In this document: piece after piece, positions 1 to 57,690 of the stretch
How the letters are laid out: each line of letters begins with the position of its first letter
Position numbering within the stretch: position 1 is the stretch's first letter
Origin: an uncultured eubacterium 1-6
GTDB lineage: Bacteria; Bacillota; Clostridia; Lachnospirales; Lachnospiraceae
Direction: 5' to 3'
Assembly (NCBI GenBank): GCA_903789595.1
Contig: CAIFEZ010000022.1
Coordinates: 1 to 57,690 of the forward strand
DNA length: 57,690 nt
Translations under genes and position numbers: made by a program
The notes under the pieces: model-generated
What the model was told of the DNA's origin: nothing
What the model saw: only the letters and a program-made list of their open reading frames with translations
Database searches by the model: none

Positions 1-400
1 GATACTCCCCTATAAAAATGGCTATTTATCAACTGTTTGTTGTGACATAGCCAAAAACAAAAAAACCAAGCATAAAGGAAAGATTTGTTTGATTGATGGT
101 TCAGAGGTTTATACCCCTAAACGTGCGCAAAACGAAGTATCACTGGATGATGTAAATACATTATTTACGTTGTACACGGATTATGTAGATGTGATTGAAA
201 GATGTAAGATTGTTACTCTCCAGGATGTTGATAATAACGATTACGACCTGAGCGTAAAGAAGTATATCGAAAAGAAGAAACAAGAAGTTTTATCGCCAGA
301 AGAAGTGCGTAAGAACTACTTTGCAGCACTCGAACGAGTGAAGGGTGCTGAAGAATCCATGCAGCGTTATTTGATCGAAGGAGGTTATGTTCATGAGTAG
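1..400 (+). CDS. hsdM: type I restriction-modification methyltransferase HsdM, C-terminal part (cut by left edge)
   Basis: C-terminal end of a type I N6-adenine DNA methyltransferase. The frame is open from base 2 and stops with TAG at 398-400, so the 5' end lies outside the window. The visible part shows the family's terminal pattern: a strand 'KICLIDGS', then 'PKRAQNEVS' and 'NNDYDLSVKKYI', matching the 'DFSLSIPLYV' end of the HsdM encoded next. The SAM-binding and NPPY motifs would be upstream and are not visible. The gene overlaps the next hsdM by 8 bases, which indicates translational coupling. Two consecutive hsdM genes in one type I operon are unusual; this one could be a working second M subunit or a relic, and the missing 5' part prevents a decision. 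Confidence 0.8.
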   Translation, partial: ILPYKNGYLSTVCCDIAKNKKTKHKGKICLIDGSEVYTPKRAQNEVSLDDVNTLFTLYTDYVDVIERCKIVTLQDVDNNDYDLSVKKYIEKKKQEVLSPEEVRKNYFAALERVKGAEESMQRYLIEGGYVHE

Positions 401-1877
401 AAGAATTACACAGGATGAACTGGAGTCTTATCTCTGGGGATCAGCTGTATTATTACGTAATCACATAGATGCAGGTGCTTACAAACAATATATTTTTCCG
501 TTATTGTTTTTTAAGCGCTTAAACGATGTCTATGAAGAGGAAACGGCAAAAGCCGTTGCAGAAAATGGACCAGAGGCAGCAGATTGGGAAGAAACACATA
601 GTTTTTCTCTTCCTTCCGATGCACATTGGGATTCCGTAAGAAATGTACCTCAAGATGTCGGAAAAGCGATTCAGAATGCTTTTCGAGCTATTGAAAAAGC
701 AAACCCAGAAAAACTACATGGTATTTTCGGAGATGGAACGTGGACAAATAAGAGACGACTCCCAGATAGATTGCTTAAGGATCTTTTAGAGCATTTCAGC
801 ACAAAGACTTTATCAATAGAGAACTGCCCGGAAGACGAGCTTGGTAAAGGTTATGAGTATTTAATAAAAAAATTTGCTGATGATAGCGGACATACGGCGC
901 AGGAATTTTACACCAATAGGACGGTCGTTCATCTTATGACCGAGCTGTTAAAACCCAAATCTGGCGAATCTATATATGACCCTACATGTGGTAGTGCCGG
1001 TATGCTGATATCTTCTATTGCATACCTAAAAGAACATGATAAAGAGTGGAGAAATGTTTCTTTATACGGCCAGGAAATAAACGCTCTTACATCTGCTATT
1101 GCAAGGATGAATCTGTTTTTGCATGGAATAGAAGACTTTCATGTTGTTAATGATGATACTCTGGCCACTCCTGCATTCGTTGAAGGCGGAAGGTTAAAAA
1201 CCTTTGATGTTGTCGTAGCGAATCCTCCATACTCGATAAGTCAGTGGAATAGAGCTGCTTTTGAGGCTGACAAGTATGGAAGGAATTTTCTTGGTGTGCC
1301 ACCGCAGGGACGAGCAGATTACGCTTTCTTTCAGCATATACTTAGGAGTTTAGATAAAGTCACTGGTAGGTGCGCTATCCTATTCCCTCATGGGGTTTTG
1401 TTTAGAAATGAAGAAAAAGAAATGAGAGAAAAACTTGTGAGGTCCGATCTTGTTGAGTGTGTCATTGGTATTGGAAAAAACCTATTCTATAACTCGCCTA
1501 TGCCGGCCTGCATTGTAATTTGCAGGACTAAAAAGCCGGATACACATAAAGGTCATGTGCTTTTTATTGATGCTGTTAATGAAGTTACGAGGAAAAGCGC
1601 AGAGAGTTATTTGGAACCGGAGCACATCAAACGGATTGCAGATGCTTATGACGCATTTATAACAGATGACGATATCGCTAAGAAGGTATCAATTAGAGAT
1701 ATTGAAAAACAGGACTTCTCGCTAAGCATTCCACTTTATGTTAAGGCATTAACAGATTCTTCAGAAGATAAGCTGTGCTCAGTACAAGATGGCTATGCAG
1801 AGTGGAAATCAGCATCAACATCGGTACATAAGTATTACGACGAAGTAAACGAGCTTCTGGAAGGTGGTGAAAAATAA
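393..1877 (+). CDS. hsdM: type I restriction-modification system methyltransferase subunit HsdM
   Basis: Complete 494-residue N6-adenine methyltransferase that pairs with HsdS to methylate the recognition site, and with HsdR to restrict unmodified DNA. An N-terminal helical HsdM domain ('YKQYIFPLLFFKRLNDVY', about residues 25-45) is followed by the SAM-binding motif 'YDPTCGSAGML' (about 193-203) and the catalytic 'VVANPPYSIS' (about 275). ATG at 393 is preferred over the in-frame ATG at 387, because the Shine-Dalgarno AAGGAGG (378-384) then sits 8 bases upstream. It overlaps the preceding hsdM fragment by 8 bases and hsdS by one base (TAATG). All expected catalytic motifs are intact. Confidence 0.95.
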   Translation: MSRRITQDELESYLWGSAVLLRNHIDAGAYKQYIFPLLFFKRLNDVYEEETAKAVAENGPEAADWEETHSFSLPSDAHWDSVRNVPQDVGKAIQNAFRAIEKANPEKLHGIFGDGTWTNKRRLPDRLLKDLLEHFSTKTLSIENCPEDELGKGYEYLIKKFADDSGHTAQEFYTNRTVVHLMTELLKPKSGESIYDPTCGSAGMLISSIAYLKEHDKEWRNVSLYGQEINALTSAIARMNLFLHGIEDFHVVNDDTLATPAFVEGGRLKTFDVVVANPPYSISQWNRAAFEADKYGRNFLGVPPQGRADYAFFQHILRSLDKVTGRCAILFPHGVLFRNEEKEMREKLVRSDLVECVIGIGKNLFYNSPMPACIVICRTKKPDTHKGHVLFIDAVNEVTRKSAESYLEPEHIKRIADAYDAFITDDDIAKKVSIRDIEKQDFSLSIPLYVKALTDSSEDKLCSVQDGYAEWKSASTSVHKYYDEVNELLEGGEK

Positions 1878-3058
1878 TGGGCAAATATAGATTTGATCAA
1901 ATCGCAGTAAATAGTACTGCAAAAAGAAAACCAACAGAAGCTGACATGGAGACATATATTGGACTTGAACACCTTGATACAGGTAGTCTTGTTGTAAAAC
2001 GCTGGGGAAGTGATGTGCCGATTAAGGGTGAAAAGTTGATTATGAAAAAAGGTGATGTTCTTCTCGGGAAACGTAACGCATATTTGAGAAGAGCAGCTAT
2101 TGCACCTCATGATGGGTTGTTTTCAGCTCATGGGATGATCTTGAATCCAATTGAAGATGTAGTTGATAAAGATTTCTTCCCGATGTTTATAGCGTCAGAT
2201 TATTTCTTTGATGCAGCCATAGCGATTTCTGTAGGATCTTTGTCACCTACGATAAATTGGAAGGATCTTGCAAAGCTTGAGTTTGAATTGCCGTCATTGG
2301 AAGACCAAAGGAAGTTAGCAAAAGCACTCTGGTCAATTGATGAGACCATTGATGCATACGAAGATCTTCTTTATGAAACAGATGAGCTTGTGAAGGCAAA
2401 GTACATAGACATGTTTGGTGATCCAGAAGTAAATCCTAATGGGTGGATTAAGATCAGTGTTAAAGATGCTGTTAAAGAAGGGTACATAGCAAGACCGTTA
2501 GACGGAAACCACGGTGCAAAACATCCAAAAGGAACTGACTATGTACCTGAAGGTGTTCCGTTTATTATGGCAAAAGACCTGAAAGATAATATGGTTGATT
2601 TCGATGGCTGTTATTTTATCACCGAAAAGCAAGCAAAGACACTGAAAAAGGGGTGGGCCCAAACGGGAGATGTGTTGATTACGCATAAAGGTACTATCGG
2701 ACGAATTGCCGTAGTCCAGCCATCTGATTATGATGAGTTTTTGTTAACGCCACAAGTTACGTATTATAGGTGTCTTAAGGATATCGACAAGGAATATCTT
2801 GCAGCATATTTTAATACGAATTTCTTTATTGATCAGATGGACAAGCTTGTGACTGGTACAACGAGAGCGTGTGTGACGATAACTCAACAGGAAAAACTGG
2901 AACTCATTATTCCTCCAATAGAGATGCAAAGAGATTTTGTCTTGTTTGTAAATAAATGCGAAAAATCAAAAGTTGCTGTCAGAGATTCGCTCGAGTTAAT
3001 TAAGGCGATGAAACGTAGTATAGTTGCAGAGGCATTTGCTGCTAAGAGAAAGGAGTAG
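1877..3058 (+). CDS. hsdS: type I restriction-modification specificity subunit HsdS
   Basis: 393-residue specificity subunit with two target-recognition domains, each followed by a conserved helical region. TRD1 covers about residues 1-150 and ends 'LPSLEDQRKLAKALWSID'. TRD2 begins after 'KAKYIDMFGDP' (about 180) and ends 'IIPPIEMQRDFVLFVNKC' (about 345-362). The paired 'P..E.Q' signatures are typical of HsdS. The N-terminal TRD starts abruptly at residue 1, as in many S proteins. Start ATG overlaps the hsdM stop by one base. The DNA sequence recognised cannot be read from the protein. hsdR follows after 4 bases. Confidence 0.93.
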   Translation: MGKYRFDQIAVNSTAKRKPTEADMETYIGLEHLDTGSLVVKRWGSDVPIKGEKLIMKKGDVLLGKRNAYLRRAAIAPHDGLFSAHGMILNPIEDVVDKDFFPMFIASDYFFDAAIAISVGSLSPTINWKDLAKLEFELPSLEDQRKLAKALWSIDETIDAYEDLLYETDELVKAKYIDMFGDPEVNPNGWIKISVKDAVKEGYIARPLDGNHGAKHPKGTDYVPEGVPFIMAKDLKDNMVDFDGCYFITEKQAKTLKKGWAQTGDVLITHKGTIGRIAVVQPSDYDEFLLTPQVTYYRCLKDIDKEYLAAYFNTNFFIDQMDKLVTGTTRACVTITQQEKLELIIPPIEMQRDFVLFVNKCEKSKVAVRDSLELIKAMKRSIVAEAFAAKRKE

Positions 3059-3062
3059 GATT

Positions 3063-5978
3063 ATGGCCGTTTTTAATGAAGATAACACTACAGAGCAGAT
3101 GATTATATCTACTCTTAAGAAAAACGGCTGGGAGTATATCCCGGCAGAAGAACTGGATCGTGATGAGAGCGACGTCATGGTGGAGTCAATGGTGCGAGAT
3201 GCCCTGGTACGCTTGAATCCCGAGATAGCAGAGGATGAATCCCGCGCAGACGAGATCATATATAAACTGCGCACGCTCTTCCTCTCTACAAATGCTCAGA
3301 ATCTTGTTACCCAGAACGAAGCATTCAAGCAGATGGTGTTCGAAAAGAACTCTTACCCGTTTGGCGAAGATGGTAAGCAGGTGTCCATCGACTTCTTCGG
3401 TACCGAGATTAATGGCAAACTTGACCTGAACTCATATGTTGTTACGAATCAGTGGGTTTATCCGAAGAAGGAAGGCGGAAAACGTCTGGATATTGTGCTT
3501 CTTGTAAACGGATTCCCGTTCGCAATCGGTGAGCTTAAGACTCCGGTCCGTGCGGCTATTACCTGGCTGGACGGAGCTCAGGATATCAATAAGTACGAGC
3601 AGAGCATTCCGCAGATGTTTGTAACAAATGTATTTAATTTTGCTACTGAAGGCAAATGCTATCGTTACGGTTCTGTTTGTATGCCGGCTGCAAAGTATGG
3701 TCCTTGGCACACAACAGATGATAAGTCCGATGGATCTTTGGCGGCAGTTCAGACAAGTGTTCAGGACATGATCACGAAGTATAAGATCATGGACCTGTTC
3801 CAGTTCTTTACCCTCTACGCTACCGACAGCAAGTATCGTAAGTACAAGGTCATCGCGCGTTATCAGCAGTACGAAGGCGCCAACATGATCATCGAGCGTG
3901 TTCGTGCAGGTTATCCGAAGAAGGGTCTTATTTGGCACTTCCAGGGCTCCGGTAAATCCTACCTTATGGAGTTCGCTGCGGTGAAACTTCGTATGCTTCC
4001 GGACCTTAAAAATCCTACGGTTATTATTGTAGACGACCGTTTGGATCTGGAGTCACAGATTACGGCACAGTTCCACTCATCTGATGTAGGTAACTTGGAA
4101 TCTGCCTCTACCCGCGACCAGCTTATGACTATGCTGAGACAGGATATCCGTAAGATTATTATCACGACCATCTTCCGTTTCCAGGAAGTTACCGGTGAAC
4201 TTAGTCCGCGCGACAATATCATCGTAATGGTCGATGAATGCCATAGAACACAGGAAGGTGATCTTGGTATTAAGATGAGAACAGCCCTTCCGAATGCATT
4301 CTTCTTTGGTATGACAGGTACACCTATCAACCGTTTGGACAAGAATACGTTCGCAACATTCGGTGCAACGGAAGACCGCAGTGGATACATGAGCAAGTAT
4401 TCCTTCTCTGACTCCATTCGTGACCATGCGACACTGCCTCTTAACTTCGAGCCGGTGCCGGTGGATCTTCGTGTTGACAGAGATACGATGGACCGCGAGT
4501 TTGATATCCTGACACGTGACCTCCCGGATTCTGACAAGGCCGAGCTTTCAAAGCGCGTCAATATGCAGGCTATCATGTACAACGAGAAGCGTATTCACAA
4601 GGTATGTGCGCACATTGCAAAGCACTTCACTGAAAAGATCCGTCCAAACGGATACAAGGCTCAGGTGGTTGTTTACGACCGTCCTTGCTGCCTGAAGTAC
4701 AAAGCTGAGCTCGATAAGTTGCTCGGCGAAGAGTGCTCAACAATTGTTATGGATACCAATGATGATAAGGCTGACGAGTATAAGAAATACCGTCGTTCAA
4801 AGGACGAGGAAGCAAAGGTTCTCGATCGCTTCAGAGACCCTAATGATCCGCTTGAGATTGTCATCGTAACAGCTAAGCTGTTGACCGGCTTTGACGCACC
4901 TATCCTTCAGGTTATGTATTTGGACAAGCCGATGAAGGATCACACCTTGCTGCAGGCAATCTGCCGTACAAACCGTACTTTCGATGAGGGAAAGACACAC
5001 GGCTTGATCGTTGACTATATCGGAATCTTCGATAACGTAGCCAAAGCTCTGGACTTCGACGAAGGTAGCATGAAGAAGGTCATTACAAACATCGAGGAAG
5101 TTAAGAAGCAGATTCCGGCATTGCTTAGGAAGTGCCTCAGCTACTTCATGGGTGTTGACCGAACCGTAGATGGATGGGAAGGCTTGATGGCCGCACAGGA
5201 GTGCCTGCCTACAAACGCCGAGAAGGATAAGTTTGCAGCAGACTACCAGGTGCTGAACCGTGCATGGAACGCGGTATCTCCTGATCCGATACTTTCACCT
5301 ATCCAGGCCGATTATGTATGGCTGACTAAGGTGTTTGAATCCGTAAAGCCTACCAACGGTGGTGGCGGACTTATCTGGGCAGCTCTCGGACCTAAGACGA
5401 TGGAAATCGTAAACTCCAATATGGATGTTGGCGAGGTTCATGAGGACGAAGAGATTCTTTCCCTTGATGCCGAGCTCATCGATGCATTCATTGAGAAGCA
5501 TAAAGGCGCGAAGAATGCTGCAAAGAAGGTCGAGATTGACCTGGTTGCACGTATCCATAAGCATTCTGACGATCCGAAATTCATGCGTCTGGGTGACAAG
5601 CTGGAGAAGCTCCGCGAACAGCACGAGCAGGGCCTTATTAACAGCATCGAGTTCCTGAAGATGCTGCTTGAGCTCGCAAGAGAGGCGGCTCAGGCTGAGA
5701 AGGAAGTCGTGCCGGAGGAGGAAGTCGATAAGGGCAAGGCAGCGCTTACGGAACTCTTCAACGGGGTGAAGAATACCAATACTCCTGTAATCGTTGAACG
5801 TATCGTAACGGACATTGACGACATCGTAAAGATTGTCCGCTTCGATGGATGGCAGAATACGACCGGCGGCCGCCAGGAAGTTAAGAAGGCTCTCCGCAGT
5901 GTCGTATGGGTTAAATACAAGATTAAGGACAAGGAAGTATTCGATAAGGCATATAACTATATTGAACAGTACTATTAA
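3063..5978 (+). CDS. hsdR: type I restriction endonuclease subunit HsdR
   Basis: 971-residue motor and nuclease subunit of the type I complex. The N-terminal PD-(D/E)XK nuclease is visible as 'RLDIVLLVNGFPFAIGELKTP' split into LD and GELK (catalytic Asp and E-x-K, about residues 140-158). The SF2 helicase follows: Walker A 'FQGSGKSY' (about 292), DECH box 'VMVDECHRT' (about 389), 'FGMTGTPI' (motif III, about 418) and 'LLQAICRTNRTF' (motif VI). A C-terminal helical region binds the M2S core. ATG at 3063 is chosen because AAGGAG (3050-3055) lies 7 bases upstream; the longer frame from 3024 would overlap hsdS without a binding site. Length is normal for HsdR and the gene looks intact. Confidence 0.95.
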   Translation: MAVFNEDNTTEQMIISTLKKNGWEYIPAEELDRDESDVMVESMVRDALVRLNPEIAEDESRADEIIYKLRTLFLSTNAQNLVTQNEAFKQMVFEKNSYPFGEDGKQVSIDFFGTEINGKLDLNSYVVTNQWVYPKKEGGKRLDIVLLVNGFPFAIGELKTPVRAAITWLDGAQDINKYEQSIPQMFVTNVFNFATEGKCYRYGSVCMPAAKYGPWHTTDDKSDGSLAAVQTSVQDMITKYKIMDLFQFFTLYATDSKYRKYKVIARYQQYEGANMIIERVRAGYPKKGLIWHFQGSGKSYLMEFAAVKLRMLPDLKNPTVIIVDDRLDLESQITAQFHSSDVGNLESASTRDQLMTMLRQDIRKIIITTIFRFQEVTGELSPRDNIIVMVDECHRTQEGDLGIKMRTALPNAFFFGMTGTPINRLDKNTFATFGATEDRSGYMSKYSFSDSIRDHATLPLNFEPVPVDLRVDRDTMDREFDILTRDLPDSDKAELSKRVNMQAIMYNEKRIHKVCAHIAKHFTEKIRPNGYKAQVVVYDRPCCLKYKAELDKLLGEECSTIVMDTNDDKADEYKKYRRSKDEEAKVLDRFRDPNDPLEIVIVTAKLLTGFDAPILQVMYLDKPMKDHTLLQAICRTNRTFDEGKTHGLIVDYIGIFDNVAKALDFDEGSMKKVITNIEEVKKQIPALLRKCLSYFMGVDRTVDGWEGLMAAQECLPTNAEKDKFAADYQVLNRAWNAVSPDPILSPIQADYVWLTKVFESVKPTNGGGGLIWAALGPKTMEIVNSNMDVGEVHEDEEILSLDAELIDAFIEKHKGAKNAAKKVEIDLVARIHKHSDDPKFMRLGDKLEKLREQHEQGLINSIEFLKMLLELAREAAQAEKEVVPEEEVDKGKAALTELFNGVKNTNTPVIVERIVTDIDDIVKIVRFDGWQNTTGGRQEVKKALRSVVWVKYKIKDKEVFDKAYNYIEQYY

Positions 5979-5987
5979 GAATCTGGG

Positions 5988-6016
5988 CAGGTGGCGTACA
6001 AGCGTCACCTGTCTTA
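5988..6016 (+). terminator. weak hairpin after hsdR
   Basis: CAGGTGGCG (5988-5996) pairs with CGTCACCTG (6003-6011), a 9-bp stem with one G-T pair and a 6-base loop. It is followed by TCTTAA rather than a clean T-run, so it may only attenuate transcription into the ImmA-like gene 29 bases downstream. Confidence 0.35.
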
Positions 6017-6039
6017 AGAAAGCAGAGGTGATGCGGTGA

Positions 6040-7995
6040 ATGGCGAAGTATCCTGATCTTAAAAGCTATTTACAGGCAAATTACATAGAGCTCTTCACAA
6101 GCGAAATACAGAAGTTCGTTGATGGCAATTTTGATGGCGGCGGCTTTCATAGCATCAACGTGTTGTCTTTACTTAAGCACAAAATTGAAAACGTCGAGGT
6201 AAAAGCCCTCACCTGCCATGATGCGCCAGGCCCGATCGTAAAGATGGATGTCGGCCTGTCTGCAGATATTGTGGAGCTGGGGCTCGGCACAAAAGAATAT
6301 GAAGCTGACCGTAAATGCAGGTGGTTCACTGTTTATATTCAGGGAATTCTGAGGGACGGACTTGTGGATGTGGAAGTCCACGATGTTAAGGAATTTCACA
6401 ACGGGAAGTTCGAGAAGGAAAATGCTCTGGATCAGTTCCTGGTCCCTTACATATATACTGCCACCCAGGAAGAAACGGCGGATGATTTTACTGAGTTCTA
6501 TTGCTGTGATGCCATCTACGACGGGTATAAATTGCCTGTAGCACATATATTAGAAGCCTTTGAGATCAAGTATTACTTGGCTGATTTACCGGATAACTGC
6601 TTCGGGCGCATGTATTTTAGAAAAGCCACTGCGACAGTTTATGAAACTCTTCCCTACGTCGGTGAGGTGAAGAAGGAAAATGAAATCATTGAGCCCGGAA
6701 CAATGCTGATAAGCCGTGATAAGTACTACCTCGGCAGCGACGGAACACAGCGTCTTACAATCGCTCATGAAATCATTCACTGGTATCTGCATCAGAAGTA
6801 TTTCAAATTACTGGCCCTGTTGGATGATCAGTCAGATATGATGTCCTGTGAGGTTGAGCCGAGTCGTTATGAAGAAAGCATGACAATGGCACAAAAGGCT
6901 CACTGGTATGCAGAGTGGCAGGCAAACGCGCTGGCGCTTCGTATAGCAATGCCGCAGGATCTTATGGTTAAAGCGATGACTGAGGTGGACGCGGCCGTAA
7001 CCCCTAAGCATTTTAGAGGTGAAATGGCTGAGGACATTATCCGCCGAATTGCAGAGCTATTTGATGTTCCGATTTTTGCAGCCAAGCAGCGTGTTCGTCA
7101 GCTCGATTATGAAGCTGCGGATGGAGCTTTTGTCTATGTTGATGGCAAGTGGCATGAACCGTTCGTATTCGAGTGGGGCTATTTGGATTATCATCAGACC
7201 TACGTAATAGACAGGGCCGGTTATGAAGCTATATACAGTAAGAATCCGGAGTTTGCACAGCTTATTGATTCCGGTAAATATATCTATCTCGGTTACGTAG
7301 TCTGCATCAACGATCCGAAATATGTAGCCGTAGATTTTACTGGTGGCAGAGCGGAACTGAAGCTCTCAGATTACGCAAGGGAACATGCTGACGAGTGCTG
7401 TCTGAAGTTTTCGTTTAAGAGTACTTCCTACTTGAAGGAGATGCAGGACAAGTATGAGTTCTACGGTGAGTCCTATCTCAGCAAGGAAGTAAAGGGCGAA
7501 AACTATGTCGAGCACTATTACGACAAAGACTTCAACCTGGACTGCTTGCAGAACGCTGATGAGATCAATAAAGAAGTCGCACTCATTATTGAAGCACAGG
7601 AAGCTGAAGATAAGGTAATGCTGGAAATGCAACAAAAACGGCTCACTGCGTTTGCGGATACGCTCATATATCATATGGACCGTAAACACATCACGGTCGA
7701 TGATCTTGTTGAGCGCTCCGGTCTAAGTGATACAACGATAAAGAAGTATCGTGCCGGGACATCAAATCCGCCAATCGAGAATGCTATGGCTGTATGTATC
7801 GGACTTAACCTTCCGAAGGCATATAGCGTTCATCTGCTGAAAACCTGCAGCTATACGCTCGGCGATAGTCCGCGTGACAGAGCATACAAATTATGCCTCG
7901 ATCATGATGAAGGTACGCTTCTACAGTGGAACATGATACTGGATGCCTGTCATCAACCACGGATTCCGAACCTGCGAAACCAAAAAACATCATAA
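6040..7995 (+). CDS. large ImmA/IrrE-family metallopeptidase with C-terminal helix-turn-helix
   Basis: 651-residue protein. The metallopeptidase core has the zinc motif HEIIH (H243, E244, H247), followed about 60 residues later by 'HWYAEWQANALALRIAMP', the family's third-ligand helix (ExxA). ImmA/IrrE peptidases typically cleave a phage or mobile-element repressor. Here the C-terminus (about 545-640) carries an XRE-like HTH ('DLVERSGLSDTTIKKY'), so protease and DNA-binding parts may be in one chain. The order is unusual because the HTH is normally N-terminal or on a separate protein. The 240-residue N-terminal region and the 370-530 segment match nothing I recognise. It follows hsdR by 61 bases in the same direction and may be an accessory or regulator of the restriction operon, or the leftmost gene of the mobile region. 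A terminator ends it at 8049-8092. Confidence 0.75.
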   Translation: MAKYPDLKSYLQANYIELFTSEIQKFVDGNFDGGGFHSINVLSLLKHKIENVEVKALTCHDAPGPIVKMDVGLSADIVELGLGTKEYEADRKCRWFTVYIQGILRDGLVDVEVHDVKEFHNGKFEKENALDQFLVPYIYTATQEETADDFTEFYCCDAIYDGYKLPVAHILEAFEIKYYLADLPDNCFGRMYFRKATATVYETLPYVGEVKKENEIIEPGTMLISRDKYYLGSDGTQRLTIAHEIIHWYLHQKYFKLLALLDDQSDMMSCEVEPSRYEESMTMAQKAHWYAEWQANALALRIAMPQDLMVKAMTEVDAAVTPKHFRGEMAEDIIRRIAELFDVPIFAAKQRVRQLDYEAADGAFVYVDGKWHEPFVFEWGYLDYHQTYVIDRAGYEAIYSKNPEFAQLIDSGKYIYLGYVVCINDPKYVAVDFTGGRAELKLSDYAREHADECCLKFSFKSTSYLKEMQDKYEFYGESYLSKEVKGENYVEHYYDKDFNLDCLQNADEINKEVALIIEAQEAEDKVMLEMQQKRLTAFADTLIYHMDRKHITVDDLVERSGLSDTTIKKYRAGTSNPPIENAMAVCIGLNLPKAYSVHLLKTCSYTLGDSPRDRAYKLCLDHDEGTLLQWNMILDACHQPRIPNLRNQKTS

Positions 7996-8011
7996 AATTT
8001 CATAGCCGAGG

Positions 8012-8118
8012 GCAACTTTAAGTTCCCCTGGATTTAATCAGAAAGAGCAAGGCTCTGTGTATCGAAAAGGTACGCAGGGCCTTCTTTTTTTTGCCCGAAA
8101 ATAGCAACTTTAGGTTCC
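8012..8118. repeat. direct repeat pair GCAACTTTARGTTCC
   Basis: GCAACTTTAAGTTCC at 8012-8026 and GCAACTTTAGGTTCC at 8104-8118 match at 14 of 15 positions and flank the terminator behind the ImmA-like gene. Each copy is itself nearly palindromic (AACTTTAAGTT). They lie at the presumed left edge of the prophage. They could be operators or recombination relics; no third copy was found near the right edge. Confidence 0.5.
8049..8092 (+). terminator. intrinsic terminator after the ImmA-like gene
   Basis: AAGGCTCTGTGTA (8049-8061) pairs with TACGCAGGGCCTT (8071-8083), 13 bp with wobble pairs and a 9-base loop, followed by TTCTTTTTTTT. It closes the restriction/ImmA transcription unit. Confidence 0.85.
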
Positions 8119-8220
8119 TCAAAAAAGAAAAGCGAATCAGATATTCTTTCCTTGACGATTGAAATAGGTCAGTCGTCAGAAATCAAAGATTCTCATAGTC
8201 CATGAGGCGCCAAAGGACGA

Positions 8221-8391
8221 TGGGATGCACAGAGAGTTTAGGTAGCGGTGATAATGACCGCTCCAGAAACGAAGATGCACCCACCGTTAGTTTTCTGCGC
8301 CCTTTTTAGGATTGTCAGAGCCTGTGGCCATCTTCGGTCCAGGCTCTTTTTGCATCCCACCGTTCACGGCTCGGACGGAAAGGATGCAAAG
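8221..8391 (+). ncRNA. structured leader or small RNA upstream of the sigma-like gene
   Basis: The 396-base gap 7996-8391 has no gene; besides a terminator and direct repeats it holds this element. TGGGATGCA (8221-8229) is perfectly complementary to TGCATCCCA (8351-8359). AGCGGT/ACCGCT (8244-8249/8257-8262) forms an inner hairpin. A terminator hairpin (8317-8347) with T5 lies just before the 3' strand. TGCATCC (8351-8357) can instead pair with GGATGCA (8382-8388), directly before the start codon at 8392. The two pairings exclude each other, as in a switch. It may be a regulatory leader or a terminated small RNA; coordinates are approximate. Confidence 0.45.
8317..8352 (+). terminator. intrinsic terminator in the leader of the sigma-like gene
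   Basis: AGAGCCTG (8317-8324) pairs with CAGGCTCT (8340-8347); GGCC/GGTC extends the stem inside, followed by TTTTT. It lies 40 bases before the start codon of the next gene, so it either ends a small RNA or attenuates that gene. Confidence 0.75.
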
Positions 8392-8925
8392 ATGAGATTG
8401 AAGATTCGCTACGAAAATGAGTACCAGACTGTTGTTCTGGACGCAGAAGCAACTGAGGAGCTGTGGGTGTCTCTCTCCCTTGAGGGCGAAGGACTCACAC
8501 AGGAAGAAAAAGAGAAGCTAATCCAGGATACCTGGGAAGAACGCTTCAACAGGCCGGACTATAACAACTGGCATAAGTTCGACCGTCACCGTGGTCGCAG
8601 TAAAGCACAGCCGGGTAAAGACGATGCCGAAGATGAGGTCGATACCAACGAACCGTTAATGGAAGAAGTGGCCGACGACCGTATCTTCCGTAGGGATGAG
8701 CTTGATCGTGAGGAACGTGAAAGCTACGAGGCCATCTGCGAATGGGTACATAAGATTCTTGTAAAGAAGCCCGAGTGGGCCGACGCTTTTATCGCTGTTC
8801 GTCTGGACGGTGAGTCGATTCGTGAGTATGCCGCAAGAATCGGTGCGGACGAGAACAACATCACCCAGAAGTTGAAGCGCGCTGAGAAGAAACTGAGAGA
8901 AAATTTCATAGACCGTCAGATTTGA
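8392..8925 (+). CDS. phage sigma-70 region 4-like regulator
   Basis: 177 residues. The C-terminal third is a helix-turn-helix of sigma-70 region 4 type ('GESIREYAARIGADENNI' then 'QKLKRAEKKLRENF'), preceded by an acidic middle (about 75-100). Proteins of this kind occur in the early or replication region of Clostridia phages and are thought to regulate transcription; no -10-binding domain is visible, so it is not a full sigma factor. ATG at 8392 is preferred: the longer frame from 8248 would run through the terminator hairpin, and GGAAAGGA lies just upstream. The last codons overlap the first copy of a repeated leader motif (8914). Confidence 0.7.
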   Translation: MRLKIRYENEYQTVVLDAEATEELWVSLSLEGEGLTQEEKEKLIQDTWEERFNRPDYNNWHKFDRHRGRSKAQPGKDDAEDEVDTNEPLMEEVADDRIFRRDELDREERESYEAICEWVHKILVKKPEWADAFIAVRLDGESIREYAARIGADENNITQKLKRAEKKLRENFIDRQI

Positions 8926-8989
8926 CTGCCTGCCGAGGCTACCCGTTAGAGGGTGACCTCGGCAAATTCGTATAAGGAGGCAGTTTGAT
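8914..8989 (+). promoter_or_regulatory. SD-sequestering leader motif, copy A
   Basis: Begins CGTCAGATT. CTGCCT (8926-8931) pairs with AGGCAG (8978-8983), which contains the end of the AAGGAGG ribosome binding site. An inner perfect stem TGCCGAGG/CCTCGGCA (8931-8938/8957-8964) encloses ACCC/GGGT. The core GAGGCTACCCGTTAGAGGG is shared with copies at 38929 and 43439. It probably controls translation of the DUF4406-like gene. Confidence 0.6.
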
Positions 8990-9358
8990 ATGACAAATGA
9001 TATCAAAAACCAAGACCGGAAATACCGTCCGCTTGTATATGTCTGCAGCGCGTATTCCGGAGACGTAACTACTAACACAGAAAAAGCCAAGCAGTACTGT
9101 AGGTTCGCTTTGGAACAGGGGCAGATACCGCTGGCACCGCACCTGATGTTCCCGCTTTTCATGAACGATGACGATCCAACTGAACGTGAGCTTGCAATCT
9201 TTATGGACGTGGTACTTCTCGGAAAGTGCGATGAGCTTTGGGTATTCGGCGAGACCATTTCAGAAGGCATGGCCGTGGAGATCGAAGTGGCCAAGAAGCG
9301 CAGACAGCCGATCCGCTATTTTAATTCCGACATGCAGGAGGTGACCGACCATGAGTGA
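8990..9358 (+). CDS. DUF4406-like phage protein
   Basis: 122 residues. The N-terminal 'PLVYVCSAYSGD' and later 'DELWVFGETISEGMAVEIEVA' are the signature of DUF4406-like proteins, which share the nucleoside 2-deoxyribosyltransferase fold; a role in nucleotide or DNA-base metabolism is possible but unproven. It carries 'LAPHLMFPLF', usual for phage members. The start is set by AAGGAGG (8974-8980). The end overlaps the next gene by 8 bases. Its leader holds the repeated SD-pairing motif. Confidence 0.75.
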   Translation: MTNDIKNQDRKYRPLVYVCSAYSGDVTTNTEKAKQYCRFALEQGQIPLAPHLMFPLFMNDDDPTERELAIFMDVVLLGKCDELWVFGETISEGMAVEIEVAKKRRQPIRYFNSDMQEVTDHE

Positions 9359-9974
9359 GATCAGAGCAATTCAAACGGAATACAAAGGTTACCTCTTCCG
9401 CTCCAGGTTAGAAGCAAGATGGGCAGTCTTCTTCGATGCCTGTGGTGTGGATTGGGAATATGAACCGGAAGGATATGACCTGGGCGACGGACTTTACTAT
9501 TTACCAGACTTCCTGCTTCATGGTGTAACTGTCAATCACGGTTATTTCAAGAAGAACTGCGACATCTACGTTGAGGTAAAGGGGCAGATGAACGATGCCG
9601 ACGCGGAGAAAATTAATCGCTTTTATGCAGCGGGGTACCCGGAAGGCAACGACTGGGGCGTTTCGCAGACTGCAGTTTTAATCGTCGGAAATATCCCTAA
9701 TGGTGAGGATATGCGAGAGATTTTAGATAACCTTCAGGATGCTGCATATGACGATCATCATGGCTGGCCGAACTTTTACAACTTCGAGACCGTTGACGGG
9801 GACTACTTTGGTGCCTATCCGGGAGTTGATAAGCACGGCAAGTTTAATCTGTTCGGCGACGACTCCACTTACCTTTGGAGCATGAACTCGGATGCGACGG
9901 AGCGCGCGTATCGCTTAGCAAGGCAGGCAAGATTTGAACACGGTGAAACTCCCAGGGTAAGGAGGTATAGATAA
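9351..9974 (+). CDS. PD-(D/E)XK nuclease-like phage protein
   Basis: 207 residues. N-terminal 'YLFRSRLEARWAVFFDACG' followed by 'YYLPDFLL' and 'DIYVEVKGQ' is the E...PD...(E)xK arrangement of restriction-endonuclease-like nucleases (about residues 12-85). The C-terminal 120 residues match nothing I recognise. It lies between a DUF4406-like gene and the primase-helicase, overlapping its neighbours by 8 bases and 1 base, so a role in phage DNA replication or processing is likely. The target is unknown. Confidence 0.65.
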   Translation: MSEIRAIQTEYKGYLFRSRLEARWAVFFDACGVDWEYEPEGYDLGDGLYYLPDFLLHGVTVNHGYFKKNCDIYVEVKGQMNDADAEKINRFYAAGYPEGNDWGVSQTAVLIVGNIPNGEDMREILDNLQDAAYDDHHGWPNFYNFETVDGDYFGAYPGVDKHGKFNLFGDDSTYLWSMNSDATERAYRLARQARFEHGETPRVRRYR

Positions 9975-12319
9975 TGCGGGATTTAGCAATCGCCTACGGA
10001 AATAACCGTCAGGCAAAGAAATGGGTTAATAAAACTATCAAATACGCGGATCTGAAGGAACGCTTGAAGGTGACGATCCGCACCACAGAGTCGGCTGAGG
10101 AATACGCCAAGATGAGCAAATCCGCAAGGGACGCTGCGAAGGACCACGGTGGTTTTGTCGGCGGCGTCCTGGCCGGCGGCCGCAGAAAGGTTGATACGGT
10201 TGAGTCCCGCTCCATGATAGCGCTGGACGGAGACCGTATTGATACGGACTTCCTTGATAACTATGAGACAAATGCGCCGTATACATCTTTCCTTTATACA
10301 ACGCATAGCCACACTCCGGAGAATCCGAGAGTGAGACTCATCTTTCCGCTCACAAGGGATATCACGGCAGAGGAGTTTGTCGCGGTGTCCAGATATCTTG
10401 CACAGATGCTTGGGATTGATTACTTCGACGAGTGCTCTTATCAACCGAATCAGCTTATGTATTGGCCGTCCTCTCCTCAGAACGGCATATTTGTGTTTAA
10501 GGAAGTGGAAAAGGACTGGTTGAATCCAGACGATATTCTCTCGGCGCACCCGGAGTGGACCGATCCGACAAGACTTCCGACCTCGTCACGCGAGAGTAAG
10601 GCAAACCAGATCACGCAGCAGAAGGTCCAGGACCCGCTCACCAAAGAAGGCACCGTCGGACTTTTTAACAGAGTGTTTTTTCCGATTACACGTGCACTGG
10701 ATTTGTTTCTCTCGGATGTTTATGAGCCGACCGACAACGGGAACCGTTATCACTTGATTGCAGCCAGCAGTATGGCCGGCGTGGAGATCAAGGATGATAA
10801 GTTTGTTTATTCCCATCACGCGAAGGACCCGGCATACCTGAAGCTCTGTAATGCCTTCGATATAGTGCGCATTCACAAGTTTGGTGATCTGGATGAGAAG
10901 GCTTCTTTTAAGGAAATGTGCGAGTTTGCCATGCAGCAGGCTGACGTGAAGCTGCAGGCCGCAAACGAACGTCTTGCCGAGGCCGAGGCTGACTTTACCG
11001 CTACGGACGACGATTGGAAGAAGCGCCTGAAGTATCAGCCTAAGACCAGCATGTTGGAAAATAGCGTATATAACCTCAATCTGATTCTGGCCAACGATCC
11101 TGATTTTGCGAACTTTGCATTTAATGAAATGGCAAACCGCATCCAGGTTACAGGACCACTTCCTTGGGAACGTCCGGAGGGAAATCAGTTCTGGCGCGAT
11201 GCAGATACCGCACAGCTTAAGTCGATTATTGATATCCGCTACCTTCCATTTTCCAGTAGGAACCATGACGTAGCTTTCACGAAGATTGCTGACGACAGAC
11301 ACTTCCATCCGATCCGTGACTACCTTAACAGCCTGCCGCAGTGGGATGGCATTGAGCGTGTTGAGGATATCTTCATCAAGTATCTGCAGGCAGATGATAC
11401 CGAGTATGTACGCACGGTTACCAGAAAGACATTTGCTGCTGCAGTAGCGAGAATCTACGTTCCCGGCACAAAGTTTGACTGCGTCCCGGTATTGGATGGT
11501 GATCAGGGTATTGGTAAAAGTACGATCGTCAAGGATCTGGTCACATCTGACTACTATTCGGAAACGCTGTCCCTTACGGATATGGACGATAAATCCGGAG
11601 CCGAGAAATTGCAGGGCTTTTGGATTATCGAGATCGGAGAGCTTGCCGGAATGAAGAAGGCCGACATCGAAAAGGTGAAAGCGTTTCTTTCTACCTCCGA
11701 CGATAAGTATCGTCCCTCATACGGGAAGGTTGTCGAAAGTCATCCGCGTCAGTGCATCATCATTGCTACGGTCAATGGCGAGCGTGGATACTTGCGTGAT
11801 ATCACAGGTAACCGCCGTTTCTGGATCATTAAGGTCCATCAGAAGAAGCAGAAAAAGACATGGAACTTCGACGAGCATTTCAGGCAGCAGTTCTGGGCTG
11901 AGGCCAAAGAGATCTGGAAGTCCGGCGAGAAGCTATATCTCGAAGGTGATGTTTTGGCGGAAGCTGAAAAGGCGCAGCGCGGCGCTATGGAGGCAGATGA
12001 GCGTGTCGGTATGATCGAGGAGTACTTAAACAGAGAGCTTCCGGATGACTGGGATGAGATGGACCTCTTCGCCAGAAGGAACTTCTTAACTGGCACCGAG
12101 TTTGGTGTGCCCGAGCATGCCGGTAACCATATCCGCACTGAAGTGAGCAATGCTGAGATCTGGTGCGAGTGTTTCGGTAAAAGCCTCCAGGAGCTCAAAC
12201 CTTCCGACAGTTACGGTATTGCCGCGATGATGTCACAGATCCAAGGGTGGGAACGTACCAGTACGATCCGGCGTCAGCCCATCTATGGCAGGCAGCGAGT
12301 TTACCAGAAAACTATGTAA
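9974..12319 (+). CDS. VapE-family primase-helicase
   Basis: 781-residue replication protein. The N-terminal part resembles an archaeo-eukaryotic-type primase/polymerase: 'MIALDGDRID' (acidic residues D85 and D87) and 'NPRVRLIFPL' (about 117-126), then 'YQPNQLMYWPS'. The C-terminal half is the virulence-associated E helicase: Walker A 'LDGDQGIGKST' (about 505-516), Walker B 'FWIIEIGELAG' (about 550-560), and 'ITGNRRFWIIKV'. The protein probably primes and unwinds phage DNA. It starts on the last base of the preceding gene. An inverted-repeat region follows that could be the origin or a leader for the next operon. Confidence 0.9.
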   Translation: MRDLAIAYGNNRQAKKWVNKTIKYADLKERLKVTIRTTESAEEYAKMSKSARDAAKDHGGFVGGVLAGGRRKVDTVESRSMIALDGDRIDTDFLDNYETNAPYTSFLYTTHSHTPENPRVRLIFPLTRDITAEEFVAVSRYLAQMLGIDYFDECSYQPNQLMYWPSSPQNGIFVFKEVEKDWLNPDDILSAHPEWTDPTRLPTSSRESKANQITQQKVQDPLTKEGTVGLFNRVFFPITRALDLFLSDVYEPTDNGNRYHLIAASSMAGVEIKDDKFVYSHHAKDPAYLKLCNAFDIVRIHKFGDLDEKASFKEMCEFAMQQADVKLQAANERLAEAEADFTATDDDWKKRLKYQPKTSMLENSVYNLNLILANDPDFANFAFNEMANRIQVTGPLPWERPEGNQFWRDADTAQLKSIIDIRYLPFSSRNHDVAFTKIADDRHFHPIRDYLNSLPQWDGIERVEDIFIKYLQADDTEYVRTVTRKTFAAAVARIYVPGTKFDCVPVLDGDQGIGKSTIVKDLVTSDYYSETLSLTDMDDKSGAEKLQGFWIIEIGELAGMKKADIEKVKAFLSTSDDKYRPSYGKVVESHPRQCIIIATVNGERGYLRDITGNRRFWIIKVHQKKQKKTWNFDEHFRQQFWAEAKEIWKSGEKLYLEGDVLAEAEKAQRGAMEADERVGMIEEYLNRELPDDWDEMDLFARRNFLTGTEFGVPEHAGNHIRTEVSNAEIWCECFGKSLQELKPSDSYGIAAMMSQIQGWERTSTIRRQPIYGRQRVYQKTM

Positions 12320-12323
12320 GCGC

Positions 12324-12450
12324 GACACACACAACACAACTATTTCCCTTATATTCGAAATGCTTTTTATAAGGGTCAGGAATAGAAAACCTGTGAGCAC
12401 CCGCGCGTAAGGAATATAAGGGAGTGGTTGTGATTTTGTGTTCTTGTGTC
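12324..12450. repeat. long interrupted inverted repeat between vapE and VRR-NUC gene
   Basis: The left arm (12324-12356, containing CACAAC then TCCCTTATATTC) is matched by the right arm (12412-12450, GAATATAAGGGA, GTTGTG, then TGTGTC). Twelve bases at the core pair perfectly, with further matches outside. A second TATAAGGG (12368-12375) can pair with the same left-arm CCCTTATA, giving two exclusive folds. It lies directly behind the primase-helicase. It could be a replication origin or an RNA switch before the VRR-NUC operon. Confidence 0.55.
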
Positions 12451-12465
12451 AGATTGGAGCGACAC

Positions 12466-12747
12466 GTGAATGAGAAGTATATCGAACGAAAATTAGTGGA
12501 GGCAGTGAAGAAAGCAGGCGGTCTTGCACCAAAGTTTGTAAGTCCAGGATTTGATGGTGTGCCGGATCGTATTGTCCTCCTCCCTTCTGGTCGCATGGCG
12601 TTTGTTGAGCTAAAAAGTCCTGGAAAAATGATGCGGCCACTACAAATCAGAAGAAAGAAACAACTGGAGAGCCTCGGGTTTAAGGTTTATTGCATTGACG
12701 AGGTATCCCAGATCGGAGGTGTCATTGATGAGATACAACGCTCATGA
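12466..12747 (+). CDS. VRR-NUC domain protein
   Basis: 93-residue stand-alone VRR-NUC nuclease, found in phage replication modules beside SNF2 helicases. Visible motifs: N-terminal 'YIERKLVEAVKKAGG', 'FDGVPDRIVL' (PD motif) and 'MAFVELKSPG' (E-x-K, about residue 48), then 'RPLQIRRKKQLESLGF'. The family cuts branched or Holliday-type DNA. GTG at 12466 is preferred over an upstream start at 12424, because TGGAG lies about 6 bases before it and the longer frame would run through the inverted-repeat arm. It overlaps the helicase gene by 20 bases. Confidence 0.85.
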   Translation: MNEKYIERKLVEAVKKAGGLAPKFVSPGFDGVPDRIVLLPSGRMAFVELKSPGKMMRPLQIRRKKQLESLGFKVYCIDEVSQIGGVIDEIQRS

Positions 12748-14080
12748 CTATCAAAAATATGCGACGCAGTTTATTCTGGCCCATCCGATTGCTGCCGTAT
12801 TTTTAGAGATGGGCCTTGGAAAGAGCGTCATTACCTTAACGGCACTGTTTGACCTCTGCCTTGATCAGTTCCTTATCCGGAAAGTGCTGGTAATCGCACC
12901 GCTGCGAGTAGCGAGGGATACTTGGCCTTCGGAAATAAAGAAGTGGGATCACTTGCAGGGCCTTACCTACTCGGTGGTGGTTGGTACGGAGGCAGAACGG
13001 AAAGCAGCGCTCATGCAGGTGGCGGATGTTTACATCATAAACAGAGAAAACGTCGACTGGCTGATTACCAAAAGCGGCATCCGCTTCGACTTCGATATGG
13101 TGGTGATTGATGAGCTTTCAAGTTTCAAGTCCTACCAGGCTAAGCGTTTCAAGAGCCTTCTAAAAGCAAGACCATACGTAAAAAGAATCGTCGGTCTTAC
13201 CGGAACACCCAGCAGCAATGGTCTCATGGATTTATGGGCTGAGTTTAGAGTCCTGGATCTGGGTGAGAGACTTGGAAGGTACATCACTCATTATCGTAAC
13301 GCCTTCTTTACCCCTGATAAGCGAAATGGAGAGGTGGTCTTTTCATATAAACCGCTTCCCGGTGCTGAAGAAGCAATCTATAAGAGGATTTCGGATGTCA
13401 CGATCTCAATGAAGTCCTGCGATTACCTGACGTTGCCTGAATGCGTGATAAACGAAGTGCCGGTTATGATGGATGAAAAGGAAATGGCAATTTACGACCG
13501 GTTCCGCGAGGACATGGTTGCAAAGATCAAGGATAAGGAAATCGACGCTGTAAATGCAGCAGTTTTATCCGGAAAGCTCCTGCAGATGGCCAATGGTGCA
13601 GTCTACGACGATGATAAAAACAGCCTGCACATTCATGATCGGAAGCTCGATGCTCTGGAGGACCTTATCGAAGGCGCAAACGGGAAACCGGTGCTGATTG
13701 CTTATTGGTACCAACATGATGCGGAGCGGATAAAGGCCAGATTTCAGGTCCGCGAGATTAAGACCTCGAAAGATATCGAAGATTGGAATGCGGGAAAGAT
13801 TCCTGCGGCAATCATTCATCCGGCTTCTGCTGGTCATGGTCTTAATCTTCAAACAGGCGGGTCCACACTCATCTGGTTTGGCCTTACATGGAGTTTGGAG
13901 CTATATCAGCAGACAAATGCAAGGCTGCATCGCCAAGGACAGAAGGATACGGTCATTATTCATCATATTATTGCAAAAGGCACGATTGACGAGCAGGTCA
14001 TGAAGGCTTTACGCAAAAAGGAGAAAACCCAGGACGCATTGATCGATGCGGTTAGGGCTAATCTGGAGGTGAGGCGATGA
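12728..14080 (+). CDS. SNF2/DEAD-type phage helicase
   Basis: 450-residue superfamily 2 helicase. Motif I is 'VFLEMGLGKSVITL' (about 22-35), motif II 'MVVIDELSSFK' (DELS, about 133), motif III 'GLTGTPSSN', and motif VI 'QTNARLHRQGQ' (about 403-413). Together with the VRR-NUC partner it forms the standard phage recombination/replication pair. The start is fixed by GGAGGT (12715-12720), 7 bases before ATG 12728; a longer frame from 12695 lacks a binding site. The stop overlaps the next start (ATGA). Confidence 0.9.
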   Translation: MRYNAHDYQKYATQFILAHPIAAVFLEMGLGKSVITLTALFDLCLDQFLIRKVLVIAPLRVARDTWPSEIKKWDHLQGLTYSVVVGTEAERKAALMQVADVYIINRENVDWLITKSGIRFDFDMVVIDELSSFKSYQAKRFKSLLKARPYVKRIVGLTGTPSSNGLMDLWAEFRVLDLGERLGRYITHYRNAFFTPDKRNGEVVFSYKPLPGAEEAIYKRISDVTISMKSCDYLTLPECVINEVPVMMDEKEMAIYDRFREDMVAKIKDKEIDAVNAAVLSGKLLQMANGAVYDDDKNSLHIHDRKLDALEDLIEGANGKPVLIAYWYQHDAERIKARFQVREIKTSKDIEDWNAGKIPAAIIHPASAGHGLNLQTGGSTLIWFGLTWSLELYQQTNARLHRQGQKDTVIIHHIIAKGTIDEQVMKALRKKEKTQDALIDAVRANLEVRR

Positions 14081-14298
14081 CCGATCCATACGAGTCCCTT
14101 GCTAATGCGATTATTCTGCAGGCAGCAAAGGATTATCGCATGGCAAGGAAAAAACTGAAATATCACCCGAAGAACAAAGACGCAAAGCTCATGATAGAGG
14201 ATCTTGAGGGGTTCTTTCGTTCCGACTGGTTTGCAGCACTTACCACAATTGATGGTGAGCTGCTCCTAAGAAAATTACAGGAGGAATGGCTATCATGA
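14077..14298 (+). CDS. small conserved phage protein
   Basis: 73 residues, function not recognised. It is rich in charged residues with a 'KLKYHPKNKDA' segment followed by 'IEDLEGFFRSDWFAALT', and looks helical and soluble. Small proteins like this occupy the place between the SNF2 helicase and the late regulator in related phages. It overlaps its neighbours on both sides by 4 bases (ATGA) and so is translated as part of the operon. Confidence 0.65.
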   Translation: MTDPYESLANAIILQAAKDYRMARKKLKYHPKNKDAKLMIEDLEGFFRSDWFAALTTIDGELLLRKLQEEWLS

Positions 14299-14720
14299 CA
14301 GCAAAAGAATATCTACGCCAAGCATATCGCTTGGATCAAAAAATAAGCAGTGATTTGGAGGAAGTGGCATCGCTTCGTGAAATGTCCGCAAGTGTATCAT
14401 CTCCACAACTGACAGAGCGAGTGCAGACCTCGAAAAACACGGATGCGCCTTTTGTACGGGCCTTGGAAAAAATCATGGATTTGGAAGAGCGCATCAATAA
14501 GGAGATCGAGCTCCTTATGGAGTTGAAAAAAGAGATCCGGGTTGTTATTACGACGGTTGAGGATACGGATGAGCGAATGGTCTTAAAATATCGTTACGTT
14601 CATAACTATACCTGGGAACAGATCGGAAATGAGCTTCATGCTGATGCAAGAACGGTACGCAGATGGCATGGTAAAGCACTGCAGCACGTTATTATGCCAG
14701 AAAACCCGATCATGATATAA
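14295..14720 (+). CDS. late-gene transcription regulator, DUF1492/ArpU-like (sigma region 4-like)
   Basis: 141 residues: an N-terminal coiled-coil-prone part ('LEERINKEIELLMELKKEI', about 70-90) and a C-terminal helix-turn-helix 'YRYVHNYTWEQIGNEL' then 'DARTVRRWHGKAL'. The arrangement matches DUF1492/ArpU-type phage regulators that switch on late genes. ATG at 14295 fits AGGAGG (14279-14284) with 10 bases spacing; ATG 14286 would leave one base. The presumed target lies immediately downstream: three TGTCC-like boxes at 10-bp intervals and a -10 element (14731-14778). Confidence 0.75.
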   Translation: MTAKEYLRQAYRLDQKISSDLEEVASLREMSASVSSPQLTERVQTSKNTDAPFVRALEKIMDLEERINKEIELLMELKKEIRVVITTVEDTDERMVLKYRYVHNYTWEQIGNELHADARTVRRWHGKALQHVIMPENPIMI

Positions 14721-14730
14721 ATGCGCCTGA

Positions 14731-14778
14731 AATGTCCAGGTTTGTCCTAAGATGCCCATGTGTACATTATGATATAGT
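14731..14778 (+). promoter_or_regulatory. phage late promoter with three 10-bp-phased TGTCC boxes
   Basis: TGTCC at 14733-14737 and 14743-14747 and TGCCC at 14753-14757 repeat at exact 10-bp intervals, putting all on one face of the helix. A -10-like TATGAT/TATAGT follows at 14769-14778, with no good -35. This is what an activator-dependent promoter should look like, and the likely activator is encoded just upstream. Confidence 0.65.
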
Positions 14779-14804
14779 AAAATCAGCAAAAAGTAAGATG
14801 AACC

Positions 14805-14839
14805 AAGCCTCATGGGAGCGATCCTGTGGGGCTTTCTTT
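14805..14839 (+). terminator. leader hairpin with GCGA tetraloop before the HNH gene
   Basis: AAGCCTCATGGGA (14805-14817) pairs over 13 bp (three wobbles) with TCCTGTGGGGCTT (14822-14834) around the loop GCGA; TCTTT follows. It lies between the late promoter and the first late gene, so it may be an attenuator overcome by antitermination, or a structural RNA element. Confidence 0.5.
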
Positions 14840-14862
14840 ATGGCCAAACGGAGGTGGTGTGG

Positions 14863-15228
14863 ATGCCAAGAAAACCACGTCGTGGCTGTGCAGCAAGCGG
14901 CTGTCCGAGGCTTGCGGTCGAAGGCAGTCAGTACTGTGAGGAGCATAAGAAGCAAGCGATGCAACAGTACAACAAGCATGAGCGCAGCCCTGATAGTAAC
15001 AAAAAATATGGCAGAGCATGGAAGAGAATACGTGACCGCTACGCAGCAGCGCACCCACTGTGTGAGCGTTGTCTTAAGGAAGGAAAGCTGACACCGGTTG
15101 AAGAAGTACATCACATCCTCCCTGTTTCACAAGGCGGCGATCACAGGGAGAGTAATCTCATGTCTCTTTGCCAGTCTTGTCATACAAAGATTCATCTTGA
15201 AATGGGTGACAGACAGATCCGTGACTGA
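14863..15228 (+). CDS. HNH endonuclease next to the packaging genes
   Basis: 121 residues. Zinc-binding cysteines frame the HNH core: 'CERCLKEGKLTPVEEVHHIL' holds the first cysteine pair and the catalytic HH; 'NLMSLCQSCHTKIH' holds the Asn, second pair and final His. In HK97-like cos phages the HNH protein next to the terminase works with it in cutting at cos. ATG 14863 is chosen for GGAGGTGG (14850-14857); an upstream in-frame ATG (14812) lies inside the leader hairpin. An N-terminal Cys/His cluster ('CAASGCP', 'YCEEH') may bind a further zinc. Confidence 0.88.
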   Translation: MPRKPRRGCAASGCPRLAVEGSQYCEEHKKQAMQQYNKHERSPDSNKKYGRAWKRIRDRYAAAHPLCERCLKEGKLTPVEEVHHILPVSQGGDHRESNLMSLCQSCHTKIHLEMGDRQIRD

Positions 15229-15332
15229 TGGAGGGGCGGTCGAAATCTCTACGATCTGTTTCCGCGGACAGCGGCCTGGGGTCACGCGTGCATTTTTTCA
15301 TATTCAAACGGGGTATTAACCCCTGCCCGTCA
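15229..15332 (+). other. candidate cos site
   Basis: The 120-base gap between the HNH gene and the small terminase has no gene. It holds a G-rich GGAGGGGCGGTCG, the motif CCGCGGACAGCGGCC and GGTCACGCGTGCA, and then GGGGTATTAACCCC (15311-15324), a perfect 14-base palindrome. Position and composition fit the cos region of HNH-terminase phages. The cut position cannot be seen. Confidence 0.5.
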
Positions 15333-15348
15333 GAAAGGAGGCATGGGC

Positions 15349-15900
15349 ATGGCAAAAGATGGTACTAACAGGGGCGGTCCAAGGCCGGGAACCGGGCCGA
15401 AAAGAAAACCCCTGACAGACAAAATATCAGATGGCACAGCCAAGGGAACCCTGGTCATGCCGGATGACTTCCCGGAGCCTACAGATATTGAAGGCGAGGA
15501 TATTCCTCCGGTCAGAGATTACCTGAAGGCAAAGCAAAAGAATGGCAGCGAGCTCTGCGCTGAAGAAATATTCAGAGAAACATATAAGTGGCTCAAGATG
15601 AGAGGCTGTGAAATGTTAGTAAACAACCAGCTAATCGAGCAATATGCGATGAGCGTGGCCAGATGGATTCAATGTGAGGAGGCAATCTCTGAGTTTGGAT
15701 ATTTGGCAAAGCATCCTACAACGGGAAACGCCATCGCATCACCGTATGTATCTATGAGCCGGGACTATAAGAAGCAGGTTAACGCGGACTGGTTTCAGAT
15801 ATATCAGATCGTCCGTGAGAACTGTTCCGTTGAATATGACGGAGCCTCTCCGCAGGACGACGTGATGGAGCGTCTGCTTCGCGCAAGAACCAGAAAGTGA
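15349..15900 (+). CDS. terS: phage terminase small subunit, P27 family
   Basis: 183-residue DNA-recognition subunit of the packaging motor. N-terminal 'GGPRPGTGPKRKPLTDKI' is the typical basic start of P27-family small terminases. The helical body ('IFRETYKWLKMRGCEMLVNN', 'YAMSVARWIQCEEAI') and 'SPYVSMSRDYKKQVNADW' are family features. ATG 15349 is chosen because AAAGGAGG (15334-15341) is 7 bases upstream; ATG 15343 is too close. It lies between the candidate cos site and a SAM synthetase-like gene. Confidence 0.85.
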   Translation: MAKDGTNRGGPRPGTGPKRKPLTDKISDGTAKGTLVMPDDFPEPTDIEGEDIPPVRDYLKAKQKNGSELCAEEIFRETYKWLKMRGCEMLVNNQLIEQYAMSVARWIQCEEAISEFGYLAKHPTTGNAIASPYVSMSRDYKKQVNADWFQIYQIVRENCSVEYDGASPQDDVMERLLRARTRK

Positions 15901-15907
15901 GGAGTTT

Positions 15908-16708
15908 ATGTTTGAAAAAGTAAATCCGGCTCATCCTGATAAGGTGGCCGATCGAATTGCTGGGGCGCTTGTTGACCTGGCCTACAAAAAGGAAAACGAT
16001 CCGAAGATTGCGGTAGAGGTTTTGATAGGACATGGTATCTGCCACATTATTGCAGAGACGTCGGTGCACATATCAAAAGAGGAAGCTGCAGGTATCGTCT
16101 ATAGAATTGCGGGCAATCTCCATACCGATTACTGTGAGGTCCCGCAGGATGTACATCTTGCAAAGAATCAGGATGGAAAGATCCGGTGCGGCGATAATGG
16201 GATCTTCAAGGGTGTGCCAGTAACAGATGAGCAGAAAGCGCTGTGTGAAATCGTAGCATTTCTGTATAACACATATCCTTCGGATGGAAAGTACATTCTG
16301 GATCAGGCGAGACTTATCATCTGCCAGAGCAATGCAGATAGTACACATTTGAAAGAAGTGTATCCGAATGCCGAGGTAAATCCTCTGGGAGACTGGACTG
16401 GTGGTACCGATGTGGATTCCGGCGCTACCAACAGAAAGCTGGGATCGGACATGGCTGACTCAGTGACCGGCGGTGGCCTTCATGGAAAGGATCTCTCCAA
16501 AGCGGACGTCAGTGTAAATATCTACGCCTGGCTTAAGGCCCAAAAGACCGGAGCACTGGTAGAGGTTTGCTGTGCGATTGGTGATGAGTCTGTCGATGGT
16601 ATCCCTTACAAGGAAATCGTCGAGATCGCCAGGGACTATATCCGATCTATAGGAGGATTTGAGAAATTTGCAGAATGGGGGTTGGCGCGATATGAAAACG
16701 ACAACTGA
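15908..16708 (+). CDS. short phage S-adenosylmethionine synthetase-like protein
   Basis: 266 residues. The N-terminus 'VNPAHPDKVADRIAGALVD' corresponds to the 'GHPDK-AD-I-DAVLD' ATP/methionine site of MetK (H9, D11, K12). 'VDSGATNRKLGSDMADS' and 'GGGLHGKDLSKADVSVN' match the C-terminal 'G-TGRK' and 'GGGAFSGKD-SK-DRS' motifs. Cellular MetK is about 380-400 residues, so about a third, mostly central, is missing. It probably makes SAM from ATP and methionine, or is a binding relic. Its end overlaps by 17 bases a SAM-dependent DNA methyltransferase, which would use the product. Confidence 0.75.
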   Translation: MFEKVNPAHPDKVADRIAGALVDLAYKKENDPKIAVEVLIGHGICHIIAETSVHISKEEAAGIVYRIAGNLHTDYCEVPQDVHLAKNQDGKIRCGDNGIFKGVPVTDEQKALCEIVAFLYNTYPSDGKYILDQARLIICQSNADSTHLKEVYPNAEVNPLGDWTGGTDVDSGATNRKLGSDMADSVTGGGLHGKDLSKADVSVNIYAWLKAQKTGALVEVCCAIGDESVDGIPYKEIVEIARDYIRSIGGFEKFAEWGLARYENDN

Positions 16709-17933
16709 AATGCAGCTTGTTCCGATCGAGAAGCTGGTGCCGTATGTAAATAACGCCAGGACCCATTCTCCGGAGCAAATAAATAAGCTCAGGTCCTCCC
16801 TGCGAGAGTTTGGGTTTATCAATCCTGTTATTATCGACCGTGACTTTGGTGTGATCGCCGGCCACGGTCGTATTCTTGCTGCAAAGGAAGAAAACATAAA
16901 AGAGGTGCCTTGCGTTTTTGCAGACCATTTGACCGAGGCGCAAAAGAAAGCTTATATCATCGCAGATAACCGCATGGCTATGGATGCCGGCTGGGACGAG
17001 GAATTGTTGCGCGTTGAGATTGAAGCGCTGCAGGCGGAGGCATTTGACCTTTCACTTACCGGTTTTGATGAGAAAGAGCTATCTGATCTTTTTAAGGATG
17101 ATACCGACGTTGAGGAAGATGACTTTGATGTGGATCAGGAACTATCGGAGCCGGCCATAACAAAAATGGGTGATGTGTGGACTCTTGGAAGGCACCGCCT
17201 GGTCTGTGGAGACTCAACGAAGGAAGAAACCTACGACGTGCTGATGCAGGGACAGAAGGCAAACCTGGTTGTTACCGATCCTCCATACAACGTTAACTAT
17301 GAAGGAACCGCTGGCAAGATCAAAAACGACAATATGGCCGACGAGAAGTTCTATCAGTTCCTTTTCGATGCTTTCCTTAACATGGAGCACTTCATGGCAA
17401 ATGACGCTTCAATTTATGTGTTTCATGCCGATACAGAAGGACTCAATTTCAGGAAGGCATTCTCGGATGCCGGCTTCTATCTTTCCGGTTGCTGTATCTG
17501 GATGAAGCCGAGTTTGGTGCTTGGCCGAAGCCCGTATCAGTGGCAGCACGAACCTTGCCTTTATGGTTGGAAGAAAAAGGGAAAGCATCAGTGGTACTCC
17601 GATAGGAAGCAGACCACGATCTGGTCCTTTGAAAAAACAAAGAAGAATACGGATCACCCGACCATGAAGCCGATTCCGCTTCTGGCATACCCGATCAAGA
17701 ATTCCTCTATGAGTAACACGCTGGTACTTGATCCGTTTGGAGGCAGTGGCTCAACGCTCATCGCCTGTGAACAGATGGAGCGAAGCTGCTATACCATCGA
17801 GCTGGATGAGAAGTACTGCGATGTAATTGTAAAGCGTTATATCGAGCAGGTTGGATCTTCAGACGAGGTGAGCGTCCTTCGTGATGGAAAGACATATTCT
17901 TTCGCGGAGCTTTGCACAGAACCGGATGAATAA
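16692..17933 (+). CDS. ParB-domain DNA methyltransferase
   Basis: 413 residues. The N-terminal ParB/Srx-like domain (about 8-95: 'KLVPYVNNARTHSPEQI', 'VIAGHGRILAAK') is joined to an N6-adenine/N4-cytosine methyltransferase with 'VVTDPPYNV' (about 192-200) and the SAM motif 'LDPFGGSGSTLIACE' (about 345-360). DPPY placed before the SAM motif makes it a beta-type enzyme. It likely protects phage DNA against host restriction. ATG 16692 is used; it overlaps the SAM synthetase gene by 17 bases. The ParB part may couple it to specific sites. Confidence 0.92.
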   Translation: MKTTTEMQLVPIEKLVPYVNNARTHSPEQINKLRSSLREFGFINPVIIDRDFGVIAGHGRILAAKEENIKEVPCVFADHLTEAQKKAYIIADNRMAMDAGWDEELLRVEIEALQAEAFDLSLTGFDEKELSDLFKDDTDVEEDDFDVDQELSEPAITKMGDVWTLGRHRLVCGDSTKEETYDVLMQGQKANLVVTDPPYNVNYEGTAGKIKNDNMADEKFYQFLFDAFLNMEHFMANDASIYVFHADTEGLNFRKAFSDAGFYLSGCCIWMKPSLVLGRSPYQWQHEPCLYGWKKKGKHQWYSDRKQTTIWSFEKTKKNTDHPTMKPIPLLAYPIKNSSMSNTLVLDPFGGSGSTLIACEQMERSCYTIELDEKYCDVIVKRYIEQVGSSDEVSVLRDGKTYSFAELCTEPDE

Positions 17934-18005
17934 GTCTTGTGTATGATGAACAGTTTCTGGGGAGGATTTTTGACAGGTATTCTTCCCGGAAATGTTGATA
18001 AATTG

Positions 18006-18049
18006 CTTGCTATATCAGGGCTTCAGAGTGATATATGTACATACCAAAA
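18006..18049 (+). promoter_or_regulatory. repeated promoter-like element, copy 1
   Basis: Consensus CTTGCTAT...TTyAGAGTGATwwAT shared without gaps with copies at 19154 and 43707. A -35-like TTGCTA (18007-18012) and an AT-rich -10 region (about 18031-18036) lie 18 bases apart. TATATCA (18011-18017) and TGATATA (18029-18035) form a perfect inverted repeat. The 17934-18067 gap holds nothing else clear. It should drive the 'virulence-related' protein gene. Confidence 0.6.
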
Positions 18050-18067
18050 AACAAGGAGGTATGCGCT

Positions 18068-18709
18068 ATGAACGCAAACTACAACGTAACAGGAAAAGAA
18101 CGCAAGGCCCTGGTTGAAGCGATCGAAAACATCGCCGGAATGAAGGCTGTTTACAAGAAGGCACCGACCTTCGAGTATGTGGTAAACAACTTCATTATCG
18201 ACAAGGAAGGCACAGTAACATGCAAAGATGAGGATGCACTTGAGGCACTTGTGCAGAGCTTAATAAGCGAAGGCTTCACACCGGAAGGCTATGAGGGGAC
18301 CATAGCACTTTCGATTGAAATTCCTTTTGACAAGGTTAACGTCGGAAACCTCACGAAGCTCATCGACGCTAAAGGGAACCTGATCCGAAAGGCCCTGGGA
18401 ACGGACGATCTCCGAATTGAAATGAAAGAGGATCGAGTGGCATTCCCTTGGTTTTCAGAAGCGGACGCGGACAGTGCCAAAGCCTATACGGATTTCATTT
18501 CGGCACTCTGCCGCATGAGCAAGGAAGCAAAGCGCGTGACCGCAACCGAAAAGGAAGTCGAAAACGAGAAGTACGCATTCCGATGCTTCCTTTTACGACT
18601 TGGGTTTATCGGAGATGAGTACAAGATGGATCGCAAGATCCTGCTTAAGAATCTGACCGGATCATCGGCATTTAAGGATGGAGGTGCTGCACATGAGATT
18701 TCCGAGTAA
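18068..18709 (+). CDS. phage 'virulence-related' protein (unknown function)
   Basis: 213 residues. It begins 'MNANYNVTGKERKALVEAI' and continues 'KAPTFEYVVNNFIIDKEG', the hallmark of a family widely annotated as virulence-related protein in Clostridia prophages; no activity is established and the name carries no functional meaning. No transmembrane or signal segment is seen. Start by AAGGAGG (18053-18059). It has its own upstream repeat promoter and overlaps the DUF4314 gene by 17 bases. Confidence 0.7.
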   Translation: MNANYNVTGKERKALVEAIENIAGMKAVYKKAPTFEYVVNNFIIDKEGTVTCKDEDALEALVQSLISEGFTPEGYEGTIALSIEIPFDKVNVGNLTKLIDAKGNLIRKALGTDDLRIEMKEDRVAFPWFSEADADSAKAYTDFISALCRMSKEAKRVTATEKEVENEKYAFRCFLLRLGFIGDEYKMDRKILLKNLTGSSAFKDGGAAHEISE

Positions 18710-18923
18710 AGAACTGGTGGAACACATCAAGGCGGCATACCCTGCCGGGACCCGCGTAGAGCTTGTTGCGATGAACGATGTGCAGGCTCCTCCGATCGGA
18801 ACCAGGGGCACGGTGATCGGGGTGGACGATATCGGCTCCATCATGGTCCATTGGGATAATGGCAGCGGCCTGTCGGTTGCTTACGGAGAAGACCGTTGTA
18901 AGGTGGTGGCCGATGATGAGTGA
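18693..18923 (+). CDS. DUF4314 phage protein
   Basis: 76 residues. 'YPAGTRVELVAMND' followed by 'PIGTRGTVIGVDDIGSIMV' and 'WDNGSGLSVAYGEDRC' is the DUF4314 pattern, a small beta-barrel-like (SH3-like) domain of unknown role found next to terminases in Clostridia phages. Start by GGAGG (18680-18684). It overlaps the preceding gene by 17 bases and the next by 11. Confidence 0.8.
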   Translation: MRFPSKELVEHIKAAYPAGTRVELVAMNDVQAPPIGTRGTVIGVDDIGSIMVHWDNGSGLSVAYGEDRCKVVADDE

Positions 18924-19092
18924 AACGGTAAAAGAACAGATACTTGCGATCCGGGATACTGGCCTTACAAACATGTTTGATGTATATGCGGTGCAGCGTT
19001 TGGCGTATGAACGAGACTTCTACGACCTGGTGCTTTACCTCGAAGATAACCGCAAAGAGTATGTGCAGTTCATCATGACGGGAGAGGCATAA
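18913..19092 (+). CDS. DUF5049 phage protein
   Basis: 59 residues. 'VKEQILAIRDTGLTNMFDVY' and 'YERDFYDLVLYLEDN' match DUF5049, a small helical phage protein of unknown role that regularly follows DUF4314. Either ATG 18913 or ATG 18916 could start it; AGGTGG at 18901-18906 supports both. Confidence 0.75.
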   Translation: MMSETVKEQILAIRDTGLTNMFDVYAVQRLAYERDFYDLVLYLEDNRKEYVQFIMTGEA

Positions 19093-19153
19093 ACTACACA
19101 ATTTCCTTCCCGGATTATTGTGCAGGATATGTCCTGGAATATCACATAAAACG

Positions 19154-19197
19154 CTTGCTATATAAGAGCTTTAGAGTGATATATGTACATACCAAAA
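19154..19197 (+). promoter_or_regulatory. repeated promoter-like element, copy 2
   Basis: Same 44-base element as at 18006: TTGCTA (19155-19160), TTTAGAGTGATATATG, and the same ACATACCAAAA downstream end. It lies in the 124-base gap before the 81-residue gene, whose binding site CGGAGGT follows at 19201. Confidence 0.6.
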
Positions 19198-19216
19198 CGA
19201 ACGGAGGTAAAAAACC

Positions 19217-19462
19217 ATGTGGAGCGAAGGAGTTATCGGGATACCGGATGCAAAGGATAAGGAGAAGTACACGAAGTGCCATTACTGGGTAAAGCATTTT
19301 GAGGAAGGTAGCGAGTTCGGGATCAACGGCGGCAGGATATCAAAGCTGATGATTAAGATCGACGGAAAGACCACCTGCAACTACGATCGCGGCTGGGATA
19401 TTGAGCCGGAGGATGAGCCGACCAGACTTGCATACATGATCCTTTTGGAAAACTACAACTAA
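19217..19462 (+). CDS. small phage protein, DUF7678-like
   Basis: 81 residues with 'CHYWVKHFEEGSEFGINGGR' and 'ISKLMIKIDGKTTCNYDRGW', a small beta-rich protein that resembles a short family common beside phage terminases (likely DUF7678). Function unknown. Start by ACGGAGG (19200-19206). It is the only gene between a repeated promoter and a hairpin cluster, so it forms its own transcription unit. Confidence 0.65.
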   Translation: MWSEGVIGIPDAKDKEKYTKCHYWVKHFEEGSEFGINGGRISKLMIKIDGKTTCNYDRGWDIEPEDEPTRLAYMILLENYN

Positions 19463-19469
19463 AAAGAAG

Positions 19470-19548
19470 CCAAATTGAAGATTTGGAGAGCATGGCCCAA
19501 TAGGGCTATCTCTCGTATAGGACGACTTGCTACGGCAGGTCATTTTTT
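19470..19548 (+). terminator. cluster of three hairpins ending in an intrinsic terminator before terL
   Basis: CCAAAT/ATTTGG (19470-19475/19481-19486), then GAGAG/CTCTC enclosing GGCCC/GGGCT (19486-19514), then GACTTGC-TACG-GCAGGTC (19524-19541) followed by ATTTTTT. The last is a good terminator with a stable UACG loop. It stands directly before the large terminase gene, which needs expression from upstream or from a promoter not recognised here. Confidence 0.7.
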
Positions 19549-19574
19549 ATGCCTGAAGAAAGGAGTGACGGCGT

Positions 19575-21179
19575 TTGATAAGAAAACTGAAGAACTACAA
19601 GCCGACCAGCTTCATGGCAAAGACATCTCATTACGATGAGTACGCAGCAGATTACGCTGTGGCCTTCATCGAGCAGCTCTGTCACACCAAGGGCACCTGG
19701 GCCGGTAAAAAGTTCGAGCTGATTGATTGGCAGGAGCAAATCATCAGGGACCTGTTCGGGGTGCTGAAGGAAAACGGATATCGCCAGTTTAATACGGCGT
19801 ATATAGAAATTCCGAAGAAGCAAGGTAAATCTGAACTTGCTGCGGCAGTTGCGCTGTTGCTCCTCTGCGGCGATGGCGAGGAACGCGCAGAAGTATACGG
19901 ATGTGCTGCTGACCGTAACCAGGCCAAGATTGTATTTGATGTAGCCGTTGACATGGTGCGCTTTTCACCTGCGCTCTCTAAGAGAGTAAAGATTCTGGAG
20001 TCCCAAAAGAAGCTGGTCTTCAAACCGACGAACAGCTCATACCAGGTCCTTTCTGCTGATGTAGCGAACAAGCACGGCTTTAATACACACGGGGTTATCT
20101 TCGATGAATTGCATACACAGCCTAACAGAAAACTCTTTGATGTTATGCTGCAAGGTTCCGGAGATGCGCGTATGCAGCCACTTTACTTTTTGATCACGAC
20201 GGCCGGGAACGATACAAACTCGATCTGCTACGAAGTGCATCAAAAAGCTCTGGATATTCAGGCTGGCAGAAAGATCGATCCGACTTTCTACTCGGTGATT
20301 TATGGCGCTGATGAGAATGAGGATTGGACTGATCCAAAGGTCTGGAAGAAAGCAAATCCGTCCCTGGGGATTACGGTTGGAATCGATAAGGTCAAAGCAG
20401 CCTGTGAATCCGCACAACAAAACCCCGGTGAAGAGAATGCCTTCCGACAGCTACGCCTTAACCAGTGGGTAAAGCAGTCGGTCCACTGGATGCCAATGGA
20501 AAAGTGGGATGCATGTGCATTTCCTGTTTCGGAGGATGATCTGGAAGGCCGTGTTTGTTACGGCGGTCTCGACCTTTCGAGCACAACGGATATCACAGCG
20601 TTTGTGCTGGTTTTCCCGCCGGAGGATGAAGAGGATAAATACGTCATCCTGCCATACTTCTGGATACCGGAGGATACATTGGATCTCCGCGTGAGCAGGG
20701 ACCACGTTCCTTACGACATCTGGGAGAGGCAGGGACATCTTATGACGACCGAAGGGAACGTTGTCCACTACGGATATATTGAAAAGTTCATCGAAAGTCT
20801 GGGTGAACGATTCAACATCCGTGAGATTGCCTTCGATAGATGGGGCGCGGTTCAGATGGTTCAGAATCTCGAAGGTATGGGCTTTACCGTAGTTCCATTT
20901 GGCCAGGGCTTTAAGGACATGAGTCCGCCTACAAAAGAACTGATGAAGCTGACCTTGGAAAAAAGAATCGCTCACGGAGGACATCCGGTGCTTCGTTGGA
21001 TGATGGACAACATTTATATCCGCCAGGACCCGGCCGGGAACATTAAGGCGGATAAAGAAAAAAGTACAGAAAAGATCGATGGTGCAATAGCAACCATCAT
21101 GGGGCTCGACCGTGCTATTCGATGCGGCAATGACACGGGTGAGAGTGTTTACGATTCTCGCGGGCTTTTATTTATCTGA
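19575..21179 (+). CDS. terL: phage terminase large subunit
   Basis: 534-residue packaging ATPase-nuclease. The ATPase has Walker A 'IEIPKKQGKSELAA' (about 77-90), Walker B 'GVIFDELHTQ' (about 173-182) and coupling 'LITTAGND'. The C-terminal nuclease begins 'YGGLDLSSTTDITA' (about 328-341) and continues 'IREIAFDRWGAVQM'. It is of the HK97/P27-partner type. TTG at 19575 is the start: AAAGGAGTG lies just upstream, and the conserved 'KLKNYKPTSFMAKTS' begins right after it. Full length. Confidence 0.95.
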   Translation: MIRKLKNYKPTSFMAKTSHYDEYAADYAVAFIEQLCHTKGTWAGKKFELIDWQEQIIRDLFGVLKENGYRQFNTAYIEIPKKQGKSELAAAVALLLLCGDGEERAEVYGCAADRNQAKIVFDVAVDMVRFSPALSKRVKILESQKKLVFKPTNSSYQVLSADVANKHGFNTHGVIFDELHTQPNRKLFDVMLQGSGDARMQPLYFLITTAGNDTNSICYEVHQKALDIQAGRKIDPTFYSVIYGADENEDWTDPKVWKKANPSLGITVGIDKVKAACESAQQNPGEENAFRQLRLNQWVKQSVHWMPMEKWDACAFPVSEDDLEGRVCYGGLDLSSTTDITAFVLVFPPEDEEDKYVILPYFWIPEDTLDLRVSRDHVPYDIWERQGHLMTTEGNVVHYGYIEKFIESLGERFNIREIAFDRWGAVQMVQNLEGMGFTVVPFGQGFKDMSPPTKELMKLTLEKRIAHGGHPVLRWMMDNIYIRQDPAGNIKADKEKSTEKIDGAIATIMGLDRAIRCGNDTGESVYDSRGLLFI

Positions 21180-21196
21180 AAGGACGGTGATCAAAT

Positions 21197-22528
21197 ATGG
21201 GAATATTCAGTGGACTCTTTCGGTCGCGCGATAAGCCCACCGACAGAACTGCCGGATCAAGCTATGCCTTTTATATGGGCGGCACTACATCCGGCAAGGT
21301 CGTAACAGAACGGTCTGCTATGCAGATGACAGCGGTTTACGCCTGTGTGCGTATTTTGTCGGAAGCGATCGCCGGACTACCGTTACAGGTCTACCAGTAT
21401 AAAGACGATGGCGGGAAAGAAAAAGCGATGCAGCATCCGCTTTACCACCTGCTTCATGACGAGCCAAACCCTGAGATGAGTTCATTCGTGTTTCGAGAGA
21501 CACTGATGACTCATCTTTTGTTATGGGGAAATGCATACGCGCAGGTAATCCGTAATGGCAAGGGTGAGGTGGTAGCACTGTATCCGCTGATGCCAAACAA
21601 AATGCAGGTCAACCGCGATGAGAACGGTCATCTGTATTACCAGTACAGCCATTCCAATGATGAAGCACCTACCGCAAAAGGCAGTACCGTCATCCTGCAA
21701 CCGTCGGATGTGCTTCATATACCGGGCCTCGGCTTTGACGGGCTCGTGGGTTATAGCCCTATTGCAATGGCGAAAAATGCGATCGGACTTGCGATTGCTA
21801 CCGAAGAATATGGCTCTAAGTTCTTTGCCAATGGTGCGGCTCCCGGTGGTGTCCTGGAACATCCCGGCACGATAAAGGACCCGCAGAAGGTCAGGGATGC
21901 ATGGCAGACGCAGTTCGGTGGTAGCCAGAATGCAAACAGGATCGCAGTTTTGGAAGAAGGAATGAAATACACGCCAATCGGTATCTCACCGGAGCAGGCG
22001 CAGTTCCTCGAAACCAGGAAGTTTCAGATTAACGAGATAGCTCGAATTTTCAGAGTTCCGCCTCACATGGTTGGAGACCTTGAGAAGTCGAGCTTTTCCA
22101 ATATTGAGCAGCAGTCGCTGGAGTTTGTGAAATACACCCTGGACCCGTGGGTAGTCAGATGGGAGCAGTCGATTATGCGAACGCTTCTGTCGCCAGATGA
22201 AAAGAAACGCTACTACGTGAAATTCAATCTGGAAGGATTGCTTCGCGGTGATTACCAGAGTCGTATGAACGGCTATGCCACAGCAAGGCAGAACGGCTGG
22301 ATGTCTGCAAACGATATCAGAGAGCTTGAAAACCTCGACCGTATTCCTGCTGAAGAAGGCGGCGATTTGTATCTCATAAACGGCAATATGCTCCCGCTCG
22401 GTGATGCGGGCGCTTTTGCAAATACAAGTAACGATGACGGAAAGGAGGACAACACCGATGAAGAACAAGAAGTTCTGGGTGTGGAAGAACACGGCGGACG
22501 ACGGACCGGACGTAGAACGAGTCCTTGA
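21197..22528 (+). CDS. HK97-family phage portal protein
   Basis: 443-residue dodecameric head-entry protein. Typical stretches: 'AVYACVRILSEAIAGLPLQV' (about 49-68), 'HPLYHLLHDEPNPEMSSF', 'HIPGLGFDGLVGYSPI', 'ARIFRVPPHMVGDLEKSS' and 'YYVKFNLEGLLRGD'. The last 24 residues, rich in Glu and Arg, are read in a different frame over the start of the protease gene (71-base overlap), suggesting that the portal end was extended over its neighbour. Confidence 0.95.
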   Translation: MGIFSGLFRSRDKPTDRTAGSSYAFYMGGTTSGKVVTERSAMQMTAVYACVRILSEAIAGLPLQVYQYKDDGGKEKAMQHPLYHLLHDEPNPEMSSFVFRETLMTHLLLWGNAYAQVIRNGKGEVVALYPLMPNKMQVNRDENGHLYYQYSHSNDEAPTAKGSTVILQPSDVLHIPGLGFDGLVGYSPIAMAKNAIGLAIATEEYGSKFFANGAAPGGVLEHPGTIKDPQKVRDAWQTQFGGSQNANRIAVLEEGMKYTPIGISPEQAQFLETRKFQINEIARIFRVPPHMVGDLEKSSFSNIEQQSLEFVKYTLDPWVVRWEQSIMRTLLSPDEKKRYYVKFNLEGLLRGDYQSRMNGYATARQNGWMSANDIRELENLDRIPAEEGGDLYLINGNMLPLGDAGAFANTSNDDGKEDNTDEEQEVLGVEEHGGRRTGRRTSP

Positions 22529-23192
22529 GCTAAACGGCACTATTGCCGAGGAGAGCTGGTTTGACGATGACATCACTCCAGCAATGTTCAAGGATGAGCT
22601 GTTTTCCGGCTCCGGCCCGATCACCATTTGGATCAATTCCCCAGGTGGCGATTGCATCGCGGCCAGCCAGATCTATTCCATGCTCATGGATTACAAAGGC
22701 GACGTTACTGTCAAGATCGATGGCATTGCGGCATCTGCTGCTTCCGTCATCGCTATGGCCGGAACAAAGGTGCTCATGGCACCAACAGCGCTGATGATGA
22801 TCCACAATCCTGCAACGGCAGCCTTTGGAGATCACGAGGATATGCAGAAAGCAATCGAGATGCTTAACGAAGTCAAGGAAAGCATCATCAATGCCTATGA
22901 AATCAAGACGGGTCTTTCCAGAGCCAAGCTCTCACATCTTATGGATGCGGAGACGTGGATGAACGCACATAAGGCAATCGAGCTCGGATTCTCAGACGCA
23001 GTACTTGAGGATGAGAAGAAATCCGTAGTCCCGGACGAGGCGTATGCGTTTTCCAGCAAGGCAGTAGCCGTAGCGCTAATGAACAAGATCGTAGGCAAGG
23101 CAAAACCTGAACCGGCCGAGCCTGCAAAACCTGAAGGTCGCTCTGTTGATGAACTTAAAGAGAGACTTGCAACCATCAAAAAGTACATGTGA
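22458..23192 (+). CDS. ClpP-type head maturation protease
   Basis: 244-residue serine protease of the ClpP fold that trims capsid and scaffold during head assembly. The strand 'ITIWINSPGGDCIAASQIY' (about 55-73) precedes the nucleophile in 'DGIAASAAS' (S93), and 'MMIHNPAT' gives the catalytic His (H116). A Pro/Ala-rich linker near the end ('KPEPAEPAKPEG') leads to a short C-terminal helix that may act as scaffold. Start ATG 22458 by AAAGGAGG (22441-22448), inside the portal gene. Confidence 0.93.
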   Translation: MKNKKFWVWKNTADDGPDVERVLELNGTIAEESWFDDDITPAMFKDELFSGSGPITIWINSPGGDCIAASQIYSMLMDYKGDVTVKIDGIAASAASVIAMAGTKVLMAPTALMMIHNPATAAFGDHEDMQKAIEMLNEVKESIINAYEIKTGLSRAKLSHLMDAETWMNAHKAIELGFSDAVLEDEKKSVVPDEAYAFSSKAVAVALMNKIVGKAKPEPAEPAKPEGRSVDELKERLATIKKYM

Positions 23193-23209
23193 AATGGAGG
23201 ATTTTAATC

Positions 23210-24388
23210 ATGACTGTAAATGAACTTCGCGCAAAGCGTGCAACTCTGTGGAATACGATGGAGGGATTCCTCGATACACACAGAACAGACAAAGGCGTTC
23301 TTTCCGCAGAGGATGACGCCACTTACAACAATATGGAAAAGGATCTCGATGATCTTACCAACGAGATCAAGCGTATGGAGCGTAGAGACGCTATTGAGGC
23401 TGAGCTTTCCAAGCCTGTCGATAGACCTCTTACCGGAAAGCCTGAGAAGCAGGAGTCTGAGAAGGTCGGTCGTGCTTCTAATGCTTACAAGGAAGATTTC
23501 GGCAGACATCTTCGCGGCAAGACACTGCTTCATAATGTACTCTCCGAGGGTACCGATGCTGATGGCGGCTATCTTGTTCCGGAGGAATTCGAGCGCCAGA
23601 TCGTAACGACTCTTGAGGAGGCAAACGTGGTGCGTTCTCTTGCGAAGGTAATCACTACTGGAAGCGAGCGTAAGATTCCGGTGGCAGCTACTCACTCTGT
23701 TGCGCAGTGGACTGCTGAAAACGCTGCTTATACAGAAAGCAATCCGACTTTCGGCCAGAAGCAGATCGATGCGTATAAGCTCACTGACCTCATTCGTGTA
23801 AGTCAGGAGCTTTTGCAGGATTCTGCTTTTGATCTTGAAAGCTATATCGCTGGCGAGTTTGCCCGTGCTTTCGGTATCGCTGAAGAGGAAGCATTCTGCG
23901 TGGGTACTGGTACGAATCAGCCTACCGGTATCTTTACTGCGAACGGCGGCGATGTCGGTGTTACTGCGGCGGCAACTAACGCTATCACAGCGGATGAGCT
24001 TATCAGCCTTGTGTATGCGCTCAAGAGCCCTTATCGCAGAAATGCTAAGTTCCTTATGAACGACAGCACAATTGCGGCAATCAGAAAGCTTAAGGACGGT
24101 AACGGCGTATACCTCTGGCAGCCTTCTCTGCAGGCAGGTGAGCCTGATAAGCTCCTGGGTTATGACCTCTACACTTCTCCTTACGTTCCTGCAGTAGCTT
24201 CCAGCGCTTATGCAATCGCCTTCGGTGATTTCCAGAACTATTGGATCGCAGATCGTGCTGGCAGAACTGTTCAGAGACTCAATGAGCTCTATGCTACAAA
24301 CGGTCAGGTTGGCTATGTGGCTACAGAACGTGTCGACGGTAAGGTGATCCTTGCTGAAGGTATCAAGCTCCTTCAGATGAAGGCGTAA
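23210..24388 (+). CDS. HK97-type major capsid protein
   Basis: 392 residues. The N-terminal coiled-coil delta domain (about 1-65, 'NNMEKDLDDLTNEIKRMERR') acts as scaffold and is usually removed. The capsid fold starts near 'GTDADGGYLVPEEFERQI' (about 106-123), with 'RKIPVAATHSVAQWTAENA', 'YKLTDLIRVSQELLQDSAFD' and 'ALKSPYRRNAKFLMNDSTI'. Start ATG 23210 by TGGAGG (23195-23200). Normal length and order after the protease. Confidence 0.96.
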   Translation: MTVNELRAKRATLWNTMEGFLDTHRTDKGVLSAEDDATYNNMEKDLDDLTNEIKRMERRDAIEAELSKPVDRPLTGKPEKQESEKVGRASNAYKEDFGRHLRGKTLLHNVLSEGTDADGGYLVPEEFERQIVTTLEEANVVRSLAKVITTGSERKIPVAATHSVAQWTAENAAYTESNPTFGQKQIDAYKLTDLIRVSQELLQDSAFDLESYIAGEFARAFGIAEEEAFCVGTGTNQPTGIFTANGGDVGVTAAATNAITADELISLVYALKSPYRRNAKFLMNDSTIAAIRKLKDGNGVYLWQPSLQAGEPDKLLGYDLYTSPYVPAVASSAYAIAFGDFQNYWIADRAGRTVQRLNELYATNGQVGYVATERVDGKVILAEGIKLLQMKA

Positions 24389-24401
24389 GGAGGGATGCGA
24401 T

Positions 24402-25073
24402 ATGAGTGAGTATAACGCAAAAAACTACACCGAACAGGGCGGCGAAGTCACCCATATCGGTGGAGTTCTTCAGTTTGATGAGGGCGGCAAATTGGAAGGT
24501 GGTCTTATGCCTAACCAGGATGCCGCCACTGGAACAGGCGCGACAGGCGGCACCAATGCGATAGCCGCTATTAACGCCTTGCTTATCAAACTCAAAAATG
24601 CAGGACTTATGGTCGCTGATTCATGGGATGCTCCGACCGTTACCAAAAACCTTAATGATACCGAAGCAAGCCATGCCGATAGACAGACAAATACGGAGGA
24701 TATTTCCTCGGTGGAGGTTGCAGATGGAATCATCACAATTACGCTTTCAAAGAAAGTGAGTGAACTCAAGGATTTCGATGGTAAAAACGGCTGGGGTGTT
24801 CATAAGTGGCTTGGCATCGGTATCCGTCCTTGGACAAATGCTATCACGGATCTTTACTACAACGGTACTAAGTTAACCGCTGAGGATATTTCCGAGGCGC
24901 AGTCTGTTGGCCTAAATGACACCGGGTACTTTGTGCGTTGGGTGGCTGCGGACCTTGTTCTTGCTGGAGATAACACACAGAAATCCGTGGATACATTCAC
25001 TGTTTGGGCAGATGGTTATCAGACAGCGACCTATAAGCTGAGAATCGTTGAGCCCACTACACAGGAATCTTAA
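24402..25073 (+). CDS. phage head fiber protein
   Basis: 223 residues. N-terminal 'YNAKNYTEQGGEVTHIGGVL' followed by 'IAAINALLIKLKNAGLM' matches head-fiber proteins (phi29 gp8.5-like family) that decorate the capsid. The C-terminal 140 residues form a beta-rich domain with 'VEVADGIITITLSKKVSEL' that could bind host surface or shape the capsid exterior. It lies between capsid and head-tail connector genes, as usual. Confidence 0.8.
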   Translation: MSEYNAKNYTEQGGEVTHIGGVLQFDEGGKLEGGLMPNQDAATGTGATGGTNAIAAINALLIKLKNAGLMVADSWDAPTVTKNLNDTEASHADRQTNTEDISSVEVADGIITITLSKKVSELKDFDGKNGWGVHKWLGIGIRPWTNAITDLYYNGTKLTAEDISEAQSVGLNDTGYFVRWVAADLVLAGDNTQKSVDTFTVWADGYQTATYKLRIVEPTTQES

Positions 25074-25091
25074 GGAAAGGAGGCGGCAGTG

Positions 25092-25403
25092 ATGGAAACG
25101 TTGCTCGATAAAGTAAAAGCCAATCTGATCCTGGAACACTCAGCGGACGATGAGCTGCTCACGCAGTACATTACTGCCGCTGTTTCCTATGCGGAGAGCT
25201 ACCAGCACATCGCTGAAGGATATTACTCCGAGAATGATATGCCGGCGACAACAGAGCAGGCAGTCATCATGCTGGCGAGCCACTTCTATGAAAGTAGGGA
25301 TGGGTCTACAGGCGGCTTCTTCGCAGATAACACAAATGCAGCGCAGCAGGTATGGAACACGGTCAACCTTCTGCTTCGGCTTGACCGAGATTGGAAGGTG
25401 TGA
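25092..25403 (+). CDS. head-tail connector protein (HK97 gp6-like)
   Basis: 103 residues, mostly helical: 'LLDKVKANLILEHSADDELL' and 'AVSYAESYQHIAEGYY', then 'QAVIMLASHFYESRDGS'. This is the DNA-packaging/adaptor ring protein that docks beneath the portal. The starts GTG 25089 and ATG 25092 are adjacent; ATG is preferred, preceded by AAAGGAGGCGG. Confidence 0.88.
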   Translation: METLLDKVKANLILEHSADDELLTQYITAAVSYAESYQHIAEGYYSENDMPATTEQAVIMLASHFYESRDGSTGGFFADNTNAAQQVWNTVNLLLRLDRDWKV

Positions 25404-25405
25404 GC

Positions 25406-25738
25406 ATGAGTTTCGGAAAGATGAATACCTTCATTTCTATTGTGGAAAAACAGCAAACCACAGATGATGAGGGCTTTAAAACAGAAACTGAGGTGACACT
25501 TGCTGAGGTACGCGCGTATAGAGAAGGTCGTCATGGAAGTGAAAGATGGGCAAACATGGCTCAGTTTTCGACAGCTACGGATCTATTTCGATTTCGCGTG
25601 ATACCAAACGTTACAGTTACCACGGAGATGCGAATCCTGTGCGACGGACACGTTTTTGAGATTACCTCAATCGAGGATGTCAAAGGACGTGGCATGTATT
25701 TGGAGGCGCTGGTGCAGGAGGTGAAAAAGAGTGGCTAA
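25406..25738 (+). CDS. phage head closure protein
   Basis: 110-residue beta-barrel protein of the head-tail adaptor/stopper family (SPP1 gp16-like): 'MNTFISIVEKQQTTDDEGF', 'VRAYREGRHGSERWANMAQF', and 'DGHVFEITSIEDVKGRGMYL'. It closes the connector after packaging. ATG 25406 is used. It overlaps the next gene by 8 bases. Confidence 0.85.
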   Translation: MSFGKMNTFISIVEKQQTTDDEGFKTETEVTLAEVRAYREGRHGSERWANMAQFSTATDLFRFRVIPNVTVTTEMRILCDGHVFEITSIEDVKGRGMYLEALVQEVKKSG

Positions 25739-26162
25739 AGCAACATTCAAAATGCCCGAGGATTTTTTGATGAAGGTATCAAAGCTTGCAGATAGGACAG
25801 ATGAAATACTGCCCAAGGTCCTGGAGGCTGGAGCAGAAGTTGTAGAAGGCAAAGTCAGGTCCAATCTGACATCCGTCATCGGTAAAGGAACAAAGCTACC
25901 TTCACGATCAACAGGACAGCTTTTATCTTCTCTTGGCACATCGCCTGCGTTGCAGGATAAGAATGGCGACTTTAACGTAAAGGTTGGTTTTTCAGAACCG
26001 AGATCAGATGGGGACAGCAATGCAAAAATAGCTACGATCCTTGAATACGGGAAAAGCGGTCAGCCTGCAAAGCCATTTTTGAAGCCTGCAAAATCATCAT
26101 CGAAGAATGCCTGCATTGAAGCGATGAAAGCCAAATTGGAATCGGAGGTGAACGGGATATGA
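25731..26162 (+). CDS. HK97 gp10-family tail completion protein
   Basis: 143 residues. 'VLEAGAEVVEGKVRSNL', 'STGQLLSSLGTSPAL' and 'ILEYGKSGQPAKPFLKPA' are signatures of the HK97 gp10 family, which acts where the tail joins the head. GTG 25731 is the start, with AGGAGG (25717-25722) 8 bases upstream, inside the head closure gene. Confidence 0.88.
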   Translation: MAKATFKMPEDFLMKVSKLADRTDEILPKVLEAGAEVVEGKVRSNLTSVIGKGTKLPSRSTGQLLSSLGTSPALQDKNGDFNVKVGFSEPRSDGDSNAKIATILEYGKSGQPAKPFLKPAKSSSKNACIEAMKAKLESEVNGI

Positions 26163-26500
26163 GCCTGCTATCTGAAATAAAAACCGTGGTTACCGACTGC
26201 GGTTTGTCATTGGAGACAGGCGTGTTTTCTGGGGAACCACCAGATGAATACGTGGTTGTGACTCCGCTGGTAGATACTTTTGAACTCCATGCGGATGATG
26301 CTCCCGGGTACGAGACACAGGAAGCAAGGTTATCCCTGTTCTCCAAAGGAAATTATATGCAGCGGAAGAAGCAGCTCTCAAAGGCACTTCTTACCGCTGA
26401 TTTTGTTATTACGGACAGACGGTACATCGGACATGAGGATGATACCGGCTACCATCACTACGCCATTGACGTGGCAAAACTATATGAAACGGAGGATTAA
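26159..26500 (+). CDS. putative tail terminator protein
   Basis: 113 residues. 'GVFSGEPPDEYVVVTPLVD' and 'EARLSLFSKGNYMQRKKQLS' resemble small tail-terminator proteins, which cap the tail tube. The assignment rests mainly on position: between the gp10-like gene and the major tail protein, overlapping the former by 4 bases. Confidence 0.6.
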   Translation: MSLLSEIKTVVTDCGLSLETGVFSGEPPDEYVVVTPLVDTFELHADDAPGYETQEARLSLFSKGNYMQRKKQLSKALLTADFVITDRRYIGHEDDTGYHHYAIDVAKLYETED

Positions 26501-26505
26501 AGATT

Positions 26506-27096
26506 ATGGCAACAATCGGTCTTGATAAACTTTTCTATTCTAAGATCACGGAGGATGCCAGCGGAAACGAAACCTATGGCACTCCGGTATCTCTTGCAAA
26601 GGCCATGACTGCAGAGCTTTCTGTAGAACTGGCCGAGGCAACGCTCTATGCAGATGACGGTGCTGCAGAAGTTGTAAAGGAGTTCCAGAGTGGAACACTT
26701 TCGCTCGGTGTTGATAACATCGGACTTTCCGTAGCTGCTGATCTTACAGGAGCAACGGTTGATGATAATGGTGTTCTTATTTCGGCATCGGAGGATGGCG
26801 GAGCTCCTGTAGCAATCGGATTCCGTGCAAAGAAGGCCAATGGTAAATACCGCTATTTCTGGCTTTATCGCGTGATCTTTGGTGTGCCTTCTACTAACCT
26901 TACGACAAAGGGTGAGAGCATTGAGTTCTCCACACCGACAATTGAAGGAACCGTATATCGAAGAAACAAAGTTGATGCATTTGGTAAGCATCCTTGGAAG
27001 GCTGAGGTATCAGAGGATGATACCGGTGTAGCGGCAGAGACAATCTCCGGGTGGTATTCGGAGGTTTACGAGCCTGAACACGAAGGCCAGGGTTAA
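26506..27096 (+). CDS. major tail tube protein
   Basis: 196 residues. 'IGLDKLFYSKITEDASGNET', 'LSVELAEATLYADDGAAEVV', 'FRAKKANGKYRYFWLYRVIF' and 'STPTIEGTVYRRNKVD' are typical of the phi13-family major tail protein that stacks to form the tail tube. It stands directly before the tail chaperone genes. Confidence 0.9.
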   Translation: MATIGLDKLFYSKITEDASGNETYGTPVSLAKAMTAELSVELAEATLYADDGAAEVVKEFQSGTLSLGVDNIGLSVAADLTGATVDDNGVLISASEDGGAPVAIGFRAKKANGKYRYFWLYRVIFGVPSTNLTTKGESIEFSTPTIEGTVYRRNKVDAFGKHPWKAEVSEDDTGVAAETISGWYSEVYEPEHEGQG

Positions 27097-27110
27097 GGAG
27101 GTAGCACATC

Positions 27111-27491
27111 ATGGATGAAAGAAGCGCAATTGTAAAAATCGGTGGTCAGGAATATGAAATGCTTCTTACCACCAAAGCAACAAAGGAAATCGCCGGACGC
27201 TATGGTGGCCTTGAGAACCTGGGAGACAAGCTGATGAAGTCAGAGAATTTCGAGATGGCCCTCGATGAAATCGTGTGGCTTATCACGTTGCTTTGCAATC
27301 AGACTATCCTGGTCCACAACTTAAAGAATCCGGATGATAAAAAGCCGGAACTGACAACGGAGGAGGTTGAACTTCTCACCTCGCCTATGGAGCTTACGGA
27401 TTACAAAGATGCCATCATGGAAGCAATGTACCGTGGCACAAAGCGAAATGTGGAGAGTGAACCGGACCCAAAAAACACAGTGGCCGAGTAA
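27111..27491 (+). CDS. tail assembly chaperone, gpG-like
   Basis: 126-residue product of the unshifted frame. 'IVKIGGQEYEMLLTTKATKE' and 'GRYGGLENLGDKLMKSENFE' are typical of the gpG-like tail chaperone that coats the tape measure during assembly. It ends 'PKNTVAE' at TAA 27489-27491, just past a slippery sequence (27467-27476). Confidence 0.85.
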   Translation: MDERSAIVKIGGQEYEMLLTTKATKEIAGRYGGLENLGDKLMKSENFEMALDEIVWLITLLCNQTILVHNLKNPDDKKPELTTEEVELLTSPMELTDYKDAIMEAMYRGTKRNVESEPDPKNTVAE

Positions 27492-27679
27492 GTGACGAAG
27501 AGTTATTTACCCGGCTTTTATATTACGGCATCAGTCAGCTTCACCTTTCGCAGGATGAGTTCTGGCTGATGCCGTTTGGCCTGTTTATGGACTTGTGGGA
27601 GTGCCATAAGCAGTATAACGGCATTTCGAAGCCAAAACAAAATCTCACAATCGACGATGTGATCCCATACGGAATCTGA
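27111..27679 (+). CDS. tail assembly chaperone gpG-T fusion made by -1 ribosomal frameshift
   Basis: Downstream of the gpG-like stop the -1 frame stays open to TGA 27677-27679 and encodes a plausible 68-residue domain ('EELFTRLLYYGISQLHLSQ', 'FGLFMDLWECHKQYNG', 'LTIDDVIPYGI') with no start codon or binding site of its own. Shifting at A-AAA-AAC (27470-27476) joins it in frame to gpG. This is the lambda G/G-T arrangement, where a minority fusion recruits tail tube to tape measure. The predicted product is about 190 residues. Confidence 0.8.
27467..27476 (+). other. -1 frameshift slippery site CCCAAAAAAC
   Basis: In the reading frame GAC-CCA-AAA-AAC two overlapping canonical heptamers occur: C-CCA-AAA (27467-27473) and A-AAA-AAC (27470-27476). 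The gpG stop follows 12 bases later, and the -1 frame continues without a stop to 27679. Confidence 0.8.
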
Positions 27680-27699
27680 CGGGAAGGAGGTAAAGACGC

Positions 27700-30312
27700 A
27701 TGGCTGATAATTTCGGTCTAAAGATCGGTGTCGAGGGTGAACGCGAGTTTAAGAAAGCCCTCGCGGAAATAAATCAGTCGTTTAAGGTACTGGGTTCTGA
27801 AATGAAGCTTGTATCTTCACAGTTCGACAAAAACGACAAATCTGTGCAGGCGCTCTCTTCCCGAAATCAGGTTTTAAACAAGGAGATCGAAGCACAAAAA
27901 CAAAAGATTGAGACTCTTCGTGCCGCTCTGGAGAATGCATCCAGCTCCTTTGGTGAGACTGACCGCAGGACCCAGAGCTGGCAGATTCAATTAAATAATG
28001 CCGAGGCCGCTCTCAATGATATGGAGCGAGAGCTAAGCGATAATAACGCTGCACTGGAAGAAGCAAATTCCAATTACGGAAGAGCCGAAGACGCGCTGGA
28101 GGACATGGACCGTGAAATGGATGATGTTACCGATAGCGCCGATGATATGGGCGATGAAATCGATGATGCCGGTGATGCAGCAGAAAAGTCTGAGAGTAAA
28201 TTCAAGGGCCTCGGTACCGTTTTAAAGTCTGTCGGTGCGGCTATGGGAGCTGTTGTTGTAGCCGCTGGTGCGGCCGCAGTAAAGCTTGGAAAAGAAGTAG
28301 TCGCTGCTTATGCAGATTATGAACAGCTTGTTGGCGGTGTTGATACGCTGTTTAAGGAATCATCCGGAAAGCTCCAAGAATATGCCTCCAATGCATATAA
28401 GACGGCAGGAATGTCGGCAAATGAGTACATGGAGACAGTTACAAGTTTCTCGGCAAGCCTGATCTCTTCCCTTGGTGGAGATACAGAAAAGGCAGTCGAG
28501 TATGCTGATATGGCCATTACCGACATGTCAGATAACGCCAATAAAATGGGTACTGATATGGCATCCATTCAGAACGCTTATCAGGGTTTTGCTAAGCAGA
28601 ACTATACGATGCTTGATAACTTAAAGCTCGGATACGGCGGCACAAAATCTGAAATGGAGCGTCTGCTTGCTGATGCTCAGGCCATTTCAGGTATCGAATA
28701 CAACATTGACTCCTACGCTGATGTCGTTGAGGCAATTCATGTAATCCAGACAAGCATGGATATTACAGGAACGACAGCAAGAGAGGCAGAGCATACCATC
28801 TCGGGTTCAATCAATTCTATGCAAGCAGCACTGCAAAACCTTGTGGTTGGATTTGGTAATGCAGATGCTGATATGGAACAACTCTGTAATAACGTCGTGG
28901 ATGCCTTTAAGGATGTGGTAACGAATATCACTCCGATAATTGCGAACATCGTAGCTGCACTACCTACGGCTACGGGTGCGCTTCTGGAAGCAGTGGCAGA
29001 ACTCCTTCCTACACTCCTTCAGATGGTAACGGAACTGTTTTCTCAGGTGTTAACGACACTGCTTAACCTACTACCAAGTTTAATACCGGCTGCAGTTCAA
29101 GCGGTAATGACGATAGTTAATGCCATAATCGAGAACATTCCGCTTCTTATTGAGGCGGCGGTCCAGCTTATTGCTACGCTTGTTCAGGGAATCGGAGAAG
29201 CGCTTCCAACACTGATCCCAGCAGCGGTGCAGGCAATCGTTACAATCGTGCAGGGCTTAATCGACAATCTTCCGATGATTTTGGATGCAGCGTTGCAACT
29301 CATCATGGGGCTGGCCCAGGGTATTCTTGATGCGATACCTGTGTTAATTGAGGCACTTCCTGCAATTATCACGAGCATCGTGGAGTTTATTGTTGGAGCA
29401 ATCCCTCAGATTATAGATGCGGGAATACAGCTACTTACTTCCCTCATCACAGCATTGCCACAGATTATTACAGCCATCGTAGCGGCAATTCCTCAGATCA
29501 TCGATGGTATCTTAACAGCGATCCTGGGTAGTATTCCGCAGCTTATCGATGCTGGTGTTCGTCTGTTGATAGCGCTCATTCAGAACTTGCCGACCATAAT
29601 AACCACGATTGTAAATGCAATCCCGCAGATAATCACATCAATCGTGAATGCTCTTATTGGAAATATCGACAAGATCATCATGGCAGGAGTGCAGCTATTC
29701 GTAGCGCTTATAAAGAACCTGCCGCAGATAATCGTGGCTATCGTCAAGGCGGTACCACAGATCATTACTGCTATAGTGAAAGGCTTTGCAAGCGGAGCTT
29801 CCCAGATGGCTCAGATCGGATTAAACCTCATCAAGGGTATCTGGAATGGTATCGGTGATGCGGCCTCTTGGTTGTGGAGTAAGGTCAGCGGTTTCTGTTC
29901 AAACCTGATGAGCAAGATCAAAGGCTTCTTCGGTATCGCATCTCCGTCTAAAGAGATGGCCTGGGTCGGCGATATGCTTACAGCAGGTCTTGCCGGCGGT
30001 ATCGATGATTCTGCAAAGGTGGCGATTAATGCCGCACAGGATTTGAACAAGGGCATCATGAATGTGATGGATGGCCTGGCTGATGATATGCAGTCGGCAG
30101 TCCCGAGCAATTTCAACTTGGATGCCGATGCGACAGTGCGTTCTGTTGCGAGCGGAGTAACAGGAGCAACATCCGGTTCATCGTATGGACCGTTGGTTTC
30201 TGTTGGCCAGATGATTGTAAGAAGCGAGGATGATATCCGTAAGATTTCGCAGGAACTTTATAACCTGATTCAGACAGGCTCCCGTGCACAGGGACGCTTT
30301 TCAACTGCTTAA
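27700..30312 (+). CDS. phage tail tape measure protein
   Basis: 870 residues; length sets tail length. The N-terminus (about 1-150) is coiled coil with 'LNKEIEAQKQKIETLRAALE'. A Gly/Ala/Val hydrophobic segment (about 178-205) follows, then the tape-measure core 'EQLVGGVDTLFKESSGKLQE' and 'ANKMGTDMASIQNAYQGFAK'. Residues about 463-700 are a run of about 22-residue hydrophobic repeats ('AAVQLIATLVQG...', 'AGIQLLTSLITALPQII'). Near the end come 'FFGIASPSKEMAWVGDMLTA' and a linker. Start by AAGGAGG (27684-27690). Confidence 0.95.
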   Translation: MADNFGLKIGVEGEREFKKALAEINQSFKVLGSEMKLVSSQFDKNDKSVQALSSRNQVLNKEIEAQKQKIETLRAALENASSSFGETDRRTQSWQIQLNNAEAALNDMERELSDNNAALEEANSNYGRAEDALEDMDREMDDVTDSADDMGDEIDDAGDAAEKSESKFKGLGTVLKSVGAAMGAVVVAAGAAAVKLGKEVVAAYADYEQLVGGVDTLFKESSGKLQEYASNAYKTAGMSANEYMETVTSFSASLISSLGGDTEKAVEYADMAITDMSDNANKMGTDMASIQNAYQGFAKQNYTMLDNLKLGYGGTKSEMERLLADAQAISGIEYNIDSYADVVEAIHVIQTSMDITGTTAREAEHTISGSINSMQAALQNLVVGFGNADADMEQLCNNVVDAFKDVVTNITPIIANIVAALPTATGALLEAVAELLPTLLQMVTELFSQVLTTLLNLLPSLIPAAVQAVMTIVNAIIENIPLLIEAAVQLIATLVQGIGEALPTLIPAAVQAIVTIVQGLIDNLPMILDAALQLIMGLAQGILDAIPVLIEALPAIITSIVEFIVGAIPQIIDAGIQLLTSLITALPQIITAIVAAIPQIIDGILTAILGSIPQLIDAGVRLLIALIQNLPTIITTIVNAIPQIITSIVNALIGNIDKIIMAGVQLFVALIKNLPQIIVAIVKAVPQIITAIVKGFASGASQMAQIGLNLIKGIWNGIGDAASWLWSKVSGFCSNLMSKIKGFFGIASPSKEMAWVGDMLTAGLAGGIDDSAKVAINAAQDLNKGIMNVMDGLADDMQSAVPSNFNLDADATVRSVASGVTGATSGSSYGPLVSVGQMIVRSEDDIRKISQELYNLIQTGSRAQGRFSTA
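29088..29790 (+). repeat. 22-residue (66-base) hydrophobic repeats in the tape measure gene
   Basis: About eleven diverged units of 22 codons, of pattern A-A/G-V-Q-L-(hydrophobic)-I/L-P-x-I/L-I. The later ones are organised as 44-residue pairs beginning 'AGIQLL', 'AGVRLL' and 'AGVQLF'. The DNA is diverged, so this is protein-level repetition, not a recent tandem array. Confidence 0.7.
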
Positions 30313-30324
30313 GGAGGTGGACTG

Positions 30325-31104
30325 ATGGGTTTTACATATGACGATACGACGTCTGCCAGTATGGGACTTAAGGCTCATCTCACCTCTTGGCAAGTGTGTG
30401 GTGGGCTAAGAAATTATACTGCCTCTATTCCAGGTAAAAGTGGAGTAGCGGACTTTGGAGCAGACTTTGATTACAGAGAGATCAATGTATCGTGCAGTAT
30501 TCTTCCGAAGAGGAGCTTTGCTTCTTTGGTTTCGGTGCTGGATGATATTTCTCTCTGGCTTGACCCGACAGCAGGATTAAAACAGCTTGTTTTTGATGAT
30601 GTACCGGATCGGTATTTCATGGCAAGGCTTTATGAAAGAGTGGATTGTGAGAGGCTGCTTGTCCGTTCGGCGGGCAGCTTCGACCTTAAGTTCTTCTGCC
30701 CTGATCCATTTGCTTACGCAGTGGATGATGAGGAATTTACCATCTCATCAACAGGCTCGCATACGGTAAAAAGGGATAAAGGTAATATTGAATCTCATCC
30801 GGTATATCGCATAAAAGGTGTGATTACATCGGGAGTCAGCAACTATATCACGATTACTACAAACGGTTCCGAGTTAAAGATCGTAAACGCAACACTGGCG
30901 GCAACAGAGACGTTGGTAGTAGATACGGATATGATGACTGCCTGGGTAGAGGATTCAAATGGAGATGTACTAAGAAACGGACTGCCGTATCTTTCAGAAT
31001 TAAACTTCTCGACGCTCTCTGTCGGAAATAATACAGTCACAGTGGCAGCGAACAATGCCACATTTACTCGGCTTTCGATCGAGGCAAGAAGCAGATGGAG
31101 GTGA
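30325..31104 (+). CDS. distal tail protein (Dit)
   Basis: 259 residues. N-terminal half 'YTASIPGKSGVADFGADFDY', 'REINVSCSILPKRSF' and 'WLDPTAGLKQLVFDD' is the Dit ring domain; the C-terminal half ('VYRIKGVITSGVSNYITITT', 'LSVGNNTVTVAANN') is the galectin-like extension. It forms the hub between tail tube and baseplate. Start by AAGGAGG (30312-30318). Confidence 0.88.
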   Translation: MGFTYDDTTSASMGLKAHLTSWQVCGGLRNYTASIPGKSGVADFGADFDYREINVSCSILPKRSFASLVSVLDDISLWLDPTAGLKQLVFDDVPDRYFMARLYERVDCERLLVRSAGSFDLKFFCPDPFAYAVDDEEFTISSTGSHTVKRDKGNIESHPVYRIKGVITSGVSNYITITTNGSELKIVNATLAATETLVVDTDMMTAWVEDSNGDVLRNGLPYLSELNFSTLSVGNNTVTVAANNATFTRLSIEARSRWR

Positions 31105-31110
31105 CGGTGG

Positions 31111-33636
31111 ATGTCCTTAAAAACGATACTAAATAAACAGACGGATTTCACCGGCGAGTTCCCGGTAGAGTTTGCCAAGGATGGCCTTTGGAGATTCAAT
31201 GAGGCTGCTCCCGATGCCGACACCTGCTTTGCCGATTCCTCCGGAAAGAACCGAAGAGCATATATCAATAATTGGAGTGGAACCACAGCTTCATTAGTGG
31301 ACGGCATCTTTGGCACATACTTCCGTATGAACATTAATAACCCGTCTACGGAGAAGACGTATCTTCGGGTGTCGAATGATGGCAGCATCTTTTCGAATAT
31401 TGGGGAGCGTATCATCGTGGGAGGCTGGATGCGTCCGACGACTTATTCTGTAGGAAACACGTACACACCGATTCTTTCTACAAGAGCAGGAACCGGAAAC
31501 CCGATATTCTATTTGTCACTTATCCGCGGAAAGCCGAGGATTATGCTTTACAATTCCTCGGGCACATTGATCCTCGATACTTCGGTTACGCCATCGTTTT
31601 CTCTTGAGAATGCAAAGTGGTATTTTATCGCAGCGGTCATTGAGCCGACGAACAAGAAAGCCTGGTATGTAGTTGGAAGCAAGGAAAGTGGCGAGGTATG
31701 GAAATCTGCAGCGCTTTCTTTTTCAGGAGAATTAAATCCATCATGCACAGCAGACCTCGTCTGGGGAATGCTGAATACATCCTATTGGTACGCAGGCGGA
31801 TTTGATGAGTGGTTCTTGGATTGTGACTCTTCCCTTACCGCGGATGATCTGATGGATTATTTCCGTTCGGCTGTTATGGCTAACGCGGGTGATATGACTG
31901 GAACGGTAGATGGTCTTACGGAAGAAAACGCTGTCATTCTTCGTGCTTCTTCCGGCGTATATCCGTCGGAGGGTATTCTGACGACGGCAGCAGCGGAGTG
32001 TAGCCTTTCAGGAACCGGCCGAGTGTCAGTTACCAGTGAGTATGTTTCCGGTACGACTGCAATATCTCTGGTAGAGACATCTACGAGCGATGATCTTATC
32101 ACTTGGAGCCCTTGGGTGGCAGTGCCGGCAGATGGAAAACTCGCCTCTCCTAACAGGGAGTATATACGTTTCCGTGTAACACTTACGACATCGGATACAT
32201 CACAGACACCGAAGGTTGTGGACATACGCTTATATGATATCCCGCGCTCACCTTATGAAAAGATTGGGTATGCACGTCCAGTGGTGCTGGATAGCAACGG
32301 TGCATGGGAGGCTATTCTGGAAAACGCCTATGACATTATTGTTACGGGTGAAATAAACGGTGAGGATACGCTTTCGTTTAAGATTCCGTACCGGGATAGC
32401 AAACGTAGCCATATCGACAGCGAGAAGAAAATCCAGATCGTCGACGATATCTACAAGGTGCGTACTGTAACTGATACAAAGGACACCGACGGAAATTCTA
32501 TAACCGAGGTATATGCCGAGGCAGAGTTTTACGACCTTACATTCTCTGTTTTGAAGGAAGAAAAGACCTTCGAAGCAGAATATCCCGAAGCAGCAATGGC
32601 TTATGCGCTTTCTGGTACAGAGTGGGCGGTCGGTACGGTGAATGTCAGAACGAAAAGGACCTGGACCAGCAGTGAAAAGAACGCGCTATCCATTCTAAGA
32701 AATGTGGCAGATTTACATGGTGGTGATCTGGTTTTTGACTGTGCAAACAGAATGGTCCATCTGCTTACCGTTAACGGAAAAGACAGCGGTGCGCTCTTTG
32801 CTTACCGTAAAAACATGAAGTCGATCCAGAGGGTTGTCGATACAAGGAGCCTCGTGACCAGGCTATATGCTTTTGGTGCAGATGGGCTCACTTTCGCTGA
32901 TATAAATAATGGCAAGCCTTATGTTGAGGACTTTAGCTATACCAACGAGGTACGCATTTCGACGTTGGACTGCTCATCATTTACAAATCCGTATCAGATG
33001 AAGGAGTATACGGAGATGAGGCTTGCGCAGTATTCCACACCGACCATTTCGTATGTCCTTAACGCGATGGATCTGTCAGTCCTTACCGGATACGAGCATG
33101 AAGCCTGGGAACTTGGCGATTATGTTCGCGTGGAGGATAAAGAGCTGGGCATATCTGTCACGACTCGAATTGTGCGTAGAGAATACAACCTGCAGGAACC
33201 TTGGAATACAGTACTGGAGCTTTCTACTACACTTAAGAACCTCGGTAATTCTGCCAGCCAGTGGGACAATGCTGCGGATACATTGGAAGGTACAAGCATG
33301 GTATCTAACGATGATATCCGGGAAATGGTGCCGTTTAATCTGCTGCGTAATTCCCGCGCTGATGATGGTCTTGCCTACTGGACGAGTTCAGGGTTTGTGG
33401 CTGATGGCGAGAATGGTGCGTCAGGTACAGCATCTTTCAAAGCGGAAGGCGTATCTGGCATGACAAAGAGTCTTTCACAAACGGTATACCCGGCCAATCG
33501 TGAAAGTTATACGATTTCTGCGCAGATTGGTTCGGAGGATTTGGAGAAGCTCTCGGATTCTTCCCAGGTCGGCATTGAGGTTGTTATTGAATATGAAGAT
33601 GGTACAACGGAAAGCCGCTTCATTGATTTGTACTGA
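31111..33636 (+). CDS. tail-tip protein: LamG-like, Tal/endopeptidase-like and carbohydrate-binding modules
   Basis: 841 residues. The N-terminal LamG/concanavalin-like domain (about 20-245, 'DGLWRFNEAAPDADTCFAD', 'GIFGTYFRMNINNPSTEK') is followed by a beta linker (about 270-375). The prophage tail endopeptidase/Tal domain (about 380-720) has 'YDIIVTGEINGEDTLSFKIP', 'VDDIYKVRTVTDTKD' and 'EHEAWELGDYVRVEDKELG'. A C-terminal jelly-roll-like module (about 745-840) may bind sugars ('NLLRNSRADDGLAYW'). It likely contacts the cell wall during infection. The extra N-terminal LamG domain is unusual for a Tal protein. Confidence 0.82.
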   Translation: MSLKTILNKQTDFTGEFPVEFAKDGLWRFNEAAPDADTCFADSSGKNRRAYINNWSGTTASLVDGIFGTYFRMNINNPSTEKTYLRVSNDGSIFSNIGERIIVGGWMRPTTYSVGNTYTPILSTRAGTGNPIFYLSLIRGKPRIMLYNSSGTLILDTSVTPSFSLENAKWYFIAAVIEPTNKKAWYVVGSKESGEVWKSAALSFSGELNPSCTADLVWGMLNTSYWYAGGFDEWFLDCDSSLTADDLMDYFRSAVMANAGDMTGTVDGLTEENAVILRASSGVYPSEGILTTAAAECSLSGTGRVSVTSEYVSGTTAISLVETSTSDDLITWSPWVAVPADGKLASPNREYIRFRVTLTTSDTSQTPKVVDIRLYDIPRSPYEKIGYARPVVLDSNGAWEAILENAYDIIVTGEINGEDTLSFKIPYRDSKRSHIDSEKKIQIVDDIYKVRTVTDTKDTDGNSITEVYAEAEFYDLTFSVLKEEKTFEAEYPEAAMAYALSGTEWAVGTVNVRTKRTWTSSEKNALSILRNVADLHGGDLVFDCANRMVHLLTVNGKDSGALFAYRKNMKSIQRVVDTRSLVTRLYAFGADGLTFADINNGKPYVEDFSYTNEVRISTLDCSSFTNPYQMKEYTEMRLAQYSTPTISYVLNAMDLSVLTGYEHEAWELGDYVRVEDKELGISVTTRIVRREYNLQEPWNTVLELSTTLKNLGNSASQWDNAADTLEGTSMVSNDDIREMVPFNLLRNSRADDGLAYWTSSGFVADGENGASGTASFKAEGVSGMTKSLSQTVYPANRESYTISAQIGSEDLEKLSDSSQVGIEVVIEYEDGTTESRFIDLY

Positions 33637-33648
33637 TGGAGGTGGGCT

Positions 33649-33846
33649 ATGGTTTACTTTTCAAAAACACAAGCAAAAGTCTCGCCGGAGCACTACGGGG
33701 ATAGAGTCAAATCCATCACGGTTCGCGTTTGCATTACGAATTGTACCGGAAAGCTATATGTGACAGACCTTCTTCTTCAGGCAGGAGCTGTCGCTACAGG
33801 ATGGGTAGGACATCCGTGCGAGATCAAGTGGACGCTTGATGGGTGA
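33649..33846 (+). CDS. small tail-associated protein, paralogue of the next gene
   Basis: 65 residues. 'RVCITNCTGKLYVTDLLLQ' and 'GAVATGWVGHPCE' closely parallel 'VIPTITDCSGSIWFTDLQLQ' and 'PALTGYTPHTE' in the next gene, so the two share a repeated beta module. It may be a tail-fibre or carbohydrate-binding unit; no family recognised. Start by GGAGGTGG (33638-33645). It overlaps the following gene by 8 bases. Confidence 0.6.
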   Translation: MVYFSKTQAKVSPEHYGDRVKSITVRVCITNCTGKLYVTDLLLQAGAVATGWVGHPCEIKWTLDG

Positions 33847-34408
33847 CATACGATTTATCCGCTTAGCGGAAGTAATCAATAAAAAGCAGGACAAAAGAGT
33901 CGTGAGTGTATCGGTGATTCCTACCATTACCGATTGCTCCGGCTCTATTTGGTTTACGGACCTGCAGCTTCAGGAAGGACCAGCGCTTACCGGATATACT
34001 CCGCATACAGAGATTTGTCTAAAGGAATCTGAGAATGCTCCGGTCTGGTTTAACGGGATCGTTCGCTCAGAAGAAACAGTGATCCTTCTTAATCTCGGTG
34101 GCACTTCGGCTGGGTTAGATATTCATTTTTGCCCGAAGCAGAACATGGAGGCCGGGAGCGTAACACTTGCCCAGGGTGTTGGAGGCCAGAAGGCCACCTT
34201 CCCGAATAGCATGACCGCGGGCGATGATGTGGCACTCTTAGCTTCGACGCGAGAGTGCACGAAGAACGGTGTGAAAGAAAGGAAAGACGGTTTTTATCAA
34301 TATAGCGCGGCATGGGATTCCAAACATATCGTGTCCTTACCGCAGGGTAAAAGTGCACAGCTTTTATATTCGATGCAGGAAATGGACGATGGAGGTGATT
34401 TGCTCTAA
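33839..34408 (+). CDS. tail protein of unknown function
   Basis: 189 residues. The first 60 repeat the module of the preceding small gene. The middle and end resemble the siphovirus Gp157/upper tail type ('VWFNGIVRSEETVILLNLGG', 'LAQGVGGQKATFPNSMTAGD'), but I cannot name a family. ATG 33839 is preferred over TTG 33836. It ends one base into the GH18 gene (TAATG). Position suggests a baseplate or receptor-binding accessory. Confidence 0.6.
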   Translation: MGDIRFIRLAEVINKKQDKRVVSVSVIPTITDCSGSIWFTDLQLQEGPALTGYTPHTEICLKESENAPVWFNGIVRSEETVILLNLGGTSAGLDIHFCPKQNMEAGSVTLAQGVGGQKATFPNSMTAGDDVALLASTRECTKNGVKERKDGFYQYSAAWDSKHIVSLPQGKSAQLLYSMQEMDDGGDLL

Positions 34409-36879
34409 TGGACACATTAAAGGGAAAGAAAATCATGGTGTGGACGTTCATGGGCAATGCTCGTATGTACACGGCTCTTCGGAACTATGGTGACCGTATT
34501 AGCCAGGTTGGATTATTCTCCTTCAAAGTGAGGGCAACCGGAGAGATATATGAAACCGGTGTAGCCATATCGGATATGCTCACCTACATCAATATGTATC
34601 CGCACATCAAATGGCTGCTGACGATTTCCAATGATGGATATAACAGCATCTTTGCGGCGCTGCGTGACAACACGAACGGTGCGCAGGATATGTTTCTCTC
34701 AGAGATCGAGAGGATTATGACAAAATACCCGTGGTGTGATGGTATCGATATTGATCTGGAAAAGGGCGATGGATATTCCACACATGAAGCGTCCACAGCG
34801 ATGTTTCGGAACATCTATAACACGGTTAAGAATTATGATTCCAGCAAGATGGTGAATATCTGCTTGCCGGGCATGACTTCCGTCAACGGTTCTGTAGGTG
34901 GCGAAAACTGGTGCGTATACGCTGACCTAAACAACTACTGTGATACTGCTTCAATCATGAGCTACGGTATGGCCTGGGCAGGATCGGCGCCGGGGCCCGT
35001 TTCCCCTCGTTCGTGGCTTGAAGGAATTTATGACTACGCTTCCCAGGTCATGGATACAAGTAAGGTGTTTCTCGGAATGCCGGCTTATGGATGGAACTGG
35101 AGAATACATGCATCTCTAAGCGAAATGGGACGTACATACCGTGGAACGTCGCAGACATATTACGCTGCACAGAACTGGTTGAAGGGCGTATACAACTTTA
35201 CCGACGATCAGCCTCCACAACCTTTTATTCCGTTCGTAGGATATTGGGACGATAACAATAAGGTCCCATGGGCACTTCCTCACGTTTATGACTACATGGA
35301 GGGCCGTGATGCGGACAGCTATTCTTATCCGCAGATGTCAGGAACCTATAACGGAAGGCATTACTTAACTGCCTATAGCAAGCAGCAGAAAACCGAGTTT
35401 GAAAATATCGTCATCGATCATGATGGAGATAACTATTCGAGCGCATCAGGAATCATATCCGTTGAAAACGGTGTCGCTACGCTGGGCGATGAAGGGACCA
35501 TAACTTATAGCTTTTCCATATCGACATCGGGAACATACGACGTAGCAGTGCGGCTTTGCTATCCGTTCTGGGATAAGAATGGTATTTACGTAGCACTCGA
35601 TGGGGCGACGAGACATTATACGGAGAGCAGGCTATGGTGGCCATATTGGAGATCTACCTTCTGGACCACACTTGCAAGCGGAGTCTCGCTTTCTGCCGGA
35701 ACGCATACGATAAAGATTTCGGTCGATGTGAAGGGCGTGCAGTTTTACGGGTTCCGCGTCTGCTCATCCTTTTCGGAGGAACCGTCTGCCGGTGATGCAG
35801 CATATACCTTTTCACCCAGACAATTTAAGGATGTAGAGGGTAATATGGTCGGACCGGACAGAGGATTCCGATTAACACTTGAAATGCTTCGAAGAAAGCC
35901 GGACTCGGCGCTTGTTTGGTATGAAGATTTCCGGGACTATGGCGTGCTGGAGACAAATTACTGGACAATACTATCGGGATCATTTGAAGTATGGCGTTCA
36001 GAAGAATACTCGATGGAGCGTGTCTATTCCCAGCTTGACGGAAGTGGACAGCTCGCCTGGAGGTATGACGGCTTTTCTGATATTCATCTTCGAGCGAGAC
36101 TCGCGTTCCCTGCTAATGGTAGTGGGCGTGCAGGCATATTTTGCGGGAATCTTTTCTGTTGCCTGAATTATAACAACCAGGCGGTTGAGCTTTATAACGG
36201 TTCTACACTTCTTGGCAGCTACAGCCAGGAAATAACCAGGACTTCAAATGCAGATCTCCGCGATAATCCGACGATGTATACGGTGGAGATGCGCATCCGC
36301 GGGAATAAAGTGCGAGTGTATTCTGGATCTTCTTATACACTACGTTTTACAGCAACGGTTAGCGGTTTCTTCGGAGGTTATGCAGGGTACCGCTCAGATA
36401 ATCGAACCGTCTGTGAATTGATGAGGCTTGGTGATGCCTGGACCTATGAGCCGTATGAGCGCTTTGATGTGATCATGCCTGACGGAACACAAAAATCTTA
36501 CGGTCGTATCAGTAGAAGCAACTGTACATGGGATTCAGAATTCCAGGTGTTTACCCTGACAGCCGACGTGGAAGAAACGTCAACGCGGAGTGAGGATATA
36601 TCGATGGATTACGATTTCTTTCACTCCGATGATATGACTTCGCTATCCTGTGGAAATGACTATCAGGCGACGGTTATTCCGGTGGACATCAACATCTGGA
36701 TATCAAGACTATTCCTGGGAGACGCAGACGGTTTCTCTATTCTTTATTACCAGGATGTGGACTCACTTGTCTATTGGGCAAATGAGTCCGCGTATCGTTG
36801 GAAGCTACGAGGCATGTGCATGTGGTCCTTGGGCCAAGAGGACTTAAGGCTATGGGAGTGGCTACCAAAGCAAACATAA
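34408..36879 (+). CDS. tail-associated GH18 glycosidase with long insertion in the barrel
   Basis: 823 residues. N-terminal GH18 TIM barrel (about 7-330) with the catalytic motif 'DGIDIDLE' (D111 to E118; DxxDxDxE), 'ASIMSYGMAWAG' and 'VFLGMPAYGWNW'. The last barrel strand, 'LRGMCMWSLGQED' (W806, preceded by 'YYQDVDSLVYWANES'), appears only at the very C-terminus. The 450 residues between are a galactose-binding/CBM6-like domain (about 330-455) and a concanavalin-like domain (about 500-700). GH18 enzymes cut N-acetylglucosamine-containing glycans; here it probably trims peptidoglycan or surface polysaccharide at infection. Overlaps its neighbour by one base; a terminator follows. Confidence 0.82.
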   Translation: MDTLKGKKIMVWTFMGNARMYTALRNYGDRISQVGLFSFKVRATGEIYETGVAISDMLTYINMYPHIKWLLTISNDGYNSIFAALRDNTNGAQDMFLSEIERIMTKYPWCDGIDIDLEKGDGYSTHEASTAMFRNIYNTVKNYDSSKMVNICLPGMTSVNGSVGGENWCVYADLNNYCDTASIMSYGMAWAGSAPGPVSPRSWLEGIYDYASQVMDTSKVFLGMPAYGWNWRIHASLSEMGRTYRGTSQTYYAAQNWLKGVYNFTDDQPPQPFIPFVGYWDDNNKVPWALPHVYDYMEGRDADSYSYPQMSGTYNGRHYLTAYSKQQKTEFENIVIDHDGDNYSSASGIISVENGVATLGDEGTITYSFSISTSGTYDVAVRLCYPFWDKNGIYVALDGATRHYTESRLWWPYWRSTFWTTLASGVSLSAGTHTIKISVDVKGVQFYGFRVCSSFSEEPSAGDAAYTFSPRQFKDVEGNMVGPDRGFRLTLEMLRRKPDSALVWYEDFRDYGVLETNYWTILSGSFEVWRSEEYSMERVYSQLDGSGQLAWRYDGFSDIHLRARLAFPANGSGRAGIFCGNLFCCLNYNNQAVELYNGSTLLGSYSQEITRTSNADLRDNPTMYTVEMRIRGNKVRVYSGSSYTLRFTATVSGFFGGYAGYRSDNRTVCELMRLGDAWTYEPYERFDVIMPDGTQKSYGRISRSNCTWDSEFQVFTLTADVEETSTRSEDISMDYDFFHSDDMTSLSCGNDYQATVIPVDINIWISRLFLGDADGFSILYYQDVDSLVYWANESAYRWKLRGMCMWSLGQEDLRLWEWLPKQT

Positions 36880-36893
36880 CATTATTGGAAATC

Positions 36894-36922
36894 AGCGATT
36901 GCTTTCGGGCAGTCGCTTTTTT
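36894..36922 (+). terminator. intrinsic terminator between tail and lysis genes
   Basis: AGCGATTGC (36894-36902) pairs with GCAGTCGCT (36909-36917) around TTTCGG, followed by T6. It separates the tail operon from holin and endolysin, 33 bases before the holin start. Confidence 0.85.
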
Positions 36923-36954
36923 CATACCCGAAATGCAAAGGAGGACAAATCATT

Positions 36955-37377
36955 ATGAAAGAATTCTGGAACACTATTCAAGTTGTTATCGCAGGGATCG
37001 GAGGCTGGCTCGGATATTTCCTTGGTGGATGTGACGGCCTTCTCATAGCGCTCGTTGTATTCGTGGCTGTGGATTACATTACAGGGGTCATGTGCGCTAT
37101 CGCTGATAAGAAGCTCTCAAGTGAAGTGGGATTTAAGGGGATCTGCCGCAAGGTGCTGATTTTCTTACTTGTTGGAATCGCAAACATTATTGATGTTCAG
37201 GTTATTGGAAGCGGTAGTGTGCTTCGTACAGCGGTGATCTTTTTCTACATTTCCAATGAAGGTGTATCTCTGACAGAAAATGCTGCACACCTGGGTCTTC
37301 CTATCCCGGAGAAGTTAAAAGCAGTGCTGGAACAGCTCCATGACCGTGAGGTTGAGGGAAAGGATGGTGACGAGTAA
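36955..37377 (+). CDS. phage holin, toxin secretion/phage lysis family
   Basis: 140 residues with transmembrane segments at about 8-25, 28-47 ('LLIALVVFVAVDYITGVM'), 65-85 and 88-103. The 'VDYITGVMCAIADKKLSSEV' and 'GFKGICRKVLIFLLVGIANI' stretches are the family signature. It opens the membrane to the endolysin. C-terminus is charged ('HDREVEGKDGDE'). Start by AAAGGAGG (36938-36945); the stop overlaps the endolysin start by one base. Confidence 0.92.
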   Translation: MKEFWNTIQVVIAGIGGWLGYFLGGCDGLLIALVVFVAVDYITGVMCAIADKKLSSEVGFKGICRKVLIFLLVGIANIIDVQVIGSGSVLRTAVIFFYISNEGVSLTENAAHLGLPIPEKLKAVLEQLHDREVEGKDGDE

Positions 37378-38858
37378 TGGCATACACAAACAGTCCTATG
37401 GTGGTTTACACAAAACTCAGCCCGAATAATTCCGGAGCTCGAACACATAGCATTGACCGCATCACACCTCACTGTGTTGTTGGTCAGTGCACGGCAGAGG
37501 GACTTGGAGACTGGTTTTATCAGAAATCCACACAAGCATCCAGTAATTATGGTATCGATAAGGACGGCCGTGTCGGTATGTATGTTGAAGAGAAGAATCG
37601 TTCCTGGTGTTCATCTTCCAGTGCTAATGATCAGCGGGCAATCACCATCGAGTGTGCTTCAGATAAAACAGAGCCGTATGCCTTCCGAGATATCGTTTAC
37701 CAGACACTCATCACTCTGTGCGTTGATATCTGTAAAAGAAATGGGAAAAGCAAGCTCATCTGGTTCGGGGATAAGGACAAGACGCTGAACTATGCACCGA
37801 AATCCGATGAGATGATACTGACAGTCCATCGTTGGTTTGCAAATAAAAGCTGTCCGGGCAACTGGATGTATGCGAGGATGGGCGATCTGGCTGAAAAGGT
37901 TACAGCTCAGCTTGGTGGATCTTCAGATATTCCGGCAAAAGAGACCGGCATGCAGGCTTCGGTGCTTTCAAACCTGACTGAGGCCGATGTGATCAAAAAG
38001 GTCGGAAGTCTCTTTACTGAGAATATGAAGAAATCTGGCATCCTGGCTTCTGTATCACTGGCACAGTTTATTCTTGAGTCAGGTTATGGCAAGAGCGAAC
38101 TTGCGCAGAATGCGAATAACGTATTCGGCATGAAGTGCTCCCTCTCCGGAAACACGTGGAGCGGCTCAACCTGGGACGGCAAGAGCAAGTATACCAAGCA
38201 GACAAAGGAACAGAATGCTGACGGCAGCTATGAGACGATTACAACAGATTTCCGCAAGTATCCTTGTATAGAGGATTCAATTGCAGATCACAGTGCGTAT
38301 CTTCTCGGCGCCAAGAACGGCAAAAAGCTCCGCTATGAAGGATTGAAGGGGTGTGCTGATTATAAAAAGGCAGTTCAGATCATCAAAGATGGTGGCTATG
38401 CGACAAGCCTTTCTTATGTTCAGAATCTTTGCTCCATCATCGAGCGCTGGAACCTCACACAGTATGATGTGAAAGAAAGCGAGACTCCTATTGCCTGGTA
38501 CCGCGTTCGCAAGACATGGGATGATTCCAAATCTCAGAAGGGTGCTTTCAAGACTCTGGAGAACGCCAAGAAGTGTGCCGATGCCAATCCCGGATACAGC
38601 GTGTTCGATGTGGATGGGGTGAACATTTACACGCCAAAAGCATCTACGACGCCTGCGGTACCGTTTCTTGTGAAGGTCAGCATCTCGGATCTCAATATCC
38701 GTAAAGGTCCTGGAACCAACTATGACAGGACGCAGTATATTCCTATCGGTATTTATACGATTATGGAAGTGAAATCTGGAAAGGGATCAACGGCTGGCTG
38801 GGGTCGCCTTAAATCCGGCGTGGGTTGGATAAGCCTGGATTTCGTTACACGAGTTTAA
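37377..38858 (+). CDS. endolysin: amidase, glucosaminidase and SH3 domains
   Basis: 493 residues in three parts. N-terminal amidase_2 domain (about 25-170) with zinc ligands H32 ('ITPHCVVGQ'), H151 ('LTVHRWFANKS') and C159. Middle glucosaminidase domain (about 205-360) with 'SVSLAQFILESGYGKSELAQ' (catalytic E) and 'NNVFGMKCSL'. C-terminal SH3 domain (about 425-493, 'DLNIRKGPGTNYDRTQ') for wall binding. Two cutting activities plus a binder is a large design for a siphovirus. It lyses the host at the end of the phage cycle. Confidence 0.95.
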   Translation: MAYTNSPMVVYTKLSPNNSGARTHSIDRITPHCVVGQCTAEGLGDWFYQKSTQASSNYGIDKDGRVGMYVEEKNRSWCSSSSANDQRAITIECASDKTEPYAFRDIVYQTLITLCVDICKRNGKSKLIWFGDKDKTLNYAPKSDEMILTVHRWFANKSCPGNWMYARMGDLAEKVTAQLGGSSDIPAKETGMQASVLSNLTEADVIKKVGSLFTENMKKSGILASVSLAQFILESGYGKSELAQNANNVFGMKCSLSGNTWSGSTWDGKSKYTKQTKEQNADGSYETITTDFRKYPCIEDSIADHSAYLLGAKNGKKLRYEGLKGCADYKKAVQIIKDGGYATSLSYVQNLCSIIERWNLTQYDVKESETPIAWYRVRKTWDDSKSQKGAFKTLENAKKCADANPGYSVFDVDGVNIYTPKASTTPAVPFLVKVSISDLNIRKGPGTNYDRTQYIPIGIYTIMEVKSGKGSTAGWGRLKSGVGWISLDFVTRV

Positions 38859-38875
38859 TATGGATTTCTTTATGG

Positions 38876-38912
38876 CCTGTGGGTGTCTTCGGATACTCAC
38901 AGGTCTTTTTTT
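38876..38912 (+). terminator. strong intrinsic terminator after the endolysin
   Basis: CCTGTGGGTGTC (38876-38887) pairs over 12 bp with GATACTCACAGG (38892-38903) around a TTCG tetraloop, then TCTTTTTTT. It ends the late transcript. Confidence 0.93.
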
Positions 38913-38928
38913 ATTTCTTTTTCAAAAC

Positions 38929-39002
38929 CGTCAGATTCGTTTGCTCCTCAAGGCTACCAGATAGAGGGCAGGAAGACAGGTCCTCGGAAAGGAGCGAGAG
39001 CT
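38929..39002 (+). promoter_or_regulatory. SD-sequestering leader motif, copy B
   Basis: Begins CGTCAGATT (38929-38937). TTGCTCCT (38941-38948) pairs over 8 bp with AGGAGCGA (38990-38997), covering the AAAGGAG ribosome binding site of the gene at 39003. The core AAGGCTACCAGATAGAGGG matches copies A and C. Rfam contains a 'DUF2800' RNA motif found before DUF2800 genes; this element heads the operon containing DUF2800 and may belong to it. Confidence 0.6.
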
Positions 39003-39221
39003 ATGAAGCACAAGTTGAAGATCAGTGTTTCAAAAGAACCGCAGACTGGTGGGATCGTCACCTGCCGCAACGTCTCTGTCAGGGAAAGGCTCCTACGCTT
39101 GCTCTTCGGAGATAAGCGAAGGGTCACAGTCTTGATACCGGGAGACAGCGTTGGCGAGATCGCCATTTGTGAGGCAGAGAAAGGAGGAGACGGAAATGAG
39201 CAGGATCAAGTTACTTCTTGA
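39003..39221 (+). CDS. small conserved phage protein, first gene of the second replication operon
   Basis: 72 residues: 'KISVSKEPQTGGIVTCRNVS', 'RERLLRLLFGDKRRVTVLIP' and 'GDSVGEIAICEAEKGG', a compact basic protein common before DUF2800 genes in Clostridia phages. Function unknown. Start by AAAGGAG (38988-38994), which lies in the pairing strand of the leader motif. It overlaps the next gene by 26 bases. Confidence 0.7.
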   Translation: MKHKLKISVSKEPQTGGIVTCRNVSVRERLLRLLFGDKRRVTVLIPGDSVGEIAICEAEKGGDGNEQDQVTS

Positions 39222-39525
39222 CGTGGTGAGCGATATGCGTTCCCTGGCAGATAGTATTCAGGCGGTCTGCGATGCGATGGCATCTGACGGACCGACGGAT
39301 ACAGAGAAGCCGCAAGAGGAACAGCAGAAGAAAGCGCCAAAGGCCAAGACAGAAAAAGCTCCTGAGATCACGCTTGAAAAGGTGCGTGGGGTTCTGGCGG
39401 ACAAAAGTCGCAGCGGACACACAGCCGAGGTTCGAGCCATTATTCAGAAATATGGCGCTGACCGCTTAAGCGATATCGATCCGAAGGACTATCCGGCGGT
39501 GCTTAAAGAAGCGGAGGTGCTGTGA
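39196..39525 (+). CDS. phage protein often annotated 'rRNA biogenesis protein rrp5'
   Basis: 109 residues. A helical N-terminus ('LLLDVVSDMRSLADSIQAVC') and a Lys/Glu/Gln-rich linker (about 37-57) lead to a C-terminal SAP-like helical domain, 'EITLEKVRGVLADKSRSG' and 'VRAIIQKYGADRLSDIDP'. The common annotation 'rrp5' has no experimental basis in phages; DNA binding is more likely. Start by AAGGAGG (39181-39187). Confidence 0.6.
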   Translation: MSRIKLLLDVVSDMRSLADSIQAVCDAMASDGPTDTEKPQEEQQKKAPKAKTEKAPEITLEKVRGVLADKSRSGHTAEVRAIIQKYGADRLSDIDPKDYPAVLKEAEVL

Positions 39526-40664
39526 TGGGTAAGCATTCTATCCTCCCTCCTTCCGGGGCTCATAGATGGACGAACTGTACGCCATCAGCAAGGTTGGAGC
39601 AGGAGTTTTCGGACACAGAGTCGGAGGCAGCTAAAGAAGGAACGGCAGCGCATGCACTGTGTGAACACAAGTTAAAGAAAGCCTTGCACATGAGGAGCAA
39701 GCGCCCGGTTTCTGATTACGATTCCGACGAAATGGAAGAATGCAGCGACGCTTATGTGGATTTTGTTATGGAGCAGTACGAGCTGGCAAAACAGACATGT
39801 AAAGATCCGGTTGTTCTGATTGAACAGCGCCTTGATTTTTCTTGTTATGTGCCGGAGGGATTTGGTACCGGGGATTGCATCATTATTTCCGATGACAAGC
39901 TGCATATCGTGGATTTTAAGTACGGTATGGGAATCCTGGTTGAAGCCGAAGAGAATCCGCAGATGAAGCTGTACGCGCTGGGAGCCCTCGAAATCTATGA
40001 TGCCCTGTATGACATCAAAGAGGTATCGATGACGATCTTTCAGCCGAGGCGTGAAAACGTCAGCACATGGACGATTTCGGTTGATGCTCTGAAGGATTGG
40101 GCCGAGAACGAGCTGAAGCCCAAAGCGCAAATGGCGTATAACGGCGAAGGCGAGTATCTCCCTGGAGAGTGGTGCACTTTCTGCCGGGCAGCAGTCCGCT
40201 GTCGTGCAAGGGCGGAAGAAAAACTGAGACTGGCCCAGACGGAGTTCAAGATGCCACCACTTCTTACGGATGCGGAGATTGAGGAGATCCTTTTGGTTCT
40301 GCCGGATCTTACGAAGTGGGCAAACGAAATCACGGCCTATGCAACGGATGCTGCTGTAAACCACGGTAAAGAGTGGAGCGGGTTCAAGGTTGTCGAAGGT
40401 AGATCGGTTCGTAAATACCGGGACGAGGATAAGGTCGCAGAAGCGGCGGAGGAAGCTGGATATACGGACATCTATCGTAAGAGCCTGATTACCCTTACGG
40501 AAATGCAGAAGCTCATGGGCAAGCAGAAATTTGAGGAGGTTCTCGGTGGCCTCGTCTTCAAACCACCGGGCAAGCCGACACTGGTTCCAGTCACGGATAA
40601 GCGTCCGGCTATGAACGTAACAAATGCCATAAACGAATTTAACGAAATCAAGGAGGAAATGTAA
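39525..40664 (+). CDS. DUF2800 protein (Cas4/RecB-like PD-(D/E)XK nuclease)
   Basis: 379 residues. The RecB/Cas4-like nuclease is visible as 'GFGTGDCIIISDDKLHIVDF' followed by 'KYGMGILVEAEENPQMKLYA' (GxxD...DxK, then QxxxY). A cysteine cluster 'WCTFCRAAVRCRARAEE' (about 214-230), with an early Cys in 'RWTNCTPSAR', could hold an iron-sulfur cluster as in Cas4/AddB relatives. It probably processes DNA ends with the DUF2815 and polymerase proteins. ATG 39525 is used; it overlaps the upstream stop (TGATG). Confidence 0.88.
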   Translation: MGKHSILPPSGAHRWTNCTPSARLEQEFSDTESEAAKEGTAAHALCEHKLKKALHMRSKRPVSDYDSDEMEECSDAYVDFVMEQYELAKQTCKDPVVLIEQRLDFSCYVPEGFGTGDCIIISDDKLHIVDFKYGMGILVEAEENPQMKLYALGALEIYDALYDIKEVSMTIFQPRRENVSTWTISVDALKDWAENELKPKAQMAYNGEGEYLPGEWCTFCRAAVRCRARAEEKLRLAQTEFKMPPLLTDAEIEEILLVLPDLTKWANEITAYATDAAVNHGKEWSGFKVVEGRSVRKYRDEDKVAEAAEEAGYTDIYRKSLITLTEMQKLMGKQKFEEVLGGLVFKPPGKPTLVPVTDKRPAMNVTNAINEFNEIKEEM

Positions 40665-40665
40665 A

Positions 40666-41214
40666 ATGGCTATCACAAACAATACTAAGGTTATTACAGG
40701 TACTAACACGAGACTTTCATACTTCCACGGTTGGGAGCCTGTCTCTATCAATGGCGGCGCGGAGAAGTATTCCGTATCGGTCCTTATCCCGAAGGACGAC
40801 AAGGCAACCATTGACGCGATCAACGCAGCAGTCGATGCAGCGATTGAGGAAGGAATCGCCAAGTTCGGCGGTAAGAAGCCTAACAAGGCAGCAATCAAGC
40901 TCCCTCTTCGTGACGGCGATGTAGAGCGCGACGATGAAGCCTATAAGGGACATTACTTCATCAACGCCAATTCCAATACCGCACCTCAGATCGTTGACAG
41001 AGCGGTTAAGCCGATTCTGGATCGTAGTGAAGTGTACTCCGGCTGCTATGCCCGCGTATCTTTGAACTTCTATGCTTTCAACAGTAACGGAAACAAGGGT
41101 ATCGCGTGTGGCCTTGGAAATATCCAGAAGGTGCGCGATGGTGAGCCTCTCGGTGGTAGAACGAATGCTGCAGATGACTTCGCTACCCTCGAAGACGATG
41201 ACTTCCTGTCATAA
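40666..41214 (+). CDS. DUF2815 protein, probable single-stranded DNA-binding protein
   Basis: 182 residues. 'TNTRLSYFHGWEPVSINGG', 'KYSVSVLIPKDDKATIDAI' and 'DDEAYKGHYFINANSN' are the DUF2815 signature. The acidic C-terminus ('FATLEDDDFLS') resembles the acidic tail of T7 gp2.5-type single-stranded DNA-binding proteins. It always travels with DUF2800 and the phage polymerase, which fits a replication role. Confidence 0.82.
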   Translation: MAITNNTKVITGTNTRLSYFHGWEPVSINGGAEKYSVSVLIPKDDKATIDAINAAVDAAIEEGIAKFGGKKPNKAAIKLPLRDGDVERDDEAYKGHYFINANSNTAPQIVDRAVKPILDRSEVYSGCYARVSLNFYAFNSNGNKGIACGLGNIQKVRDGEPLGGRTNAADDFATLEDDDFLS

Positions 41215-41225
41215 GGAGGTGTGCC

Positions 41226-41390
41226 ATGACAAAAGCAGAATCATTGATGCTTGCCCTTTGCTTCGGAGCTATGATGGGATCATTTATCGGTAACATCATT
41301 ATGCTTATCAAGTTTGCGATTGAAGATCATAAGGATAAGAAACGCAGACGCCAGGAAGAAGCAAAAGCTGCAGAGCAGTCAGCAGAATAA
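41226..41390 (+). CDS. small single-pass membrane protein
   Basis: 54 residues, too short for usual ORF cut-offs. It has one hydrophobic segment ('LMLALCFGAMMGSFIGNII', about 7-28) followed by a charged tail ('DHKDKKRRRQEEAKA'). AAGGAGG (41213-41219) lies 6 bases upstream, which supports real expression. It lies between the single-stranded DNA-binding protein and the polymerase. Function unknown; it may tether replication to the membrane or disturb the host envelope. Confidence 0.65.
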   Translation: MTKAESLMLALCFGAMMGSFIGNIIMLIKFAIEDHKDKKRRRQEEAKAAEQSAE

Positions 41391-41397
41391 CAACATG

Positions 41398-41434
41398 CCG
41401 GGCGGTGGAGATTACCTCTGCCGCCTGGTTTTAT
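41398..41434 (+). terminator. hairpin with T-run before the polymerase gene
   Basis: CCGGGCGG (41398-41405) pairs with CCGCCTGG (41421-41428), with inner GAG/CTC, followed by TTTTAT. It ends just before the AGGAGG of the polymerase gene, so it may be a partial terminator lowering polymerase expression. Confidence 0.6.
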
Positions 41435-41444
41435 AGGAGGCATT

Positions 41445-43433
41445 ATGAAGAACTTAGAAATTGATATCGAGACATATTCTTCCGTCAGCCTGCAAAAATG
41501 TGGCGTGTACAAATACACAGAAAGTCCTGACTTCGAGATTCTTCTTTTCGGTTATAGCGTGGATGGCAGTCCAGTAACAACGGTTGACCTCGCCTGTGGT
41601 GAAGAGATTCCGGAGGAAGTTATAGATGCGCTTACCGATGATACCGTTACAAAGTGGGCCTTCAATGCACAGTTTGAGCGTGTCTGCTTATCGAGGTATC
41701 TCTCTGAAAGAGGCGTGAGCCTGGACCCATTTCATGACAATCACCCATTATCGACAGAGTGCGCTCGGTTCTTAAATCCTGAATCCTGGAAGTGCTCGAT
41801 GGTGTGGTCTGCGTATATGGGGCTGCCGCTTTCGTTGGAAGGTGTCGGCGCGGTCCTCGGTCTTGAGAAGCAAAAGCTGACAGAGGGTAAAGATTTAATT
41901 CGGTACTTCTCAGTGCCGTGCAATCCTACAAAAGCAAATGGTGGAAGGACGCGTAACCTGCCTGAGCACGATCCAGAGAAGTGGGCAAGGTATAAAGCCT
42001 ACAATATCCGTGATGTTGAAACGGAAATGCAGATTCAGGAAAAGCTCGTAAAGTTTCCGGTACCTGACGCGATATGGGATGAATATCATATTGATCAGGA
42101 AATAAACGACCGCGGCATCCGTGTAGACATGCCGTTTGTAAAACAGGCCATCGCTATTGATGAGATATCCCGTGAACGACTTACTACAGAAATGAAAGAG
42201 CTCACCGATCTTGATAATCCAAACAGCGTAGCTCAGATGAAGTCTTGGCTTTCGGACAATGGGCTGGAGACAGAAACGCTTGGTAAGAAGGTTGTGGCTG
42301 CCCTTATAGATGAAACCGATGGTGACGTCTCGGAAGCATTATCCCTTCGACAGCAGCTTGCGAAGTCTTCAGTGAAGAAGTATCTGGCAATGGAGAACGC
42401 GGCCTGCTCGGACGACCGTTGTAGAGGCATGTTTCAGTTTTATGGCGCCAATAGGACTGGCCGTTTTGCAGGAAGACTTGTTCAGTTACAAAACCTCCCG
42501 CAGAATCACATGACCGATCTCGCCGAGGCCAGAGCACTGGTCAGGGACGGAAATATCGAAGCACTGGACCTTCTTTACGACGATGTTCCTGACACCTTAT
42601 CGCAGCTTATTCGCACTGCGTTTGTACCTGCGGAGGGTAAGAAATTCTATGTAGCCGACTTCTCGGCGATTGAAGCCAGGGTTATCGCCTGGTTTGCCGG
42701 TGAGGAATGGCGCACAAAGGTATTTGTCGATGGTGGAGATATTTACTGCGCGTCAGCAAGCCAGATGTTTAAGGTTCCGGTCGAAAAGCATGGCGTAAAC
42801 GGACACCTGCGTCAGAAAGGGAAAATCGCGGAGTTGGCTCTCGGGTATGGCGGATCAACCGGCGCATTAAAAGCGATGGGTGCGCTTGATATGGGCCTCG
42901 ATGAAGAGGAATTACAGCCTCTTGTAAATGCCTGGAGACAGTCGAATCCCAACATTGTCCGATTCTGGTGGGACGTGGATAGCGCCGTAAAAAAGGTGAT
43001 CCGTAATAAGGAGCCGCAGGTTGTAAAGGGAGTGAAGTTCTTCTACCAGAGCGGGATGCTTTTTATAACCTTACCTTCGGGCAGAACACTTGCCTACGTC
43101 AAGCCGCGTATGGGTGAGAATCGTTTCGGGGGTGAGTCGGTAACATATGAAGGCGTGGGCGGTACGAAGAAATGGGAGCGCATCGAAAGCTACGGTCCGA
43201 AGTTTGTCGAGAATATCGTCCAGGCTACTTCCAGAGATATTTTGATGTATGCCATGAAGACACTTCGCTGCTGCAGTATTGTCGCGCACGTTCATGACGA
43301 GCTAATCGTTGAAGCTGATCCTTCTATGAGTCTTGAAGTCCTCTGCCAGCAGATGGGCAGAGTTCCACCTTGGGCCGAAGGGTTGATCTTAAGAGCAGAT
43401 GGATATGTTTGCGATTTTTATATGAAAGACTGA
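41445..43433 (+). CDS. phage family A DNA polymerase
   Basis: 662 residues. N-terminal 3'-5' exonuclease-like domain (about 1-190: 'EIDIETYSSV', 'KWAFNAQFERVCLSRYL', 'YNIRDVETEMQI'). Polymerase motif A is 'VADFSAIEARVIAWFAG' (about 402-418), motif B 'LRQKGKIAELALGYGGST' (about 462-479), and motif C 'AHVHDELIVEAD' (about 614-625). It copies the phage genome with the DUF2800 and DUF2815 partners. TAGGAGG (41434-41440) supports the start. Confidence 0.95.
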   Translation: MKNLEIDIETYSSVSLQKCGVYKYTESPDFEILLFGYSVDGSPVTTVDLACGEEIPEEVIDALTDDTVTKWAFNAQFERVCLSRYLSERGVSLDPFHDNHPLSTECARFLNPESWKCSMVWSAYMGLPLSLEGVGAVLGLEKQKLTEGKDLIRYFSVPCNPTKANGGRTRNLPEHDPEKWARYKAYNIRDVETEMQIQEKLVKFPVPDAIWDEYHIDQEINDRGIRVDMPFVKQAIAIDEISRERLTTEMKELTDLDNPNSVAQMKSWLSDNGLETETLGKKVVAALIDETDGDVSEALSLRQQLAKSSVKKYLAMENAACSDDRCRGMFQFYGANRTGRFAGRLVQLQNLPQNHMTDLAEARALVRDGNIEALDLLYDDVPDTLSQLIRTAFVPAEGKKFYVADFSAIEARVIAWFAGEEWRTKVFVDGGDIYCASASQMFKVPVEKHGVNGHLRQKGKIAELALGYGGSTGALKAMGALDMGLDEEELQPLVNAWRQSNPNIVRFWWDVDSAVKKVIRNKEPQVVKGVKFFYQSGMLFITLPSGRTLAYVKPRMGENRFGGESVTYEGVGGTKKWERIESYGPKFVENIVQATSRDILMYAMKTLRCCSIVAHVHDELIVEADPSMSLEVLCQQMGRVPPWAEGLILRADGYVCDFYMKD

Positions 43434-43438
43434 AAAAA

Positions 43439-43486
43439 CGTCAGATTTCACCTCCCGCCGGGGCTACCTGGTAGGAGGTGTTTTCT
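43439..43486 (+). promoter_or_regulatory. SD-sequestering leader motif, copy C
   Basis: Begins CGTCAGATT (43439-43447). CACCTCC (43449-43455) pairs perfectly with GGAGGTG (43474-43480), the ribosome binding site of the gene at 43487. The core GGGGCTACCTGGTAGGAGG matches copies A (8914) and B (38929). This is the most compact copy. Confidence 0.65.
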
Positions 43487-43702
43487 ATGCAGGTAACAAA
43501 GATCGCAGGCGGCGAGATTTCATATAACGACATTCCAAAGCCTACAGACGCAGAAATGCAGAACGAGTACAACTATATCCTGGCCGAACAGATGACAAGA
43601 AAGCTGCTTGATAAGGGGCTTATATCTGCGGAAGAATTCGACAAAATCATGGCCAAAAATCGCCAGTCTTTCTCTCCATTTATATCGAGGATAATCCGCT
43701 AA
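43487..43702 (+). CDS. SHOCT-like small protein before the recombinases
   Basis: 71 residues. C-terminal 'MTRKLLDKGLISAEEFDKIM' is a SHOCT-type short domain, followed by 'FSPFISRIIR'. Such proteins regularly precede serine recombinases in Clostridia mobile elements and may help the integrase, for example as a directionality or regulatory factor (inference). ATG 43487 is preceded by GGAGGTG with 6 bases spacing. Confidence 0.7.
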   Translation: MQVTKIAGGEISYNDIPKPTDAEMQNEYNYILAEQMTRKLLDKGLISAEEFDKIMAKNRQSFSPFISRIIR

Positions 43703-43706
43703 ATAG

Positions 43707-43750
43707 CTTGCTATTACGGGCGTTTAGAGTGATTAATACACTACCCCTAC
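43707..43750 (+). promoter_or_regulatory. repeated promoter-like element, copy 3 (recombinase promoter)
   Basis: Aligned without gaps to the copies at 18006 and 19154: TTGCTA (43708-43713), TTTAGAGTGAT (43723-43733), then TAATACACTACC. It stands 20 bases before the first recombinase start. A weak dyad (TATTA/TAATA) is present. Confidence 0.6.
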
Positions 43751-43769
43751 TATGAAAGGTGGTGAGGCA

Positions 43770-45311
43770 ATGAAGAAGATAACGAAGATAGAGGCGGCCG
43801 GGGTAAAGAGTAATAAAAAACTTCGAGTAGCAGCATACGCCAGAGTATCGACGGATTCTGACGAACAGCTCGTCAGCCTTGATACACAAAAAAATCATTA
43901 CGAGCGGTACATTAAGGCAAGACCTGAATGGGAATATGCTGGCCTCTATTACGACGAAGGGGTGACCGGTACAAAGCTGGCTAAGCGCGATGGCCTTCTG
44001 CGCCTTTTGGCAGACTGTGATAAAGGCATGATTGATTACATCATTGTAAAATCCATCAGCCGCTTTTCCAGAAACACGGTCGACAGCATTGAAATTGTCC
44101 GTAAGCTCTGTCAGGACGGTATCTACATCTACTTCGAAAAAGAGAACATTGATACCGGAAAGATGGAGGGCGAGCTGTTGCTCTCCATTTTGTCGAGTCT
44201 TGCAGAAAGCGAATCAAGGTCCATCTCCGAAAACGAGACCTGGAGCATACAAAAGCGTTTTATGAACGGGTCCTTCAAGATTGGGTATCCTCCCTACGGT
44301 TATAAAAACGAAAACGGTGAGATGGTCGTCGAGCCTGAAAAAGCAGAGATCGTTCGTTGGATTTTTGATGAAATACTCGCTGGCAAATCACCGGCTGAGA
44401 TAGCCAAGGAACTGAATCGAAAAGGTGTGCCATCTAAGCGCGGCGGACGCTGGGAGGGACATGTGATTAACGGGATGATTCGGAATGAGAAATACACCGG
44501 CGATGTGGTTTTCCAGAAGACCTACACGGATGATCGTTTCAACCGTCATGTAAATCGCGGTGAGAAGAACCAGTATTACATGAAAGATCATCATGAGGCG
44601 ATTATCAGCCACGAGGTTTTTGATGCGGCCAACGCCATCATCGAAGCTAATGGTCTGGAAAAAGGAATTCACAAAAACTCAGACAAGTACAAAAACCGAT
44701 ATGCGATGTCTGGCAAGATCATCTGCGGCGAGTGTGGTGGCACCTGGAAGCGCGTTAAGCTCGGTAACCGATTCGGCTTTGCCTGCAATACTCATGTAAA
44801 AGATATGAATGCCTGCAGCATGAAGTCAATAAAAGAAGATCCGGTGAAGGCAGCCTTCGTAACGATGATGAACAAGCTAACCTTTGCACGCGGAAAGGTA
44901 CTGGTTCCTTATTCGGAGATGTTAAAGAGAGGCAATGACGCGGGCACACTTGAGCGCCTGGATGAGATTGATACATTGCTCGAAAAGAACACGGACCGCC
45001 GACAGCAGATCATGCAGTTCTTTACTAAAGGGCTCCTGGACCCAGCGGTTTATGCAGAGGAGAATGATGCTCTGGTAGATGAGGAACGCAGACTCACATC
45101 TGAGAAGGAACAGCTTTCTGGACAGATGAGCGGCAGCCATGAACAGCAAGAAGCATTGACACGGCTTCTAAGATACACGGCTAAGGGCAGAACAATTACA
45201 GAATTTGACGACGAGCTTTTCACAGAGCATGTGGACCACGTCGTGATCTATAAAAGAACGGAGATTGGCTTTGCCATGGAGTGCGGACCGATATTCCGGG
45301 AAAGGATTTGA
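43770..45311 (+). CDS. large serine recombinase 1
   Basis: 513-residue serine integrase. N-terminal resolvase domain with nucleophile S27 in 'AAYARVSTD' and '[19 protein letters not shown]' (about 103-121). The recombinase domain starts at 'PPYGYKNENGEM' (about 179) and runs to 'MIRNEKYTGDVVF'. A zinc ribbon ('IICGECGGTWKRV', with a later C and H) and a coiled-coil C-terminus follow. It catalyses site-specific integration or excision, probably with its partners. ATG 43770 is preceded by AAAGGTGGTGAGG. Confidence 0.92.
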   Translation: MKKITKIEAAGVKSNKKLRVAAYARVSTDSDEQLVSLDTQKNHYERYIKARPEWEYAGLYYDEGVTGTKLAKRDGLLRLLADCDKGMIDYIIVKSISRFSRNTVDSIEIVRKLCQDGIYIYFEKENIDTGKMEGELLLSILSSLAESESRSISENETWSIQKRFMNGSFKIGYPPYGYKNENGEMVVEPEKAEIVRWIFDEILAGKSPAEIAKELNRKGVPSKRGGRWEGHVINGMIRNEKYTGDVVFQKTYTDDRFNRHVNRGEKNQYYMKDHHEAIISHEVFDAANAIIEANGLEKGIHKNSDKYKNRYAMSGKIICGECGGTWKRVKLGNRFGFACNTHVKDMNACSMKSIKEDPVKAAFVTMMNKLTFARGKVLVPYSEMLKRGNDAGTLERLDEIDTLLEKNTDRRQQIMQFFTKGLLDPAVYAEENDALVDEERRLTSEKEQLSGQMSGSHEQQEALTRLLRYTAKGRTITEFDDELFTEHVDHVVIYKRTEIGFAMECGPIFRERI

Positions 45312-45312
45312 T

Positions 45313-45735
45313 ATGCAACACACACCATACGGATACGATATTGTCGGCGGGAAGGCCGTGGTAAATGAAGAAAAGGCAGCCAACCTTCATAAGATATGTG
45401 AAAACTATCTTAGCGGAATGTCGTTCACAGCGGCAGCGGCTGATGTAGGACTTACCATGAGCCACTGCGGGGTCAAGCGGATGATCCAGAACAAGAAGCT
45501 GCTCGGAGACAGTTTTTATCCGGCGATTATTACGGAAGAGACAGCCCGACTGATTGAAGAAGAAAGGGTCCGTAGAGAAAAAGCCCTGGGACGGGATCGA
45601 AGAGGTCGAAAGAAAGTCGAGAAAGCAAAAGGACACACTGCCTTCTCAATATCAAGGGTCCCGATAAAATACGATAACCCAATCAGGCAAGCGGAATATG
45701 CGTACAGCCTGATTCAAAGTGAGGTGAGCGGATAA
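45313..45735 (+). CDS. recombinase-domain-only protein between two serine recombinases
   Basis: 140 residues corresponding to the DNA-binding recombinase domain of large serine recombinases ('[19 protein letters not shown]', '[18 protein letters not shown]', '[18 protein letters not shown]') but with no catalytic resolvase domain. It cannot cut DNA itself. It could be a partner that directs or inhibits the adjacent recombinases. ATG 45313 follows AAAGGA; the stop overlaps recombinase 2 by one base. Related elements carry the same three-gene set, so it is not a random fragment. Confidence 0.75.
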
Positions 45736-47306
45736 TGGCATTAGCACAGAACATTACAGTGATCCCGGCCAGACGCTCCATTGGAACGCAGAAGCCGGCA
45801 GCCAAGGTACAGAAAACACGAGTAGCAGCATACTGCCGCGTGTCCACAGAGTTTGAAGAGCAGGAATCCAGCTACGATGTTCAAGTCGAGCATTACACCA
45901 ATTACATTAACAGCAATCCCGACTGGGAGATGGTTGAGGTTTATGCCGATGACGGCATTTCCGGCACCAACACAAAAAAGCGCGATGAGTTTAACAGGAT
46001 GATCGAGGACTGCAAGGCCGGTAAGATCGATATGATCCTTACAAAGTCAATCAGCCGATTTTCACGAAACACCGTTGACTGCCTGAAATATACTCGTGAG
46101 CTTAAGGATATGAACATTGCCGTCTTCTTCGAGAAGGAAAATATAAACACCCTGGATGCTAAGGGAGAAGTTCTGATGACGATCATGGCGGCACTCGCAC
46201 AGCAGGAATCAGAATCCTTATCTGCGAATGTACGCCTCGGCATCCAGTTCCGAAACCAGCAAGGAAAGGTTCAGATCAACCATAACTGGTTTCTCGGATA
46301 TACAAAAGACGAGGATGGAAAGCTCGTCATTGTTCCAGAGGAAGCTGCCATTGTTCAGCGAATTTACGCGGAGTACATGGATGGCAAGAGCTTTTTACAG
46401 ATCAAGCGAAGCCTGGAAGCAGACGGAATCAAGAATGGTGCCGGCCATGAAAAGTGGCATGAAAGTAACATCAAACAGATTCTTACCAATGAGAAGTACA
46501 TCGGCGACGCACTTCTTCAAAAGACTTATACCGTGAACACCCTCGAAAAGAAGCGTGTCAACAACAACGGCATTGCTCCAAAGTACTATGTGGAAGGCAG
46601 CCATGAGGCGATCATCGACAAGGATGTATTCCTTCGAGTTCAAGCTGAGATTGCCAGACGAGCGAATATCTTAACCGATGGAAAGAAGCGCATATACAGT
46701 TCGCGGTACGCTTTATCAAGCATCGTCTTTTGTGGGCACTGCGGCGACATCTTCCGAAGGGTGAAATGGAACAACCGCGGGTGCCAGTCTACAGTGTGGC
46801 GCTGTGTAAGCAGGGTCCTTAAAAAGAGCAGTGGGATTGATTGCCCGGCCAGGACGATCCACGAGGAGGTTCTTCAGGCAGCAGTTGTTACAGCAGTTAA
46901 CGATGCCTGGTCCAGAAAGGATGCTATCTTGCCGGAGTTGCGCGAGAACATCCGAGCTGTTCTTGAGGAGGATACTGACGCCAAGCTCGCGGAGATTGAT
47001 GCGGCGGTAAAGCAGAAGCAGGCGGAGCTACTCAATGCCGGAAAGGACCAGAATAAGATTGATGAGATCGGCGACGAGATCATGACACTTCGTGAGGAAC
47101 GCCAGTCCATCTTAACGGAAGCTGCCATGCGTAAAGATGTCCAGGATCGCATTGAGGACCTGGCATCATTCCTGGATGAGCAGGTTGAAGCGGTTACTGA
47201 ATATTCGGAGACTCTGGTACGAAGGCTCATTGAAAAAATAACGGTGTGCGACGAGAAGTTGATCGTCGAGTTCAAATCCGGCCTGGAAGTAGAGGTCGAT
47301 GTATAA
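45735..47306 (+). CDS. large serine recombinase 2
   Basis: 523-residue serine integrase. Nucleophile S37 in 'AAYCRVSTE'; '[20 protein letters not shown]' (about 106-125), recombinase domain from '[16 protein letters not shown]' on, zinc ribbon '[14 protein letters not shown]' with later cysteines, and a long coiled coil ('[19 protein letters not shown]'). It resembles recombinase 1 only moderately, so this is an old pair, not a recent duplication. A terminator follows at 47321. Confidence 0.92.
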
Positions 47307-47320
47307 GGGTATCACCTGCC

Positions 47321-47346
47321 AGCGCTCCTTCGGGGGCGCTTTTTTC
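47321..47346 (+). terminator. intrinsic terminator after the recombinases
   Basis: AGCGCTCC (47321-47328) pairs with GGGGCGCT (47333-47340) around TTCG, followed by T6. It closes the prophage transcription on the right. Confidence 0.9.
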
Positions 47347-47386
47347 GTTGTGTTTACAAATTCTTGATGAAATTTGCGGTGTCTTG

Positions 47387-47395
47387 TGATATAAT
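47387..47395 (+). promoter_or_regulatory. extended -10 promoter of the XRE-DUF262 operon
   Basis: TGATATAAT gives a perfect TATAAT (47390-47395) with the extended TG. TTGATG at 47364-47369 is a poorly spaced -35 (20 bases). The first gene starts 50 bases downstream. Confidence 0.65.
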
Positions 47396-47444
47396 AAATT
47401 GCACTGATAGTGAAATTAGATTTAACTCGCATGAGGTAGAAAGC

Positions 47445-47657
47445 ATGTTAAAGAATAATATCGAAATAGATGTAAAAGTAAAATGCGTAGAAGAACAGAC
47501 AACGCAGGCTGAATTAGCTGAAAAGGTGGGCACATCTCCTTCATATGTGAACCGACTTATTAAGAGCCCGGAGAAGATTGTAAATGCCACCTACATAAAG
47601 ATGATGGAGCAGCTTGGGTACGATGTCCAGCTTACTTACGTCAAAAAAGAACAGTAG
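47445..47657 (+). CDS. small XRE-family helix-turn-helix regulator
   Basis: 70 residues with the HTH 'TTQAELAEKVGTSPSYVNRL' (about 19-38), followed by 'KIVNATYIKMMEQLGYDVQL'. As first gene of a six-gene operon it is probably the operon's repressor, acting at the extended -10 promoter at 47387. ATG 47445 follows GAGGT. A longer frame from 47364 would start upstream of the promoter -10 and is rejected. Confidence 0.8.
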   Translation: MLKNNIEIDVKVKCVEEQTTQAELAEKVGTSPSYVNRLIKSPEKIVNATYIKMMEQLGYDVQLTYVKKEQ

Positions 47658-47672
47658 AAAGAAGGGTGCATC

Positions 47673-50270
47673 ATGAACGAGCTGCAGTCATTATCGCAGA
47701 TTTTTCAAAACAAGATTTTCAGAATCCCAGATTATCAGAGAGGGTATGCTTGGCAGGATCTTCAGCTTCGTGACTTTTGGGAAGATGTTGTCAACCTTCA
47801 AACGGATAGGTATCACTACACGGGCCTCCTCTCATTGAAAGTGCTTAGCAGACAGGACAGCCAAAAGCTCGGCAATGAGGACGCCTGGTTATTACAGAGT
47901 GGTTTTAAGGCTTATCACATCGTGGACGGACAGCAGCGTCTTACCACGTTTATTATCATGCTTAATGAAATCATCGAGTTCGTATGTAATCTTCCTGAAA
48001 ATGAGGGTAAATCCGAAGAAGAGATTTATTTGGGCTTTGAGAATATAAAGGATATTAGGGCTAAATACCTGAGTAGAAAACGTCCACCGGATGGATTGAT
48101 TGTTACCTATATGTTCGGATATGAGAATGACAATCCCAGCGCGGAGTATTTAAAGTATCGCATCCTTGGACAGCCTTTTGGTGGGACGATCAAAGAAACG
48201 TATTACACTAAGAACTTGAAATACGCCAAGGAGTTCTTTGCAAGAGAACTCGCGGCTTTTTATGAGATTAAGGGAATTGAAGGCATTGCTGAGCTATATA
48301 AAAAGCTCACATTGCAGCTCATGTTTAATATTCATGAGATCGAAGACGACTATGATGTATTCGTAGCATTTGAAACCATGAATAACCGTGGTAAGCGCTT
48401 AACGAACCTGGAGCTGCTCAAGAACAGACTTATCTATCTTACAACTCTTTATCCGAAAGAGATTTTGGATGAGACAAATGAAGTGGCCCTTCGTGAGCTG
48501 ATTAATAAAGCGTGGAGAGAGGTCTATTATCAGCTTGGCAGGAATGAAAATGATCTTCTGTCAGACGATGAGTTTTTGAGAGCACACTGGATTATGTACT
48601 TCGCTTATTCGAGAAAGAAAGGCGACGATTACATCAAGTTCCTTTTGAGGAAGTTCTCACATAAATCAATATTTGAGAATGTTTTGCAGGCGCTTCCGGA
48701 GGATGAGGATGTTGATGATAGCATTCCCGATCCTGGCGCTGATGACGATGATGATAGTGATGATACACCGGATATCCCTGAACCTATCTCCGGAGAGTTT
48801 TTACAGCCCAAGGAGATCATGGACTATGTTAATAGCCTGAATGAAGCGGCGGAGTTCTGGTATTACACATATTATCCGGATAAATGCACTTCTATAAGTG
48901 ATGAAGAGCAGGTATGGCTTGATAAACTTAACCGTATAGGTCTTGGTTATTTTAGACCGATGATCGCTGTTTCGCTTATCCCGAGGTTGGGATATTCGAA
49001 AGAAGAACGTGTCGCATTGTTTAAGGCAGCGGAGAGATTTATCTTTATCAACTTCCGTATGGCGATGTATCAGTCGAGCTACAAGAGCAGTGATTATTAC
49101 AGAAAAACGCGTGAAGTCTATACCGGAAGTATGACTTTATCGGAAGTAACCGATGATCTGAATACGACTACCGACGCGAACGCAAAGGACGCTGTACGCG
49201 TATTCCTTACCAGAATGAACCGCAGATTTATTTCGGCTGACGGTTTTTACAGTTGGCGCGACCTTCGCTACTTCCTTTATGAGTACGAGTATTCTTTGGC
49301 CACGAAGTATAAGCTGGAGAAGCTGTCATGGGCATTGCTGACAAAGGTTGTAAAGGACCGAATCACGGTAGAGCATATTCTTCCACAGACACCGACAAAG
49401 CTATACTGGCGCAATAACTTCAGACAGTTTACCGATGCGGAGATTAAATCGTTGTCATCATCTCTTGGTAATATGCTTCCTTTATCACAGAGCATCAATT
49501 CAAGCCTGCAGAATGACAGCTTTGATGATAAGAAGGCTCGCGGATATGCTAATGGCTGCCACTGCGAAGTAGAGATATTCAAAGAAGATACGTGGGATGC
49601 AGAGCATATTTACAATCGTGGTATAAAGCTGCTTCATTTCATGGAGACTCGTTGGGGCTTCAAGTTTGAGAGTGTCGATCAGATGGACGAGCTGTTACAT
49701 ATAGCTTTTGTGAATGACGGAAGAGAGATTCCTGACGAGATCACAGAGGAGAATATTACAGCGGTAACGGCTACACCAGAAAAGACGAATGGAAATCGGT
49801 CTGCTCACGTTGCGGCTGTTAATATGAGTTTTGCAAACATAAAGGACGCATCGGGTGAGATCCATATTGATCCGGATAATTGCACTCGTAAGTATGTGCG
49901 CTTTACAACTGATGCAATGAATAAAATACTTCCTTATGCACCGGAGGCCGCAAGTGGCTGGGGAACCAGAAACCATTACTTTTATGAGATTATAAACAGC
50001 GCCGGGAAGTCGGTTTATATGCAGTTGGCGCTTAGTGCGAAAAATATCCCGGATGATTTGAAAGCCATCTGTGAACGGATTAATGAGCACTTTCCGTCAA
50101 AGCAGCAGAAGGAAAACTGGCAGTGGAGATGTCCTTTTATTACCAGTCATGTAAGCATACCGGAAGATATGGCAGATGAGGATATTCTTATGATTTTGAG
50201 CGACCAGTACGCGCAGCTTCAGGAATTTGAAAAGAAGCTGGTTGAAGCGATGAACGAGGAGGAGGAGTAG
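47673..50270 (+). CDS. DUF262-DUF1524 (GmrSD-type) protein with extra C-terminal domain
   Basis: 865 residues. The N-terminal DUF262 domain has 'FRIPDYQRGYAW' (about 16-27) and the nucleotide-binding 'IVDGQQRLTTF' (DGQQR at 85-89). A very acidic linker (about 342-372) follows. The DUF1524 HNH nuclease has 'ITVEHILPQTP' (H568) and 'SLGNMLPLSQSIN'. The last 190 residues ('YVRFTTDAMNKILPYAPEAA', 'SGWGTRNHYFYEIINSAG') are an unassigned domain. GmrSD enzymes cut phage DNA with modified cytosines using NTPs; a related antiphage role is likely. Translated 15 bases behind the XRE regulator. Confidence 0.88.
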   Translation: MNELQSLSQIFQNKIFRIPDYQRGYAWQDLQLRDFWEDVVNLQTDRYHYTGLLSLKVLSRQDSQKLGNEDAWLLQSGFKAYHIVDGQQRLTTFIIMLNEIIEFVCNLPENEGKSEEEIYLGFENIKDIRAKYLSRKRPPDGLIVTYMFGYENDNPSAEYLKYRILGQPFGGTIKETYYTKNLKYAKEFFARELAAFYEIKGIEGIAELYKKLTLQLMFNIHEIEDDYDVFVAFETMNNRGKRLTNLELLKNRLIYLTTLYPKEILDETNEVALRELINKAWREVYYQLGRNENDLLSDDEFLRAHWIMYFAYSRKKGDDYIKFLLRKFSHKSIFENVLQALPEDEDVDDSIPDPGADDDDDSDDTPDIPEPISGEFLQPKEIMDYVNSLNEAAEFWYYTYYPDKCTSISDEEQVWLDKLNRIGLGYFRPMIAVSLIPRLGYSKEERVALFKAAERFIFINFRMAMYQSSYKSSDYYRKTREVYTGSMTLSEVTDDLNTTTDANAKDAVRVFLTRMNRRFISADGFYSWRDLRYFLYEYEYSLATKYKLEKLSWALLTKVVKDRITVEHILPQTPTKLYWRNNFRQFTDAEIKSLSSSLGNMLPLSQSINSSLQNDSFDDKKARGYANGCHCEVEIFKEDTWDAEHIYNRGIKLLHFMETRWGFKFESVDQMDELLHIAFVNDGREIPDEITEENITAVTATPEKTNGNRSAHVAAVNMSFANIKDASGEIHIDPDNCTRKYVRFTTDAMNKILPYAPEAASGWGTRNHYFYEIINSAGKSVYMQLALSAKNIPDDLKAICERINEHFPSKQQKENWQWRCPFITSHVSIPEDMADEDILMILSDQYAQLQEFEKKLVEAMNEEEE

Positions 50271-50272
50271 TG

Positions 50273-50872
50273 ATGAGTTGGGAAGAAATGTATACTTGCT
50301 CGGCCACCTGCCCGTGTGGTAAAGGCAAGATAACGCAGACCAGTTATGGCGATGACTGGAATAGATATAAAGATGGCCCTGTAGTAATTGAATGCGAAGA
50401 GTGTGCTAAGAAGTATAAAGTCGAAGAAGTAACGCATCATGGGTTGCTCGCATCGGACGGTTCATGGAGTACATATTATTTAACGCCAAAGGATTATCCT
50501 GACTATGAGGGACCGAAGGAGTCAGACTTATATCCTGCAGCGCTTAACCAGTATCAGAATTTTCCGGTTTGGTTGATAGAGAACTTTACAGAAGACGAAC
50601 TGAAAGGTGTGCTTGCTCAGCTTGAAAAAACTACTTCAAGCGCTAAATTGACAGGGATTGCAGCCGGCATTCGTGAAGCACATAAAAAAGCGAAGAAGAC
50701 AGTTCGTGTGAGCGAGATCATTAAGACGGTTGAAGCTGCCTTGGAGAAGTATCCGGGGCATGTCGGTAACAAGCTCCAGCGTGAAGAGATCAGGAAGAAA
50801 GAATCTGAGGCCCGTGATGCTTACGTAAAGGAAAAGCGCAAGCATCAAACGGTCATAGATTTGCAGAGATAA
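50273..50872 (+). CDS. zinc-ribbon protein of unknown function
   Basis: 199 residues. The N-terminus has a likely zinc ribbon built from 'CSATCPCG' and 'IECEECAKKY', 'HHGLLASDGSWSTYYL' follows, and a basic helical C-terminus ('EIRKKESEARDAYVKEKRK') could bind nucleic acid. No family recognised. It starts 2 bases after the DUF262 stop and ends 3 bases before the Nudix gene, so it is firmly in the operon. Confidence 0.7.
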   Translation: MSWEEMYTCSATCPCGKGKITQTSYGDDWNRYKDGPVVIECEECAKKYKVEEVTHHGLLASDGSWSTYYLTPKDYPDYEGPKESDLYPAALNQYQNFPVWLIENFTEDELKGVLAQLEKTTSSAKLTGIAAGIREAHKKAKKTVRVSEIIKTVEAALEKYPGHVGNKLQREEIRKKESEARDAYVKEKRKHQTVIDLQR

Positions 50873-50875
50873 TAG

Positions 50876-51277
50876 ATGAAAACAGTTAAAGTTGTCGCAG
50901 CAGTGATATGTGATTCAATTAATGAGAAGAAATCCATATTTGCTACGGCCAGAGGCTATGGTGAATTTAAGGGCCAGTGGGAGTTTCCCGGAGGCAAGAT
51001 TGAGAAAGGCGAAACACCTCAGCAGGCGCTTGTAAGAGAAATACAGGAAGAACTGGATACGAAGATTACGGTGGGCGATCTGATCGGAACCATCGAGTAC
51101 GATTATCCGACGTTTCACCTTTCGATGGACTGTTTCTGGTGTGAGGTGGTCGACGGAGAACTAAAACTCCTGGAGGCAGAGGATGCCAGATGGCTGTCAA
51201 AGGAAAACCTGTATAGTGTTCAGTGGCTTCCGGCAGACATTACGATCATCGAGAAGATCGAGCAAAACATGATATAA
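50876..51277 (+). CDS. Nudix hydrolase, MutT-like
   Basis: 133 residues. A complete Nudix box at 39-61 (G-x5-E-x7-REIQEEL: 'GGKIEKGETPQQALVREIQ' then 'EEL') follows 'GQWEFPGGK', typical of (deoxy)nucleoside triphosphate pyrophosphohydrolases such as MutT. Substrate may be an oxidised or modified nucleotide; in a defence setting a modified or signalling nucleotide is also possible (inference). Confidence 0.88.
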   Translation: MKTVKVVAAVICDSINEKKSIFATARGYGEFKGQWEFPGGKIEKGETPQQALVREIQEELDTKITVGDLIGTIEYDYPTFHLSMDCFWCEVVDGELKLLEAEDARWLSKENLYSVQWLPADITIIEKIEQNMI

Positions 51278-51289
51278 GGAAAGAAAACG

Positions 51290-52153
51290 ATGACATCATT
51301 TGAAATGATTAAATATCATGGGCAGGAATACCCAGCGGATGTTCCACTGCGTATTGAGGAGATCGCAGCCCATTTTGATATTACAAGTGTCGGAGGAAGG
51401 TTGGATAAATCCCTCCACACTGAATATAGCTATGGAAAACGAAAATGGGACTCTGCTCTGGTCCAGAAATACCCGGAGCTTGTCGCAGCTCAAAAAGATA
51501 GCGTTCCTCAGCTTTGGAAAAATGAACGTTGGGCAGAACAGTTTGCTGATTTTATATTTGAACTGAATGGCAGTGGCCCAGCGCCGAAAGTAATAGAGAT
51601 TCATCCGCCATTCAGCGATTACACTGATATTGCTGGTTTTGTAAAGAGCTATTCTACCTTTGAAGCCAAAATCATAGAACGCTTTCCAGATGTTGATATT
51701 CTGGTAGAGAACCGTTGTGGCTCGGTATATCACGGCGGGAAGTTTGTGGTATCAAAGGTCAGGGATGTCGATGCTCTTTGCGAAGCTATCGAGAAGGCTG
51801 GCGTTCAGTTAAAGGTTGCCTATGATGTGCCGCAGATATATACTGCGCATAACGCTAAGAATGAGGATGAGTTTATTCGTCTCCTGGATGAATCAAAACA
51901 GTTCCGGAGTTTTATTGGCGGGGTTCATTTATGGGGGAAAAGCATATCCTCAACGGGCCGGAAGGTATCTCACTGCGGAGACTTGAATTCGTATTTTGGA
52001 GATCAAGCCATAAAAAAACATTTCCTGCAAGCCTTCAAAGATTGCTTTGATGACGGGGTAGCCAGGAAGATGGTCCTGGAGGTTAACAGCGGAAATGCTG
52101 ACCTGCAGTCTATAGTGGCTGACCTTCGAAGCGTAGGAATATCTTTTGTGTAA
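51290..52153 (+). CDS. endonuclease IV/xylose isomerase-like TIM-barrel protein
   Basis: 287 residues. Barrel strands end in likely metal ligands: 'VIEIHPPFSDY' (H105), 'DILVENRCGS' (E140), 'VAYDVPQIYTAHN' (D179, H187), 'GGVHLWGKS' (H213), 'SHCGDLN' (H228, D231) and 'LEVNSGN' (E264). This is the ligand pattern of AP-endonuclease-2/xylose-isomerase-like TIM barrels, including endonuclease IV and UV endonucleases. It may cut damaged or modified DNA, or act on a sugar. Follows the Nudix gene by 12 bases. Confidence 0.72.
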   Translation: MTSFEMIKYHGQEYPADVPLRIEEIAAHFDITSVGGRLDKSLHTEYSYGKRKWDSALVQKYPELVAAQKDSVPQLWKNERWAEQFADFIFELNGSGPAPKVIEIHPPFSDYTDIAGFVKSYSTFEAKIIERFPDVDILVENRCGSVYHGGKFVVSKVRDVDALCEAIEKAGVQLKVAYDVPQIYTAHNAKNEDEFIRLLDESKQFRSFIGGVHLWGKSISSTGRKVSHCGDLNSYFGDQAIKKHFLQAFKDCFDDGVARKMVLEVNSGNADLQSIVADLRSVGISFV

Positions 52154-52163
52154 CGGAGGTTGT

Positions 52164-52364
52164 ATGCGTTCAATTAGTATAGAAGAATTAAGGAGCGAGG
52201 TCGAAGCGTATATCGAAGCAGCAAAATCCGCGAGAGGCGATTCTGCAGTACGGTATTTGAATCGAGCAGAGACGGCTCTTAGAAGTTATGATGGTGTACC
52301 GGAACGATTCAAGAATACTTATTTCAAGTTGATAGAAGATATTAAAAATGACCTGGAACAGTAG
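52164..52364 (+). CDS. small protein, last gene of the DUF262 operon
   Basis: 66 residues, helical: 'ISIEELRSEVEAYIEAAKSA' and 'YLNRAETALRSYDGVPERFK'. No family recognised. CGGAGGT (52154-52160) precedes ATG 52164; the spacing to the TIM-barrel gene is 10 bases. It could be an accessory or immunity-type partner. Confidence 0.65.
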   Translation: MRSISIEELRSEVEAYIEAAKSARGDSAVRYLNRAETALRSYDGVPERFKNTYFKLIEDIKNDLEQ

Positions 52365-52386
52365 ATTTGTTTGGTAGGAGGCACCG

Positions 52387-52476
52387 ATGATGGACTTATT
52401 TAGTAGGAGCCCTGACATTCATAATGGTGTCTCGGGGCATGTGGAGACCGTGGCTCTGCTAACAAGAACAAATTGA
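52387..52476 (+). pseudogene. 29-codon remnant, possibly rhodanese-like
   Basis: Starting at ATG 52387 behind GTAGGAGG, a short frame 'MMDLFSRSPDIHNGV' then 'VETVALLTRTN' ends at TGA 52476. It vaguely resembles the N-terminus of small rhodanese-like proteins ('DINEGV...AVLLDVRT'), which would make it a truncated relic. It may instead be a short leader peptide or nothing. Confidence 0.25.
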
Positions 52477-52512
52477 AAGAGGGCCGAAAAGGCCCGTGTT
52501 TAAGCCATTTCT

Positions 52513-52555
52513 GCGGCATCCGTCTTTCTGAGAAGAGAGGCGGGTGCCGCGTTTT
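52513..52555 (+). terminator. intrinsic terminator in the 52.5-kb gap
   Basis: GCGGCATCCG (52513-52522) pairs with CGGGTGCCGC (52541-52550), 10 bp with one wobble, followed by GTTTT. It should end the DUF262 operon transcript. Confidence 0.6.
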
Positions 52556-52600
52556 CTGTCCGGGACTTCGTTGAAAAGATCGAAGTCTTCCCGGACAGAA
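52554..52600. repeat. long inverted repeat before the tetR stop
   Basis: TTCTGTCCGGG (52554-52564) is perfectly complementary to CCCGGACAGAA (52590-52600); the stem continues inside with ACTTCG/CGAAGT after a 3-base bulge, loop TTGAAAAGAT. It lies between convergent transcription units and may act as a two-way transcription barrier. Confidence 0.6.
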
Positions 52601-52647
52601 TGCGCTTTACCATGAAGGCGGGGATGGTAACAGAAGTGGCGATGTGA

Positions 52648-53244
52648 TTATCTCTCTATCCCGGCATTAATAAATCTGCCAAGGATCTTCTGGTACCGGT
52701 ACCATCGTTCATTTTTCTCCCAGCTAAGGCTCCTGTTTACAGCGAAAGATCCGTTAAGGATGAACTTAAAAAGCATCTCGGCTTCATCTGTGGCGAGGCC
52801 GGTATGCGCCATAAGATCCGGGACAACTTTGTCATGCTCATGAGCGGCAATCCTCTGGATGATATGGTCGCTGACAGATACGTCCATAAACAAGTGATGA
52901 TATTTATCAGAATCAGCGATCCGCTGGCAGGCGGGCAGGACGGTTTCGTTCTCACGGAGCACATCTGACCTGCCGCTGCGGATAATATCGAGTACATCAA
53001 CAACCGTTCCGGAGCCGCTCTCTGAAAAGAGGAGGGCGTCATCGATGACACTGTCCAGTACTTCATCCAGGCTGTCAAAATGCAGGTAAAAGGTAGCACG
53101 GGCAATCTCAGCCTGCCTGCAGACCATAGTGACATTGATCTTGTCATAGGCGGTTTCTTTATTCAGTTCCAGAAGCGCGTCTTTGATGACCATCTGTGTG
53201 TATAACGTTCTTCGGTCAGTCTTTTTCTGATTTGGTGACTTCAT
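52648..53244 (-). CDS. TetR/AcrR-family regulator
   Basis: 198 residues on the minus strand. N-terminal TetR HTH: 'IKDALLELNKETAYDKINV', 'MVCRQAEIARATFYLHFDSL' (about 40-60). The C-terminal effector domain ('ATDEAEMLFKFILNGSF') resembles the TetR_C type of Clostridia stress regulators. ATG 53244 is preferred over GTG 53253 by GGTG spacing. It is transcribed away from the sirtuin genes; a 12-bp dyad (53384-53410) overlapping its own -35 is the probable operator, suggesting it controls itself and the sirtuin operon. Confidence 0.88.
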   Translation of the reverse strand: MKSPNQKKTDRRTLYTQMVIKDALLELNKETAYDKINVTMVCRQAEIARATFYLHFDSLDEVLDSVIDDALLFSESGSGTVVDVLDIIRSGRSDVLRENETVLPACQRIADSDKYHHLFMDVSVSDHIIQRIAAHEHDKVVPDLMAHTGLATDEAEMLFKFILNGSFAVNRSLSWEKNERWYRYQKILGRFINAGIER

Positions 53245-53297
53245 TTTATTCACCGTCTTTCTCTGATATCTGCAATCGAATATTCCCGATCACGAGA

Positions 53298-53333
53298 AAC
53301 TCCTGTACAGTTTTGCAATTCTGTACGGGAGTT
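53298..53333. repeat. 13-bp inverted repeat in the tetR leader
   Basis: AACTCCTGTACAG (53298-53310) pairs over 13 bp (one wobble) with CTGTACGGGAGTT (53321-53333), loop TTTTGCAATT. It lies in the untranslated leader of tetR and could be a second operator or an RNA hairpin controlling tetR. Confidence 0.55.
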
Positions 53334-53375
53334 ATTCTTTTGAGAGAATGTGTTTTTCTCATTTTTCCAAATTTA

Positions 53376-53404
53376 AGTATATTAGTTTATAGACAGGGTG
53401 TCAA
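53376..53404 (-). promoter_or_regulatory. tetR promoter
   Basis: On the minus strand TTGACA (complement of 53399-53404) and TATACT (complement of 53376-53381) are 17 bases apart, a near-consensus sigma-A promoter pointing at tetR. Confidence 0.75.
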
Positions 53405-53410
53405 TAAACT
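53384..53410. promoter_or_regulatory. probable TetR operator
   Basis: AGTTTATAGACA (53384-53395) and TGTCAATAAACT (53399-53410) form an 11-of-12 dyad with a 3-base centre. It covers the -35 and spacer of the tetR promoter and lies 52-78 bases before the sirtuin gene. Confidence 0.65.
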
Positions 53411-53461
53411 GTCGCTAACCTTGTATCGCAGAATCAAAAATGAGAGAGGAGAATGAAAATC

Positions 53462-54445
53462 ATGACCTTTTATGAGCAGATTGTAAATGAAGTACAGATG
53501 AGCAATTATTCCAGATATTACAACGTATATGCATCCGGCAGAACTGTGGTTCCGCTGACAAAGAAAGAGCCGCTCCCTTATGAAGAGCAGATTCAGTATT
53601 TTGTTCAGAAAGTGAAGGACGCAGATTGTGTGATCGTCGGAGGGGCATCCGGCCTTTCCGCGGCAGGCGGCGGGGATTTCTATTATGAAGACAACGCCTC
53701 CTACCGGAAATATTTCGGAAAGTATGCGGAGAAATACGGATTCAAAGGTGCTTTTTCTGGTGCGTTTGCCCACTGGGATTCCCGTGAGGAGTTCTGGGGA
53801 TATATGGCAACATTCCTGCATACCACCCAGCATGCGGAGGTTCGGAAGCCGTACCTGGATTTGGATGCGGTCCTCGCGGATAAAGAATTCTTTGTACTGA
53901 CCACAAATCAGGACACCCAGTTCGTAAAGCTGTATCCGGAGTCTAAAGTCGCCCAGATTCAGGGCGGCCATCGCTTCTTCCAGTGCTCCAGGTGCTGCAC
54001 GGATGAGGTATGGGATGCCGTGAAACCGGTGCAGGAGATGATCGATGCCATGGGTGAGGGCACGGCAGTGCCGAAGGAACTGATCCCGCGCTGTCCGCAC
54101 TGCGGCGCTGAGGCGTTTCCGTGGGTCCGGGGTTATGGAAATTTCCTGACCGGTAAGAAATACGAAGAGGAATATCAGAAGATATCAGATTACATTCTCG
54201 CGCATAAGGACGAGAAGATTCTTTTCCTGGAACTCGGCGTCGGAAGACTCACACCGATGTTCATCCAGGAGCCGTTCTGGGAACTGGTGAACAGTTTGCC
54301 GCAGACGACGTATATTTCTGTGAACAAGGATTATGCGTTCCTGCCGGAGGCAATTGAAGACAGGGGACTGGCTATCCAGGGCGATATTGGGAAAGTGCTG
54401 GAGGATGTAAGAAGTGAAATGGAGAAGAAAGTCACAGTTGTATGA
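53462..54445 (+). CDS. class M-like sirtuin (SirTM-type), zinc-containing
   Basis: 327 residues. The Rossmann NAD site begins 'DCVIVGGASGLSAAGGGDFY' (about 55-74). 'FSGAFAHWDSREEFWGYMAT' (about 98-117) is the insertion seen in macrodomain-linked sirtuins. 'FFVLTTNQDTQF' gives the NAD-binding N149 and D151. 'AQIQGGHRFFQCSRCC' has Gln where classical sirtuins have the catalytic His, as in class M sirtuins, followed by zinc cysteines (about 175, 178; 'CPHCG' about 211, 214). It probably ADP-ribosylates rather than deacetylates; no macrodomain gene lies nearby. ATG 53462 suits AGGAG spacing better than ATG 53453. Confidence 0.75.
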   Translation: MTFYEQIVNEVQMSNYSRYYNVYASGRTVVPLTKKEPLPYEEQIQYFVQKVKDADCVIVGGASGLSAAGGGDFYYEDNASYRKYFGKYAEKYGFKGAFSGAFAHWDSREEFWGYMATFLHTTQHAEVRKPYLDLDAVLADKEFFVLTTNQDTQFVKLYPESKVAQIQGGHRFFQCSRCCTDEVWDAVKPVQEMIDAMGEGTAVPKELIPRCPHCGAEAFPWVRGYGNFLTGKKYEEEYQKISDYILAHKDEKILFLELGVGRLTPMFIQEPFWELVNSLPQTTYISVNKDYAFLPEAIEDRGLAIQGDIGKVLEDVRSEMEKKVTVV

Positions 54446-54461
54446 TCATAGAGGGTGAAAA

Positions 54462-55154
54462 ATGACGGAATATAAAGTAAATGATTATAAAGAGGCAAAA
54501 GACTGGCTGAAAAACACGGACGCCATTCTGATTACGGCGAGCAACGGGCTTTCCATCGCGGAGGGGTATCATATTTTTGCGGATAATGGGTCATTCAGAA
54601 GGTGCTTTGGGAAGTTCCGTCAGAAGTACGGCGCAGACAGCCTGATCCGCGGTGTGTTCACGCCGATGACGGCGGCCGATCATGAGGAATATATGCAGAC
54701 GGTTCATCAGTATTTAATTGACGACTACCATGGCAGTGAGGTAATGAAAAACCTGCTTTCAATTGTCAGGAATAAACCATATTTTATCGTGACCAGTAAC
54801 GGCGACGCACATTTTCAGATGAATGGTTTTGACCGGGACAGAATCTTCGAAGTGGAAGGTAACTTCGAAGGCCTTACGGAGGGGTCTGAGGAGTGGAACG
54901 GCCAGCGGCAGAGATTTTACGCATTCCTTCAGGAGTATTCCGGGCAGAATGCTCTGCTCTTTGAGCTTGGCATTGGGAGCCGGAACCAGCTGATCAAAGC
55001 CCCGACGATGGGAATGGCAGCGGAATATCCTTCCTGGAAGTACATTACGATGAATATGCCGGGAGAAATCAACATTCCGGATGCGCTGGCAGACAGGACA
55101 GTAGCCCTGACAGGTGATATCGGAGAAAACTTAAGGAATCTTTTGAATGAATGA
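54462..55154 (+). CDS. second sirtuin-like protein without zinc cysteines
   Basis: 230 residues, same fold: 'AILITASNGLSIAEGYHIFA' (about 21-40), 'IRGVFTPMTAADHEEYMQTV' (about 62-81), 'YFIVTSNGDAHFQMNGFDRD' (N113, D115), 'LLFELGIGSRNQLIKAP'. The catalytic position is Glu (E132 in 'VEGNFE'), and the zinc-binding cysteines and their domain are absent, shortening the protein by about 100 residues. It may be a regulatory partner of the upstream sirtuin, or an enzyme with altered chemistry. It follows after 16 bases with AGAGGGTG before the start. Confidence 0.7.
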   Translation: MTEYKVNDYKEAKDWLKNTDAILITASNGLSIAEGYHIFADNGSFRRCFGKFRQKYGADSLIRGVFTPMTAADHEEYMQTVHQYLIDDYHGSEVMKNLLSIVRNKPYFIVTSNGDAHFQMNGFDRDRIFEVEGNFEGLTEGSEEWNGQRQRFYAFLQEYSGQNALLFELGIGSRNQLIKAPTMGMAAEYPSWKYITMNMPGEINIPDALADRTVALTGDIGENLRNLLNE

Positions 55155-55350
55155 GAGTCTGAACATGAGGTTACAGACTATGAAATCAAATGGACGATCC
55201 GGAAAAATCAGGGAGAATCTTTCGGGGCAATTGGCATTTTCTTCTTTTGTCCCGGCGGACCTGCAGGATATTCGGATACAATATACAGATGAAATGGTAA
55301 GGTTTTCAAAGCCACTTGGAAGAAGACAAGATACGTATACCAAGATATAA
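55147..55350 (+). pseudogene. Fic-family N-terminal remnant
   Basis: 67 codons. 'RSGKIRENLSGQLAFSSFVP' followed by 'IRIQYTDEMVRFSKPLGR' matches the Fic_N domain start of Fic-family proteins ('R-GKY--NLSG---SFVP-PLPP'). The frame stops soon after; no HPFx motif follows, so it is a truncated AMPylase gene. It overlaps the second sirtuin by 8 bases. Confidence 0.5.
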
Positions 55351-55467
55351 ATCAGAATTGACCTATGTGAAAAGGGAGGCGGAGGAGAGTCTGCCGAGGA
55401 AGAAAACAGCGCGGTCGAACTGGCCGTGAAATCGGAATTTACCTATTCTATTAAGACATATAAATTG

Positions 55468-55519
55468 TTGACAAGAAAGCTCCTATATAGTAGGTTTTTA
55501 TAAACTACTATATAGGAGC
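55468..55519 (+). promoter_or_regulatory. marR promoter with perfect 15-bp operator palindrome
   Basis: TTGACA (55468-55473) is followed by GCTCCTATATAGTAG (55479-55493) and its exact inverted copy CTACTATATAGGAGC (55505-55519), 11 bases apart. The right arm includes the GGAG ribosome binding site of marR (ATG 55526). The regulator bound here would block both transcription and access of the ribosome. Confidence 0.75.
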
Positions 55520-55525
55520 ATTTGT

Positions 55526-55963
55526 ATGGACATGAATGGAGGATTTCTTGTCACCAAAATAAAACAACTCGGAGACCGGATTTTCGAGAAGATTCTCAGT
55601 GAAAAGAATATTGATGCGTTTAATGGAGCCCAGGGACGTATTCTTTATGTGCTGTGGCAAGAGGATGGTATCTCAATCAGGTCACTCTCGACTAAATGCG
55701 GATTAGCGATAACATCTCTTACTACGATGCTGGAAAGAATGGAAAATCAAGGGCTGATCAGCCGTGTTCAGTCTGAAACGGACAAAAGAAAAACACTCCT
55801 GTTTCTGACTGAGAAAGCACATGCCTTAAAGGGCGAGTACGATTCTGTATCTGATGAGATGGGCAGCATTTACTACAAAGGTTTTTCAGAGGAAGAAATT
55901 ACCCAGTTTGAGGAATACCTCGACCGCATCAGAAAGAATCTTGAGGAGTGGCAGAAGTCATGA
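55526..55963 (+). CDS. MarR-family regulator of the radical SAM pair
   Basis: 145 residues with winged HTH 'SIRSLSTKCGLAITSLTTML' (about 50-69) and wing 'LISRVQSETDKRKTLLFLTE' (about 77-96), flanked by dimerisation helices. It resembles the MarR regulators that accompany 'radical SAM mobile pair' genes. It is likely autoregulated at the 15-bp palindrome directly upstream. The stop overlaps the next start (ATGA). Confidence 0.85.
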   Translation: MDMNGGFLVTKIKQLGDRIFEKILSEKNIDAFNGAQGRILYVLWQEDGISIRSLSTKCGLAITSLTTMLERMENQGLISRVQSETDKRKTLLFLTEKAHALKGEYDSVSDEMGSIYYKGFSEEEITQFEEYLDRIRKNLEEWQKS

Positions 55964-56649
55964 GTATTTGTATCAAAGATCAGATTCAGAACATGAATAT
56001 CGTCATTGGCTGCACAGTGGGGTGTGCATATTGCTATGCCCGCAACAACGTGAAACGCTGGCATATGATTGATGACTTCGCTGACCCTGAATTTTTTCCG
56101 GGTAAGCTCAAGATGATGGAAAAGAAACGTCCGCAGAACTTTCTGCTTACCGGCATGAGCGATCTCTCCGGATGGAAGTCGGAATGGAGAGACGAGGTAT
56201 TTGCAAAGATCCGTGAAAATCCACAGCATCAGTTCCTGTTCCTTACCAAGCGACCTGATTTGCTGGATTTTGATACCGATCTGGAAAACGCATGGTTTGG
56301 CGTTACGGTGACGAGGAAAGCAGAACTGTGGCGTATCGACGCACTTCGTAAAAACGTCAGAGTAAAACATTATCATGTTACCTTTGAGCCGTTATTCGAT
56401 GATCCCGGCACAGTTGACCTTTCCGGAATCAATTGGATCGTTGTGGGCACCATGACCGGAGCTCAGAGCAGGAAGATTCATACGGAGCCGGAATGGGCAT
56501 GGTCTCTGGCGGACCAGGCACATAGGCTCGGCATTCCGGTGTTTATGAAGGAAGACCTTGTCCCTGTCATAGGGGATGAAAATATGATTCAGGAAATGCC
56601 GGAAGAATTTAATAAGGTGTTAGAGGTACAGAAATCATGGAAGAAGTAA
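55960..56649 (+). CDS. radical SAM mobile pair protein, first partner
   Basis: 229 residues with the iron-sulfur motif 'IGCTVGCAYCYARNN' (C18, C22, C25; CxxxCxxC) and 'FLLTGMSDLSGWKSEW', like spore photoproduct lyase/DUF5131-type (phage Gp37/68) radical SAM proteins. 'FLFLTKRPDLLDF' and 'NAWFGVTVTRKAELWRID' follow the same family. It probably forms a radical enzyme acting on nucleic acid or protein; the substrate is unknown. It overlaps marR by 4 bases and its partner by 13. Confidence 0.85.
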   Translation: MSICIKDQIQNMNIVIGCTVGCAYCYARNNVKRWHMIDDFADPEFFPGKLKMMEKKRPQNFLLTGMSDLSGWKSEWRDEVFAKIRENPQHQFLFLTKRPDLLDFDTDLENAWFGVTVTRKAELWRIDALRKNVRVKHYHVTFEPLFDDPGTVDLSGINWIVVGTMTGAQSRKIHTEPEWAWSLADQAHRLGIPVFMKEDLVPVIGDENMIQEMPEEFNKVLEVQKSWKK

Positions 56650-57545
56650 TAAATGGAATCCTCATTCGTGAGGTGGAAACAAAGAACATCATGACTAAGT
56701 CCAGTCTGCCGGTAGGCGGTTACTCGGTCAATCCCTATGTGGGCTGTACACATGCCTGCAAGTATTGCTATGCTTCTTTTATGAAGCGCTTTACCGGGCA
56801 CAAGGAGGAATGGGGCACTTTCCTTGATGTGAAGCATTGGCCGGAAATTAAAAATCCGAAGAAATATGCCGGACAGCGGGTGGTCATCGGTTCTGTGACA
56901 GATGGCTACAATCCACAGGAGGAGCAATACGGGAATACCAGAAAACTTCTGGAGCAGCTGATCGGCAGTGACGCAGACATTCTGATCTGCACAAAGTCGG
57001 ATCTTGTGGTACGGGATATTGATCTGCTGAAGAAGCTTGGACGTGTAACCGTTTCATGGTCGATCAACACACTGGATGAAAATTTCAAGAATGATATGGA
57101 CTCTGCTTCGAGCATTGAGCGCCGTATCTTTGCTATGAAGCAGGTATATGAAGCAGGTATCCGTACAGTCTGTTTCGTATCCCCGGTATTCCCCGGTATC
57201 ACGGATTTTGAAGCAATCTTTGATCGGGTAAAGGATCAGTGCGATCTGTTCTGGCTCGAAAATCTCAATCTTCGAGGCGGTTTCAAAAAGACAATTATGG
57301 ATTATATCGCCGGAAAATATCCTGATCTGGTACCACTTTACGACGAGATCTATAACAAGCATAACCGCAGCTACTTTGAAGCACTTGAAGTAAAAGCTGA
57401 GAAAATGGCTAAGAAGTATGATTGTGCCTTTGTAGATAATGAAATGCCTTATGGCAGAGTCCCGCAGGGGCATCCGGTGATCGTAGATTATTTCTATCAT
57501 GAAGAAATCCGTGGGACAGAGAATACCGGAAAAAGAAATCGCTAA
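56637..57545 (+). CDS. radical SAM mobile pair protein, second partner
   Basis: 302 residues. 'VGCTHACKYCYASFMKRF' carries the cluster motif (C37, C41, C44), 'VVIGSVTDGYNPQEEQYG' and 'DILICTKSDLVVRDIDLLKK' are typical of SPL-like radical SAM proteins. It likely acts together with the preceding protein. It overlaps it by 13 bases. The C-terminus ends 'RGTENTGKRNR'. The 145 bases behind it up to the window edge hold no gene I can support. Confidence 0.87.
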   Translation: MEEVINGILIREVETKNIMTKSSLPVGGYSVNPYVGCTHACKYCYASFMKRFTGHKEEWGTFLDVKHWPEIKNPKKYAGQRVVIGSVTDGYNPQEEQYGNTRKLLEQLIGSDADILICTKSDLVVRDIDLLKKLGRVTVSWSINTLDENFKNDMDSASSIERRIFAMKQVYEAGIRTVCFVSPVFPGITDFEAIFDRVKDQCDLFWLENLNLRGGFKKTIMDYIAGKYPDLVPLYDEIYNKHNRSYFEALEVKAEKMAKKYDCAFVDNEMPYGRVPQGHPVIVDYFYHEEIRGTENTGKRNR

Positions 57546-57690
57546 CTTCCAGTTCAATGTGTTTTGCAATGTCGCTGATATCATTGAAGGTAATGGAGCA
57601 ACATCATATTTTCGATCAATTTCCGAATAGCATGTTCCTACCTTGACCAATTCCCAGACAGCATGAACCAGTATGATTATTTTTTCTACT

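Follow-up and report, generated by a model that had tools for sequence, protein, structure and literature searches.

The six-gene operon at positions 47445-52364 (plus strand) of the window, i.e., of the whole stretch of 57,690 nucleotides that was analysed, is best explained as a prophage-borne Type IV restriction cassette directed against 5-modified cytosine, in which a GmrSD enzyme would act on DNA, a Nudix hydrolase would act on nucleotides, and a metalloenzyme would be an accessory. The probability of this reading was estimated to be about 0.55. New here is the unusual accessory set, which is added to the known GmrSD Type IV restriction. All six ORFs are present in the window, and the intergenic gaps are 15, 2, 3, 12 and 10 bases in operon order. 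The operon and the adjacent features are the following:

43752-45311, 45265-45735 and 45735-47306, plus strand: three recombinase-family ORFs at the prophage end (ORF reading)
47321-47340, plus strand: terminator-like hairpin between the recombinases and the operon (consensus scan)
47367-47395, plus strand: promoter-like site with a TG-extended -10 (consensus scan, 10 of 12, weak by itself)
47445-47657, plus strand: 70-aa HTH (XRE-like) protein, probable regulator (HTH_3 4.6e-6)
47673-50270, plus strand: 865-aa single-chain GmrSD-type protein with DUF262 and DUF1524 (Pfam domains and motifs)
49809-50243, plus strand: residues 713-857 of the GmrSD-type protein, with its swapped C-terminal domain (PDC-S26 match, alignment with locus L015)
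50273-50872, plus strand: 199-aa zinc-ribbon-like protein with an N-terminal cysteine cluster (five Cys; alternative GTG start at 50270)
50876-51277, plus strand: 133-aa Nudix hydrolase of the PDC-S07 family, candidate 5-substituted-dCTP pyrophosphohydrolase (family models, kinship to 3gwy)
51290-52153, plus strand: 287-aa protein with a xylose-isomerase/endonuclease IV-like TIM barrel, without a family model (predicted structure)
52164-52364, plus strand: 66-aa protein, no relatives found in family-library and plasmid searches
52512-52551, plus strand: terminator-like hairpin of 18 pairs 3' of the operon (consensus scan)

The ORFs thus confirmed the claim of the first-pass annotation that six closely spaced genes lie beside prophage recombinases, the third of which ends at 47306. 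The short gaps, the promoter-like site and the hairpins on either side make the six genes look like one unit. A single extended -10 promoter had been proposed as well. The TG-extended site was indeed found (ATGAAA-17-TATAAT, with TG ahead of the second hexamer), but a second site, at 51290, reached the same top score of 10 of 12, and 16 sites were counted in total versus 9.7 +/- 2.9 in shuffles, so that the promoter-like site alone is weak evidence. The region ahead of the operon reads as prophage, with portal-, capsid-, tail-, lysis- and replication-type ORFs that were named by eye. Attachment repeats, searched as exact words, did not exceed 11 bases in the stretches compared, no tRNA was detected in the window, and an Rfam search of positions 52300-53300 gave no match.

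Judged by its domains and motifs, the core of the operon encodes a Type IV restriction enzyme of the single-chain GmrSD type, of predicted activity. Both GmrSD_N (DUF262; 1.4e-28, 100.8 bits) and GmrSD_C (DUF1524; 8.4e-18, 65 bits) scored above the Pfam cut-offs and the motifs are present, and, thus, the earlier assignment of DUF262/DUF1524 to the GmrSD restriction fold holds. The motifs QR, DGQQR and FxxxN have been described for GmrS, and (E/D)H(I/L/V)xPQ, L(G/A)NLxLLxxxN and NxxFxxKK for GmrD (PMC4619093). The 865-aa protein contains all three listed GmrS motifs, with DGQQR at residue 85. For GmrD, the comparison covered three motifs and left out a weak fourth one: EHILPQ (residue 567) and NDSFDDKK (residue 614) are present, and the second motif is found as LGNMLPLSQSIN, with conservative changes (LGN at residue 598). 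The catalytic motifs of the enzyme are therefore intact at the sequence level. The best PADLOC model in this comparison, for which single-protein models were used, was HEC-06 (5.7e-47); the match consisted of two stretches, the best one covering residues 5-316, and the model has a length of 569 versus 865 aa. HEC-06 resembles GmrSD and has been reported to work on its own (PMC11411939). The window protein resembles Eco94GmrSD, BrxU/HEC-05 and HEC-06 in the presence of DUF262 and DUF1524, in the DGQQR and EHxxPQ-type motifs, and in the setting on mobile elements and in defence islands. In contrast to these single-chain GmrSD systems, it has 865 aa, it ends in a different C-terminal domain, and it is co-transcribed with the genes for an HTH protein, a Nudix hydrolase, a TIM-barrel protein and two small or orphan proteins.

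The C-terminal domain is of the type of the PADLOC candidate PDC-S26, and residues 717-862 match the end of that model with 6.3e-16. Among 10 phage records that match the GmrSD-type protein, one (L015) covers the C-terminal part, with 27.5% over residues 713-857, and the L015 protein is a PDC-S26 protein with a PD-(D/E)XK domain. The nearest relatives of the window protein have DUF4268 instead, which was shown for L010. The difference may mean that unrelated defence nucleases have exchanged a domain for sensing or for binding a partner. Homology of the window domain with DUF4268 was unsupported in a comparison, and a single-sequence structure prediction of the domain had a pLDDT of 45 and was discarded.

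The closest counterparts of the operon start were found in three IMG/VR viral contigs (L010-L012), in which three recombinase ORFs are followed by an HTH gene and then by a DUF262 gene, as in the window. The HTH relative has an identity of 77-79% and lies at the same place, and the DUF262 gene has an identity of 70% over residues 1-699. The recurrence of this pair 3' of matching recombinases supports the reading as a restriction cassette. More distant GmrSD relatives include one with 56% directly 3' of a site-specific recombinase in an S. suis prophage, and one with 42% 3' of the BREX gene pglX on an Acinetobacter plasmid. At 1e-60, matches were present in 6 of 392 genomes of the order, the genome of the window included.

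Conservation of the remaining genes was analysed by tblastn of the window proteins at twelve other DUF262 loci (L010-L014 without L015, L016, L025-L028, L030 and L045, with duplicate short loci uncounted; the downstream view is only 1-2 kb in L010-L012 and L016, and only a fragment is present at L030, where the contig ends). The HTH gene was found at three of the twelve loci and a decayed TIM-barrel gene directly downstream of DUF262 at one. A Nudix or cysteine-rich relative was found at none of them, and neither was the full six-gene set, which counts against the main reading. The gene set is thus not conserved together elsewhere, and the claim that the six genes are one conserved system failed in this check of neighbourhoods, while sub-pairs do recur. 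By eye, an ADP-ribosylglycohydrolase-like protein (L025:10140-11765) and a SEFIR/TIR-like protein (L027:10447-11898) were seen adjoining two of the DUF262 genes.

These results leave considerable room for one alternative, the main rival, which is less probable than the main reading. It states that the HTH protein and GmrSD are one system, and that the genes for the cysteine-rich, Nudix, TIM-barrel and small proteins are separate cargo of a hot spot beside the recombinases, which is merely co-transcribed. It agrees with the other cargo that follows the HTH and GmrSD pair in L010-L012, and with the occurrence of GmrSD relatives without a Nudix gene or an intact TIM-barrel gene at all twelve loci. 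However, the 2-15-base gaps within one unit argue against it, and so does locus L045, where the decayed TIM-barrel gene lies directly 3' of DUF262. Further evidence on both sides came from the distribution of the Nudix and the TIM-barrel genes.

The Nudix protein matched Pfam NUDIX above the cut-off (6.5e-19) and belongs to the PADLOC family PDC-S07 (3.8e-49). Its closest solved relative is 3gwy with 39.7% identity. This enzyme hydrolyses 5-Me-dCTP and 5-hydroxymethyl-dCTP with a kcat/Km of about 4-5 x 10^6 M-1 s-1 (PMC5158307). The window protein shares the Nudix box with RE..EE with 3gwy and with E. coli NudG, to which it has an identity of 31.8%. In MutT, 8-oxoguanine is read by Asn119. This column is occupied by Asp in the window protein and in 30 of 30 other family members, and also in E. 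coli NudG, 3gwy and 5x1x. MutT and 7syc have Asn at column 119 and form their own separate branch in the tree, in which the branch of 3gwy has a low support of 0.525. The NCBIfam MutT equivalog cut-off was just passed (99.5 versus 97.9 bits), which counts against the main reading. The sequence features indicate that the protein is probably not a plain MutT, and that it is a candidate 5-substituted-dCTP hydrolase.

The Nudix family is common and was found in 71 of 191 genomes of the order, as would be expected for separate cargo. Its neighbourhood was analysed at 29 other loci, i.e., the best 30 of 74 listed matches minus the window, with flanks of about 1.5 kb per side or less. In the window the Nudix enzyme is encoded together with a GmrSD enzyme, whereas at eight of these loci (a raw count) the Nudix gene adjoins the gene for a DUF3427/PLD/helicase enzyme of the SauUSI architecture. 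A SauUSI-type neighbour was absent within about 1.5 kb at the other 21 of the 29 loci, which weakens the main reading. Of 81 listed neighbouring ORFs 44 were scanned, all of them stop-to-stop frames of which a few may be spurious, and 8 of the 44 matched PADLOC mREase_IV and 7 matched DUF3427. SauUSI cuts m5C and hm5C DNA and spares m4C DNA (PMC3874153). In S. suis, co-localisation of PDC-S07 and RM type IV was reported for 23 of 23 occurrences, the report being one of co-localisation only (PMC12813430). Nudix genes of this family thus accompany Type IV enzymes of two non-homologous kinds, and this linkage argues against independent cargo. The link would be a common chemistry, because SauUSI-type enzymes and 3gwy-type Nudix enzymes target the same 5-substituted cytosine, the former in DNA and the latter in the dNTP. 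None of the titles and abstract openings that were scanned in the literature gave a mechanistic link between Type IV restriction and a Nudix enzyme.

The two closest of the Nudix relatives compared have identities of 88% (L101) and 78% (L086). Genes for proteins of about 253 aa, which belong to one family, lie directly 5' of them (L101:731-1495 and L086:429-1187). A role as a modified-base reader had been suspected by eye, and Pfam gave only a UvrD-tudor match, in L101. Further neighbours of PDC-S07 Nudix genes encode a C5-cytosine methylase (L093:1903-3327), an AlkZ-related protein (L109:1912-2676) and an ADP-ribosylglycohydrolase (L102:1908-2720).

The TIM-barrel gene is rare. With the window's genome counted, it was found in 2 of 61 relatives, the second match being distant, and in 1 of 392 genomes of the order. 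In the phylum it was found in 7 of 378 genomes, namely in the window, once at full length, three times as decayed pieces, and twice as distant matches. Three loci are located in genome contigs, three in viral contigs and one in a plasmid record, and none was found in phage records. The three decayed copies show that the gene is dispensable, and they, too, count against the main reading.

Twelve TIM-barrel loci were compared, including the window and the three decayed copies, and excluding the distant proteins of about 555 aa of L041-L043. Restriction-type neighbours were present at seven of the twelve, in favour of the main reading. In the window the neighbour is GmrSD. In L003 the TIM-barrel gene is frameshifted and lies together with a Nudix gene and the gene for a SauUSI-type enzyme; this combination with another Type IV enzyme supports the main reading and argues against unconnected cargo. 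In L004, a Thermococcus plasmid, the neighbours encode DUF2357-PDDEXK_7 and an AAA-like protein. L007 contains two C5-methylase-like ORFs, one of which was confirmed, and McrBC-like ORFs seen by eye, and L040 contains DUF499, DUF3780, a DUF1156 methylase and a PLD-helicase. The last two copies are decayed: the one in L045 lies directly 3' of a DUF262 gene of 48%, and the one in L046 lies beside McrBC and an NgoFVII-type PLD protein. No restriction-type neighbours were in view at five of the twelve loci, and this result counts against the main reading. They are L001, L002 (the contig ends about 180 bases on), the viral contigs L008 and L009 (in L009 the gene lies beside an integrase-like ORF, by eye), and L044, a decayed copy on a contig of 3,750 bases. 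The gene stands alone in the phage contigs L008 and L009 and is far from restriction genes in L001, as the cargo explanation would predict.

The relative in L004 (L004:8001-8927, 39-42%) follows the DUF2357-PDDEXK_7 gene on the Thermococcus barophilus plasmid pTBMP1, and, thus, the family reaches archaea. The proteins of about 555 aa (L041:6264-7919, L042:6132-7799 and L043:5262-6920) contain a distant TIM-barrel relative as their C-terminal part, and by eye several metal-type residues are changed in that of L041. A gene for a protein of about 440 aa lies 3' of the first gene in L041 and L042, and L042 also adjoins a serine recombinase. The two genes are possibly a separate two-gene system.

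Across four libraries, family matches of the TIM-barrel protein were at best 0.095, none of seven family members was matched in Pfam and PADLOC, and the Pfam and NCBIfam scans revealed no TIGR00587 or PF01261 match. An AlphaFold model was built from six sequences and reached a pLDDT of 89.5. In Foldseek it retrieved xylose-isomerase-like barrels with modest scores and an rmsd of 5.7 or more (50 matches listed). Among these 50 matches, the highest TM-scores belong to endonuclease IV (4hno 0.57/0.57, 5zhz 0.52/0.58), and the lowest E-values belong to sugar isomerases, which counts against the main reading. The modelled protein therefore resembles xylose-isomerase/endonuclease IV-type barrels. 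Seven residues (H43, H105, E140, D179, H213, H228, E264) are invariant in all eight intact members and in the model sit at, or at most one residue away from, the C-terminal ends of consecutive strands. In endonuclease IV, zinc is bound by H69, H109, E145, D179, H182, H216, D229, H231 and E261. The order of the invariant His, Glu and Asp residues presumably mirrors that of these ligands, with Gln182 at the place that we take to be that of the zinc-binding H182; this register was set by eye and with a non-significant alignment. The predicted barrel is thus similar to endonuclease IV and xylose-isomerase-like barrels (TM 0.57 to 4hno), but the family is without a family-model match and has invariant motifs of its own, i.e., SLHTEYSY, IHPPF, HxWGK and EVNS.

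Membership in the endonuclease IV family was non-significant in a profile comparison, which weakens the main reading, and so was kinship to UvdE, one DUF692 protein and sugar epimerases. This comparison was of low power, because four control pairs of reference families scored probabilities of only 0.8, 5, 13 and 35%. An hmmsearch of the TIM-barrel profile against endonuclease IV, UvdE, DUF692 and epimerase sets gave nothing significant, while the three cousins of about 555 aa reached 57-83 bits. Searches by sequence revealed no solved structure for the protein or its profile (best 0.39 and 0.21). The endonuclease IV-like TIM barrel of the first-pass annotation therefore stands as a fold class, by model and Foldseek, while the sequence tests were non-significant and a function as endonuclease is unproven.

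That the Nudix and TIM-barrel proteins are housekeeping-type enzymes of use to the phage itself and not to defence, serving in 8-oxo-dGTP sanitation and as a sugar isomerase or in repair, is improbable, because the passed MutT cut-off, the sugar isomerases at the top of the Foldseek list by E-value, and the occurrence of both genes also outside restriction islands are opposed by the Asp in 31 of 31 family members with MutT and 7syc branching apart, by the endonuclease IV gene that the host genome already has, and by the recurring Type IV neighbours.

The three other proteins contribute less. The 70-aa protein matched HTH_3 above the Pfam cut-off and may restrain the operon. For the 199-aa protein, called a zinc-ribbon protein before, the label is based on five N-terminal cysteines (9, 13, 15, 41 and 44) and on a sub-threshold Pfam match (0.068). 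Relatives were found for the first ~50 residues only (L029, L031, L032 and L033), with no Nudix or DUF262 relatives in view near them, and no relatives were found in viral contigs, phages or the PDB. The 66-aa protein had no family match better than 0.089 in four libraries and none in plasmids. As a guess, the cysteine-rich and the 66-aa proteins could be adaptors or regulators.

The operon is a probable defence operon, carried by a prophage and based on the GmrSD restriction fold, as had been suggested. A system that senses or makes lesions in modified phage DNA had also been suggested; the partners fit the theme of modified DNA, but the Nudix enzyme points to 5-substituted dCTP and not to lesions. 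According to the proposed mechanism, the DUF262/NTPase part would sense modified incoming DNA, with the swapped C-terminal domain probably tuning this step, and the DUF1524 nuclease, with the activity predicted from its family, would cut it. The Nudix enzyme, by its kinship to the measured enzyme, would hydrolyse 5-methyl-, 5-hydroxymethyl- or similar dCTP. Preferably, it would guard the pool, i.e., keep modified cytosine from destroyed phage DNA out of the host DNA, so that the latter is not targeted by the cell's own GmrSD enzyme. Alternatively, it could deprive the phage of its modified precursor. This version is strained, because destruction of modified dCTP would lower the modification of the phage DNA and help the phage to escape GmrSD. 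The TIM-barrel protein would be a metal-dependent accessory, most likely an endonuclease IV-type DNA-end or lesion nuclease that finishes damaged phage DNA; the fold and the conserved site are consistent with this chemistry. The DNA-glycosylase defence Brig1 was reported to work without the AP endonucleases of E. coli (PMC11078745), which weakens a nuclease role.

A more general model is tentative and rather unlikely at present. It proposes a two-level immunity, in which Type IV enzymes (GmrSD, SauUSI-type) destroy the DNA and the Nudix enzyme destroys 5-modified dCTP to prevent self-cleavage, while the TIM-barrel metalloenzyme is a third component that several restriction enzymes without mutual kinship have in common, on elements ranging from archaeal plasmids to prophages. 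A cell that bears a Type IV enzyme would be expected to poison itself when it recycles modified nucleotides of destroyed phage DNA; the operon and the SauUSI linkage at 8 of 29 loci make this question testable. If the model is true, the rule would be that a cutter of modified DNA is paired with an enzyme that destroys the matching modified building blocks. PADLOC gives no description of PDC-S07, for which the results also offer a role, and they flag a TIM-barrel family, without a Pfam or PADLOC model, that recurs beside restriction genes.

Additional ORFs of the window were observed at some distance from the operon. Beyond it, two adjacent SIR2-like ORFs of 330 and 230 aa are located at 53453-55154; the first matched SIR2 below the threshold (0.14), and for the other one the family search gave no match. 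At the other end of the window, the ORFs at 387-5978 read by eye as a type I restriction-modification system (HsdM-, HsdS- and HsdR-like) and are followed by a 651-aa protein (6040-7995) with metalloprotease-like and HTH parts, also by eye. Within the prophage, a 266-aa S-adenosylmethionine-synthetase-like ORF adjoins a ParB-like/DNA methyltransferase ORF with a DPPY motif (15908-17933, by eye). If this pair represents a phage-borne SAM supply, it would be of interest.
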